From: Tachypleus tridentatus
Lineage: Eukaryota; Arthropoda; Merostomata; Xiphosura; Limulidae
Length of the DNA: 64,000 nucleotides
Assembly (NCBI RefSeq): GCF_004210375.1
Contig: NW_027467782.1
Location: 19,695,276-19,759,275 of the forward strand
Direction: 5' to 3'
Shown: one piece after another, positions 1 through 64,000 of the stretch
How positions within the stretch are numbered: the stretch's first letter is position 1
Layout of the letters: each line of letters begins with the position of its first letter
Notes under the pieces: generated by a model
Told to the model about the DNA's origin: nothing
The model's input: the letters and a program-made list of their open reading frames with translations, nothing else
The model's database searches: none
Translations under genes and position numbers: made by a program

Positions 1-2300
1 TTATTTTTTCTGTAATTGGTGTTCATTGGTATGTCCTCATACCAGTTTCATAGGAATAACTCTCCAAGAATATTAGAACTGTATAATTTGTTACAGTCAC
101 TAAAGAGGTTGTATGTAAGATCCTGAGCTTGGAACCTTGTTGGTTAACTCTCTTGCTGTCAACGTATTATTATTATCTCATGCTGGTTGTCACATTGTTT
201 TTGCGTGTTAGTACTGTAAATAGGAGTGCGTTACATAAAAAAAAATTATATCTTCATTACAAATGAGCATATAAACATCACATTTTCCTAGTTTGTTTGG
301 AACATACATAGTTGGGTAATCAATCTTGTTCAAACATTTCCATTTCTTCCAGTGTTTCCCACTGAGATCCTGTTCTGAAATGGTCGATGGTTAGGGTTCA
401 GGCAGAGATTGGGACTGTACTTGGGGTGGAATTCCTGAACTGTTTCCTCGGGCCCTTCCCTGTGATTTCACCGACCTTCCCCTTGTAGTGGAACAACGCC
501 CCTCGTGGTTTTAACTGTCTCTACTATCTTGGTTACTTTCAATTTGCTTTGCTTAATTTACTTTCTTCACCATTGTTTTCCGAGTCTTCTTCTGAGCTTT
601 CGTACTCAAAGCAGTCACTCCTTGAGTCTGAATCTTGCTGAGTTATTTACAAAACTTGAGCTGCAGTGAATGATGAACACCTACACGAAGCCATCTTGGA
701 AACTTTGTTGACAACATTCTTCCCTTTTTCTGCATCCCGGAAACAATACTAATCACGTGATCAGATTCATGAATAAGTAAATATTCCAAGATAAACATCT
801 AAGGCTTATTAAGTGGAAGCTATGCATTTGCCCTAAAGTGCTCCTACCTGATGAATAAAAAAGACAATATAAAAATTTGACGAGTGTCGCAAATGTCACA
901 AAGTCGTAGGATCGACTGCAGTCGGACTTTGCAGTGAAAGAGATAATGACTGAAGTTGGTTTTTCTGATTTTCTATTGTTATATGTTTGAATAAACATAA
1001 TACATGACAGTCTCTCAAACATATACATTAATCGATAATCCACAGGTAACACACCGTTTAACAAACAGAAATTTACATAAACAGCCAACCAACATAATAC
1101 GGTAGCCACTGTTAATCTCGCTCAGAGATGTCACAACAAATACCTTACTGAAATCAAAGTTGTCAACTGTTAATGTAGTGGCTTCATATCAAATACCCTA
1201 ATGAAATCAAAGTTGTTAACTGTTCATTTAGCGGTGTCATAACAAATACCCTAAAGAAGCCATAGTTACAACGGTAACACGTACAATGATGAAGAAAGAT
1301 ACTTAAGTTATGCAAATATTGTATGAAAGCAGAATACTTCAGTTATACTATGCAAGATAATCAATTATGCAACTTAAACAAATACTAAAGCATTTTATGC
1401 TGAACAGTGTTTCAAAATTTCAGTGAGCATTGGACTTTTGATACTTGTTAGCACAATGTTATTAGCAACCCCATTATGTCTTACAGATACAATTTTCTTG
1501 GCTGTGGAAATTCATTACAATTACACCTCCATGTCAAACCTGTGTTATAGTTATTAGTAACAAGTATTCTGGTTCATTCATGAAGTAAGCAACAATTAAG
1601 TATAACATTAAACCAATCTTTAAGTACAGTTTTACCAAAACATTCTCTAATTGAAATTGATACTCAAGACTCTACAATTTGATCTTTAGCTATATTTAAC
1701 TGTTGTGAAATGTATCTATTGTGTGATTGAAAAAAAAAAACTGAGTCAGGCTAGTACAGATACTTATGTACATTTCTGTATTTTTGAACTTTACACCATC
1801 ACTGACATCATTGTTAGATATGACTGGACATGCACAGGACATCAGCAGTTGAACTTATCAGAAGAAAACAAATACGACTACACATTGTAGAAAATGTAGG
1901 TGGGGAAGTGGTAATTGTTTATGTTTACAAAATGTCTTTATGGAATTTGTATAAAGTAGCAGCTTATAAGTCACTTACTTTAAGTGTAAACCAAACCTTT
2001 ACTCAAAGATAAACAATCATTAACAGTATTTTGTATTTATGGCAAAAGCTACTGAAACTATCTGCCACAATCTTTAATTTTGAGCTACTTATCAGAGAGA
2101 AGATAGCAAACCACTACTTCTCCCACCTCCTGTGCTTAGGGATTGACTGCTTCTTTTGTAACACACCCACTGCTTAAAGAACAGGAGACACCTTGTGGTA
2201 TTGTAATGGATTTCATTTGATTGAAACTCAGGAAGAAAGATTACTAGTAACTTGTAGTATAAGTTATTACATACTCATGCAGAAAGTAAACTAAATATAC
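1..2300. other. Mostly featureless non-coding region
   Basis: I see no recognisable gene here. The only coding-like piece is on the minus strand at about 560-705. It begins with ATG, reads MASCRCSSFTAAQVL, then has a stop, and continues into an acidic serine/glutamate-rich stretch (FEYESSEEDSENNGEE). This layout resembles the N-terminus of a piggyBac-type transposase, but no diagnostic residue is visible, so I do not name it. The rest is AT-rich, with short imperfect repeats such as AATACCCTAA near 1190 and 1250. Confidence 0.35.
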
Positions 2301-2304
2301 ATCC

Positions 2305-2472
2305 TTATGCATACATGAAGTCAGACAGATGCTTCAGATATTTTGTCACTTCTGGATTATGGTAACTAATTAAACACCCTTGAAAGAGGTACAGATAGTC
2401 CTGAAGTACATTCCTATCTTGGTGTCTTCTTGTGTCTGTTAACCAGTTTGAAAGATTATTAACAGATTCACT
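2305..2472 (-). CDS. Unidentified C-terminal coding fragment
   Basis: An open frame on the minus strand ends in TAA at 2305 and has coding-like composition: SNWLTDTRRHQDRN, then VLQDYLYLFQGCLISYHN, then PEVTKYLKHLSDFMYA. It is preceded in frame by TAA, and further upstream (2473-2565) coding-like residues continue in shifted frames after a good acceptor (TTTTACAG at about 2566-2573). It could be the last exon of a real gene with indels, or a pseudogene exon. I considered a sorting-nexin PX domain, but the tail does not match one. No function is assigned. Confidence 0.35.
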   Translation of the reverse strand, partial: SESVNNLSNWLTDTRRHQDRNVLQDYLYLFQGCLISYHNPEVTKYLKHLSDFMYA

Positions 2473-3261
2473 TTATTTATTTTCACCATGAAACTTCAGT
2501 TCTCTTCTTTAACTATGTCAGAATTCGAAATATGTTCCAAAGTGATGCACTTGTTTCAAAGTTCCTGTAAAATTAAATAAATTGAAAGACAAAGTAACTG
2601 AATAATTCTATATCCATAGTCTAGCACATTACCCTAAAACAAAACAATCCCATCAAAGATAGGAATAATGAAATTACTGAGACTTTAAATAAAAAAACAT
2701 AAACCATGAAGCTACCAAGCTGAACAGATAAAATGGTCCCAGAAATATCAGATTTTGTTACAAATTACTGTTACTTATGCTGAAAATATGTTCTGAGCCA
2801 ATATGTTACTTGTAACCAGAAATTATGTTATGTAGCTACCAAATAATGCTTAATAACTAAACAACTACATATTATTTGAAATTTCATTCTTAATTAAGAC
2901 TACTGACTTTATTAAAACCAGTATTTGAAAAACAGTCTTGTATTTGGGTATCACTTACTGCTAAGTTTAGTGCTGCTGTTATTTGTTGCCATGAGATTTT
3001 AGTCTTCTTTGACCAAAAATGCATCTATGAGATTATTTGTTTTGTAATTACAAAGAGTGTTAAACTTTAACTGTATCTTATGAGGGCTTATTACACTTGT
3101 ATAATTCAAATGATCAAATAAAGGACTTAAAATGTTTTCCTTAATTTATGTAAGCAGGTACTAGTGTTACTATCAGAAAAGTTAACTGTGGCTAGTGTAA
3201 AAGAAATTGGAGTTGTGATGGGAAAGTAACATAATTTTCCTTTCCAGGATAAATTTATAAA

Positions 3262-3550
3262 GGCCACAAAAAAAAGTGGAACAAATGTGTAGACAATTCT
3301 TTTATGCTACTTTCAAGAAGGTTCACAAAAAAAGGTGGAACAAATGAGTGAACGTGTAGACAATTCTTATACACTACTTTCAAGAAGGTTGGCAAAAACA
3401 GGTGGAACAAGTGCGTGAATGTGTAGACAATTCTTATACACTACTTTCAAGAATGTTCACAAAAAAAGGTGGAACAAGTGCGTGAACGTGTAGACAATTC
3501 TTATACACTACTTTCAAGAAGGTTCATAAAAAAAGGTAGAACAAGTGCAA
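3262..3550. repeat. 67-bp tandem repeat, about 4 units
   Basis: Units carry AAAAAAAGGTGGAACAA, then GTGTAGACAATTCTTA, then TACACTACTTTCAAGAA. Four copies with small differences sit head to tail, the last one cut short. There is no coding content. Confidence 0.85.
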
Positions 3551-3559
3551 ACAATTTTT

Positions 3560-3985
3560 ACAATAAAACACTGTTTCATACAAGGAAATGAAATGTGTAC
3601 CTATGTTTAGCCAGTTCAAACATCTTTTGAAAGGAAGAAAATACTGATGAGAGAATTATTAAAAGTCAGTTATGTGGATGAACCATGTATTTTGAAAATG
3701 GAAAAACCACGATCAAACAGCACATTCTCTTTAAACAAAAAGCAACTGGAAACAGAGTTTATTAAATGTTTTGATTTTTTAAAATATTCAACAGAATAGT
3801 GTACAAGGGAAAAAATTCAAAGAATTCAAATCTACCGTTATATTACGATAACCTCCCAACTACTCCTGAAGAGAATGATGCATCTCGAAAATTTTGTTTT
3901 CTCCATGACAAAAGTAACTTCTACAAGAAAATGAAGACAAAGAACCTGCCTCCCAATGGTACAGAGGATTTACAATGCTAAAATA
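3560..3985 (+). other. Short open frames of unknown meaning
   Basis: Two modest plus-strand open stretches (about 3651-3798 and 3799-3981) have somewhat coding-like composition (for example FSLNKKQLETEFIKCFDF and NLPPNGTEDLQC) but are separated by a stop. They lie directly before a SINE. There is no recognisable domain and no clear splice sites. They may be decayed coding sequence or chance. Confidence 0.2.
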
Positions 3986-4062
3986 AGGGTTTCGATTCCT
4001 CTCGGTTGGCTCAGCAGATAGCTCGATGTGGCTTTGCTAATAGAAAACACACATACACAAAG
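3985..4062 (+). repeat. SINE, second tRNA-derived family (fragment)
   Basis: It carries a box-B-like GGTTTCGATTCC, then CTCAGCAGATAGC, GTGGCTTTGCTA and a CACACA tail. The same series recurs at 22430, 34425, 39412 (reverse), 43365 and 63826, which defines a short dispersed family with a tRNA-like head. Confidence 0.7.
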
Positions 4063-4699
4063 AACCTTCCAATAGTAAGTTGAAAGAAATCTGTGTCAAG
4101 AATTTAACAGGAGGAAGAATGTAAAGCTGTACACAAAGTATTTCTATTTTATTATTGGCAAGTCATCTAATTATTAGATTCAAAGAGGTCTGGGAACTAG
4201 AAGGTTACAGAATAAGGTTGTACAGTCGTTTTTTCCAAAAACACAGTTTTACTTATCCACAGAAAACAAAACAAAAACAACAACAATAAAAAAAACATGT
4301 AATTCACCACCTAATGTCAATAATAATAACTTAGAGAATGTGATGAAATGTGGTATTTTACCAGTTTTCTATTGAGTAACTGGCAGAATAACAGGAGGTT
4401 CACCAGGAAATGTACTCTAGAGCAAAATTCTAAATTCTCTAACCTTGACTGAAGTTGAAGCAAAGAGAGAGACTGGCTTCAAGTAAAATCTTTATCTCAA
4501 ACATTCATTAAACAGTCAAAGACAATAACAAGTGTATCACTTAGGTGTCTTTACTGGAAAGCTTAAATATCAATTATATTTGTAGCAAAATATAATCATA
4601 TCTGTGATCATTACTGATGGTACATACTAAAAAAAAACAACAACATGGAAGCATATATGAAAAATATTGCCATTCTTTTTAGGGTTAACATTACTGTAT

Positions 4700-4950
4700 A
4701 AAAGTACAACATGAATACCAATACAAAGGAACACCTTTATACATAAACTGTATTAATAAATATAATCAAACATCAAGCACACCCTCTACATTCCTACACT
4801 CAATTACACAACCCCCTTCAAACATGTGGTCAGCTATCGGTCAGTTACCTCTTTCTTTCTTTGTGAACCTGACAGAGACAGAAGAAGGTCAAAACGTTGT
4901 TTGCCCCTCTACATAAAAATTTTCTCAACTCATACCAGCCGTTTTTAAAT
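4700..4950 (-). repeat. Penelope-linked dispersed repeat piece
   Basis: This 250-bp block (TGTGGTCAGCTATCGGTCAG, AACGTTGTTTGCCC) is the same sequence that flanks the Penelope-like fragment at 17576-17750 and recurs in reverse at 11260-11340. It is probably the terminal untranslated part of that retroelement family. It carries no open frame. Confidence 0.55.
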
Positions 4951-5141
4951 ATATAAAAATACATCATGTTTTACTTGAAAGGAATTTTTCCTAAAAACAA
5001 CCACGCTGATTGTTGTCTTAAATTAAAACTACACAAATAACATATTGAAAAAAGTTTTAAAAATGTATATTAAACAAGGTTGTAGGAAATGTTTCAACAC
5101 CCAGACAAACAGTAAGTTTTAGTGTTATTAACTGAATACAG

Positions 5142-5404
5142 GGCCCAACATGGCCAGGTGGGTTAAGGCGTTCGACTTGTAACCTTAGGGTCGCAGGTTT
5201 GAATCCGAGTTGCACCATAGTTCCAGCTATGGGAGCATTATAAAGTTATTGTCAATCCCACTATTCTTTGGTAAAAGAGTAGCCCAAAAGTTGGCAGTGG
5301 GTGATGATGACTAGCTGCCTTCCCTCTAGTCTTATACTGCTAAATTAGATAAGGCTAGCACAGGTAATCCTTGAGTAGCTTTGTGCAAAATTCAAAACAG
5401 ACAA
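5142..5404 (+). repeat. Main tRNA-derived SINE, near full length
   Basis: The tRNA-like head has box A (TGGCCAGGTGG) and box B (GGTTTGAATCC), with CTTGTAA where other copies have an anticodon-like CTCGTAA. It is followed by the conserved body (GGTAAAAGAGTAGCCCA, GACTAGCTGCCTTCCCTCTA) and an A/C-rich tail. The other main-family copies are at 13062, 16806, 17299, 18114, 21785 and 32024. Confidence 0.85.
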
Positions 5405-5788
5405 ATTGATGACAGAAGAGAATGACAGAAAGTTGCAGGCCTGTTACCTTAAGTATAAATATGTAAGTTTCAATACTTTATAAAAAAAAAAGACAAAATG
5501 ATCTTGAATGTCATTTTCATTATCTTAATGATTTTCACGAGTTCAGTATTTATTAACAAAAGAAGTTGCATTGTTTTATCTTAAGAATATGACACTTAGA
5601 AAATCTACAGAAATGTACTGTTACTTCATGCACTTGACTACTGTGAATGTAAATTAATAGAGCTTATTTACGTTCAGTGAAGTTTCCTTGCTGTTATGTT
5701 TTTAGATCTGTAGAAAACAAATGTGGTATGTACAAGTTAACAACAGAACAACACAAGGAGTACCAAATAACAACAAATGCTGACTTAC

Positions 5789-5874
5789 AATATCTGCTAG
5801 AGAGGTCATCTCTTACTGTGTACTGATCTATGAGACTAGAACTTCTTTGTACTATCTCCAGCTTTGTCAATATC
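5789..5874 (-). CDS. Predicted internal exon, unidentified gene
   Basis: The minus strand shows a clean exon. The acceptor is TGTTTACAG, the donor is a strong GTAAGT, and between them lie 86 nt open in one frame, entering and leaving in phase 1. It reads ILTKLEIVQRSSSLIDQ then YTVRDDLSSRY, amphipathic and helical in character. It lies 0.4 kb to the left of the segmental duplication and has no copy in the second block. I do not recognise the protein, and no partner exon was found nearby. Confidence 0.4.
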
Positions 5875-6054
5875 CTGTAAACAGATCAAAATCTTATGTT
5901 ATCTAGATTCTAATCTCTTAATGCAAAGGACCTGTCATTAAACGTAACAATACAGAAATACCTAAATTATAAAAACAATAAACAAAGTCCCTTTCTTGTG
6001 GACATGACATGGAGAAAAAGCTACACAAGAGAAATAAAGTAATTTATTTGACAA

Positions 6055-6210
6055 AAATTTGATGATAAGTCCACTAACTTCTTTATAAAGTACTTGTGTT
6101 GATATAAATTTGATGATAAATCCATTAACTTCCTTATAAAGTACTTGTGTTGATATAAACTTGACGATAAATCCATTAACTTCTTTATAAAGTACTTGTG
6201 TTGGTAAAAT
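6055..6210. repeat. 51-bp tandem repeat, about 3 units
   Basis: Three copies of a unit containing CCATTAACTT, ATAAAGTACTTGTGTTGATA and TAAATTTGAT are arranged head to tail. Because 51 is a multiple of three, the minus strand stays open through it, which makes a spurious open frame. It abuts the left edge of the segmental duplication. Confidence 0.8.
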
Positions 6211-6264
6211 CTTGATAAATCTCTTAACTTTATCTACTATCCTGAAGTCTACAGGTAAAATGTC

Positions 6265-7420
6265 CATCTGAGCAGTCACTAGAAGAAGCTGGTGGGTATG
6301 GTTAGCAAACTTCAGTTTGGAAGGAGATAAAAGAAGCCAATAATCCATATAATGGCTCAATCACAACTCCAAAGCATGAAGATAGTGAATAAAAGCTCTG
6401 ACCTCCTGACAAAAAACATAAGGGGCAAGCTTGAAGAGAAGGGAACAAAACACCATGTGATGGACGAACTGAAGATACTGATGAGACCATTGGGATATAG
6501 GGATGTGGAGATAAACACTAGTGACATCAATACCTGTCATTCATAAGCCCAGAGAAAATGCCTACTGTCAGGTAAGAAACAGTAAAATTGGACAGTTGAA
6601 CAAAGTAATTGAGGAAAGACGAATTGATGATAGGCTTCCAGTCCTGGTTTTCTTAAGAACAACAAAGAGTCTTGAATAAAACTAGGTGAAAGATATATAA
6701 TAGATTCAATGTCCTGCTGAGATAATAGTTTCTGAACCACCTCCAACAGACACTGCCTGGCCATGAGATTCCAATATGGAGGAAAGAAAATGGGAATAGG
6801 AGACACTGGAGGAAGGAAAAAATGGGATTATGAATCCTTCCAATAAAACTTGAAGACTTTAATGTTCCATGTTGAAAGGATGCCAGTAATGAAGAAAATT
6901 GGTAAGCCAAGCTCTCACCAGATTAGAATCCACAAGATGATGTGATGTGCATTGTCAAAGAATACGATGAGATGAGGACCTCAAGGAGAAGGAACAAGTA
7001 AGTGTTGGGAAAAGTGGGAAGAGAAATTGTTATAGGTGCTGTACTTGGCTCTGACTGAGACATAACAGACTGTTGTTGTACTGCTGCAGTTCATGATTCA
7101 AAAAGACTCAGAGATTGTGTCCAGTATGTATTACCACAGAAGTGGGCCATATGTAAATACCTAAGATAAGATGATGGTAAACATGTATGAGTTAAGGTTG
7201 CATCACAGTCTAGACGGACCCAACAACAGAAAAACTACATATGCAGAGATAGAGCCAAAGACAAGAAATAAGCCAACATACAATAAAGAAGGGACAGGAT
7301 ATCCCCCAAAATCCCTCAAGGTTTTGATGAAAAGCTTAAGAGAGGATATGGGTGGTAGAAAGATAATGTAAAAAAGTTGTGAAGGTAGAACAAAGGCAGG
7401 AAAGTTGGGCATGTGTAAAT
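6265..7420 (-). mobile_element. DIRS-like retroelement fossil (truncated)
   Basis: Minus-strand translation shows reverse-transcriptase parts of the tyrosine-recombinase (DIRS) retrotransposon type, collinear with the longer copy at 23260-25640. It is clearly broken, with several breaks, and lacks the RNase H part seen in the other copy. Since both copies sit at the same place in the duplicated block, the insertion is older than the duplication. Confidence 0.7.
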
Positions 7421-7539
7421 TAATAAAACAATCTGTACTGAATTGTGAAACATACTGAAACAAATGCATACTAATGTAGAGAACAAATTTTATTACATAC
7501 AAAGTATAAACAATTAACAAATATATCAGAATATACACT

Positions 7540-8068
7540 ATAAATTAGGTGTATATCATCTCTGTAATTCATTAACTAAATAATATTACAAATGGAAGCA
7601 TGATTAAAACTGGCTGATAGCATAGTAAGCAATACTGTTAACATTAAAAAGAATCAAATTTTAATGTACTGTACCACTTGAAAAAGCAGTAAGAAAACTA
7701 GGTTTAAAACAAGTTGTTCCTATGCCAACACAGTTGAATAAGAATATGGACATCTAATTTATAAAAAAAAATATGGCAGTAATGCAACACGTTTTCCTGT
7801 GTGTTGTGTATGTTTTTAAGTATAACAAGATCATATGGGCTTTTTTATAGAAATATTTCTTTGCACAATATTTTAACATTATATCTCTGTCTGCTTAATA
7901 CATGCATACTTTACATAATAATTTCTGTTGTTTAAATGGTTTTATGCTGTATTTATGTGTGTGTATATGTTTATATTCTCTCTGAATTCTACACACTATA
8001 TGTTACTGTAGTCACTATATGCTACTGTCTTATTAGTAAAGAAAACAAACATTAATGGACTAAAAAGT
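7540..8068. other. Intergenic DNA downstream of PIGA copy 1
   Basis: AT-rich sequence without genes, shared with 26759-27220. It contains TGTGTG-type low-complexity sequence. A terminator or poly(A) signal cannot be assigned with confidence. Confidence 0.4.
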
Positions 8069-8222
8069 CTACAATAACAAACAGATGTTCTGATACATGA
8101 ACATAGCAATAAGGGTATTTACCTCTTCTGGTTTAAACCACTGAGATAACAAAAATAATAAATGTTCCGCTACAAGAAGTAGAGCAAAAAAAAGTCCTCC
8201 AACTGCACCAATTTGTCGATAC
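8069..8222 (-). CDS. PIGA: PIGA, probable last exon (copy 1)
   Basis: PIGA is the catalytic subunit of the ER complex that adds GlcNAc to phosphatidylinositol, the first step of GPI-anchor synthesis. The acceptor CCACAG at 8223-8228 joins in phase to the exon ending at 9373, giving the join SWYRQIGAVGG. The exon then encodes the C-terminal membrane helix (LFFALLLVAEHLLFLLSQW) and FKPEE, matching the position and character of the C-terminal anchor of animal PIGA (human [20 protein letters not shown]). I show it reading on to TAG at 8069, adding a short tail. Alternatively GTAAAT right after the PEE codons is a donor and another exon follows. The frame is intact here. Confidence 0.7.
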
Positions 8223-8529
8223 CTGTGGAAGAGGGAAGAAATAATAGTTTTTATACCAACGTAAACTTAACGTCAGATAACAATAAAATAGAAACACTTT
8301 TTTTCTATTATATAAAACCTTATAGGCTAATACTAGTAAAAATCGATCCTTAACTTGTGGAAATATACATTACTTGGTGTGTTTTGATACAAAATAGTTG
8401 AAATCAAATTAATTATAAAAACAACAACATTTAACCTACATTGTAAACTAATAAATACATCTTTTTCAGTATCATAATAATTTTTGAAACTATCCAAATA
8501 ACAAGACACGAGATTCTTATTCCCCTTTA

Positions 8530-8900
8530 TTATTATACTGGAACATGAGTTGCTTGTAACTGTTTACTATGCACCTGGTACATGAGTTGTTTGTAACTGT
8601 TTACTATCCAACTGGTACATGAGTTGTTTGTAACTGTTTACTATTTAACTGGAACATGAGCTGTTTGTGTAACTGTTCACTATTTAACTGGAACATGAGC
8701 TGTTTGTGTAACTGTTTACTATTCAACTGGAACATGAGCTGTTTGTGTAACTGTTCACTATTCAACTGGTACGTGAGCTGCTTGTCATTACTTACTATTC
8801 AACTGGTACATGAGCTGCTTGTCATTACTTACTATTCAACTGGTACATGAGCTGCTTGTCATTACTTACTATTCAATTGGTACATGAGCTGTTTGTAACT
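8530..8900. repeat. Minisatellite in PIGA intron, about 10 units
   Basis: Tandem units of about 36-39 bp (ACTGGTACATGAGCTG, then GTAACTGTTTACTATT) lie in the intron between the last two PIGA exons. Units are diverse here, unlike the long homogeneous array in the duplicated intron (27683-28830). Confidence 0.9.
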
Positions 8901-9372
8901 CTCTATTTATTCAATCATAAGATGAGAAAATATGAATAGAATGTGCTCTGATGAATCACTTATTTCACACCTCTTCAACAATAATGACTGACTAGTGACA
9001 AAACAGAAGGTGTTAGGACTTTACTTTTAAAGGAACCAATACCTAAAATTGTGCACAGTCGAATACAGTATGAAACTTACAATTTATTTACTTGGTAGTT
9101 TTCCAATAGCCATAACCAGTACTGTGGTAATGTTCAGTATGATAAATATGGGAAGGTATTTTTATTCAAATAGTATCACATTGCTTTGTACAAATAACAA
9201 TAGTGTAGGCACAGAGGAAGGTGATTGCATAATGCTAAAGGTACTGAAAAATGTTCAGTATAATTCATAAAAAGTATTTGACATGTTTATTTATTATATT
9301 TTCAAGCTGGATAAGTCTTAGCTGCAATCTCTAGAAATATGAAGAACAGTTTCTATAAGAAGGAGCATGTAC

Positions 9373-9556
9373 CAGCTAAGTTTAGTACCAAGACTGTGCA
9401 CAGGGTCTTGTATGATTTTGTTGTACACTACTTCAGTACGAGATGCAATATCCTTCCACTGGTACGCTTCTTTACTTTTCTTATGAGCGACCCATGGAGG
9501 TACAACTTTTCCAACTTTTCGATCATGTATAGCTTGGTTAAGACCTGCCACGAGAC
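9373..9556 (-). CDS. PIGA: PIGA internal exon (copy 1)
   Basis: A 184-nt exon with acceptor AAATTAG and donor GTACATG, phase 2 in and phase 2 out. It reads SLVAGLNQAIHDRK, VGKVVPPWVAHKKSKEAY, QWKDIASRTEVVYNKI, IQDPVHSLGTKL. Human PIGA has SLCEGLEKAI and TWRNVAERTEKVYDRV at the same places, in the last part of the glycosyltransferase domain before the C-terminal membrane anchor. Splicing to 8222 keeps the frame. No coding damage is visible. The equivalent exon in copy 2 is 29282-29465. Confidence 0.85.
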
Positions 9557-10459
9557 CTAATTTACAGAAAACAAATTTTAAAGTTAAGATACTCAACTAG
9601 GCTACAACAATCTCTAGTTCAGATGTAACTTTAGGCTTAGTTGTACAAAACAACACTGATGTGAAATATACAATGTTTCATTTTAATAATATAATACTGA
9701 TTTATTTTTAAAGCTTGCTCTATCCTCTGAAACTTTATTTGGAGTATTATGTTACAGTATGAAATGGAAAAAAGGTTTTGTTGAAAAAAATGAATTTTTG
9801 TATTGCTGTTAGGCCTTTGTGTTAAGCCTTGTTTGCACTAGTTCATATTAGATTAAGTGACTGCTTGAATTGGTAAAGAAAACTGCTAAAAATATTTAAA
9901 AAACAGTGAATATAAACAGGATTTAAAATTATTACATGTATCAAATGAAACTTTTAGGTTTAAAATCTTCAAAAAATTGGTTTGTTTAAAACTTGAGTTA
10001 TTTTTATTGTATTCCAGTGATAGAAAACTGTGAAGCTGTGTATATTATTTTTCAAATTAAGGACAACAATATAGTTTTGTGAAATAGTATAGGAAAATTT
10101 TAAGACAGTGTAAGAGGACAAAAAACAGAAAATAAAATGTATCACAACAAATATTTTCCACATTTCAAAGCTGTAAGTTCATATAAATATCACATACACA
10201 AAACATTTTCTTCGCAGAAAGAAATTCTGCAGTTTCAAACCACTTCATCCAATGGCTTTCTTTTTTAAACAATTCAATGTAACAAACCACACAATGGTTG
10301 CACAGGTTTGATGTGCCTGGGTATTACATAGTTAAATATAACTTTGAGGTAATCTAGCAATCTGTATTTCAGTTTGGCCTAATAAGGTGTGTAGAACCAA
10401 AGGTTTTTACAATGTAAGTTCACTAATGTTGGCCACTCTCATTTTTGATTTTGCAAAAA

Positions 10460-10577
10460 TATGTATAGATACAGATGTACTGGTCAAGTATTTTCCAATA
10501 TGTATAGATACAGATGTACTGGTCAAGTATTTTCCAATATGTATAGATATAGATGTACTAGTAAAGTATTTTCCAAA
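10460..10577. repeat. 39-bp tandem repeat, 3 units
   Basis: Three units of ATGTATAGATACAGATGTAC followed by TGGTCAAGTATTTTCCAAT lie in a PIGA intron. The duplicated intron at 30345-30420 has two units. Confidence 0.85.
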
Positions 10578-11136
10578 CTTTTGTCATCACTCTTTATGCA
10601 CGAAACATGATTTCATGTGCCACCATTTTTTTAGATAAGGGAAAGTTATGTGATTAGATATAATTCACAGATACATATTAAAACATTATATGTATTGTTG
10701 TAATTAATTATTATTTTCATTAATAAAAAAATATATAAACACTTAACTATGCATTATTGTGCCCCTTCACAGATCATTTATGCCTCCCTGAGATGAGGGT
10801 GGAGTGCCCCACGCTACGGGAAATATTGTACTAGCTGATATGGATGCTATGAAAATGAAACAGACTGTATAGTTTGTTCACCACCTGTTTAGTTTTTATG
10901 ACTCTTTAGTGCTGCAGGGCAAAATAAGTTATGGATTTCATGGAAAGTTAGTTTATCTTGCATCCTTTATTTACAGAAATGTTAAGGTGTTTTTGGGCAC
11001 CTATTCTAAACCACCAAACACTCATGTTAACCTTTCATACTTACTCAGTTTTCTAGAGGTTTACGATCATTTTGTATTATCTGATTTACTTCCGAATACA
11101 AATGCTAATTATGAGTGAGAAAAAACAATTACTTAC

Positions 11137-11198
11137 TAGCTACACTAGGTTCTGTCAACCACACCAGGTCTGGTGGTAAAACCTCAGTTTCTCCCCCA
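11137..11198 (-). CDS. PIGA: PIGA internal exon (copy 1), one base short
   Basis: The exon encodes the end of the conserved sugar-nucleotide-binding segment: EVLPPDLVWLTEPSVA, then S across the splice (donor GTAAGT), aligning with human EVLPENLIILCEPSVKS. The expected exon starts with two bases of a Val codon and then Gly-Gly, giving 63 nt as in copy 2. Here it is 62 nt, with five G where copy 2 has six, so the frame is lost at the start of the exon unless this is a sequencing error. Two codons before the Glu also differ from copy 2. No upstream PIGA exon is visible in the window. Confidence 0.7.
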
Positions 11199-11259
11199 CT
11201 TTAGTACTTACAACCTGCAAACTAGACACAAAACTAAATAATAATCAGTGATGTCGAGA

Positions 11260-11345
11260 AACCCACTTGTTGAGAAATTTATATGCAAAAACGGCTCGTT
11301 TGGGTTGAGAAAATATTTTACATAGAAGAGCGAACAACGTTCGCA
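11260..11345 (+). repeat. Penelope-linked repeat fragment
   Basis: It contains GAGAAAATATTTTACATAGA and GAGCGAACAACGTTCG, the reverse of sequence near 17700-17750 and a relative of 4890-4940. It starts just past the right edge of the duplication, so it may mark that breakpoint. Confidence 0.5.
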
Positions 11346-11381
11346 TATATCGTTTCTTTTGCATCTAAAAAACTTTGTTTG

Positions 11382-11672
11382 GTTTCAGTTTTAAGTGTAA
11401 AAAGTTTTTTGTTATAGTTTTAAGTGTAAAAATTGTTTGGATTTTGTATTAAGTGTAAAACTTTGTTTGGTTTTAGTTTCTGGTGTAAAACGTTGGTTTG
11501 TTATAGTTTTAAGGGTAAAAAGTTGTTTGGTTGTAGTTTTACGTGTAAAAAGGTGTTTGGTTTTAGTTTTAAGTGTAAAACGTTGTTTGGTTTTAGTTTT
11601 AAGTGTAAAACGTTGTTTGGTTTTAGTTTTAAGTGTATAACGGTGTTTGGTTTTAGTTTTATAGGTAAAAAA
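11382..11672. repeat. 30-bp tandem repeat, about 9 units
   Basis: The unit is GTTTGGTTTTAGTTTTAAGT followed by GTAAAACGTT. Since 30 is a multiple of three, long open frames appear on both strands (lysine/threonine-rich on minus, phenylalanine-rich on plus). They are products of the repeat and not genes. Confidence 0.9.
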
Positions 11673-11679
11673 TTTTGGT

Positions 11680-13055
11680 GAGCAGACACAGATAGTCCGT
11701 TTTGAAGTTTTCTGATAAAAACCAACGAAAACAACGTAGAGTGAAATTCTCGATAATTGCAGCAACTAAATTAAAATATACATCACGCAATTTATCATTC
11801 TCACAAGTATAGTTGTTAGTACCAAAGTTTACTTATTTCAATTTCTTTTTTAGTTTGATTATTTTGAAATTCTCAAATTTTAATAACGCTTGTCAGTAAT
11901 TGTTTACATTTTGTTCTGTTTAGTACTGGAGACCTATCATACTTTCTACAGAGTTTTCCCCGAAGTAAAGTTGCAAATATTTCGATATGCATAAGATAAA
12001 CATTACCTTTCCTTTTCACGTATTAGAAATCAATTTATAGAGTCAATCAGTTATTTCAAATTTTTGGATATTTCAATAAAAAGTGTAGTTCGAAAACGTA
12101 TTTGAATTGATATCCACTAAATTTATATAGCCCAGTTATCGGTAGTTTCATTGTATTAATTTCCAGGAGGTAATTCTATATAATGATAACTAACATCAAC
12201 CTATTCTGATTCTTGTTATTTTTAGAAAGAAACAAAGCCGAATGTTTTTACCCATAGGAAGGACATTCAAAATAGTAATGCCTCAAGTAAAATAACAAAC
12301 ATTATCACGAGTCTTGAAGGATGACATTCAAAATATTTTATACCAACAGAGCCTCATTATTATCAATCAATAATCTCATATATATCGGAAACTCTGTTAA
12401 CTGAAAGGAATAAGGTACCTTCACATTGCAGACGTTACAACAAATTTACGAAACATAAATCAATGAGACCTCTTTACTTCAAAGAACTGCGAGATTTGTT
12501 TAACGAAAGGAAATCATCAGAGTCAGAGGGTTCTGAGGATTAGAGTAGATAGACAAATTGAGAAACGTAAGCTCCTGAAACATATTTAGATCCACAAGAA
12601 TTGTTTGACCAGTGTTTAACTGAATTAGAAAGCCAGATGCAAGACAACAACAGAAGAACTTCGATGATCGGACGATTTTCTTCACTAATAAGAGGCAGTG
12701 GAACTCGATTTATATTTTCTTGTCCCGAATTTTCACAAACTTCACATCGATAAAAAAAAATCTATGTAAATAGAAAATAAAAAGTTATAAAGTATTTAAA
12801 AATTGCCTTTTTTATCGCTTTAAAAATCTATGTTTGTTTCAAAGAAAATGATCATTTATTACAGAAGCTTTATAAATTATAACTTCACTGTAGACACACA
12901 AGTTGGGGAAAGAATGATTTCAAATTAGTAATTAATATTTTTTGATATACAAAACTGTTTACTTTAAGAGTTATTATTCACTTTATTTGGTGAGTTAATA
13001 TTTAATGATTAAAAATAGCAAGAGTGTTGAAAGTGATTACTTAAGTTTGGTTGTA
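11680..13055. other. AT-rich region, nothing recognised
   Basis: No coding, splice or repeat structure that I can name. A short serine/glutamate-rich stretch near 12500-12680 on the plus strand (SSESEGSED) is interrupted by stops. Confidence 0.35.
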
Positions 13056-13061
13056 TTACGT

Positions 13062-13338
13062 GGCAAACAAACAAACTTACCACGTTGATAGCCCTCGAGT
13101 AGCTTTGTGCTAGCCGTCCCTAATTTAGTAGTGTAAGACGAGAGGGAAGGCAGCTAGCCATCACCACCCACCGCCAACTCTTGGGCTACTCTTTTACCAA
13201 TGAACAGTGGAATTGACCATCACATTATAACGCCCCACGGCTGAAAGAGCGAACATGTTTGGCGCGACGGAGATGCGAACCCGCGACCCTCAGATTACTA
13301 GTCGCACGCCTTAACACGCTTAGCCATCCGGGTCCAAC
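13062..13338 (-). repeat. Main tRNA-derived SINE, full length
   Basis: Reverse-oriented copy with tail (AACAAACAAAC), body and head (box B complement around GCGAACCCGCGACCC, box A complement around 13320). The flanks share ACGTGG followed by C or T and AA on either side, a possible short target-site repeat. Confidence 0.85.
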
Positions 13339-14019
13339 GTGGTAAGAGTCGTACATTGTGTGAGTCAATTATTTACGCCAAGTTACTGTATTTTTGATGT
13401 TATCTCAAGTTTGTATTGTTACACTCAAACGTCACTGCGTAGTTTGCAGAAATTTTGAGGCCTCAATGAACAATTTATAAATATATGGACTACCAACCCA
13501 CTGTGAGCTAGATTGAGAAAATTATTCTTTTCTCAGAAAATTAGTCAATGAGAGAAAACGTGAAGTTAGCTGGTGTGAGAATAATTAACCATATCGAGCG
13601 ATATGATAAAGTTAGTTTCAAAGTTTAATAAATATAATAATTCGTATTGTAAAAGGGGGATCTATATTAATTGGACCATTCTCTGAGGATTTTGATGAGA
13701 AGTAGACAATTTTTTAAAGTTATGATATAACTGTTGTAACCCATGGGGTACTTACTGAGTGAATAATTTAGTAATAGTACTCTGAGAAAAATAGTTTATA
13801 TTGTCAATTATATTCTTAAGTAATTGAATCAGCCCAAGTGGATATTTGAAAATAAAGATTAATTATTTAGAGTTTTGGATACAACTGTGATATTTCATGG
13901 TGTAAATAATTTTTGTACATACGTTTGTCTTATTTTGAAGAGATTATTATTTAAAACAAAAACTGGTAGTTGACTAGAAACAGGAGTCTACCAAAGGTTA
14001 CATGGGGTTAACAGACAAA

Positions 14020-15415
14020 TGGATAAAAAAATATTATTAATAAAATATGTAACGTTGCGAAGGAATGGAAGTCCATTACTAACAAGCAACAGCAGAAATC
14101 TCAGTATAAAGCTGCTTTAGCAACTTATATAGATGGTGTTGTTAAGAAACTAGAAAGTTTGACTGTCAGCATAGATGCTGCTGCCAAAAGAAAGAGAAGA
14201 TGCCAGATATACCATGAGAAGGAAGTTCCATTTCCATGGTTAATCAGTACACGATTAACAATCAACTTAAGTTAACAAATGGATCAACAGTGCCAATAGT
14301 GATTGGAGCATGTTACAGATATTCAGAAGTACCAGCAAATCACAACATGCCAGTGAGTGAAGAATATGTTGGGGACTTAAGAGTGAAGTGCCTACAAGAA
14401 ATTGTTTGCAGTAGTGAGAACCAGTTTACTATATTATGACCAAATGAGAGGCAAACTGCACATGTGAGTGTGTGTGTGTACTTATTGATGGGACAAAGAG
14501 AAAGTGTCCCATAAGAAAATAAAGATAAATGCACTATATTATGTGGGAGACCTGGAGACAACAGTATAAAACATCCATATTTGACCAAATTGTTTAAAAC
14601 ATACCAGTTAGTAGAATCTCAGATACCAGACCGAAAGAAGATTGATGAACCATTGGTGGTCACCACTAGTGGTCAAGAAAAGAAGAGCAAGCAAGACACT
14701 AAGACCTTACAAGTGTCAAAAAGGGGACATCCAGAATGCAGGTTTGTGGGAACTGAAGGAATCATAAAAGAAAGTCCCTCCATTGCAGAAACTTTGGGAC
14801 AATACCTGGGAGAAAATTTAACAGAAGACAAAGGAGATGGTACCAACATAATAGAGAAACAAAAGGGAGTGCTATATCAGACCTATCAAAGACTATATCT
14901 ATGAAAAACATATATATATATAAACGAAGAAGCACTGGCAGTCACCAATAGAACTCAAAAAAATAAGAGCAAACATAACACGAAGATCTTACAAAGGTCA
15001 AAAGGTGATATCACGAAGGTAGGTTTGCAGGAATTGAAGGAAGCGTAAAAGAAACACTTTTCACTGCACCATCTTTGTGACAATTAATAAGGAAAAATCG
15101 AGGAGAAGACAAAGGGGTAAAGCACTTATGGAGCAGAATATTAGAAGGAATTGTTGTACCAAATCAAACAGAGAAAGTATACTGGGAAAGTGTAGCAAAT
15201 CATAACAACAGAATACAGGACTCAACTGATGGAACAAATTCACGAGTTGACTGTGCAAGAACACCTAAGAGCAAAGAAGATAGCGGATAGATCCACTAGT
15301 TATGTTCATTGCCCAGGAATCATCAGAGATGTGAGCAGATCTTGCTGGACATGTACTATCTGCCAATGGGCAATACCAGGAGGTAGGTTGGTGTTACTGT
15401 GGGAGATTTATTGAT
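14020..15415 (+). mobile_element. Ty3/Gypsy-like retroelement fossil
   Basis: Plus-strand pieces resemble, in order, a retropepsin-like region (about 14230-14440), a linker, and an integrase zinc-binding region of the His-His-Cys-Cys type (about 15229-15380). The reverse transcriptase expected between them is not visible. It is broken, with several breaks and a large internal loss. I saw no terminal repeats, so age cannot be judged beyond old. Confidence 0.55.
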
Positions 15416-15419
15416 TAGA

Positions 15420-16030
15420 GATTAATTAATAATGTGATTAATATATGTTTAAGTGCAAATTCTCAATTAATATCTAAGTAGTACTTTATTTAATTAAATA
15501 TTAATAAATTAATTAGGTGATGGATATGTATGTGATATGCAAAATTAAATTAATTAATATACAACTTGGAGTAATAACCAAATTTAATATCAAATTTTTT
15601 TCAAATACTTAATATGAAAACCCATGTTTTTCCAAAACGAGGATGTTATCAGGCAGCATAACATGATCATGTCACTAATGTCAGAGGGCGAGCTGCTAGA
15701 AGTGATGCCATCACCACAAGACGAAGTGTCAACATTGATCTTTTCATGTTATAACACTAGATTTATAGTTTTCGCTCTTAGAGTCACTTTAAAAGTATCT
15801 TATGATTGAAAACAACAACACACTATGATTTCAGTAAATGTAGTTTTACTCTATTAAAAAATAAGACTTCAGATATATGGCATATTTTACATTTTTAAAT
15901 ACGTTATTTTTTTTTTACTTATGTAAAACTCCACTATCTTTTATGCAGGTATGTGTTAATATGTGTTACTTAAACAATGACTCAATGGCTCTCACTTCTA
16001 TATTTCTGTGGACTTATAATGCTAGAAAAT
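15420..16030. other. AT-rich region, nothing recognised
   Basis: Strongly A/T-biased sequence with TTAATTAA-type runs. A 61-codon plus-strand frame at 15624-15809 lacks any recognisable motif. Confidence 0.35.
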
Positions 16031-16044
16031 AAGTTTAGGTAAGC

Positions 16045-16115
16045 GTGATGGGCAGCCACAGATAGCCCATTGTGTATTTGTGTAGCTAACTTTAAACAAA
16101 AATAAACAAACAGTT
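16045..16115 (+). repeat. SINE tail, third family
   Basis: CACAGATAGCCCATTGTGTA followed by an A/C-rich AAATAAACAAAC tail. Reverse copies of the same family are at 17750-17815, 22262-22345 and 43090-43180. Confidence 0.5.
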
Positions 16116-16344
16116 CTACATTTAATTTTCATGGCATAGTTTTGCATTTATAACGTTTCATAGGTATAACACTTATCGATAACAAATCAGCTTACATTTC
16201 TGTAATTAATATATTGTATAACATATATTTGTAATAAACACAAAAATAAATCCGAACAAAAATCAAAGACGCTGCACCAATTAAAAGGATCCCCAGGATA
16301 CAGGCTATAATGTGATATATAAACTGTAGTCTAGATTTTGAAGG

Positions 16345-16425
16345 TGACTGATGACGTAGAAACTACATTGTAGTTGGAAACACTGTCAGATGACGTAGAA
16401 ACCACATTGTGGTTGGAAGCACTGA
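16345..16425. repeat. Two-unit direct repeat of about 40 bp
   Basis: Two copies of GATGACGTAGAAAC, then A or C, CACATTGT and GTTGGA lie about 40 bp apart. No function is evident. Confidence 0.6.
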
Positions 16426-16805
16426 ATGTCAGTTTTAACCTCCACTCTCCAGTGTCACATGAAGAAATTCAAGAGCAATAAAATAATCAAAATCAGTTGA
16501 AATTAGGACAGCGAGATGTGGGTGTTCGAGCCCATGACGACCCACATCTATATCACCCTTTACTACCAGCAAACAACTGTGGGAAAATGACTGCTCTCCA
16601 AAGTAAAGAAGAAGAAATCAAAGTAATAATATATCACCATATGGGGTAAGTAAGATAAACGTACCTCCTGAAATTGGCATTCCAGCCCCAAATATGAAGG
16701 TAAGGAATTAATTAGTAGTGTAGCAGACAAGTAATACTAGAGTGAAGGGGCCCAACCAGTTATGCAAAATAACTAATATAACTCTGAACCACCATCCACT
16801 GTATT

Positions 16806-16989
16806 GTTTGTTTGTTTTGGATTTCTCACAAATCTACTCGCGGGCTGTCTGTGCTAGCCGTCCGTAATTTAGCAGTGTAAGACTCGAGGGAAGGCAGCTA
16901 GTCATCACCATGCACCGCCAACTCTTGGGCTACTCTTTTACCAACGAATAGTGGGATTGACCGCACATTATAACGCCCCCACGGCTGAA
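16806..16989 (-). repeat. Main SINE, truncated (body and tail only)
   Basis: The reverse-oriented body is intact to CCCCCACGGCTGAA, where the tRNA-like head should follow. The sequence instead continues directly into the Penelope fragment, so the 5' part of the SINE is missing. Confidence 0.8.
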
Positions 16990-17740
16990 GTTTATTTTGG
17001 GTTTAAGTTGTTGTATAAGTAAGGTTTCTTTAATTTTCCGTTTGTTTGCTTCTTTATTTAACATTTGAGTGTTTTCTATGGTTATGTTGTGTTTATTTGA
17101 CTTGCAGTGTTCGAAAACGTGTGAAGGTGACTTTTATGTTCTTTGAATCTGGTTTCCATTTTTCTACTTGTTTCTCAATATAGAAGTCGTGGCAGTTATC
17201 AAATTGTATTTTATAAATAATGTTGGTGTGGTGTTTGTCAGTGTAAAGGAACGCTTTTATACCTATATTAATATAGATATAATTATATTCAAACATCGTT
17301 GTTTTTTGTTTTTGGAATTTCGCACAAAGCTACTCGAGGGTTATCTGTGCTAGCCGTCCCTAATTTAGCAGTGTAAGACTAGAGGGAAGGCAGCTAGTCA
17401 TCACCACCCACCGCCAACTCTTGGGCTACTCTTTTACCAACGAATAGTGGGATTGACCGTCACATTATACACCCCCACGGCTGGGAGAGCGAGCATGTTT
17501 AGCGCAACGCGGGCGCGAACCCGCGACCCTCGGATTACGAGTCGCACGCCTTACGCGCTTGGCCATGCCAGGCCTTCAAACATCGAACACCGCCCTCCAC
17601 TTCCGACACTCATTTACACAACCCCTTCGAAATATGTGGTCAGCTTTCGGTCAGTTACCTCTTTCTTTGTGAACCTGACGATGACCAAAGAAGGTCGAAA
17701 CGTTGTTCGCTCTTCTATATAAAATATTTTCTCAACCAGG
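16990..17740 (-). mobile_element. Penelope-like element fragment, GIY-YIG region
   Basis: On the minus strand near 17093-17260 the residues NIIYKIQFDNCHDFYI resemble the start of the GIY-YIG endonuclease domain of Penelope-like retroelements (typically VYKI..., NC..FYIG). The downstream/terminal sequence at 17586-17740 recurs at 4700-4950 and 11260. The copy is incomplete and decayed. It is interrupted by the SINE at 17299-17574. Confidence 0.5.
17299..17574 (-). repeat. Main SINE nested in Penelope fragment, perfect TSD
   Basis: A full-length reverse SINE flanked by identical 11-bp repeats TTCAAACATCG at 17288-17298 and 17575-17585. This gives exact ends: tail at 17299 and tRNA-like head start at 17574. 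The 11-bp target-site duplication is typical of LINE-mobilised SINEs. Confidence 0.92.
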
Positions 17741-17749
17741 CTATTAGCC

Positions 17750-17815
17750 CACATTTAGAATCTAAACTTGTTTTCAAGCATTGTAAGTCCGCAGACATAC
17801 CACCGAGCTACTGGG
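17750..17815 (-). repeat. Degenerate SINE head, third family
   Basis: GTAAGTCCGCAGACATACCA is the reverse of a tRNA-like head. Similar sequence is at 18950-19015 and 19640-19715. Confidence 0.45.
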
Positions 17816-18113
17816 AAGACTGGTTTCCTCAATGAACAAGTCTAGTATGATAAACTATGCCACAAGAAGCAACCAAAACGCTTGTGAATTTTTGTTCCAA
17901 ACAAATTGATGTCAAAGAATCATTTTACATGTACTGGAGTGTATTGCATGATAACAGTGGAGTCATAAATTAATTATAAAACACGAAGTACAAGTTCATG
18001 ACAGGAATAATAAACTTTCTTCCACTTTCACCATTATACTTAACTAAATGTTTTCAAACGAAACTTACTGGCTTATATCAACTTACTTTAGTTGAAAAGA
18101 AAATCTCTATAAG

Positions 18114-18382
18114 GTCCGGCATGGCCAGGTGGGTTAAGGCGTTCGACTCGTAAACCACGGGTTCGAATCCCCGTCGCACCAAATATACTAACCCTTACAG
18201 CCGTGTGGGCGTTATAAAGTGACAGTCAATCCCGCTATTCGTTGGTAAAAGAGTAACCCAGGAGTTGGTGGTGGATGGTGATGGCTAGCTGCCTTCCCTC
18301 TACTCTTACACTGCAGAATTACGGACGGCTAGCGCAGGTAGCCCTCAAATAGCTTTGCGCAAAATTTATAAACAAACAAAAC
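18114..18382 (+). repeat. Main tRNA-derived SINE, full length
   Basis: The head has TGGCCAGGTGG and GGTTCGAATCC (perfect box B). A few bases are missing in the anticodon-arm region (CTCGTAAACCACGGG). The body and the AAACAAACAAAA tail are complete. Confidence 0.88.
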
Positions 18383-18384
18383 TT

Positions 18385-18945
18385 CTACGTCCTTCAATTC
18401 ACGTTTTGTTGAAACAAATAAGTAGAAGAAAATGAGAAAAAAAAATTAAAAATACAAAATCCCATGTATGGTATTATACCCAGACGTATTATATGACACT
18501 AGGGGGAGTTACTTAACATTAAGAAAATCATTTGTTTTAAATATTTATGCCAGGCCAGACCATGAGATTAATAAACCTGATAATAAACCTCACTCGTGTA
18601 TCACCTGTTGTGGTGGACACAGAACACCAGATTTCCTACCCTTGTGATAACGTTTGTCCATAGTTCTTGTCTATTCGACAGTCTCTCTCGTACCTTCTAA
18701 GCCTGATATATATACACCTACCCCACAGAAGAGCTTCGTGATGTGTTTACTGGCGCCGCCTACCTGCAGCTGAGGGAATTCGTTCCAAATCTGTATTCTC
18801 AACAACACGATTGTTTAAAATAGTTTCTATATAATGGTGCTTATGGACATTTTTGCTTGTATATTGTTGCTGTATTTTTGAAAATATGAGAGTCAAAATT
18901 CTTATTTCAAAACATGAAAAGCTACTGAGAACTAAATGTTATTCG
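18385..18945. other. Unassigned region
   Basis: Nothing recognisable. Less AT-rich around 18560-18790. No coding frame or terminal repeat could be established. Confidence 0.3.
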
Positions 18946-18949
18946 CTCC

Positions 18950-19715
18950 ATGGGGAATCGAATTTTGGAATGTAGCGTTGTAAGTCCGGACACTTACTGC
19001 CAATTCATCGCAGTGATCATAGAAAGAACATCTATGGTACTTAAATAAGGTACCTGTGAAGTTATGATTCTGACCAAAAATATGGTTTAAGGTTTCTAAT
19101 ATCAAACAGTTTCCCTTTCTGACGGAACAATTTTAACCCGATTTCTCTGACATTTCAACTGCTTTTAATCGTTGTTCGATATTTGAAGACACGTATGAAC
19201 AAACCTACAGAGGGTCAAACACATTATACTAAAACGAGTTTCACACCTCTGAGTTAAACTTTAGAAATTATATCACAAACAATTCTAGTTCAGTCCCTAA
19301 GGGGTCACTTGGCATATTGTCCATTGTGATGATTCACTCCTAACTACAACTAGGCTCCAAGACCTTTTTTGTGAGATGCATATCAACAATACAATAAAAA
19401 ATACTTTGGCGTGGAGGTCGCACCAACTAAAACGAGAAATCTATAACCCAGAAATTCATGTTAACACAATAATATATTATAGTGGTATTATTATTGTCAC
19501 TATTGTAGGACTTTCTTTGATCTACGTGTTTTTAGAACATCAGGAATATATATATATATATTTGTGATTACAATTAATGTTATACATAGTCTATTTTAAA
19601 TCACTTTGCACGAAATTTCGTTTTGGATGAAATACTATCTGCTGCGTCTACTTTGGGGATTAGGATTCCGGATTTTAGCGTTGTAGTACAAAATCTTACC
19701 GCTATTACCGCTTAC
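18950..19715 (-). repeat. Two degenerate SINE heads and intervening DNA
   Basis: GGGGAATCGAATTTTGGAAT with GCGTTGTAAGTCCGGACA (18950-19015) and a second, similar block (19640-19715) are reverse, decayed tRNA-like heads. The stretch between them shows no gene. An AT microsatellite lies near 19545. Confidence 0.4.
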
Positions 19716-19718
19716 AAT

Positions 19719-20800
19719 TAATGTTGGAGTACCACAAGGTTCTGTTCTGGGCCCTTTATTATTTCTCATTTATATAAATGATATTCTTTACCAACAGTTT
19801 TTTGGAGATATCCAAGCCTATGCCGATGATATTGCTGTTGTTTATAGTAAGCCAAATCTAATTAATGAAGCCATTATTTCTAGTGATCTTAATAAAATTA
19901 AAATTGGCTTTTCTATAATGACTTATCCTTAAATATATCTAAATCTTTTCTTCTTCAGTTTAACCTTTATGGTGTCATTCCAGCTTTTCCTTCTATTTTT
20001 TATCATTCTAGTGATTGTTATACTTACCCTAATTGTAAGTGTCCCAAATTGACTCAAGTTTCCTCTGTTAAATATTTAGGAATTATTTTAGATCGAAAAT
20101 TAAATTGGCAATTTCATATTAATTCTTTAGTTAATAAATTAAAATATAGTTCTATGCTAATTTTTGAACTTAGTCATTGTGCTCCTTATCATATTTTGTT
20201 AAGTGTATATTATGCTCTCTTTCAATCTTTCTTACAATATTGTATTTCAATTTGGGGTGGCACATATAAGACTTTTTTAATTCCTATTCACAAGTTGCAA
20301 AAAAGTGTTTTCTCTCTTATTTTACTCATAGGCTTGATACCGATTTCAGTAAATTTAACTCCCCACTTTCATATGATAAACTTTATTTATATTTTTTAGC
20401 TTTATCTACATTGCATGTTTCTTTTAATAGGCCTTTTAAAGTCACTTCATATTTTACACGACTTCAATCTTTTTTTCCAATTAATGTACCCACACCACGT
20501 AAAACAGTTACACTTCATCAATATCTTTATTTGGCACCTCGTATTCATAATTTTATTCCTTATAGTATAAGATCTTCTATTAATCGTGTTAATCAAAAGA
20601 AATACTTAAAACAATGGATCTTAAATACTGATTATAATATTCTGGGAACTTTATATTGATTTTGTAAGTTTTGATTTTACATTATTATGTGTTTAACCAT
20701 CACAGGACGAGTTAACTCTTTGTTGATGGTTTTATATTGATATTTGATTTTTTGTGTCTAATTTATTGCTTAATAAATTTATTATTATTATTATTATTAT
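19719..20800 (+). mobile_element. 5'-truncated LINE (non-LTR retrotransposon)
   Basis: The reading opens inside the reverse-transcriptase domain with GVPQGSVLGPLLFLIYIND, followed by the catalytic YADD motif (AYADDIAVVY at about 19820). A shifted frame then gives SSVKYLGIILDRKLNW (about 20060), typical of the RT thumb of Jockey/I-like LINEs. A further frame (20411-20659) covers the C-terminal region. At least two frameshifts separate these parts, so the copy is dead. The 3' end is a run of TTA/ATT triplets (20780-20802), as in I-type elements. About a kilobase of a normally 4-6 kb element remains, the usual result of incomplete reverse transcription. Confidence 0.85.
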
Positions 20801-21024
20801 TATTCTACCAGCACAAATAGTGTGCTGCATGTTGTGCTTATTAACAAAATACTCGAAGAAACATTTGTATAATTTATATTATTAAGAATTTTCCTTGTTC
20901 TCTTTACTTAAATTTAACGTTTAGGTTTTAAGAATGATTTTATAGTGAAGTTAGTTCATAGCGTTGACACTAGGGCATGTCTTTTATATATTGCCCCAAA
21001 TAGAAAAGTTCCAATCTAGTCAAA

Positions 21025-21200
21025 CTGCGCGCAGCCTGGTGGTTAGCGTGCTAGACTAAGAATTGAAGAGGATAATATCGTAGATATGATTTCCATAAAC
21101 ACGCTCTACACTTTCGGCTGCTTTATAAAAGCAACAATCTATTACACCATTTGATTTAAAACCTGCTCTTCCCAGTTGCTTAACGCACGCGCGAATAAGG
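21025..21200 (+). repeat. Possible fourth tRNA-derived repeat
   Basis: GCAGCCTGGTGGTTAGCGTG with CTAGACTAAGAATTG has a tRNA-like box A and anticodon arm. Only one copy is visible in the window, and no intact box B follows. Confidence 0.35.
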
Positions 21201-21599
21201 TGTCATCCGGGTCGAAAATTCGATTTCAGTTTGCAACCATTGAATTTTTTCTTTATATTACCACTTGACTGAACTTAACGATTTTTTTTAAAGGAATGAT
21301 ATTCCAAATGCTCTTTTAATGTTACTCAAAGAAACACCAAACCTTCAATCAGTGAAAAATTTAGAAATATACCACGTGGTGCGTGAACTTAGAATCCAAG
21401 CAGAGGTATAATTTTGGTGGCTATGAAATACTAAATACAAAATAACCAAAGAACTGTATTAAATTCACAAGTTTTAAATCAAAATCATGCACTACATTCT
21501 TTTTTTTGCCACATAGTTATCAGTAGATAACACATAATTTATCTGCTTGTTTATTTATTGAAAATGTTTATGCAACACTACATAAGGGTTCATATAGTC

Positions 21600-21720
21600 G
21601 TTCTCTATATTGGACTGACAGACTAAAGGGAAATTAGCTAACCAACAGCACCCACTGCTAACTCCTGGGCCACTCTTGTCTGTCCGATAATTGAGATTTG
21701 ACCGTCACTGTCTTTGAAAT
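21600..21720 (-). repeat. SINE body fragment, divergent family
   Basis: CACCCACTGCTAACTCCTGG, then GCCACTCTTG and TTTGACCGTCACTGT match the SINE body, but with consistent differences from the main family. Confidence 0.5.
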
Positions 21721-21784
21721 GTATCCTTACGCTATAGAAGTACTATTTTCTATACTTCACCTGGAAAGCATTGTTCACGTTCGT

Positions 21785-22062
21785 TTTTTTGTTCGTTTTG
21801 AATTTCGTGCAAAGCTACGCGGGGGCTATCTGCGCTCGCCGTCCCTAATTTTGCAGTGTAAGATTAGAGGAAAGGCAGCTAGTCATCACCACCCACCGCC
21901 AACTCTTGGGCTAGTCTTTTACCAACGAATAGTGGGATTGACTGTTACATTATAACGCCCCCACGGCTGAAAGGGTGAGCATGTTTGGTGCGACTTTGAT
22001 TCAAATCCGCGACCCTCGGTTTACGGGTCGAACGCCTTAACACACTTGGCCATGCCGGGCAA
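21785..22062 (-). repeat. Main tRNA-derived SINE, full length
   Basis: Reverse copy with tail, body and head. Flanking AAAGCATTGTT (about 21770) and AAACATTGCTT (about 22063) may be a decayed target-site repeat. Confidence 0.85.
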
Positions 22063-22261
22063 ACATTGCTTACTCTGTTTAAATGTTTTAGAAAAAGAAA
22101 TCCTTTCTTTGTCGGGAGAGAAATGAAAACGATATTATAATCACATAACCTTGGAAGGTTTTTTCGTGATGCATATGAATATTTGTGAAAAATTAAAATA
22201 ACTTGAACATATTTATTTGTTTAATTACCTGAATCTGACTGATACTTATTGATTTGAGTGT

Positions 22262-22345
22262 TTGTTGTTAAGCGAAAAGTTACACAATGGGATCTCTGTA
22301 CGATGCCCATCACGTGTATCGAAATTTGATTTTGAACGTTATTAA
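22262..22345 (-). repeat. Third-family SINE fragment
   Basis: TTACACAATGGGATCTCTGT, then CATCACGTGTATCGAAATTT is the reverse of a tRNA-derived SINE with an AATGGGCTATCTGT-type body. Confidence 0.5.
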
Positions 22346-22429
22346 TACACATTTAGCACAAAATGTTTTTTTATTCCGTATGTTAATTATCAATAACTAC
22401 CGATCAGAAGTTTGCGTCCTCTGGTGGGA

Positions 22430-22495
22430 CAGAAGTAAGTCTGCGGAATTAAAAGGGAAGTTCGATCGCCCAATGTGGCTTTGATGGGAGAAACA
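22430..22495 (+). repeat. Second-family SINE, internally deleted
   Basis: GTAAGTCTGCGGAATTAAAA, then CGATCGCCCAATGTGGCTTT. The head and 3' parts are joined with the middle missing. Confidence 0.5.
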
Positions 22496-22759
22496 CACCT
22501 ACAGACGTTTGTGTGGCGCCATCTGTTTTAATTTCTTTGTATGTCTTTCGATAGAATATGCATAATATACTGATGCATGCACTGATTTATGGAGTATGCT
22601 AAACTTGGATAAGATTTTAAAGTGACGCATTAGAATGAAATATAGGAAATGCTTTAGAAAGTTCAGTTTAGTTGTTGCTTTACTGATCTAAAACTTTACT
22701 TCACTCTGTGAGTGCTTTTGTTGAAATAAGAAACGAAAGACGAAAACGAACCATTTGAA

Positions 22760-23259
22760 NNNNNNNNNNNNNNNNNNNNNNNNNNNNNNNNNNNNNNNNN
22801 NNNNNNNNNNNNNNNNNNNNNNNNNNNNNNNNNNNNNNNNNNNNNNNNNNNNNNNNNNNNNNNNNNNNNNNNNNNNNNNNNNNNNNNNNNNNNNNNNNNN
22901 NNNNNNNNNNNNNNNNNNNNNNNNNNNNNNNNNNNNNNNNNNNNNNNNNNNNNNNNNNNNNNNNNNNNNNNNNNNNNNNNNNNNNNNNNNNNNNNNNNNN
23001 NNNNNNNNNNNNNNNNNNNNNNNNNNNNNNNNNNNNNNNNNNNNNNNNNNNNNNNNNNNNNNNNNNNNNNNNNNNNNNNNNNNNNNNNNNNNNNNNNNNN
23101 NNNNNNNNNNNNNNNNNNNNNNNNNNNNNNNNNNNNNNNNNNNNNNNNNNNNNNNNNNNNNNNNNNNNNNNNNNNNNNNNNNNNNNNNNNNNNNNNNNNN
23201 NNNNNNNNNNNNNNNNNNNNNNNNNNNNNNNNNNNNNNNNNNNNNNNNNNNNNNNNNNN
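22760..23259. other. Assembly gap, exactly 500 N
   Basis: A round-number run of N marks a scaffold join of unknown true size. It lies between the two copies of the segmental duplication and next to the broken left end of the longer DIRS fossil, so order and distance across it are not proven by sequence. Confidence 0.98.
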
Positions 23260-25640
23260 GAAGGAAGGGATACAAAGGTTGTGATACTGGAGGGAAAAAT
23301 TGCAGTTGTTGTAATTGTGGAAACTACAGCTGAGGTAGCGAATAAGGAGTGATGAGAAGTACTTGACAGAGTGGTATGGATGAGAGAGATTACCTGGTGA
23401 AATAATCAGATAAGAAGATAAACATAAAGGAATTTATGGTATCAATCCTAGTTGAAGGCATTCACAGCTAAAGCCCAAGGCTGAGATGCTGGGGACTAAA
23501 AGAGGGCTAACCTGTGACTGAAGTAGGTAGCATGCCCAATCTACGTGGGGAAAATGAAAACCCCACCAATATCAAAGCCACCAGAAAATGAAGGGATCTA
23601 AAGATCACTACATCAGACATATTTGATTGGGGCATGAAAGGCAATTTGCTACGAGATTGAAAGCACCTGGAATGTAACACACAAGATTAATATGATCTAT
23701 GCGGGTCCAATATAGTAGATCCAACATTTTAAAACAGGGGTTTCTTGACCACGTATCCCCTTGCTGATTGATATGAGCTACCATTGTAGAATTGTCAGAA
23801 AGAATCACCAACAGACATTGTCTGGTGAGAGGAAGCAAGCACGTTTATATGTGTTTATGTGTGAGTTTTTCTTATAGCAAAGCCACAATGAGCTACCTGT
23901 TGTGTTCATTGAAGGGGATTGAATCTTTGATGTTAGCAGGGGACAAAGGGAAGTGAGTTATTTAAAGTCCAATGGAGTGCAAGAAAGCTCAAGAACTTTG
24001 ATATGCAAAGACCTTTTGATCTAAAGCCTTCTACAGCCCTGAAGGAATGCATCTGTGAAAATATGTAATTCTGGATAAGGAGAAGGAAGTGGGACATTCA
24101 CCAACATAGGGATCTTGTCCAACCATCAACAGAGACTGTTAATCAAGCTAGAAGTAAGGATAAAGGGAATTGACAAGGGATCCCGAGCAGGTTCTACTGA
24201 TTATGAAGAGTTTAACGAAGGGGTCACCTATGTGCATGACAAAGTATGACTCGTGACATCACTGAAGACCACGTCCCCCAAACGACAGAACCTTACAAGC
24301 AGAAAGTGAGAGAGCTGAAAGAGCATGATGAACTAACAATTCCATGGAATGAAGCTGCAGAGGAAAAGGTGGACCTGAATGATTGGTGTTGAAAAAGACA
24401 CCCAAGTGGGTGTGATATTGGGTAGGCTGAAGGAAGGACATCTTTAATATGATTAAATAGCCCATTTGAGCAGTCACTAGAAGAAGCTAATGGGTATGGT
24501 TAGCAAACTTCAGTTTGGAAGGAGCTAAAAGAAGCCAATAATCCATATAATGGCTCAATCACAACTCCAAAGCATGAAGATGATAAATAAAAGCTCTGAC
24601 CTCTTGACAAAAAACATAAGGGGCAGAAGCAAACTTGAAGAGTAGGGAATAAAACACCATGTGATGGACGAACTGAAGATACTGATGAGACAATGGGGAT
24701 ATAGGGATATGGAGATAAACACTAGTGACATCAATACCTGTCATTCATAAGCCCAGAGAAAATGCCCACTGTCAGGTAAGAAACAGTAAAATGGGACAGT
24801 TGAACAAAGTAACTGAGGAAAGACGAATTGATGATAGGCTTCCAGTCCTGGTTTTCTTAAGAACAACAAAGAGTCTTGAATAAAACTAGGTGAAAGATAT
24901 ATAATAGATTCAATGTCCTGCTGAGATAATAGTTTCTGAACCACCTCCAACAGACACTGGCTGGTCATGAGATTCCAATATGGAGGAAAGAAAATGGGTA
25001 TAGGAGACACTGGAGGAAGGAAAAAAATGGGATTATGAATCCTTCCAATAAAACTTGAAGACTTTAATGTTCCATGTTGAAAGGATGCCAGTAATGAAGA
25101 AAATTGATAAGCCAAGCTCTCACCAGATTAGAATCCACCAGGTGATGTGATGTGCATTGTCAAAGAATGCGATGAGATGAGGACCTCAAAAAGAAGGAAC
25201 AAGTAAGTGTTGGGAAAAAGAGGTTGGAGAAATGGTAATAGGTGCTGTACTGGGCTATAACTGAGATATAACAGACTGTTGTTGTGCTGCTGAAGTTCAT
25301 GATTCAAAAAAGACTCAGAGATTGTGTCCAATATGTATTACCATAGAAGTGGGCCATATGTAAACACCTAAGATAAGATGATGGTAAACATGTATGAGTT
25401 AAGGGTGCATCACAGTCTAGAAGGTCCCAACAACAGAGAAACCACGTATGCAGAGCCAGAGCCGAAGACGACAAATGAGCCAACATAGAATAAAGAAGGG
25501 AAAGGATATCCCCCAAAATCCCTCAGGGTTTTGATGAAAAGCTTAAGTGAGGAGATGGGTGGTAGAGAAATAATGTAAAAAAGTTGTGAATGTAGAACAA
25601 AGGCAGGAAAGTTGGGCATGTGTAAAGAAAAAAAACTGTA
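23260..25640 (-). mobile_element. DIRS-like retroelement fossil (longer copy)
   Basis: Minus-strand translation shows, from right to left, a region ahead of the polymerase (about 25130-25720), reverse-transcriptase parts including the catalytic-box area (about 24480-25115), and an RNase H region (about 23608-23838). This arrangement and style are those of DIRS tyrosine-recombinase retrotransposons. No recombinase was identified before the gap. It is broken, with several breaks, and contains a SINE insertion at 23846-23940. The right part is shared with copy 1 of the duplication. Confidence 0.7.
23846..23940 (-). repeat. Second-family SINE nested in DIRS fossil
   Basis: CTTATAGCAAAGCCACAATG, then GAAGGGGATTGAATC is the reverse of the second SINE family. 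It interrupts the retroelement and is therefore younger than it. Confidence 0.6.
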
Positions 25641-27220
25641 CATAGATGGCAGCACTGGATGAGAATAGTTAATTTTGCGAGAAGAGGGAAGTATGTTATT
25701 GGAATCAGCTAGTGTTAATACCATTAATATATTATTGATTAGAACATTTAAAATGTAGGAAATGAGTGAGTCTTGTTTGAGTAGGCTATTCTGTAATATA
25801 ATGGGGGGAACAGCACAGTGGGAAAAATTAGTTTAGGCTCCTATATGAATACTCTCTTTTTAGTGACTCGTATATATTTGTTTCAATCTCACTCTCCACA
25901 AGGTACAGTATACTATGTTTGAGTTGGTGAGAATAATGGCTTGTGAAGGATGGTCAACTTGGCAAGGTGAAGATTCCTTCACGTTTTTTATGTGTGCCAC
26001 TCCTAACTTGAGAGTAATTCAAACACGTACATATTGTAAACCCAGATTCATATGTGCATGCCCTGTGCAAGAGCACTGCAAAGTGGCCAAGAGTGAAATA
26101 GTTTGATTCTCAAGATATTCCTCCTCAAAATCAAAAGGTTTTCTTGGTTTGAGCAGCCTAAGGAACCACACTTTTACTAATCAACATGATTTGAATGCAT
26201 TTTAGCATTTTACATAAGTTAATAAAACAATCTGTACTGAATTGTGAAACATACTGAAACAAGTGCATACTAACGTAAAGAACAAATTTTATTACATACA
26301 AAGTACAAACAATTGACAAATATATCAGAATAAACACTACGTGATTCCATTCTTACGTCCTTTGCCAATTCATGTGTGTTTGTGCAGTTTACCTACCACT
26401 TATTTGTCCCCTGCATTTCACTTGCAGAAATGAATTATATTTGAAATAATGTTAACTACAAACAAGGTTCACCAGTATTAACTTAAATTCTGTCACCCGA
26501 TCTCACATTTGGATCTGGACTTAGAAGCGTTTGCTTTTGATTACATAGTTATAATGCAAATAACTTCACTCAGAACTCACCTTCACCATGGTGATAACAG
26601 GGTATCTTTTTCAGTAAACGGATTTTATGGTACAGTAATATTCAATCCACAAAAAAACACTGTCCAGCAACACCTTTTTTTATCCACCCTCCATACAGCC
26701 CATTTAGAACATCCATTTTTTCTTCACACCACTACTAATGCTGTATGTTTATCACACCTCTATAAATTAGGTGTATATCATCTCTGTAATTCATTAACTA
26801 AATAATATTACAAATGGAAGCATGATTAAAAACTGGCTGATAGCATAGTAAGCAATACTGTTAACATTAAAAAGAATCAATTTTGATGTACTGTACCACT
26901 TAAAAAAGCAGTAAGAAAACTAGGTTTAAAACAAGTTGTTCCTATGACAACACAGTTGAATAAGAAAATGGACATCTAATTTATAAAAAAAATATGGCAT
27001 TAATGCAACATGTTTTCCTGTGTGTTGTGTATGTTTTCTAAGTATAACAAGATCATATGGGCTTTTTATAGAAATATTTCTTTACACAATATTTTAACAT
27101 TATATCTCTCTGCTTAATACATGCATACTTTACATAATAATTTCTGTTGTTTAAATGGTTTTATGCTGTATTTATGTGTGTGTGTATATATATATTTATA
27201 TTATCTATGAATTCTACACA
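25629..27220. other. Non-coding DNA between DIRS fossil and PIGA copy 2
   Basis: Apart from the stretches shared with copy 1, nothing is recognisable. A 98-codon plus-strand frame (26509-26805) and a 63-codon one (25915-26106) have no motif. A TG/TA microsatellite lies at 27177-27198. Confidence 0.4.
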
Positions 27221-27223
27221 CTA

Positions 27224-27339
27224 GCAATAAGGGTGTTTACCTCTTCTGGTTTAAACCACTGAGATAACAAAACAATAAATGTTCTGCTGCAGGAAGTAGA
27301 GAAAAAAAAGTTCTCCAACTGCACCCAATTTGTCGATAC
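27224..27339 (-). pseudogene. PIGA: PIGA last exon (copy 2), frameshifted
   Basis: This corresponds to 8069-8222 with the same acceptor (CCACAG). Compared with copy 1 there is one extra G early (ATTGGG), one base lost after the T run, and one base lost further on in the membrane-helix codons, so the hydrophobic anchor is not encoded in a single frame. This copy cannot make a normal PIGA C-terminus as assembled. Confidence 0.75.
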
Positions 27340-27682
27340 CTGTGGAAGAGGGAAGAAATAATAGTTTTTATACCAACGTAAACTTAACGTCAGATAACAA
27401 TAAAATAGAATCACTTTTTTTCTATGATATAAAACCTTATAGGCTAATACCAGTAAAAATTGGTCCTTAACTTGTGTAAATATACATTACTTGGTGTGTT
27501 TTGATACAAAATTGTTGAAATCAACTTAATTATAAAACAACAACATTTAACCTACATAGTAAACTAATAAATACATTTCATACCATTCTAACCAACAATA
27601 TCTTTTTCAGTATCATAATAATTTTGGAAACTATCCAAATAACAAGACACGAGATTCTTATTCCCCTTTATTATTATACTGG

Positions 27683-28830
27683 AACATGAGTTGCTTGTAA
27701 CTGTTTACTATTCAACTGGAACATGAGCTGTTTCTGTAACTGTTTACTATTCAACTGGTACATGAGCTGTGTGGGTAACTGTTTACTATTCAACTGGTAC
27801 ATGAGCTGTTTGGGTAACTGTTTACTATTCAACTGGTACATGAGCTGTTTGGGTAACTGTTTACTATTCAACTGGTACATGAGCTGTTTGGGTAACTGTT
27901 TACTATTCAACTGGTACATGAGCTGTGTGGGTAACTGTTTACTATTCAACTGGTACATGAGCTGTTTGGGTAACTGTTTACTATTCAACTGGTACATGAG
28001 CTGTTTGGGTAACTGTTTACTATTCAACTGGTACATGAGCTGTGTGGGTAACTGTTTACTATTCAACTGGTACATGAGCTGTGTGGGTAACTGTTTACTA
28101 TTCAACTGGTACATGAGCTGTTTGGGTAACTGTTTACTATTCAACTGGTACATGAGCTGTTTGGGTAACTGTTTACTATTCAACTGGTACATGAGCTGTT
28201 TGGGTAACTGTTTACTATTCAACTGGTACATGAGCTGTTTGGGTAACTGTTTACTATTCAACTGGTACATGAGCTGTGTGGGTAACTGTTTACTATTCAA
28301 CTGGTACATGAGCTGTTTGGGTAACTGTTTACTATTCAACTGGTACATGAGCTGTTTGGGTAACTGTTTACTATTCAACTGGTACATGAGCTGTGTGGGT
28401 AACTGTTTACTATTCAACTGGTACATGAGCTGTTTGGGTAACTGTTTACTATTCAACTGGTACATGAGCTGTTTGGGTAACTGTTTACTATTCAACTGGT
28501 ACATGAGCTGTTTGGGTAACTGTTTACTATTCAACTGGTACATGAGCTGTTTGGGTAACTGTTTACTATTCAACTGGTACATGAGCTGTTTGGGTAACTG
28601 TTTACTATTCAACTGGTACATGAGCTGTTTGGGTAACTGTTTACTATTCAACTGGTACATGAGCTGTTTGGGTAACTGTTTACTATTCAACTGGTACATG
28701 AGCTGTTTGGGTAACTGTTTACTATTCAACTGGTACATGAGCTGCTTGTCATTACTTACTATTCATGTGGTACATGAGATGCTTCTCATTACTTACTATT
28801 CAACTGGCACATGAACTCTCTATTTATTCA
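27683..28830. repeat. 39-bp minisatellite, about 27 homogeneous units
   Basis: The unit is ATGAGCTGTTTGGGTAACTG followed by TTTACTATTCAACTGGTAC. It sits in the PIGA copy 2 intron. Units are nearly identical and differ mainly at one site (CTGTTTGGG or CTGTGTGGG), giving a two-letter pattern along the array. The unit is 13 codons without stops on either strand, so frames of more than 350 codons appear on both strands. Neither is a plausible protein gene, since the array is intronic and the reading is a pure repeat. Confidence 0.95.
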
Positions 28831-29281
28831 ACCATAAGATGAGAAAATATGAATAGAATGTGCTCTGATGAATCACTTATTTCACACCTCTTCAACAATA
28901 ATGACTGACTAGTGACAAAACAGAAAGTGTTAGGACTTTTAAAGGAACCAATCCCTACAATTGTGCACAGTGGAATAATTATAAAACTTACAATTTATTT
29001 ACTTGGTAGTTTTCCAATAGCCATAACCAATACTGTAGTAATGTTCAGTATGATAAATATGGGAAGGTATTTTTATTCAAATAGTATCACATTGCTTTGT
29101 GCAAATAACAAGTGTAAGCACAGAGGAAGGTGATTGCATAATGCTAAAGGTACTGAAAAATGTTCAGTATAATTCATAAAATGTATTTGACATGTTTATT
29201 TATTATATTTTCAAGCTGGACAAGTCTTAGCTGCACTCTCTACAAATACGAAGAACTGTTTCTATTAGAAGAAGCACATAC

Positions 29282-29465
29282 CAGCTAAGTTTAGTACCAA
29301 GACTGTGCACAGGGTCTTGTATGATTTTGTTGTACACTACTTCAGTGCAAGATGCAATATCCTTCCACTGGTATGCTTCTTTACTTTTCTGATGAACGAC
29401 CCATGGAGGTACAACTTTTCCAACTTTTCGATCATATATAGCTTGGTTAAGACCTCCCATGAGAC
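29282..29465 (-). pseudogene. PIGA: PIGA internal exon (copy 2)
   Basis: A 184-nt exon equivalent to 9373-9556, with acceptor AAATTAG and donor GTATGTG. The frame is open. It reads LMGGLNQAIYDRKVGKV, then YQWKDIASCTEVVYNK. Changes from copy 1 include Arg to Cys in the conserved ASRTE motif (human AERTE). Marked pseudogene because both neighbouring exons of this copy are damaged, although this exon alone is intact. Confidence 0.75.
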
Positions 29466-30344
29466 CTAATTTACAGAAAACAAATTTTAAATTTAAGAAA
29501 CTCAACTAGGCTACAACAATATTTAGTTCAGATGTAACTTTAGGCTTAGTCATACAAAACAACACTGATGTGAAATATACAATGTTTCATTTTAATAATA
29601 TAAAACTGATTTCTTTTTACAGCTTGCTCTATCCTCTCATACTTTATTTGGAGTATTATGTTACAGTACGAAAGGGTAAAATGTTTTTGTTGAAAAAAAT
29701 GAATTTTTGTATTGCTGTTAGGCCTTCGTATTAAGCCTTGTTTCCACTAGTTCATATTAGCAAAAGTGACTGCTTGAATTGGTAAAGAAAATTGCTAAAA
29801 AAATATTTAAAAAACAGTGAATATAAACAGGATTTAAAATTATTACATGTATCAAATGAAACCTTTAGGTTTAAAAATCTTCAAAAAATTGGTTTCTTTA
29901 AAACTTGAGTTATTTTTATTGTATTCCAGTGACAGAAAACTGTGAAGCTGTGTATATTATTTTTCAAATTAAAGACAACAATATAGTTTTGTAAAATAGT
30001 ATAGGAAAATTTTAAGACAGTGTAAGAGGACAAAAAACAGAAAATAAAATGTATCACAACAAATATTTTCCACATTTCAAAGCTGAAGTTCATATAAATA
30101 TCACATACACAAAACATCTTCTTTGCAGATGCTACCTGTGGAAAGAAATTCTGAAGTTTCAAACCACTTCATCCAATGGCTTTCTTTTTTAAACAATTCA
30201 ATGTAACAAATCACACAATGGTTGCACAGATTTGATGTACCTGGGTATTACATAGTTAAATACAACTTTGAGGTAATCTAGCAATCTGTATTTCAGTTTG
30301 GCCTAATAAGGTGTGTAGAGCCAAAGGATTTATACAAAGGACTT

Positions 30345-30420
30345 TGTATAGATACAGATGTACTAGTCAGGTATTTTCCAATATGTATAGATACAGATGT
30401 ACTAGTAAAGTATTTTCCAA
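30345..30420. repeat. 39-bp repeat, 2 units
   Basis: Counterpart of the three-unit array at 10460-10577. Confidence 0.75.
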
Positions 30421-30982
30421 ACTTTTGTCATCACTCTTTATGCACGAAACATGATTTCATGTGCCACCATTTTTTTTAGATAAGGGAAAGTTATGTGATT
30501 AGATATAATTCACAGATACATATTAAAACATTATATGTATTGTAGTAATTAATTATTATTTTCTTTAATAAAAAAAATATCTAAACACTTAACTATGCAT
30601 TATTGTGCCCCATCACAGATAATTTATGCCTCCCTGAGATGAGGGTGGAGGGCCCCATGCTACGGGAAATGTTGTACTAGCTGATATGGATGCTATGAGA
30701 ATGAAATAGACAGTATAGTCTGTTCACCACAGGGTTAGTTTTAATGACTCTTTAGTGCTGCAGGGCAAAACAAGTAATGGATTTCATGGTAAGTTAGTTT
30801 ATCTTGCATCCTTTATTTACAGAAATGTTAAGGTGTTTTGGGGCACCTATTCTAAACCACGAAATACTCATGTTAACCTTTCATACTTACTCAGTTTTTT
30901 AGCGGTTTACGACCCTTTTGTATTATCTGATTTACTTCTGAATACAAAAGCTAATTATGAGTGAGAAAAAACAATTACGTAC

Positions 30983-31045
30983 CAGCTACACTAGGTTCTG
31001 TCAACCACACCAGGTCTGGTGGTAAAACCTAAGGTACTCCCCCCA
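30983..31045 (-). pseudogene. PIGA: PIGA internal exon (copy 2), in-frame stop
   Basis: A 63-nt exon with donor GTACGT. Read in the frame that joins to 29465, it gives VGGVP, then TAG where the family and copy 1 have Glu (GAG), then VLPPDLVWLTEPSVA. The length is as expected, unlike the 62-nt version in copy 1. So each copy carries a different fault in the same exon. Confidence 0.75.
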
Positions 31046-31094
31046 CTTTAGTACTTACAACCTGCAAACTAGACAAGAAACTAAATAATATTTT

Positions 31095-32020
31095 TCTAAT
31101 TATATTTACTGATTATCATATTGCACAACATATATTTTTATTTTGGTCATTATGCCATAATTAATGCACACAATGAAAATTTTAATTTAGGTTTTTAAAA
31201 AATGCAGCACTGACTGCACAATTTTTATAAACTGTCATTAGCTCCAGAAAAAGAAAAAAAGCAACATACATGCTTAATAACTTTATACTAGATTCTTTAG
31301 TCAAGAACTGTAACTGAGCCATAAGTAAACTAAAACCAAATATCCAGCAACCACTAATATCAGAGCTTCACCTAGTTAAAATAATTCATGTCACTTAGTG
31401 GATAAGAGAGTATTCATTGCTTAATTAACTATTTATATAATTTTTACGTCATCATTTTACATGAATACTGACCTTTGGACACAGAAAGCTACATCACAGA
31501 AATATTCTCAACTTATCATATTCCTTTCTTGGACTTAGTCTTGCTCTATTTGGTCCTTTAACAAGGTATTTTATTTATCATAAAAATATGATCTCCTTTC
31601 ACTTTAATAAAGGTTTCATTTATTTATCACACTGACCTACTATGATACAAAATAATACTGTTTGCATGAGTTAGTTAGAGAAAATGTGAAGAATGATTTT
31701 TTTTTCATTAAACCAGGGATTTGGTTCCCAACATATGACCCACCCACCAGATCATTTTCTGGGATCATGTTCATATGAAGAAGATCATTTTACTGATGTA
31801 ATCATGTTAGTTTCAGAAGAGTTCTTGTACATAAAGATATGTTTCTGTTTTACTGTGTTCAGTTTTGCGACTTGAAAACTGCCACTTAAAACGCAATGTT
31901 AGTGAAGCATGGTGGGTAATGTTTTAGTTATTTGACCTTTTTGGCCTCAATATTTGAAATGTATTTAAGTGCTGATTTTAAGTAAAAGTTACGCACTTCG
32001 TCTTTAATTCCAAATTCATT
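31095..32020. other. Unassigned region
   Basis: AT-rich, with no gene or repeat recognised. A 60-codon plus-strand frame at 31693-31875 shows no motif. Confidence 0.35.
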
Positions 32021-32023
32021 GAT

Positions 32024-32188
32024 TCGGCATGGCCAATCCCACTATTCGTTGGTAAAAAAGTAGCCCAAGAGTTGGCGGTGGGTGATGATGACTAGCTGCT
32101 TTCCCTCTAGTCTTACACTGCTAAATTAGGGACGGCTAGCACAGATAGCCCTCGAGTAGCTTTGTGCGAAATTCAAAAACAAACAAAC
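32024..32188 (+). repeat. Main SINE, internally deleted
   Basis: The first bases of the head (CGGCATGGCCA) are joined directly to ATCCCACTATTCGTTGG in the body, so most of the tRNA-like part is lost. The tail AAAAACAAACAAAC is present. Confidence 0.85.
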
Positions 32189-32189
32189 A

Positions 32190-33415
32190 TTCGTAGTTCT
32201 AACGGTAATTTAGAAAAATGAGAGTCAGTTCCAATAACTATAATTTTTCGTATTTAAAACTGCTAACTCTACAATTTTGTTATCTGTAAAACTTCAGTAT
32301 TTTTAGAAAGTTGCAAATTATTCATTATATTAGGGACTGTAAAGTTTCATACATTGTCAAGACAAAACACCACTTAAGAAAGTAGTTTGTGAGGAGTATT
32401 GTAATGAAATGGCCGTCCACTATTTAACCCAGACACTCACCTATTTGTTCTTATGTCGAAACCTTGGGTCACGCAATTTCTTTATCAATATCACGGAATC
32501 TTCAGACCTTGAACTTCGTATTAAAGAAAGTTTACTCGTAACAAGAGTGCTCTGCTCTTAACGCCGTATACAGCTTCTTAGACTTAAAACTATTTGATAA
32601 AGTGCTAAATATTTCACGTCTTTTAATTTCCCACTTTAGCACCGTATGTGTGTATATCACGGAGCCAAAATGCAGCTAGTGGATTATGATATTCAAAAAA
32701 GGACTTAAAAAAAGGCCCCAATTTTGCTATACTTGATTTAAAAGTTAATTGACACTTTTCGAGAACTCGCTGAAAGTTTAATTGCACTCCTTTAGTTAAA
32801 CTTGAATCATGATCTAATCTTTCTTAAGTTACATCAGAACGTGTATTGGTTGATTGGGTTTACTGTAATTTTACTTTCAGGAATGCTAAATTATTATAAA
32901 TTAAACATTTATTAAGGTATTTTAATTCATGTTGCTGAAGTGTATTTGCAAATACAAGTTCTTTAGTCTTTTTACCCCCTACCTTCTGGTGAGAAACGTA
33001 CGGTTTTATTAATAGAATATCATATTAGCATAATCTATTTTCTTTCTGTCTACCATGTCAGTAAATTAGTGTTTGACAATACTGTATCATTAGTCAACAT
33101 ATATTATTTTTCCAATTTTCTTCCAGATGATGGAGTAAGTATGTTCCAAAATTCTTAAAACTAAATAAAAATATTTTATGTTTTGTTAATGGTCATCTTT
33201 ATTATTAAACTTTGTTTTCCCCACCACGAGTCCATTGGCCAACTTAAGTAAGAGACTGTGTGTACTTGAGAAATGTGTTGGAGATTCTCTGAAAGACAAA
33301 AAATATGAAATCCATTATGTTCGCACACCATAAATGATCCCAGCTTTGGTTATCATTATTTAGAACACCCGTGTATCTACACTTTTTTTTTCTTAAGTAT
33401 GCATGCTATCAATGA
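32190..33415. other. Unassigned region
   Basis: Nothing recognised on either strand. Confidence 0.35.
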
Positions 33416-33419
33416 CGTA

Positions 33420-33571
33420 TTTAGGTTGGGGCTAGAGGGGACTTAGTCCCAGGGCCCATGGTTTTAATGGGGGCTCATTAATAAATTTATTATATGTAAA
33501 ATTACATGGGATGTAAGGCCCACAAAAATTATCATTTCCTGGGTCACCAACCTTAAATCCGCTACCCTATG
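33420..33571. mobile_element. Possible short hAT-like MITE
   Basis: The left end CAATGACGTATTTAGG and the reversed right end CATAGGGTAGCGGATTTAAGG are similar to each other and to the CAGTGGCG-type ends of hAT elements. Inner GGGCCCATGG/GGCCCAC blocks also mirror each other. No convincing 8-bp target repeat was found. Confidence 0.35.
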
Positions 33572-33574
33572 GTA

Positions 33575-34420
33575 TCAGTGTCTTCAGATTCTTCCGTAGT
33601 CTGACTGTTGTTTGAAATAAAGGAACATCTTTTCTGTTGTATTTTTATCTATAACACACAAATAGTATTTCTATTTCCAACATTCCAAAACATTGTGGTT
33701 TCAACGTTATCCTTTTGTCTTTATGGTATAAACCTACAACTAACCAATCCCTTGAGACGACGAAGCGTATAACTTCATAAACATAGATAATAAACAGTGT
33801 CAAATTTACTCTTAGAAGGGGTGAGTGATTAATTACCGAGCATAGCAATATAATCAATATATAGATCAGTTTCAATTTGTTTCATAAAACGAATATAGCA
33901 TCAATGTCTCCAGCGATATCCTTTGGCACATTCATGTACTTACTTTTTTTGTGTAATCAATTAATATATAGTTGTATTCTTAATGGTTGTGAGCAGTTAG
34001 ACCATTTCCAATGTTTGCTGACGTGTGTTTCATACCTCATGTAAATACTTCATGACATGTTTATAAATGTCAGAAAAACACGTGTTCAAAAAAGTCCTGT
34101 AACCTGAGTGCTTTCGAAAGGTGGATCCTGATAAAACGAGTCCATCTTTTGAAAGTGCTCAGATTTTTATCACTTTTATCCCCATATTCAGAAATTTCTG
34201 TTCCTGATGTGATCCTTTTATAAAGTTTGCTTCATTTCATGCATTAATTATTGGGTGTTTCCACTGATGATAGAGCCTGCGTACGTCTGTTAGCTATTCA
34301 TTCTTCTCAACTTTACCCAACGGCAAAAAGATATCTGTTCAATCATCACAACTTGGATTTTTTAATTTTATATATTTTTATTGTTTCTTTGATACATCCT
34401 CTGGATATTACTAGTGAATA
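33575..34420. other. Unassigned region
   Basis: No gene or repeat recognised. A 76-codon minus-strand frame (33645-33875) lacks motifs. Confidence 0.35.
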
Positions 34421-34424
34421 GCCC

Positions 34425-34545
34425 CCCCCCCGCTATTTCAGCGGTAAGTCTACGGATTTACAACGATAAAATCAGAGGTTCGATTCCCTTCGGTGGGCAC
34501 AGCAGATAGCCCAATGTAGCTTTGCTATAAGAACACACACATACT
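34425..34545 (+). repeat. Second-family SINE, near complete
   Basis: It reads GCGGTAAGTCTACGGATTTA, then GAGGTTCGATTCCCTTCGG, then CAGCAGATAGCC and ACACACACA. The box-B-like GGTTCGATTCC is intact. Immediately upstream is a run of nine C. Confidence 0.75.
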
Positions 34546-34559
34546 AATGAATATTTATG

Positions 34560-35370
34560 AAGAATGTCATAAGAGTTTTCAATTTAAGTGCAATCTTATA
34601 AGCTTCATTCCCAAATAATCTTACCAAGTACCAAAATAATTTTACGTTTCACACAAACGTTTTGAAGTGTTTTCCATTGAAAATATTTTGTAAAACTTAT
34701 TTGGGAAAAGAAGGCCAAGTAAAGTTCATTTAATGACAACAAAATAGTTTATTTTTTTTCCTTTTTCATTTCTGTTTACCATTCATTCTACAAAGTTGTA
34801 AAGCTGGGTCACAAATATTGTTTTGAATTTCAACATAAATCTACTTCCTAATGGTAGTACAAATAAATAAAGAACATAGTTAAAAAAAAAGGCCTGATGC
34901 AACAGTGATTAATTATAAGTGTGAGTACGTATGTAACCATATCAAGGAAAGCACATAAAAAAACATAAGTGTTAAGTTTAAACGGGCTAAGGGAAAACAA
35001 ACTCAGGTGCTAAGAGATTTCTTTTCCTTGCTGTATGCAGTATTGTGACATTCACATTAAAGTAGGTAAACAAATATGACTGATTAGTACTTTTATAAAG
35101 TATGTTTTTGTTGTGAAATAACTTTCTAGCTTTTGAGGTAACGTTGCACGTACTTTTATATCACGTGAGATTTAATATGAAACTTGATGAAAAGTAGTGA
35201 ACCGTGTGTGTCGACTTTTCAAATATTTCCTTGACATTAACTGAACTCTTTCTCAAGGTTTTGATTAAGTCTGATATAACGGTTATTATTATTGAAGGAC
35301 AGTAGAATGAGAATTGTTCTGGGATATCGTTTCAAGACTTGAGCTATCAGCCTAAAGATAATTTTTGTGA
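34560..35370. other. Unassigned region
   Basis: Nothing recognised. Confidence 0.35.
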
Positions 35371-35379
35371 CCTCGTTAC

Positions 35380-35833
35380 CAAGGGCGTAGATTTTTTACA
35401 CCCAATGGGGGAGGGGGGAAGATTTTTGCAACCACTTATGTGGACTGTGCAATTTCCAAATTGATAATCTCTGATTACGTGAACCTGAAAGCTGTAAACA
35501 TGCAAACACAGACTAATCTTGTTGCCACGATACATGCATGTATAGTTAAGTCTTCTAACTGATACGAACTATCGCTTAGATCGAAAAGCTTAGAAGCACG
35601 CCTATATTAATGATGTACATTTCGGCTACTGAAAAAAGCCTACATCTAGGCCTAATTATGCAATTCGACTGGTAAGAACACGAGAATCACAAGAACAAAC
35701 ACACAATTTGTAGGCCTGTGATGCAATAAAACAATTCAACAGACTAAAGTGTAGGGGCGATTATTGTATCTACCATATTTCCAGCTAAAATGAAGTGGGT
35801 GTATCCCCCATCCCCCCAGGATCTACGCCCCTG
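35380..35833. mobile_element. Non-autonomous hAT-type MITE, 454 bp
   Basis: The ends are imperfect inverted repeats: left CAAGGGCGTAGATTTT, right reversed CAGGGGCGTAGATCCTGG, both followed by G-rich tracts and an ACACCCA motif. The element is flanked by identical 8-bp repeats CTCGTTAC at 35372-35379 and 35834-35841. An 8-bp target duplication with CA(G)GGGCG ends fits the hAT superfamily. There is no transposase inside. Confidence 0.85.
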
Positions 35834-35929
35834 CTCGTTACATATTTATTCGAGGTAATATAAACTGTGTTGGTATAAAATGTCTTAAACTGTTTGTGAG
35901 TCAACCTGTTTATTGTTTCCTTGTAGCTA

Positions 35930-36260
35930 CCCTTTTCATTCTATGAGGAATATGTTTATCTTGAATATTAAAGAATTTACCTTTAAAGAGTTTATACATG
36001 TGATCAGTGTCGCTACATAACTCAGTTGACCAATTCAGAACAGATTATTCTTGTTGCATCCTTTTAATTTAAATTATGACCCATATATCGTTCTTATTTA
36101 TCTCTATTTGCAACAGAACATTTCACCTGATAGAGCACTTATCATACGCATCCATACGTTCTCCAATTTCCATAATCATTTCTGTATTTGAAGTTAACAA
36201 TAAATTTAACATACCATTGTTTTAACAGGTTCCTTGACTAGTTCCTTATGAAACTCAACA
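35930..36260 (-). mobile_element. CR1-like LINE fragment, endonuclease region
   Basis: Minus-strand pieces NAMLDLLLTSNTEMI then EIGERMDAYDKCSIR resemble the C-terminal part of the LINE endonuclease (consensus style LDLVLTS..., EVGE.LG.SDH). The block is related to 41780-42180. It contains stops and is only a fragment. Confidence 0.55.
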
Positions 36261-36283
36261 GTTTTTAAAAGCATTTCTCCCTC

Positions 36284-36450
36284 ATGGTTTGACTTTAATA
36301 TTACCCAATATATATGTTCCATCATGGTTTGACTTTAATATTACCCAATACATATGTTCCATCATGGTTTGACTTTAATATTACCCAATATATATGTTCC
36401 CTCATGGTTTGACTTTAATATTACCTAATACATATGTTCCCTCATGGTTT
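36284..36450. repeat. 40-bp tandem repeat, about 4 units
   Basis: The unit CATGGTTTGACTTTAATATT followed by ACCCAATATATATGTTCC lies just right of the LINE fragment. The third and fourth units differ by a base or two. Confidence 0.9.
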
Positions 36451-36822
36451 CATTAAGAGCTGAAATCTTAATCTGATTGTAAAGATTCTTACTTATTTCA
36501 TCAGTACTATTGTGGTTTTTAAGAAATTCCCACTAAAAGGCCTTTCTTTTATATCCACTAATAACAACCAAAATCAATTTTATCTTCACACTAATATCCT
36601 TAATTTTACCATATATTACCATTAGGCATATCTTTTAAAAAATGCACTTTATTGATGAATGAAAAGCGTCGTATGCAACAGACATGTCGAAATTGAAGTG
36701 GTTTGAATATTATTGCTATACATTATTCTAATTGTTAAAAGTTTTCATGGGACTAGATGTAGTGTTATAAATATAATATGTTTAACATTTATTTCACAAG
36801 ATAAGTACATTAGTATAATCTC

Positions 36823-37565
36823 TCATTCCCAGCTTGATGCATAAGTTTGTGTCTTCTTGCTGAACGTGATGTTGATATTTGTAGCGGTTGATACGTCTGC
36901 AGTCTTAATGAGCGTGGGTTGAGCTTGGCAGGATGCTGTCTTCTTTGGTTTGAGTCGCTGCTGAAAGGTAACGTCTACGTAGGTCGGAGAATCATTGTCT
37001 TTCTTCTTAGCATTAATTAAAGTATTCCTGCTTGCATCAGAGATAATTGGCATACATGAAGATGAGAAGCTTACTGGAATAGAAGTACTCTGATTGACAG
37101 ACTTGACATTTTGAAGATTAGTTGATCGATGTTGGGAGCGTTCGGCACTAAAATGAAAATACTGTAGGGTACATCCGTGTTTAAGTATAAAATCAGCTAC
37201 TTGTTTGTCTTCGGTCACAACTTTAACAAAGTTAGTTGGCAATGCTGTGGTCTTGGAATGAATTCTGTGAGCAGCATGGAGTTACGTGAAAGTTGTTGTT
37301 TCCAGAGAATGTCGAATTCAAGCAGGAGTTAAGACAAATGAACGTTCTTAATAAATATCGAATACAGGCAACGTGAACTTTAGGCAGGAGAGCATTGAAC
37401 GTTAATATCTACCTTGCATGGTTTACATACATATGCATGGTCCTGGAGTGTTGAAAGCTGCAGTAACATGCCGCCTCGCTGAAGAATTTTGGTTTTTCTG
37501 GGGTCAACTGAGACGCTAGGATTGAACTGATCGATGAAGACAACATGGCAGCGATAACTTCTCAC
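36823..37565 (-). CDS. Unidentified coding region, two frames
   Basis: Two open stretches on the minus strand have coding-like composition. 37380-37565 includes SVDPRKTKILQRGGMLLQL then HAYVCKPCKVDINVQC, with a CxxC pair that could begin a zinc finger. 36823-37242 includes TALPTNFVKVVTEDKQVADF, then a basic, serine/threonine-rich tail ending TQTYASSWE. They are separated by about 140 bp with stops, so they could be two exons or a decayed gene. The first resembles in outline the zinc-finger part of transposon-derived CGGBP1-like proteins, but the His pair is not visible. They lie just downstream of the Tigger remnant. Confidence 0.35.
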
Positions 37566-38104
37566 GTCTAAACACTTCAGCTACTAGCCGAGGAATGAAA
37601 CGAGGTTATTGATGTCAATTCGTCTCTGCATTTATACGCTTCTAACGGTAAACTAACCTTGTACAGGGCGGTTAATGCGTGGGAAACACAACCGCATTGA
37701 TTGAATCAGCATTGAACGGGGAATAGTTTCAATAGGAAAAATAACGATACGTGGGTATCATAAGGGATTTTTTCATAGTAGAAATAATTAAGCCTGATTA
37801 GTTAGAAAACAGAAATAGTTATGAGGTAAAATAAAAGCGATATTAATTTGTAAACTTTTGAATTTTTTGTCATTTTGAAAATTAAAAGAATATTTTATTT
37901 TGAAAAAAATAAAAAATTTAAAATGTTACTGATTAAAGAAAATCTATCTCTTCTTGGTTGCACCATTTTCTTTTTCTTTATTTCAATTCTCGGTAACATC
38001 GAATGACATTTTATAACCGCACTCCAGGTCTGAATCATGATTCATATTAAGTATATAGCAGTTTCCACTGCCCGAAACATTGTTTCAAGTTCCAGTAAGA
38101 TAAA

Positions 38105-38735
38105 TTATTCTTCCTGCTCTTCACTAGCACCTTCGTTACCATCTGGACTTTCTTCTTCTTCCTGATATGCCCGATCTTGGTCTATATTAGAGAGCGTATC
38201 ATTGTCGAGAGTTTGAGAATGTGTGTAAAGGCACTCTCGAACATTAGCCACGACCAAAGACTCGAAATAAATAGTGTGTCCAATTTTGATGACGTCTTCG
38301 GAAATATCTCTAATTTCGGACTCAAAGCCGAAGGAATGACTTGCGCCATCAGGCAAAACGTGCTTCCACGTCGCTCTCGTGTCACTCTTGCTAACTTGGA
38401 ACCATGCTTCGTTGATGTTTTCGACAGCACTTCTGATGTTGTAATGTTTCCACAATTCAGTCATAGATAGTGCAGCTTCTCTAGTTGTAGCCTTTATTGC
38501 TTGAGAAAATGTTCGCTTAAAATAATAAGCTTTAAACGTCGCTATGACACCTTGATCCGTTGGTTGCAGTGGACATGTTCTATTGAATGGAAAAAGTGAA
38601 TTTTGAGATTTTAGTAAAAGTCACAATGTCCCGTTAGACGGCTTGGTGCATTACCTAATAAAAACAAAGCTTTAAAGTCCAAGTTGTTTGTTTTCTTTGC
38701 AGTAATGTTCAGCTGTTGGACAAAATTAGCTTTTT
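38105..38735 (-). mobile_element. Tigger/pogo DNA transposase remnant, C-terminal part
   Basis: The minus strand encodes the C-terminal part of a pogo/Tigger DDE transposase. First is FKALFLLGNAPS (family motif LLLDNAPSH, with the catalytic Asp replaced by Gly), then, in another frame, NRTCPLQPTDQGVIATFKAY and FKRTFSQAIKAT (family QPMDQGVIATFKAYYLRRTF), then TELWKHYNIRSAVENINEAW and an acidic tail (EEEESPDGNEGASEEQEE, stop at 38105). The N-terminal CENP-B-like DNA-binding part is missing, since the 5' side abuts the UROD copy. With the lost Asp and at least one frameshift it is not active. Terminal repeats were not found. Confidence 0.8.
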
Positions 38736-38792
38736 CACCAGTCATCAAATAAAGTTTTCGTAATTCATAGTTGTATCACAGTCCACACTTGC

Positions 38793-39322
38793 CACTCATA
38801 CAGCCTACGTTTGGCTTTAGACATGGTTTTTGTTACCCCACCTTCAATCATGTATCCCATAAGTGTCCAAGGAGCTCCACAAAATCCCAGAAGGGGAACT
38901 CTACCCTCAAGCCAATGCCTGGTTAAGGTAATAGCATCAAAAACATAACCAAGTTCTTTCTTCATATTTGAGTTTCTTGTAATAGAGACAAGTCATCTGG
39001 TTTCTCTCATGGTTTGGGAAATGTGGGCCTACACCAGGAAGCATATCGACTGCCATGCCTAGTGCTTGTGGTATGACTAAAATATCAGAGAATATTACGG
39101 CTGCATCGTGGTTAAAACGATTTATTGGTTGTAATGTGACCTGGCAAGCAAGTTCAGGAGTCATGCAAAGTTAAAAAAACTGAAATCTTTTCTTATTTCA
39201 CGAAATTCTGGCATGTACCGTCCTGCTTGTCTCATTACCCAAACTGGAGTGAACTCCGTCCTCTGACCACGAGCTACCCGCAATATGGTATCATTCAGGA
39301 GGGAAGAGAAGTTCTGGGCCAT
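38793..39322 (-). pseudogene. UROD: UROD processed pseudogene, 5' half
   Basis: UROD (uroporphyrinogen decarboxylase) performs the fifth step of heme synthesis in the cytosol. The minus strand starts with ATG at 39322 and reads [36 protein letters not shown] (the family's conserved RQAGRYLPE motif), [71 protein letters not shown] and [10 protein letters not shown]. Segments that are separate exons in animal UROD genes run on without introns, which indicates a retrocopy. At least three frameshifts and an in-frame stop break it (around 39170, 39010 and 38970). Homology stops at about residue 165 of 367, where the Tigger remnant begins. Confidence 0.85.
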
Positions 39323-39411
39323 CTTTTCAAAAATTTCATGATTATATGTGAAGAAAAACAAAACAATAAATACTTGTAATGAATGTATAGCATTGAAGGA
39401 AATGGCCATAA

Positions 39412-39475
39412 TGTGTGTGTTTCATATAGCAAAGCCACAAAGGGCTATCTGCTGAGTCCACAGATCTGTAATGTG
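39412..39475 (-). repeat. Second-family SINE fragment
   Basis: TTTCATATAGCAAAGCCACA, then GGGCTATCTGCTGAGTCCAC is the reverse of the second SINE family, between the two UROD pieces. Confidence 0.65.
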
Positions 39476-39579
39476 TAAAGATACTACTACAGAACAGGTA
39501 ATAAGTACATAACAACTGTGAATAAAGTTTAACTTACAAAAATTTCAGCTTTAAACTGACTATTTCTATTGGTTTCATA

Positions 39580-40190
39580 TAGTTATAGGAACTTGATCAA
39601 GTCCTTCACAATGTAGTCTGGACTTTACACTTTCTCTCATGCTATTAATATATAGAAGAGCAAATTTCTCAGAGTTGTGGACTAAGAAAGTCAGCATTAG
39701 ATTCAAACACCTACAACGTCTGGGCACCAGCTTCAACCTGACTAACGAGGTAGTCAACAGACACAATGTAGTCTGGATTTTACACTCTCTCTTATACTAT
39801 TAATATATAGAAGAGCAAATTTCTCAGAGTTGTGGACCAAGAAAGTCAGCATTAGATTCAAACACCTACAACGTCTGGGCACCAGCTTCAACCTGACTAA
39901 CGAGGTAGTCAACAGACACAATGTAGTCTGAATTTTACACTCTCTCTTATACTATTAATATATAGAAGAGCAAATATCTCAAAGAGTTGTGGACCAAGAA
40001 AGTCAGCAATAGATTCAAACACCTACAGCATCTGGACACCAGCTTCAACCTGACTAACGAGGTAGTCAACAGACACAATGTAGTCTGGATTTTACACTCT
40101 CTCTTATACTATTAATATATAGAAGAGGAAATATCTCAAAGAGTTGTGGACCAAGGAAGTCAGCATTAGATTCAAACACCTACAACAGGT
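39580..40190 (-). repeat. 155-bp tandem array built from UROD sequence
   Basis: About 3.8 units. The recurring string ACAATGTAGTCTG starts at 39608, 39763, 39918 and 40075, giving spacings of 155, 155 and 157. On the minus strand each unit corresponds to one UROD segment: DYLVSQVEAGAQTL, a stop, VFESNADFL, then FALLYINSMRESVKSRLHC, matching human YLVGQVVAGAQALQLFES and KFALPYIRDVAKQVKARL. The lowest unit continues into EGLDQVPITI, the next UROD residues (human EAGLAPVPMII). Confidence 0.9.
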
Positions 40191-40297
40191 TAAGGTAATA
40201 GCATCAAAAACATAACCAAGTTCTTTCTTCATATTTGGAGTCTCGTTTTATAGAGACAAGTCATTTGGTTTCTCTCATGGTTTGGGGAAATGTGACT
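40190..40297 (-). pseudogene. UROD: UROD fragment, second copy of residues ~95-130
   Basis: It repeats the sequence at 38930-39030 (HFP...MRET, then [13 protein letters not shown]) with several differences, then joins directly to the 155-bp array at about 40190. So the minus-strand order is: middle of UROD, tandem array of a later segment, then the start of UROD. Confidence 0.8.
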
Positions 40298-40309
40298 CTC
40301 CATAGGCCA

Positions 40310-42185
40310 CCAAACTATTTATTTATAACACTGGGTAGCAATCAGTTACAGTGTGCACTTACTGTTACTCTGAGGGTAACAAAAGTTGGTATGCATGTGC
40401 TGTTAGTATGAAAAGTAATAATAACTCTGCTTTCTTCCAATGTTCTACCCAATAAGCCAACATATTCTACACAGCTACAGATATTACTTGTTTAACAAAG
40501 TTTTATGCACTACCTAATTAAATGCTTTCTATAAATCAAGATACACCGCATTCATATCTATACCCTTCCCTACATGTTGTACCCTCTTCAAATAATGTCA
40601 AATCTCAGTGAGGTAAGATTTTGCCCAAGTAAAACCATCTTGACTATTCTTAAAAGTCTAAACTTCAAGTGACTTTACAAAATTCTTTCAATAGACTTCC
40701 AAAACTTTCCCACAACTGATGTAAGACTAATGGGTCTATAATTAGTAAAGCAGTTTTTATCACTTCCTATTATAAAGAAAAGTAACATTAGCTGACAACA
40801 AGAACAAAGATTTGAATGGTTCACATATCCAATCCTCAACTTACTTTCAAAGCCCTGAGTAGGTAACATCGAGACAAGCTTTTACTTATTCAAAGGTTTT
40901 TTATCTTAAATAGCTCAGAATTAATGTTATGTTGTTCTATCTAGCTTCTATCTAGCAACTGTTCAGGTTGAGGAATATTGTTTAAATTTGATTAGTAAAA
41001 TTGAAGAAGTAGAATTTAATAAGATAGCTATCCAATAACACTGGCTGTGAACCTTAGCTTCATAATAGTTGCATTGGTTTTAATAACAGGTTTTACATAA
41101 TTCTACTATCCAGGGACAATAAACAAAATTCATGTTTTGCTATCATATGAAGACTTTTTACAACTCGGAAACAAAAGTTAAAGTCTTACTTTGATCAAAC
41201 TTACAATAAATTTACCAAACAGATATATGTCTGGGTCATTTTACACAACCTTTGTTGCCATATAATCAAACAAGTATTGAAAAGAACAATATCAAGTGTT
41301 CACACAAATATTATCCACTAATGACACATCATGTTGTCTGTTAACTTGTATACAAGTGGTGTGTTTATAATGGGTTCTTGAATAAGATCTCATGTTGTGT
41401 TTGATTTAGAGAAATCTATAGTCAGCGGTTATCAACATTTTAAGCATAAAAAAATGTGACCCAATTTTAATTAAATGGTTCACTTATGTAAGAGCACGTA
41501 CAACATTTTGTGACAACTCTGTAAAGATGGACATCAAGTGTACACATATCACTGTAGAACATTTTAAGACAATAAAACTATTGCAGTTATAACACCTTTC
41601 AAAGGCCATACTTCAATACTAATGTTTTGCTAGCCCTTAATATATTTGAATAAATTCTCACAATTTACTTTAATGTTTTCAGTCAACATTGTTTCATACC
41701 TTTCCATAATCTCTCATCCAACCAACTACACTGACCTTCTATAAACCTCCAAGTTTCTCCAAGACTCAAGTGAATTTAAGTTTTTTATATTTATAATGGT
41801 GTGTGTTTTTTCTGGTAGCCACTTGTTTTGTCTATAGGAAACATGCCTATCTTGAACATTCAACTAACCACTATCTTCAACTCAACTGCCCAATTCAAAG
41901 CACACAATTCTTGCATCATCTATTCAAAAATTTGTTTTTTTTTCATTTGTAACCAAAATATTATTATTTCTTATCTTCATATGTTACAAAATGTTGAACC
42001 TAATAGAGCAACAACCACTTGCATCCAGATGTTCTCCAACCTCTACTGGATCAATCACTCACTTATTAGAAGGTATAATAAATCTAAAGTAGCATTGTTC
42101 TTAGTAGGGTCCATAATCAATTGTTAAATAAATCACAATGAATCAGAAAACTAGTGAACCAATCAGTTGTTTCTGAGGAGAGAAC
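40310..42185 (-). mobile_element. CR1/L2-like LINE fragment (endonuclease and RT)
   Basis: The minus strand shows an endonuclease remnant first (41780-42130: NNATLDLL then VEVGEHLDASG), then reverse-transcriptase motifs (40490-40770: NYRPISLTSVVGKFWKSI, then MNAVYLDL, a stop, KAFN, matching the family's VDVVYLDFQKAFD). Order and spacing fit one 5'-truncated, decayed element with multiple stops and frameshifts. Confidence 0.75.
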
Positions 42186-42189
42186 TGTC

Positions 42190-43085
42190 AAGCTTCAAAA
42201 TGAAAACAGCTTTAGAAAAATGTCGGAAGAGAGAAGAATAATAGTTTACACAAGATTATGGAAACAACTGTACAAAACAGAGAACCACAAATCTCTATAG
42301 TTATCTGAATGTAGAACTAGGGAAACAAGTAATGAAACAATATGTTCTGAACGAACATTTTAATAAATGAAGGGTAAACTGCAATAATTAATCATCTTCC
42401 TTATGCATTGAAATTTAAGCTCATTATAAAATATGAGATGTACAATACAGAAATCAGTAGAAAAGTTATTCATATACCAGAGTTACTTGCATTTAAATAC
42501 CTTCTTTCAAAGAAAGTTGGCATATTTTATTTTCATCATTGTTGCTTGTTTTGAAAGGATTTATATTTAAAGAAATAATCTGTTCAATTTCTCCAGTGGA
42601 ATGAGACAGAATTTACAATAAAAAAAAAAGGTAAAACAAATCAACTTTGTTTACCATTTTTATTCAGAAGTATTTGTTTCTTTGAATGAAAAAAACAAAA
42701 AACAAAGGTAAAAACACGAAATAAAGGCTGCTTAAAAAGATGAAGGCAGGGATGTTAAACATGCATTTTTTTTAAAACTGGCCTAACATAGTAGGTGAAT
42801 AAAGATCAGAGTTATCAAACGTCCCGAGGTTGCTATCAAAATAACTAACCCACACATCAAGTACAAACTCAATATAAACATTCATATCAGAAGGGACGTG
42901 TCCTTCAAAATAAGATAAAACAAACAGCACATAACATAATCACATAATTATTTTAGAATATGCATATTTTTTTCCTAATAAAGTAGATTATAATTTAGAA
43001 TTACAACTTGTGATTAATTTTTTCCAATTAATAAAGGCGAAAATGAGCAAACCGTAGGAAAGTTTAGGTTCCTTTGTAACTTTAC
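42190..43085. other. Unassigned region
   Basis: AT-rich; nothing recognised. Confidence 0.35.
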
Positions 43086-43089
43086 AGAT

Positions 43090-43180
43090 TCGTTCGTTTA
43101 GAATTAAGTACAAAGCTACATAATGGGTTAACTGTGGTTTGTCTGCCCACAACGGGTACAAATTCGTTTAGCCTGATGAA
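43090..43180 (-). repeat. Third-family SINE fragment
   Basis: TACAAAGCTACATAATGGGT, then TGCCCACAACGGGTACAAAT is the reverse of the third SINE family. Confidence 0.5.
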
Positions 43181-43364
43181 AGTAAGTAAAAAGTTATTTA
43201 ATACATTTAACTTGACAATAACTTAAAAGTTATAAGGCGTCAAATGGATGACAGTCGTTTTGAAAATCAAATAAAAAAATTACACTTTCTGCAAAAAAAA
43301 ATATCAATCATACCAATACGAAAACAAAATATCTTGAACAACACATAATACGTTATGTGACTTA

Positions 43365-43412
43365 CAACGCTAAATCAGGGATTCGATTCCCCTCGGTGGG
43401 CTCAGCTATTAA
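43365..43412 (+). repeat. Second-family SINE head, cut off by satellite
   Basis: CTTACAACGCTAAATCAGGG, ATTCGATTCCCCTCGGTGG and CTCAGC, then the satellite starts where the rest of the SINE (AGATAGCC...) would be. Confidence 0.75.
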
Positions 43413-46400
43413 AAACATAGCTTAACTCTTATCATCTTAAAAACATAGCTTAGCTCTTATCATCTTAAAAACATAGCTTAACTCTTATCATCTTAAAAAC
43501 ATAGCTTAACTCTTATCATCTTAAAAACGTAGCTTAACTCTTATTATCTTAAAAACGTAGCTTAACTCTTATCATCTTATCATCTTAAAAACATAGCTTA
43601 ACTCTTATCATCTTATCATTTTAAAACATAGCTTAACTCTTATCATCTTATCATATTAAAAACATAGCTTAACTCTTATCATCTTATCATCTTAAAAACA
43701 TAGCTTAACTCTTATTATCTTAAAAACATAGCTTAACTCTTATCATCTTAAAAACATAGCTTAACTCTTATCATCTTAAAACATAGCTTAACTCTTATCA
43801 TCTTAAAAACATAGCTTAACTCTTATCATCTTATCATATTAAAAACATAGCTTAACTCTTATCATATTATCATCTTAAAAACATAGCTTAACTCTTATCA
43901 TCTTATCATATTAAAAACATAGCTTAACTCTTGTCATTTTATCATATTAAAACATAGCTTAACTCTTATCATCTTATCATATTAAAAACATAGCTTTACT
44001 CTTATCATCTTAAAACATAGCTTAACTCTTATCATCTTAAAAAACATAGCTTAACTCTTATCATTTTAAAAACATAGCTTAACTCTTATCATCTTAAAAA
44101 CATAGCTTAACTCTTATCATCTTAAAACATAGCTTAACTCTTATCATCTTAAAACATAGCTTAACTCTTATCATCTTATCATATTAAAACATAGCTTAAC
44201 TCTTATCATATTATCATCTTAAAACATAGCTTAACTCTTATCATCTTATCATATTAAAACATAGCTTAACTCTTGTCATTTTATCATATTAAAAACATAG
44301 CTTAACTCTTATCATCTTATCATATTAAAAACATAGCTTTACTCTTATCATCTTAAAAACATAGCTTAACTCTTATCATCTTAAAAACATAGCTTAACTC
44401 TTATCATTTTAAAACATAGCTTAACTCTTATCATCTTAAAAACATAGCTTAACTCTTATCATCTTATCATCTTAAAAACATAGCTTAACTCTTATCATCT
44501 TATCATTTTAAAACATAGCTTAACTCTTATCATCTTATCATATTAAAACATAGCTTAACTCTTATCATCTTATCATCTTAAAAACATAGCTTAACTCTTA
44601 TCATCTTAAAACATAGCTTAACTCTTATTATCTTAAAAACATAGCTTAACTCTTATCATCTTAAAACATAGCTTAACTCTTATCATCTTAAAAACGTAGC
44701 TTAACTCTTATCATCTTAAAAACGTAGCTTAACTCTTATCATCTTATCATCTTAAAACATAGCTTAACTCTTATCATCTTATCATTTTAAAAACATAGCT
44801 TAACTCTTATCATCTTATCATATTAAAACATAGCTTAACTCTTATCATCTTAAAAACGTAGCTTAACTCTTATTATCTTAAAACATAGCTTAACTCTTAT
44901 TATCTTAAAACATAGCTTAACTCTTATCATCTTAAAAACATAGCTTAACTCTTATCATCTTATCATCTTAAAAACATAGCTTAACTCTTATCATCTTATC
45001 ATATTAAAAAACATAGCTTAACTCTTATCATATTATCATCTTAAAACATAGCTTAACTCTTATCATCTTATCATATTAAAAACATAGCTTAACTCTTATC
45101 ATCTTATCATATTAAAAACATAGCTTAACTCTTATCATCTTATCATCTTAAAACATAGCTTAACTCTTATTATCTTAAAAACATAGCTTAACTCTTATCA
45201 TCTTAAAACATAGCTTAACTCTTATCATCTTAAAACATAGCTTAACTCTTATCATCTTAAAACATAGCTTAACTCTTATCATCTTATCATATTAAAAACA
45301 TAGCTTAACTCTTATCATATTATCATCTTAAAAACATAGCTTAACTCTTATCATCTTATCATATTAAAAACATAGCTTAACTCTTGTCATTTTATCATAT
45401 TAAAACATAGCTTAACTCTTATCATCTTATCATATTAAAAACATAGCTTTACTCTTATCATCTTAAAAACATAGCTTAACTCTTATCATCTTAAAACATA
45501 GCTTAACTCTTATCATTTTAAAAAACATAGCTTAACTCTTATCATCTTAAAACATAGCTTAACTCTTATCATCTTAAAACATAGCTTAACTCTTATCATC
45601 TTAAAACATAGCTTAACTCTTATCATCTTATCATATTAAAAAACATAGCTTAACTCTTATCATATTATCATCTTAAAACATAGCTTAACTCTTATCATCT
45701 TATCATATTAAAACATAGCTTAACTCTTGTCATTTTATCATATTAAAAACATAGCTTAACTCTTATCATCTTATCATCTTAAAACATAGCTCTACTCTTA
45801 TCATCTTAATATCTTAATAACATAGCTTAACTCTTATCATCTTAAAAACATAGCTTAACTCTTATCATTTTAAAACATAGCTTAACTCTCATCATCTTAA
45901 AACATAGCTTAACTCTTATCATCTTATCATCTTAAAACATAGCTTAACTCTTATCATCTTAAAACATAGCTTAACTCTTATTATCTTAAAACATAGCTTA
46001 ACTCTTATCATCTTAAAACATAGCTTAACTCTTATCATCTTAAAAACATAGCTTAACTCTTATTATCTTAAAAACATAGCTTAACTCTTATCATCTTAAA
46101 AACATAGCTTAACTCTTATCATCTTAAAAACGTAGCTTAACTCTTATCATCTTAAAAACGTAGCTTAACTCTTATCATCTTATCATCTTAAAACATAGCT
46201 TAACTCTTATCATCTTATCATTTTAAAAACATAGCTTAACTCTTATCATCTTATCATATTAAAAACATAGCTTAACTCTTATCATCTTAAAACGTAGCTT
46301 AACTCTTATTATCTTAAAAACATAGCTTAACTCTTATTATCTTAAAACATAGCTTAACTCTTATCATCTTAAAAACATAGCTTAACTCTTATCATCTTAT

Positions 46401-46609
46401 CATCTTAAAAACATAGCTTAACTCTTATCATCTTATCATATTAAAACATAGCTTAACTCTTATCATCTTATCATCTTAAAACATAGCTTAACTCTTATCA
46501 TCTTATCATATTAAAAACATAGCTTAACTCTTATCATCTTATCATCTTAAAAACATAGCTTAACTCTTATCATCTTATCATATTAAAAACATAGCTTAAC
46601 TCTTATCAT
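43413..46609. repeat. 27-28-bp satellite, more than 90 units, layered
   Basis: The basic unit is TTAAAAACATAGCTTAACTC followed by TTATCATC. Some units carry an extra 7-8 bp (TTATCAT or ATTATCAT), others vary between four and six A, or ACGTAG for ACATAG. Rare variants recur at fixed spacing: CTTGTCATTTT at about 43931, 44273, 45384 and 45727 (342, then 343 apart within pairs; 1453-1454 between pairs), and AACGTAGC at 44694/44722/44857 and 46130/46158/46292 (about 1436 apart). So there are blocks of about 342 bp and about 1.44 kb. Confidence 0.95.
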
Positions 46610-46754
46610 CGATTTGCTTATCAAGCTTTTTCTTAAACTGGTTTAAATGTCTGAAACCAACCCATTCAAAATATAAACCACCCTATTACAAAAATAAAAC
46701 TGTTTTAGCTGAATGATGACTCCAACCTTGTCCAGATTTTATATAAATGTATGT

Positions 46755-47130
46755 TGTACAGATAAACAAGTAAAGCTGTCAACCAGGAATGTACATTGTT
46801 CAGATGTATAGGTAAATTAGTGAACCAGGAATATATGTTGTCCAGAGGTGACTGTGAAGCAGCCATCATGGCACGTATTGTCTTCAGAGGTATCAATAAA
46901 GTAGTGAACCAGGCATGTATATTGTTCAGAGGTATTAGTAAAATACACAACCAGGAATGTACGTTGTTCAGATGTATAGGTAAATTAGTGAACCAGGCAT
47001 GTATGTTGTCCAGAGGTGTCTGTGAAACAGCCATCATGGCACGTATGGTCTTCAGAGGTATCAGTAAAGTAGCCAACCAGACATGTACGTTTTTCAGATG
47101 TATCATCAAAGTAGTATACTAGTCATTATG
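46755..47130. repeat. 42-bp repeat with four-unit higher order
   Basis: Units begin TTGTTCAGATGTATAGGTAA, TTGTCCAGAGGTG, GTCTTCAGAGGTATCA and TTGTTCAGAGGTATTAG, then the same order starts again (168-bp block, about two rounds). As 42 is 14 codons, both strands are open for over 100 codons. This is a repeat artefact. Confidence 0.85.
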
Positions 47131-47286
47131 TTGTACAGATATACGTACGAAAAAAACATTTCTGCTGGTGCCTGGCACACCTTTACTACTTCATATAGCT
47201 GGAAGGTCTTGTCTTAGGTTTCCATGCAGGTTGGCAGAAGTTTATCAACTGTAGTAATGTTGTTAACGGAGTTACAAAATGTTATA

Positions 47287-47515
47287 TAGGGTGTTCAGAA
47301 AGTCACTGTGCAGTTTTGTAATTATATGTCTATTCAGTCTATTTCAAGCCAGCAACTGACAGCAGTGTTTAAAAACAAAATAAGAAGGATCCAAGCCAAC
47401 AGGGGTCACTTTTAATATTGTTTATAATTGTTATTCATATTTACCTCCTGTATTCTATATTGAAACATGTCTGTTAATAAATATACAAGTGCACAGTGAC
47501 TTTCTGAACACCCTG
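47287..47515. mobile_element. Tc1/mariner-type MITE, 229 bp
   Basis: The ends are inverted repeats AGGGTGTTCAGAAAGTCACT plus GTGCA, identical over about 25 bp (first base T on the left, C on the right), flanked by TA on both sides (47285-47286 and 47516-47517). Duplicated TA and this end style fit Tc1/mariner. The interior has no transposase. Confidence 0.88.
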
Positions 47516-47519
47516 TACA

Positions 47520-48225
47520 AATGATCTTTTGATAGTTTATTTATTCTATTTACCTGATGACGATTTAAAACTTTCTCCATTTACAGTGTGTTTCAGTGGC
47601 GAGTTATGATTGTCACAATCTGTATTTTGTTCAAAGCATATATACAATCCAAAATGGTATGCAGTATTTGAAATATATAAAAGCACATTCTGCTGTCATT
47701 CGTAAGTCCAGGATTTGGTAACACACCTTAAAATGTGGCTTATGTTTTGTTGCACTGAACTTCTTCACCCATTTGTATCCATATTTTGAAGACCACAGGA
47801 GATTCAAAACATGTTTGTCCATATTTCAGAACATCATGTTACAAACCATTTGTTGGGTAAGAAAGCAACTGGGTAATGTAAACTAAATGTCATATCTCAC
47901 TGAATATCTAGTGATTACTGTGATCAACAATTTGTTTTGAGATTTCTGAAAAATTTAATATCTCATGTATAGTGAAAGAAATAAATGGCAAGGTTCATAG
48001 ATAATTAAGATTATATTTTAAACTAATTTTTTTAAAAATAAATGATTAAGTTTTAACAAATGAAAAACTTAAATTTAAGTAAAGTGAAAATAAAGTATTT
48101 TTCAAATCTGTGCAACTTTTGTATAGGTAGTCTAATTATTCTAACCATTTCTCATAAGTATGTCAATGTGAAATAAAACCAATAACACAGAGTCAAAAGA
48201 CACACTTCAGTATAAAATAACCACT
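47520..48225. other. Unassigned region
   Basis: A 63-codon minus-strand frame (47631-47822; MDKHVLNLLWSSKYGYKW) has coding-like composition but no recognised family and no clear splice context. Confidence 0.3.
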
Positions 48226-48228
48226 CAC

Positions 48229-48352
48229 TTGTATTCTGGTGTCTTCAGCTGCTAGGAAAGACTTAACTAGCTCTTGAACCAATTCATAAGCAAAGTTTTC
48301 ATCTTCTACACTTAAATAAAAAAATGAAGACTTTTGGTTCTCACTCAATCTC
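48229..48352 (-). CDS. ATR: ATR exon in inverted orientation
   Basis: The minus strand reads RLSENQKSSFFYLSVEDEN, FAYELVQELVKSFLAAEDT and RIQ, then donor GTGAGT. Human ATR has VEDSSFAYGLLMELTRAYL then YADNSRAQ immediately before DSAAYAIQELL. The next ATR residues here (DCASYALQETL) start the exon at 54226, which is on the plus strand. The phases match (phase 0 on both sides). The acceptor is uncertain: AG at 48353-48354 fits the frame, and an AG at about 48363 has the better pyrimidine tract but gives an in-frame stop. No other ATR exon is visible on the minus strand. Confidence 0.8.
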
Positions 48353-48447
48353 CTCATTTATAATCTAAAAACAAAACAAAAGAAGATAAACATTTATTTA
48401 AGTTTCAACTCAAACTTCTCTACTTCAAAATAATCTGTATTCCTATA

Positions 48448-48619
48448 TGTATTCTTGAGACAGCTAATATGGATATTAGAACTTTAATTAACATAAAGCA
48501 CAGAAAAATATTTTGATCTTCTCATGTAATATTCAGGTTAACAAAGAGAGAGTTTGCAACTGACTCTGCTTTATGTTAATTAAAGTTCTAATATCCATAC
48601 CAGCTGTCTTCAGAATACA
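48448..48619. repeat. Long inverted repeat (53-bp arms, 66-bp spacer)
   Basis: The left arm (48448-48500: TGTATTCTTGAGACAGCTAA then TATGGATATTAGAACTTTAA) is mirrored at 48567-48619 with only a few mismatches. It would form a stable hairpin or cruciform. It lies about 100 bp from the inverted ATR exon. It could be a foldback MITE or be tied to the rearrangement. Confidence 0.9.
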
Positions 48620-48624
48620 TTTTT

Positions 48625-51330
48625 ACTTGAAGTGTGTTTCTCATCTTCACGAACGTATTCCTATATATTACAAATAACTTATGAACTGTTGTTTAGAGAT
48701 GCACATAAATTATTCATGCAAGTTAATGTAAATGTATAAAAAAAAAAAAAAAATGAAGGGCTTTCCAACATCTTTTCTAAAACTTGTCATTTACTAGGAT
48801 CTATATTACTGATTTTAACAGATACACGAACTCCAATAAACTAAGTTTATTATATTTTGTTACAAAATAATTGCACTGAATACAATAAATAAACTGCAGT
48901 GAGTCCAATACAGCTAAAAAACAATAGAAACAGGTTACTGAATAAGTACTACTGAATTCTTCAGTCTTCATGTTCCCTTAATTATACTTTTTCAATTTCA
49001 GTGCAATAACAAGTGATATGAGCCTTGCATCTTTTCCCTAAATACTGTTCTTTACCTGCAGTTTGCAACAAAATCAACTTGTATTTATTGAACACATTAC
49101 TTCAACTTGCCAAAAGGATTGCTTTTAAACCTGACTGACTGCTTAAACATAAAATACATCACCATGCAAAATAATTCAGTAAAGTAGATTCAGTCATATT
49201 GTCATGAAAAACTTCCTTCACATTATTATGTACATAACCACTATTTTAGACTTTGTGATGTTTCTATATAATTGTATTTCATGACTGTTAAGCACTTTCT
49301 CATTTTATTATGGCAATTCCACCTAACAAAGAAATGGAAACTTTGTTAATCAAAACAACTTTGATATTTCTACATTGTGTTCAGTTGGTTGGTGTTTATT
49401 GTCACAAACCAACTAGACTATCTACACCAAACAAGCAGTAAAATAGGAAAAAGGAATGTCTTATAAAAGGCAAAAAAATAAATTAAATTAAAACAAAACA
49501 ATGTCCAACATTTGGATAAAAGATCTAAATAGAATTAAAAAGGCAAATGGCCCATAAAAAGTTAAAGACATGAGGAAGTCGGACAGTGTTACCATTTCCA
49601 ATGTCAAGGGTAAACCCATACTTAAGGCATATCAAAAATGGTGCCATCACTTATGATTGTAATGATGGCATGACAGTAAAACATGGTTTATTATGACTTG
49701 AGTGTTACAAAGGCCACAAATTGGTGGCTCAGTCGCAGATGAAAGAAAATAATGAGATAAAAAGCTTTAAAATTGAGTGAAACCAGGGAGAAGAGACCTC
49801 AGTGTTGTCTTTACAAATCCACTACTATCACTAGTCAGTAGGAACATTAAGATTGTTCAGGACATAGAATTTTGTGTGGAATCAGCAGATCAGTTTTCTG
49901 GGAGGGCAAAAAATATAGAAATGTCACTTTTGTTTCTAAGTGAAATGTATTTAGAGAAGAGAAAATACTTCTAAAAGTGAAGGAATTTCTTCACTGAAAC
50001 AGTGTTAAGCTACATCTGCATAATTTTAGGACTAACAGGTTTCACTTTTATAAGCTCATTCATTACTTACAAATAGACTTAATGTGTTGAAATAAAATTC
50101 TTTGTAGACTGAGAATGTTTGTATCCTGAGTTCTGAAGCACCCATTGATAAAGTTGCAATATTGCTTTGGAGTTTTCATTATTGTGAGTGAAAGACCTGT
50201 TGAGCTTCATGTATTTGTAGATAGTGAAAAATATTAGACACACTCGAGATTATAGGGTTGTTAATAAAGTGCCAATATCTAAAGTTTCTAACAAGAAGTA
50301 ATTATTCTTGAGGAGAACTTTTGGTGTACACATAATTCAAGAACTGTACTGTATAACGAATCTATGTTGATTGTATATGTGACTTTTTTTTAACACAGGC
50401 TTAGTCTCTGGGACTGGCTTTATAATCATTTTGTGTTTGATACAATTTTCAAGCTATTACTTTTAAATTAATAAATATATCTTGATGGAACTTGGTATAT
50501 TATCAATAAATATTACAAGATTTGTTATGCAAAATATTGTGTTTTTTTTTATGAAGTCGTAAGCTTTTCTTTTGCCTTTTTTTCTTTTTTGCATGTTTCT
50601 TATCATTTTGAGATGAAAAATACTTTCATGCATCAGAAAATTTTCAAATTTCACATACAAAATATAACATTCAAAAACTTATCAAATGTTTATTAAGGAA
50701 AAACATTATGTTTTGCCCTTTATTTTTTACTAATGAATCTCTGTAGGTTTGGTTGATTTTACTGATTTTGTAACCAAAAAACAAAATATGTGTGTGTGTG
50801 TGTATATGTATAAATTTTGCCCTTTTCATTCTGGGATGACAACAGAGTATAACATGAAAACACAAATGTTTAGACTAAATAGCTTAAATCTTATAACATT
50901 ATACATTCATATATATTTATTATTTTTATTATAACAACCTTTCATCCATGCATGCCTAACAATACAGAAGCTACAGAGAAGCAGTGCACATGTGTCATAT
51001 TACTGTATTAAGTTATATGGAACTAATTTTTACTATCCACAGAGTGACCTGTTTTGACTGTGTTGTAGTGGAAAAGGATTGTGCAAAATACAGTCACATT
51101 TCAATTATTATACATTATATATGTATTTACAATACTGTTATTTACAGGTAACAAATATACAGTTTAAATAAACAAAATAGTCATAAGTTACAATATCAGT
51201 ACTGTAGAATTCCACTATAATTTATCAAGCTTAGTAAGTAAGCTGTATTTAGGTCTAAAAAAATATGAAATTCCAACATAATGATTATCTTTTCTCACAT
51301 ATGTGAACTTTACACATGCTACAAACCTTC
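48625..51330. other. Non-coding DNA; one possible dispersed repeat
   Basis: No exon found. 49380-49960 contains sequence of repeat-like style (TTTATTGTCACAAACCAACT, GGTGGCTCAGTCGCAGATGA) but has no second copy in the window. A TG microsatellite lies at 50788-50805. Confidence 0.35.
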
Positions 51331-53330
51331 TGCTCCCCACTTTTGGAATTGTAGGATTTCAATGCGTTTCTCATCCGAATCGTCGTGTGACATACTCATT
51401 TGACATATGTGGTTCCTTCTACACTCCTCTACTGAACTATCACTTCTCATTTGACAGTGCTTAGGTTTGGAAGAGCTTTTTCTTTTTTAAGGTTGTATTT
51501 ACTGCTCACAAGGTTCTATCACTTTTGGGGATATGGCATTATTGTTAGCAGCTCGAGATGGTGATTCCTCCTTTTCTTCCATTTTCCATCTTTCCCCTTG
51601 ACTTTATCCGTGTAGGCTTCTGTGCTCAGTGAGAGCTCTTTGTTGACATACTGCTTCCTACCAGGATACGTTTTCTTTATCCTCTGGCAATCCTCCTCTG
51701 TTCATGATCTTTTACCTACTTTTTTTGCCAGTTAGGTCCATCTTTTGTTTCAGTTGGTCTATTTCTCTTGGAATTTGTTCTAGGTATACTCCTATCAGAT
51801 CTGACAATTTCACTTTTCCCTTGCTTGCCTTTGTCATCCATTCTAAGTCTTCCATTATATTGCAGTTTCCTCTTTGTTTGGGGTGTTATCTTCCACCTGT
51901 AGCCATTCTTCATAATTCTGTGTGACTGACTGTTAAGTTTCTATTTATACTTTCCTTTTCTTTTCACAGGTCTTCTTTTCATTCATCATTATTTTGATTC
52001 TGTTCTGTGGTCAGACACCAGGATTTTTTTAAACTTTAAATCCACACTGTACTTCCATGATGTGTTCAATTTATCTTCCATGGCTTCACACATTCACCAT
52101 TGAGATGGGGTGTTCCACAAAATCACATATAGGTTCATGATTTTCATGATATTTTGTGTTTCATAACCAAGCCCATCCCAGACTGTATCACCCTTGGACT
52201 GAATGGGAAAACAGAAGGGGTTTGTTGTTCATCCCAATCATTCCTAGAATTAATAACTCAGTATGGTCTGATTTTTCAAAATAAGATTTTGTGGTTATGT
52301 GGTGATACTGCTTTGGATTTCACCACCACATTGTCACCTTCCTTGCTTCAAGTGGAGTATGGGCATCCTTACAACTCCAGTTCCAAATTGCTGAGGTGGT
52401 TGACCCTGAAGGCACCCAGCTGAATGAGTTACTCACAATAACCAATAAATTACAGAATAGGGTGGTGGTATTTTATGGGTGTAGATGATGTGATATTATT
52501 CTCTTTATGATAACCATTGACAACAGAATGAGACATCAAGATGTAATTCATCCCTTTTATTGGAAACTGTCATCCTACTCTGAACTAAATGTTGTTACAC
52601 TATAAGAAGGTTTTGAATTTAGAGTGAACTCATTTACTTAAGTTCTCACACATATTTCAAGTTAACTATCTTCCTAACTCAATTTCCTCCATCTTGGCTG
52701 TGGGTCACAGTAATGATTTGTGAAATTGTTCTGGTTCTGTCATTGGCTATCTCTTGTTTCTTGTTTTCTCATCTTAATATTAGGGGTATGATATTGTCTA
52801 TGGATGGTCCTGGCCCATTTCACAGTTATGGGAGTTGATTACATGCAACAGACATTCTGTTGATACCAATTCAATAGCTCAGATCTAATCCTAGTGTCAT
52901 ACCCAGGAATTAGAGTGGGTTTCAATTCCCCATTTCATGGGATTGAGGTAAAGAGGGTATGCTCTTTATTCTACACTCACATGGATGTTGGTATCTCATG
53001 GGCATGTTTTGAAAGTAGTTGATTTACTATGTGTAGTCCATTGCATCAAGCTGCTGTACACCTAGGGTGTTTCTTTTGTTTACCTGCCTTTCCTATTTTG
53101 AGATTGAGTTACAGTATTGGTTATGACCACTTTCTTGCCACATTCTCTCTCACTCTGATGTACTCCTCTCATTTTTTTTCCCTTATATTTCACACGTTTC
53201 ATAATCGGATGAAGAGTATCCCTGGCTCAGAAATGGTCCACTTCCCCTTTCTATGATCTTCAGATCTGATTCTTTCATTTCCAAGATATCCTTCAGATAA
53301 TTTTAAAATATTCTTTTGTCATATCCTCAC
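51330..53330. other. Unclassified block, probable decayed element
   Basis: About 2 kb that is less AT-rich than its surroundings and has many interrupted coding-like runs on both strands (plus: LRLSYSIGYDHFLATFSL near 53100; minus: RSIPRTNSKRNRPTETKD near 51750). Composition and sharp edges suggest an old inserted element, but no diagnostic domain or terminal repeat was found. I cannot name the family. Confidence 0.35.
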
Positions 53331-53599
53331 ACTGGTCCCTCCTTGTTATCAATGTAAGATTCTAGCTAATATTGTGAGAGTAGATAATTACAATATCAGA
53401 AGTCTTAATTTTCCCTATACTGAAAATGTATTTTCAATGTACTTGTCATCTCTCACAAGATTAACTGTTCTTATTTAGTGTTGCCCTTTGTATGTGAACT
53501 TTTTCTTTATGCATACTACAAGTCTTCCACTCCCCTTGAATTGGGATTTGTTTATCAAGGAAATCATCATCCATTATCCTCTCATATTCCTGTTAATAC

Positions 53600-54090
53600 T
53601 TTAGGTCTTTTACAGTAAACACAGTCACATGATACCTTATATCTTTCACAGTAAACACAGTCACACGTGATACCTTATATCTTTCACATTAAACACAGTC
53701 ACGCATAATACCTTATATCTTTCACAGTAAACACAGTTGCACATGATACCTTATATCTTTCACAGTGAACACAGTCACAACGTGATACTTTATATCTTTC
53801 TTCTATATCTTTCACACTAAACACAGTCACACGTGATAGCTTATATCTTTCACATTAAACACAGTCACACATAATACCTTATATCTTTCACAGTAAGCAC
53901 AGTCACATGTGATACCTTATATCTTTCACATTAAACACAGTCTTGCATAATACGTTATATCTTTCACATTAAACACAGTCACACATAATACCTTGTATCT
54001 TTCACAGTAAACACAGTTGCACATGATACCTTATATCTTTCACAGTAAACACAGTGACACGTTATACCTTATATCTTTCACAGTAAACAT
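53600..54090. repeat. 38-bp tandem repeat, about 13 units
   Basis: The unit is CTTATATCTTTCACAGTAAA followed by CACAGTCACACATGATAC. It ends about 135 bp before the ATR exon acceptor at 54225, so it lies in the ATR intron. Confidence 0.9.
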
Positions 54091-54225
54091 ATTGTATTGT
54101 GTGTATTTATTGTTATTTTTATTTCTCCACTTCCTAACGTTTTTCTTTCTTTCTGGAACTGAAGTTTTTCATGCTGTGTTTATGACTGTTTTCTTATGTA
54201 AAGTACACATTTTTCTTTTTTGTAG

Positions 54226-54374
54226 GACTGTGCATCTTATGCACTGCAGGAAACCTTACAGATATATACTTGTCAAAGTGGAGAGTTGTCACAAATTGTG
54301 AGACCAAGTGGTAGTCTTTGGAACAGGTTTTCAGAAGAGGTTCAAGAAATTTTGGTACCTTTGCAGCACTCTAG
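54226..54374 (+). CDS. ATR: ATR exon (C-terminal HEAT region)
   Basis: ATR is the large PI3K-like protein kinase that, with ATRIP, senses RPA-coated single-stranded DNA and activates CHK1 in the nucleus. The acceptor is TTTTTGTAG, the donor GTATGT, length 149 nt. It reads DCASYALQETLQIYTC, then LWNRFSEEVQEILVPLQHS. Human ATR has DSAAYAIQELLSIYDC, then LWRRFPEHVREILEPHLNT. The frame is intact. This is the first of six plus-strand exons in the correct order (54226, 54665, 55450, 57777, 62394, 63293). The preceding exon is found only at 48229-48352 on the other strand. Confidence 0.9.
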
Positions 54375-54664
54375 GTATGTATTTTATTTTTATTATAATG
54401 AAATTTAGACAGTAATTTTCAGTTATTTTCTTTCTTATCAATTATTTTTCTAACATTGTTCATTGTGTTATGTTTTTCTTTTATCTTTACTGTGTTATAA
54501 AACATTACAATTCAACAGTATTTTAGCATAGTTTAAACATTAAAAACTCAATTTTTTTTTAATATTTCACATAAACTGAAAAGTTATTTGAATATTGAAG
54601 TTGTTCTGCTTTTTTAATAAAAGTTAAAAAAAAGTTCATCAGGTTTTCTGTTATTATTTGATAG

Positions 54665-54778
54665 GTACATTATGTCTAGTAACAAGAGGACTTCCTTTCC
54701 ATGCCCAATATATGGGAGCAAACTAGGAAGCACTTTTAAAGATTGGGCCTGTAATTGGGCATCTTGTCTTCTCAGAAG
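54665..54778 (+). CDS. ATR: ATR exon, one base short
   Basis: It follows in phase from 54374 (Arg codon split AG|G) and reads RYIMSSNKRTSFPCPIYG, then SKLGSTFKDWACNWASCLL. Human has RYKSSQKSTDW..., KPIYLSKLGSNFAEWSASW, AGYL. The donor is GTAAGA. The exon end (CTCAGAAG) leaves phase 2, while the next exon needs phase 0. One A more (a Lys codon, as in human LITK) would restore it, so one base is missing in the AGAAG run or the copy is frameshifted. Confidence 0.85.
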
Positions 54779-55449
54779 GTAAGAAGCACTTTTCTGTGAT
54801 AAAAGAAATGAGATAATTAGGTTGCTAATCAATATTATTGTTATAGGTGATTATTATATTAATTAAAACCATGACAAAATTTGAACTAGAGATCAGACTG
54901 TGTAGATAAAAGTATTACTGAAACAGAAGCACCTCACAGTTCAGCTAAACATATCTGTTCACACAGTTCTTGTAAGTTTGAGTTTCATTTCCTTTTCTAA
55001 TTCAGGAGAATGTTAATTTCAACTATTAAGTAACGTGCACACAGTTCTGTAACATTTGTCACAGTTTTAGCCCATTAGGAGCACATTATTGAAACTTACT
55101 CTACAAATATGTTTAGAACATAAAGGTGGTATACACTTTTAGAATTTCTTTTTTTTGGGGGGGGGTAGACTACTGTAGTATCAAAGACAAGTACTAGATT
55201 ATAATCACCACATTACACTTAAAATTCTCTCATTTTGTCTTTGTATATGTTAATTTTCTGTTTTTAATGGAAAGAAAAGAAATAATGCAGAATAGTTTTT
55301 TATAAAACTGCTTTTGAGAACAGATTATGCCATAGAGAAAACAACCAAAATCATTTCAATTTAAAACTAACTTTTCCATGCTCATTAGCATGTTTTAAAT
55401 GCCCTTAATTTTATAAAATTTATATGGTTTTGTGTATTTAATTTCTCAG

Positions 55450-55587
55450 ATAAAGCGAGAGAATACAGCTAGAGTTTTTCAGTCATGCTTCATGATTGTC
55501 AAAAACGATGTGAAGACAGCAGTTTTTCTTCTTCCTCACATCATGGTTAATGTTTTACAAGATGCAAGCAATGAAGAAAAGGAAGAT
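55450..55587 (+). CDS. ATR: ATR exon
   Basis: 138 nt, acceptor AATTTCTCAG, donor GTTTGT. It reads IKRENTARVFQSCFMIVKND, then VKTAVFLLPHIMVNVLQD, ending NEEKED. Human has VRHDLASKIFTCCSIMMKHD, then FKVTIYLLPHILVYVLLG. It joins in phase to IYREIMAVL at 57777 (human VYAEIMAVL). No internal damage is visible. Confidence 0.88.
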
Positions 55588-55589
55588 GT

Positions 55590-57770
55590 TTGTTTTAAGA
55601 AATAATATAAAGTATAAAAGTAAATGTACATAATTCTTTATATGACATTTTCTTTTTTCAGAAGTAAAGAATGTAATACAACTGATAGGCTGTGAGATTT
55701 TAAAGACAGAGCTTAGCATTGATAGCCATTTGACAGACTTCTGCATCTTCTCTTATCAGATTGGCCAATCATTAATTTTGTTTAGATCTGGTAATAAAAT
55801 GTTTTAAGGGTAAGAAAGCAGGGAACAGAAAGAAAATACCAGTACCAGTACATCTGCTTTGATGTTTACAGTAAATAGAAAAGATTCTGAATTGGTTAAT
55901 TATCCATCAGTCAGCCAAAGGTATTCTGACTTTTGGGACATTTTACTTAACTTTAGTCTTTCAGTCGTTTTTCAGGATGTGAATTCTATTGTGAGAAACT
56001 ATTTTCAAAATAATATTAAAAGTACTTCCTTTTATCAAAAAATTTTCTTTCTTTCTTATTGTTGATTACAAATCCTAGTTCCATCTTACATATCTAGTCA
56101 ATTTCAACTTGATTGAAAGTAACATTATTTCTTTTGACAGTTTATTTTGCCAGTTACAACTGTCACTGCCAGAAACAAAGATAAAACTGTCAAAAAATGT
56201 ACGAGTGACCTATGGTCAGATCTTTGAAATTGAGATCAACGTTACTTTTGTCAGTCTAATTAACAATATTTTTGCTAAGAGTATTCTTGGACAGCATGAA
56301 TTTATATCTAATAATGTTTTTTTTTAATAGATATTAAATTATTTATGTGTATCTTATGAGTGCTATAAACTTAACAGTAACATTCAAGAAGAAATAGTTT
56401 GAATTATTAGAATAACTTGTTTTTATTTACCGTACATGTTTACTTAGCTTATGTGCACTGAAGTCTTGTCATAACTTTCAACAAATATAATGTAATATGA
56501 TAAACATGAATGTTAAAATAAACTATAATCCACTTTTGCATGTTACACCAAATGTTATAGCATTAAAAATACCAGCTGAACAGTGATTTTGATTTATATA
56601 ATTATATAAGACAACATTGTTTGTTTTTTGAATGCTGTGCAGTGTAAGACTACAGTGTTACTGCAATAGTAAATGATGCACAGGCAGATAGGTTTAAAAA
56701 AACTGCATCTAGGTTGAGTCAGGTGTCTAAAGCTCTGTTTGGTTGGTTAAACTTGCTCTTAGACTGTGTCAAATGTCTGTAGTTTTTACTTTGGCACTGT
56801 AAGTATACAGACTGCTAAAATAGAGACTATACGAGGATAGCTTGTATTTCACACACCTACTAAGGTGCATTATGCTCACATATAGCAGGAAATGACTTAC
56901 TTCTTATTGTGCCAAGAACATACCAAGTGGACCAACAATATAAGAATAGTAATTTTACAAGTGAGCTATGTCTCACCCTGCTACCACATAACAGCTATGT
57001 GCTTATTTGATGAGTATCTGAGAGTCAGGTTAAATACCATATTCATATGGAGACATTGTACATATGATGGTGATTCAAGTTGGTGTTGACAGCAATGAAC
57101 ATTGGAAGACTTTGTTTTACGATCTTCTGATTGGACTACTAATGCCTTAAATTCTATTATCCTGTGTTCTGTCACATAATGAATTATGATTTTCATTCTA
57201 ACTGTGTAGAAGTAATCAGTACATCGTCTTCAAAAAGAGGGGACTGAGTGAAGTGTGTCACCAGTCTTCATATCCATTGTTCATGCATGAGATACTCTTG
57301 TGAGCTTCATCACATCCTATGAAATAATTCAGAATACTGAAAATGACCTGAAGGTATTTGTTTTTATGGAGTTATTACTGATGCCTTAGAACTTAATGAA
57401 CATTCTTATTTCGAGTATACAGCATCAGTGCTGTACTGCCTTTGTTGTTCATGGTGGTTGTCCTACATATTAAGATGAAATCCCCAGAATTGTGGAGGTG
57501 TAAAGATGACTGTTTTATACCAAAGTGAACTGAAAATGTGAGCTGAATAATGTGTTCACAGCAGTTTTTGCATTATCATAGATATTATAAATTACAAGAA
57601 TCTATGAAATATTTTGCTGCATATTTTAGTAGTAGAATTTTTAAAAGCAAAATGGAATGTGAAATAATTTTTTTAACGTTGATAATCAAGGTAGATTTTA
57701 ATCTCACTAAAATTTAGAATTAATATGTGTTATTATAAAAAGAAAAGCAAAACTTTTTATGTATTTGGGT
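55590..57770. other. ATR intron
   Basis: About 2.2 kb. A TTTTTTCAG acceptor-like site near 55655 with a 48-codon open frame (EVKNVIQLIGCEIL) looked like an extra exon, but it would break the ATR alignment. Otherwise only short frames without motifs. Confidence 0.5.
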
Positions 57771-57776
57771 TTATAG

Positions 57777-57984
57777 ATCTACAGAGAGATTATGGCTGTT
57801 CTAAGCCATGTTGACCAAGCTGAACAGAGCAAATTGAAGTTTCATGAGAAGACTGACCTTTGCCACTTGAGTGCCCAGAGTGTGTTTTCAATATTGGATT
57901 GTTTAACGGTTTGGTGTCATCAGTATTTTGTGATGTTGAGATCTAGTAACCAGAATAACTCCAAGCCTGCAAATAAAGGGAAAG
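57777..57984 (+). CDS. ATR: ATR exon
   Basis: 208 nt, acceptor TTTATAG, donor G|GTTGTT, ending in phase 1. It reads IYREIMAVLSHVDQAEQ, DLCHLSAQSVFSILDCLTVW, then NQNNSKPANKGK, and V is completed by the next exon. Human has VYAEIMAVLKHDDQHTINTQ, then DLCQLSTQTVFSMLDHLTQW and NRNKVD. The frame is intact across the exon. Confidence 0.9.
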
Positions 57985-59439
57985 GTTGTTGGAATACTCA
58001 TTAATTAATCATGAGCTTAAGTTACTGGTATTTTATGTTCTTTTTCTTTGAGAAATTAAAGACTGTAAATATTATAAAACAATTAAAATGCCCGTTCTAG
58101 TGATTGATTAACAGCCTTATTTATGTTTTTACAACATAAAAATGTCACTTTGCTAGAAAATAAGTAATGATTTATTAGGGTAATAATTTCAAAATTTGAA
58201 GCAGAGTTACCAGAATATTTTCTCATGTAAAATAATTGAATTTACTACAAGACTTTCATCTGTAGAAGCTAGTGGTGGTAATAACTTTTGGGTAACAAAT
58301 TTTCTACAGTGTTCTTTAAGAAAAATTAATTTCATTATTAGTCTAGCCTGTATTTCTAAAACTGTTGTGTTGCCTTTTAGATTCCTTTAGGTAGAGGAGA
58401 AGGTTTGTCCACTAAGTTGTTGTTACTTTCTCATTGTGTAAAGCATAATTCTTTGGTTACAGGTTGAGATCCAGTCATATATATTTATATACACACACAA
58501 AACATTGTGGTCCAATAACCCTAACCACTAACATGAGATACAGGTTTCATGACTGCCTAAATCCAACCTTGGCTACCTGGTTGAGGCTAACCTATACGAA
58601 TAATTACTCGTATTCTGTTCCACCTTGGATATAAAAATTAAGTTTCAGGTGAAGAGCATATCTGTTCTGGAGGTAGTTCTGTTCTCCCACTCTTGTACTA
58701 TTCTTTTTCTTGGTATACTCCTGTTCTATGAAGACACTTTCTGTATGGATCATGCCTGCACCAGCCCCTCCACCTTCTTAACATGGGATTCTAGTGTCAG
58801 TAGATGGTATATTTCGAAAGTTAACTGAACATGTATTTTCGATAATACTTACCTTCACTGACACTCTCCTGTTCTACCTTCCCACTAAAACCAAATGTAT
58901 TTCTCAGAAAAAGTGACTGTGTTGTCAGGATGAGATGGTTATATACAGTACCTAGTTAGAAGGCACATTAAAGTTTGTGGAGCAGTTTGCTAGTTAGAAC
59001 TTGTCTAAGGTATTTAAGTTGGGTATAAAAGACTGAAGTTAGTATTTTCAGTGCTTAGATGGGCAAAATATGGAATCCTTAGAGATCATGAAATAGATGT
59101 AATGTCTGCATAGGTAAGCATTATTGGAAGTGCATTTTTAGTTTAAGAAAGCATTAGTTTCCATTTTTGACACATTACCATCTAAACCCTGAGTTTGACT
59201 TATAGTTTAATGAAGAGCAATTGAATATTTTAAATGGTAGTGTGTACACAAACCTATATATGTCACTTAGGTCTTTAACATTCAAGAGATGTACAAACAA
59301 GTCATCATGTTCTTTCAAGAGCTGTAGTTTGTGACAGGACCTTTTCATCCATGTAGCAAGTGTATAGTTATATTGTGACCTAATCTGGTGCATTATATTC
59401 AGTACTGTGTGGTCTAACTTTCATGCAGTATTAAGGACT

Positions 59440-59690
59440 TAACAATGTTTAATCCTTGTACAATGGGTCATGGATCAAAGGCCATCTTGTTGTGTTTGTT
59501 GACTTGCATTCAAGATTGTATTGAACAAATATTTTATGAATTTAAGTCAGTAAGTTTGGAATCAAATTGTAGATTATAATTTTACTATTTAATGTTATGT
59601 ATGAGTTAATTTCTTAGTTTAAAAATAAGTATTAAAAGAACATAAATATTGATTTTAGTGAGTCACATGTTATGTTTAATGCTGCACAGT
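59440..59690 (+). repeat. Dispersed repeat, copy 1
   Basis: CAATGGGTCATGGATCAAAG, then GCCATCTTGTTG and TTGTTGACTTGCATTCAA match 63428-63620 over most of their length. No inverted ends were recognised. The family is unknown. Confidence 0.65.
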
Positions 59691-61894
59691 TTAAAATTAG
59701 ATGTTTGTGGTGTCAAAATACTAAGTTCACAGTTTCATACAAATTAGTAACTCAGATTACTAACTTTGACAAGCTAGAATATAAAATAAAAAGGTATGAG
59801 GTCTTTAACACAGTGGGCCCTATTCAACTCTTTCCAATTTTTGAAACAGTCCATTATATACTCTTACTACAGTGTATGACATGTGAATAACCAATCAGTA
59901 GCTTAAGATGTTCCTAAAGTGGTTTTTTTAGCTATTTTAATCTTCGAAAAAGCTAGTGTTATTCCAATCTAAGTTTTCAAGGAGTTCGGTTGTGTCTTTA
60001 GTCTGCTCATAGTTTCATATATTTTAAAATTGATATAAATCTAGTTACTAAGTGGAATTCTATGGTATCAGTGTAGTTACTTATGATTTTTTGGTTATTC
60101 AACTGTATGTATAAAACCTAAAAAAAAATTGTTTGATATCCTCCACTTGTGAAATTTCAAAAGGCTTAGCAACTTATGTCCAGCAACAACCAAGTACAGA
60201 GATCGTAGAGAAGAGATAATTGTTTGCTTTTCCCATTTTTTTCTATATTTTAAGATAAGTTTAATAATTTATTTCTAAATAGTCATAATGTATATACATA
60301 TATATAATGTATAATAATTTAAATGTGTCTGTATATTACAAAATACTAGTCCACTAAAACACAGCCAAGACAGAAAAGACTAAAGGTCAGTTTTATGTTA
60401 CTGGATATGTAATATGAGAGCACCAGATCAATGCAAGTTGCACAATGCTAGCTAGGCATGACTGGAAGGTCAGTAACATAATAAATATATATGTAACATA
60501 TAGCATTATGAGACTTAGTCTACTTAAACTAAACATTTGTATTTTCATGTTACAATACGTCATCATCATAGCACTAAAAAAATAAAATTATTTATTTCCT
60601 AATTTTTTAATGATAGTTACAAAGCTAGTTAAGTGACAGACCTCACAGCTGGAGTGTAGAAAATAACATAATGTATAAAGGTTTGCTGAAATCAAACATC
60701 TGAAATATATTTAGGAAGTTTTAGAGATTATGCAAATAATATTTGAGATTTTTGGGATGAAGAACAGTTTTTAACTCATAACATGAAATCACTTTGCACT
60801 CATACTAGTAATGAAACAGACTCAATTTTCACAAACAGATCTTTTATAAAAATAGTTCATGAAACATCTGATTTTGTAAAAAAAATACTTGTATCTGTAA
60901 TAATGTCTACCAGATTTTGTGAAGGTACATGTGCTGTATCAAAAGTTATAGTACAAATACTTAATGTGTGCAAATGTGTAGATGAACTTGTATATTATAC
61001 TGAGTCTGTAGCAAAAGGGCTAAATGACTGCTAGTTATAATTTTTTCCTGATCTCTCTCTAGCAAAAGCTATCCTTCATATATAAAATGAAGTAGCATGT
61101 ATAAACTATCTGTTACACCTTATTCATTGATATTTGTATGTAACTTGTAAAAATATGTAACCTGTAAACTTTAGAACTACATTGATAATGAAGAGAAATT
61201 CATCTTCGTATGTGGCTTATGTACTTGTATTGTATATTGTGTCTTCAACTTGGTTCACTGATGAAAACTTGACTGCATTTAACAGAAACAAGATATGTCA
61301 GCAGTCTCATTTGAAAAATCTGATAAGCTGACAATTTTGCAGATTTTGGTTTAAAGTGGAGAAACTATAGAATGATGTGTTGGAGCTTTCATCCTGAAAG
61401 GAAGCAAATGTGATGATTGTTATGGTATAAATAAAACCAGAATTTACAAAATATTCGATTTCTCAAAACAAGCAAAGTAAGTTGCAGTTTAATAATAAAA
61501 TGATCTTGTGGAAACCACCAAAATGTGTTGCCAACTTGCCCTTGAAAGTAGAAATTCAGCTAATAAATGATGGCAGAGTTTCAATGTTGAATTCATTTGC
61601 AATTTTTCAGTTTCTGTGCCACATCTCCTTTAGCTCTATATATATATCAACATACTCCATGAAATGCTTCAGTTCATTGTAGAGTCAAATTATTGCAACA
61701 TCAGTATTTTGGGATTCTTTAGTGGTTTTTATTGTTTTTCTGATAAGCTTCAAAGATCTGAAGTTGTTTACATGTACAATCTGTACTATTATAGTTCATT
61801 CAAACTTTGCTGCTTTCAACATCTGTTTTGTAACTGATATCAACTTCTGTTTAGAACTTTATCGTTAAAATAATAGATAAAATTCCAAATTATT

Positions 61895-62255
61895 GTGATG
61901 TGACCAATTTTCTTTTGACTTGATGGAGGTTGTTAAGATTTTGTTATTGACAAATAAAAACCCATAATTACACATTTTTGCAAGGTGACCTGTTTTTCTT
62001 GGACCTGACAGAAATTTTTGTGATTCTATTCTTTACATAATAAGACATGGTTTGTAATTATTGGTGACCTAATGGAGGTCCTATGGGTTTTGTTCTTGAC
62101 AGAATAAAAACAATTCTTAGTTGTTGAGATGTAATCTGCTATTAGGACCTCAAGATGGCTGTTTTGGTTCTGTTGTTAACAGAATAGAATTATTCTCAGT
62201 TATTGAGATGTGACCCATTAAGACCTCATGATGACTGTTGTGGTTCTGTATATTC
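61895..62255. repeat. Degenerate 80-90-bp tandem repeat, about 4 units
   Basis: Units share GTTATTGAGATGTGACC, then AGACCTCATGATGACTGTT and GTTCTGTTGTTAACAGAATA in diverged form, at the 3' end of the ATR intron. Confidence 0.6.
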
Positions 62256-62393
62256 ATAAGCTCATGCATAGAATGAATACACCAATTTTCCTTAATCTAT
62301 AATAAATGTTTTACATGTAAAGACAATGTATTTTTCGTTTTTTGTGATTTGCTTTTGCTAATGCATGAATTGACAAAGTTGTTATTTCTCTAG

Positions 62394-62565
62394 TGGACCC
62401 ACATAATGATCCCAACTATAAGTCTGTTTATGACTTCCTGAAGAGTGTTCCAGAAGACCTTTTAGCTCCTTTGTTTGTCAAGCTTATGCTTGGGCTTTAA
62501 TGTATTTAGAATTATCAATCAAGAATAACCAAGAATCATCAAGGCTACAGTTGGCTTTCTTGCAG
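62394..62565 (+). CDS. ATR: ATR exon, one base short
   Basis: Acceptor TTTCTCTAG, donor GTAAAT. It reads VDPHNDPNYKSVYDFLKSV, PEDLLA, and then, in a frame shifted by one base, FVCQAYAWALMYLELSIKN and SSRLQLAFLQ. Human has VDYEDYQSVTRFLDLI, PQDTLAVASF, then SKAYTRAVMHFESFI and LGFLQ. The length is 172 nt where 173 is needed, with one base missing near GCTCCTTTG at about 62467. This is the start of the FAT domain. Confidence 0.87.
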
Positions 62566-62569
62566 GTAA

Positions 62570-63290
62570 ATAATTTTGAAATGATATCTCTTGTAATTTT
62601 GTATAATGAAATATTAATACTACTAAGATTACATCACATGCCAGAATATTCTGTTTGATTTCAAATGACAAAGTAATAGTTTAAGGAAAACAATAGATAT
62701 TGGTAATTTTGCATTGAAACAGATTTTAAGTGTGAATCTGCAGTGTGTGTTATGTGAAGTTGCAATATTCATGAGATGAATAGAAACCAAACTGTGTAAA
62801 GTTTAATACTTACAATCTTTCAATGAGCTAATTGTATAATAAAATTCTGGGCTTGTACCTCAAACTCAGATTTGTGCTATAACTTTTGCTACTGTCAGAC
62901 TTGCATCTTCTGTAGTACAACTTTACATGCACATATACATAAAATTATAGCTCTCAAAGAATATTTTCAGAGTACTCATGTTAAAATGTTTTATATTTTT
63001 ATTGTCTACACCTTTTCTCCTGATAATTTGGTTATTTGGTTCATATCAACAAAATTTCCCATTATTTCAATGGTACTGTCACAGGGCAGACTCAGTGTAC
63101 CTTATTTCTGATCCTGTGCCTCTCCTTACCTGTTAATGAACTTCAGAATCACTCTTTATAAGAATAAGGAATCTAAGAATATTCAGTATTCAAATGAAAA
63201 AATGTTTTTATATATATATAGGATGAATGCATTGTTTTTTTATTACTACTTTTTTCAGTTGTGATCAGTATGCATCTATTTTTTTGTCTT
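62570..63290. other. ATR intron
   Basis: About 0.7 kb, no feature recognised. A short TA microsatellite lies at 63210-63220. Confidence 0.5.
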
Positions 63291-63292
63291 AG

Positions 63293-63397
63293 AAACTGTA
63301 CATTCTCCTTGATGAACCAGATGGAGTGGCAGGAGTAGCAGCATCTCGTCAAGAAGACCCACACTTCATGATTTGATTCTAGGTCATGAAGCAACTG
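63293..63397 (+). CDS. ATR: ATR exon (FAT domain), one base short
   Basis: Acceptor TTTTGTCTTAG, donor GTATGT. It reads KLYILLDEPDGVAGVAASRQ and ED, then after a one-base shift TLHDLILGHEATG. Human has KLYAAMHEPDGVAGVSAIRK, then EPSLKEQILEHESLG. The length is 105 nt where 106 is expected, with one base missing in the CCC of GACCCACAC (about 63360). The EPDGVAGV core is diagnostic of ATR. The gene continues beyond the window; the kinase domain is not included. Confidence 0.9.
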
Positions 63398-63427
63398 GTA
63401 TGTAAAGTAAATATTTCTTTATGTATG

Positions 63428-63620
63428 TAACTGTTAACCCTTTCCAGATGGGTCATGGGTCAAAGGCCACATCATTGCACTTGTCAACTTACATTCCAAA
63501 TTTTATTGAACTACTATTTTATAACTTTATCTTCTTAAGTTTGGTATCAAACTGTATGTTAATATTTAAATTTTCATATTATACGTTATTTAAAAAGACA
63601 CCTAAACATCGATTTTTGTG
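63428..63620 (+). repeat. Dispersed repeat, copy 2
   Basis: GATGGGTCATGGGTCAAAGG, then ACTTGTCAACTTACATTCCA. See copy 1 at 59440. Both lie in ATR introns. Confidence 0.65.
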
Positions 63621-63825
63621 TGTCATGATGTGTTTAATATATGTGTTTCTATCTGATTTTGAGTTATCTGTGAACTTTTAAATTTGGTTATTTGTTAATA
63701 ATTCAAATTAGCATATACTAAGGTAATTAGAGAACTGATTTTGTGGTCTTTATTTACTGAGTACTAACTTAAACATAATTAAATTTTATCCTGTGTGTAG
63801 TATTATCTACTAATTGATTTGTTCC

Positions 63826-63955
63826 CAGTTGGTACAGCAGTAAGTTTATAGATTTACAATGCTAAAATCAGGGTTCAATTCCCCTCGGTAGACTCAGCAG
63901 ATAGCCAGATGTGGCTTTTATAAGAAAACATACACACACACACACACACACTAAT
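63826..63955 (+). repeat. Second-family SINE, near complete, CA tail
   Basis: It reads GGTACAGCAGTAAGTTTATA, then CAGGGTTCAATTCCCCTCGG, CAGCAGATAGCCAGATGTGG and a (CA)n tail. This copy shows the head best and lies in the ATR intron. Confidence 0.8.
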
Positions 63956-64000
63956 TGATTTTGTTGTTTTATAAACTGGTAAGTCTATAACCTAGTTATT

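Follow-up and report, generated by a model that had tools for sequence, protein, structure and literature searches.

The window, a 64,000-nucleotide stretch of the Tachypleus tridentatus assembly (C19:19695276–19759275; genome searched, 2.17 Gb), carries a partial duplicate of the ATR gene with its introns, one among about 30 in the genome. We consider it very probable (roughly 0.85) that this one copy was reshaped by a three-break deletion–inversion–deletion and that it is now a dead pseudogene. This reading is built on copy number, orientation, block boundaries, junction sequences, a stop codon and a frameshift, all of them observed. The flipped exon at its centre is a true feature of the assembly with an ordinary explanation. 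Because it belongs to a single broken, incomplete copy among about 30, it is no evidence that the working ATR gene is split. Of greater interest than the flip, and more unusual, is that kinase-less ATR has spread roughly 30-fold, mainly on C19.

Exon A (48229–48364, minus strand; VEDENFAYELVQELVKSFLAAEDTRIQ) is followed by the donor GTGAGT at 48229, while exon B (54226–54374, plus strand) starts DCASYALQETLQ. The two lie on opposite strands, though exon B should come directly after exon A. An earlier note on this DNA had read exon A on the minus strand but its continuation (DCASYALQETL, at 54226) on the plus strand, and both the strand reading and the donor bear this out. Its claim that the two exons are adjacent in ATR is likewise right, because exons A to E strung together match PDB ATR contiguously and in order (23ew_A 1375–1608, E 2.3e-49; from its length we take this chain to be human). 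Of the bounds it gave for exon A, 48229–48352, the end at 48229 stands. The start is probably 48364, after TTTTTAG, since the TAA at 48358–48360 that the longer exon takes in is a stop codon of the window's copy and of none of the 12 other aligned copies. Deeper in exon A, frame-breaking indels are found in two of those 12 (C9 and C14:7.69 Mb), and the C3 copy has two indels that cancel each other. The window's exon A cannot splice to the window's exon B.

Genome-wide searches place exon A at no fewer than 28 sites, the window included (22 on C19, two each on C14 and C4, one each on C9 and C3), and exon B at no fewer than 30 (23 on C19, four on C4, two on C14, one on C9). Copies of exon A are 94–100% identical, and identity of the window to other copies is 95–99%, introns included, in stretches 2.6–12.7 kb long. 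The earlier note's suggestion of a second partial ATR copy is therefore correct, the window's copy being one of about 30. When exons A and B were paired by proximity between the two tables of places, 26 of the 27 other exon-A places had exon B on the same strand, colinear and about 3.4–6.6 kb downstream; the 27th, on C3, is without exon B. Hence the opposition of A and B in the window, the sole opposed pair among the exon-A places found, is more than chance. A colinear exon A in a continuous ATR locus elsewhere had been named as the result that would speak against a split gene: colinearity with the neighbouring exon is found 26 times, but no complete contiguous ATR was found in this assembly.

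Truncated copies are common in the family, as seen from three exon-B places without exon A nearby (C19:30750420, C4:20398852 and C4:20463602), from the C3 copy without exon B and from an orphan 5' piece, a lone UME exon at C19:3412103–3412264 with no exon A near it. At least 18 places have the UME exon and at least 29 have exon F; no UME exon was found in the window and no exon F on C3. Some 22 places with ATR fragments, in both orientations, are spread over 31 Mb at C19:14.1–45.4 Mb, with smaller sets on C4 (20.2–20.5 Mb), C14 (7.7 Mb), C9 and C10. By title or abstract start, we found no report of ATR amplification in animal genomes in the open-licence PMC literature.

The forward part of the window's copy, block D onward (49768–62575, plus strand), comprises introns and exons B to F and may extend further. 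After exon B come exons C (approximately 54657–54785; C19:19749932–19750060), D (approximately 55438–55590; C19:19750713–19750865) and E (approximately 57783–57986; C19:19753058–19753261), all on the plus strand. A 7-bp deletion puts exon F (62370–62575, plus), whose domain match comes from open copies, out of frame. In an alignment of 19 rows (the window and 18 of the 28 other exon-F places), this deletion is present in 11, the window and 10 of the 18 others. Two of the remaining rows have a 102-bp deletion, one has single-base losses and five are open (C4 twice, C14 twice and C19:24.87 Mb). The copy family gives an M-HEAT_ATR profile match of 54.7 bits as well as UME matches, and all three distinct sequences matched at E ≤0.001 are ATR rather than other PIKKs. 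With its introns retained, its high identity across them and its disabled frame, the window's copy has the marks of an unprocessed pseudogene. From the stop codon in exon A and the 7-bp deletion in exon F, we read this 5'-truncated copy as dead.

Comparison of copies shows that the flipped exon described in the earlier note is part of a larger inverted unit, not inverted by itself. This 2.6-kb block, S (47150–49766), has its coding strand on the minus strand, the rest of the ATR copy being on the plus strand. At 22 other places S is accompanied by the start of block D; the window's S is 97–99% identical to these, and in all 22, among the matches listed (best 40 scored), the relative orientation of the two is opposite to that in the window. 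In five further S places among the matches listed, neither the end of S at the junction nor the beginning of D is present, so these provide no test of the junction. The C9 and C19:38.95 Mb copies run block U, S, 53 or 54 bp, D, whereas the window runs minisatellite, S reversed, D. A short element with 44-nt inverted ends lies inside S at 47282–47520; it may be a mariner-type MITE.

Neither junction has extended homology. At J1 (47144–47150) an A/T run of S meets the unit of a 42-bp minisatellite, with a few unmatched bases. At J2 (49766–49768) the upstream end of S is joined to D: the sequence reads AATGAGATAAAAAGCT-T-TAAAATTGAG, in which homology to S stops, one extra base follows and D starts. 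There is no clear microhomology at J2, and the 53–54 bp of the colinear copies are missing. Block U is absent from the window among the matches listed (best 40 of 10766 candidates). It is found at 25 places in that search, and S, whole or in part, lies no more than about 3.5 kb from each of them; the remaining 15 scored places are only 69–74% alike. A displaced reciprocal 5' piece was rejected on this count. Four other S copies (two on C14, C19:14.18 Mb and C19:36.7 Mb) also lack U among the matches listed, which means that U may have been lost before the flip.

A dispersed repeat that contains minisatellites of 28/36 bp and 42 bp (43409–47144) adjoins the ATR copy. A second copy of this repeat, from C19:19784249 onward and in the opposite orientation, continues past the point of J1. 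Within the window's repeat, minisatellite sequence forms an open frame at 46705–47118 that scores 20.3 bits against a cut-off of 38 for Baculo_PEP_C, a match that is probably a repeat artefact. Elsewhere in the window, 6258–11243 and 24455–31090 form a direct local duplication in pieces, about 88–95% identical, with 37/39-bp minisatellites (29.6 units at 27667–28814), and a minus-strand open frame at 38105–38620 matches a DDE_1 transposase (E 1.1e-9).

A deletion–inversion–deletion would account for these boundaries as follows. The sequence upstream of S would have been lost, the 2.6-kb block with exon A turned round, 53–54 bp lost on its other side, and the flipped block joined to the minisatellite of the dispersed repeat. 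We infer that all this happened in one event, by end joining or by replication-based template switching, though U may have been lost stepwise, apart from that event. The pattern of one inverted segment with loss on both sides (53–54 bp and block U) is that of the delINVdel class known in human disease genomes, for which one report (PMC6286558) sees replication-based template switching with microhomology as the main cause. Judged from the junction sequences, end joining would fit the near absence of homology at least as well as template switching.

Block S may be as old as its surroundings. In an alignment of S from the window and 12 of the 27 other exon-A copies, restricted to positions where no fewer than 9 of the 12 are represented, 12 of the window's substitutions occur in no other aligned copy; the corresponding figures are 42 for C3, 26 for C19:45.33 Mb, 7 for C9 and 0 or 1 for each of the other nine. 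With the C9 and C19:38.95 Mb copies used for polarisation, the density of substitutions private to the window is 6.1 per kb in S; four segments of D give 5.1, 5.9, 2.5 and 5.4 per kb. This near equality is what would be expected had S aged with the window locus. S and the region of exon B may, however, differ in history, since the window differs from the C19:38.95 Mb copy by 0.22% around exon B but by 0.96% across S. The position of the window in a tree of S from the 13 copies is weakly supported (0.77).

These substitutions bear on the alternative that survives best, a local misassembly, with a block of one of the near-identical ATR copies turned round, or joined chimerically, during contig building. 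About 30 copies with exons A of such similarity are error-prone to assemble, J1 sits in a minisatellite, and the assembly breaks at ATR elsewhere, where a 500-N gap adjoins the C3 copy. Neither junction has a gap, however, and the 12 substitutions absent from the 12 other copies argue that S was not pasted in from any sampled copy (12 of 27 aligned). We regard misassembly as unlikely. The related option of the earlier note, a contig placed backwards, finds no support in the window: the only run of N in the window (500 N, 22760–23259) is 24 kb off and there is no gap at either end of the flipped piece, on which grounds scaffolding reversal within the window was rejected.

Much less probable than misassembly is a large inversion of C19 with one end in the A–B intron that split a working ATR gene. 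It would put exons A and B on opposite strands, and copies of the minisatellite repeat do lie some 0.5 Mb from the orphan UME exon at C19:3412103. Yet the flipped block stops after 2.6 kb, the UME exon and block U are missing from the window, and no U place is without S nearby (0 of 25; best 40 of 10766 candidates scored). Moreover, the window's copy carries both the stop and the frameshift, and the sole ATR kinase exon found is on C3. The note's inversion is thus present, but in a 5'-truncated pseudogene copy and not at the locus of the kinase exon. The same note had proposed a 53-bp-arm inverted repeat beside the exon as the inversion substrate. The repeat exists about 85–95 bp from exon A, with arms measured at 57 nt (48447–48503 and 48564–48620; 91% complementary), but recombination between these 53–57-bp arms has next to no chance of being the cause and was ruled out by the breakpoints, which lie outside the arms: it would turn round only the 60 bp between them, the repeat sits in mid-S, with more than 1.1 kb between it and either junction, and among the matches listed most other copies, uninverted ones included, show its self-match too.

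The ATR kinase exon was found on C3 only (C3:67839164–67839384, minus), with a FATC match on the same strand 16 kb beyond it. No kinase or FATC match on C19 is among those listed, and up to the window's end neither was found in one gene with the window's copy. A second piece, on the plus strand at 67.98–68.01 Mb, holds the UME exon and exon A; it ends at 68009794 and is directly followed by a 500-N gap (68009797–68010296), so that C3:67822785–68010296 spans both pieces in their opposed orientations. Neither DNA nor protein search found exons B to F on C3, and a diverged parental set of these exons there was rejected for that reason. A search with the M-HEAT_ATR profile, which recovered just 5 of the 29 known exon-F places, found none on C3, and a FAT profile search gave no place assignable to ATR. 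Our guess is that the C3 arrangement is an assembly fault rather than a real disruption.

What looks like a split essential gene is one damaged copy of a multi-copy family, a distinction that reading a single window cannot make. The roughly 30-fold spread covers the central part of ATR, at least from the UME exon to exon F, and lies mostly on one contig; unless this is taken into account, annotation of ATR in T. tridentatus is liable to produce chimeric models. A bolder proposal, which we hold to be improbable, has three parts: that the kinase-less ATR fragments of C19 are an ampliconic set specific to the lineage, on what may be a sex chromosome or another chromosome that does not recombine; that some copies with open exons, such as those with open exon F (C4, C14 and C19:24.87 Mb), give rise to a kinase-less ATR-like regulator; and that the essential C3 gene is itself broken up. 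No telomere repeat array was seen at ten contig ends.

Four known systems invite comparison. The window's copy resembles the ATR kinase gene of the PIKK family in that exons A to E follow PDB ATR in order, with UME and M-HEAT_ATR matches in the family; it differs in its missing 5' part, its frameshift and its flipped block, and the kinase exon was found on C3 only. It is like unprocessed (duplicated) pseudogenes in segmental duplications in its retained introns, its 95–99% identity over kilobases, its many copies and its own lesions, but here partial copies of one checkpoint kinase gene are unusually many and mostly on one contig. With the delINVdel reported for the CEP78 case (PMC6286558), it shares an inverted, retained segment between two deletions; there, at least 3 bp of microhomology is described at 8 of 8 junctions, whereas the window has none that is clear at J2 and a few unmatched bases at J1. 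Finally, a report on a seed beetle describes Y-linked copies of TOR (PMC10414808), which are alike in that a PIKK gene was copied to another chromosome and duplicated there. In the beetle, by that account, the copies are few and on a known Y, whereas here some 22 places lie on contig C19, without the kinase exon.
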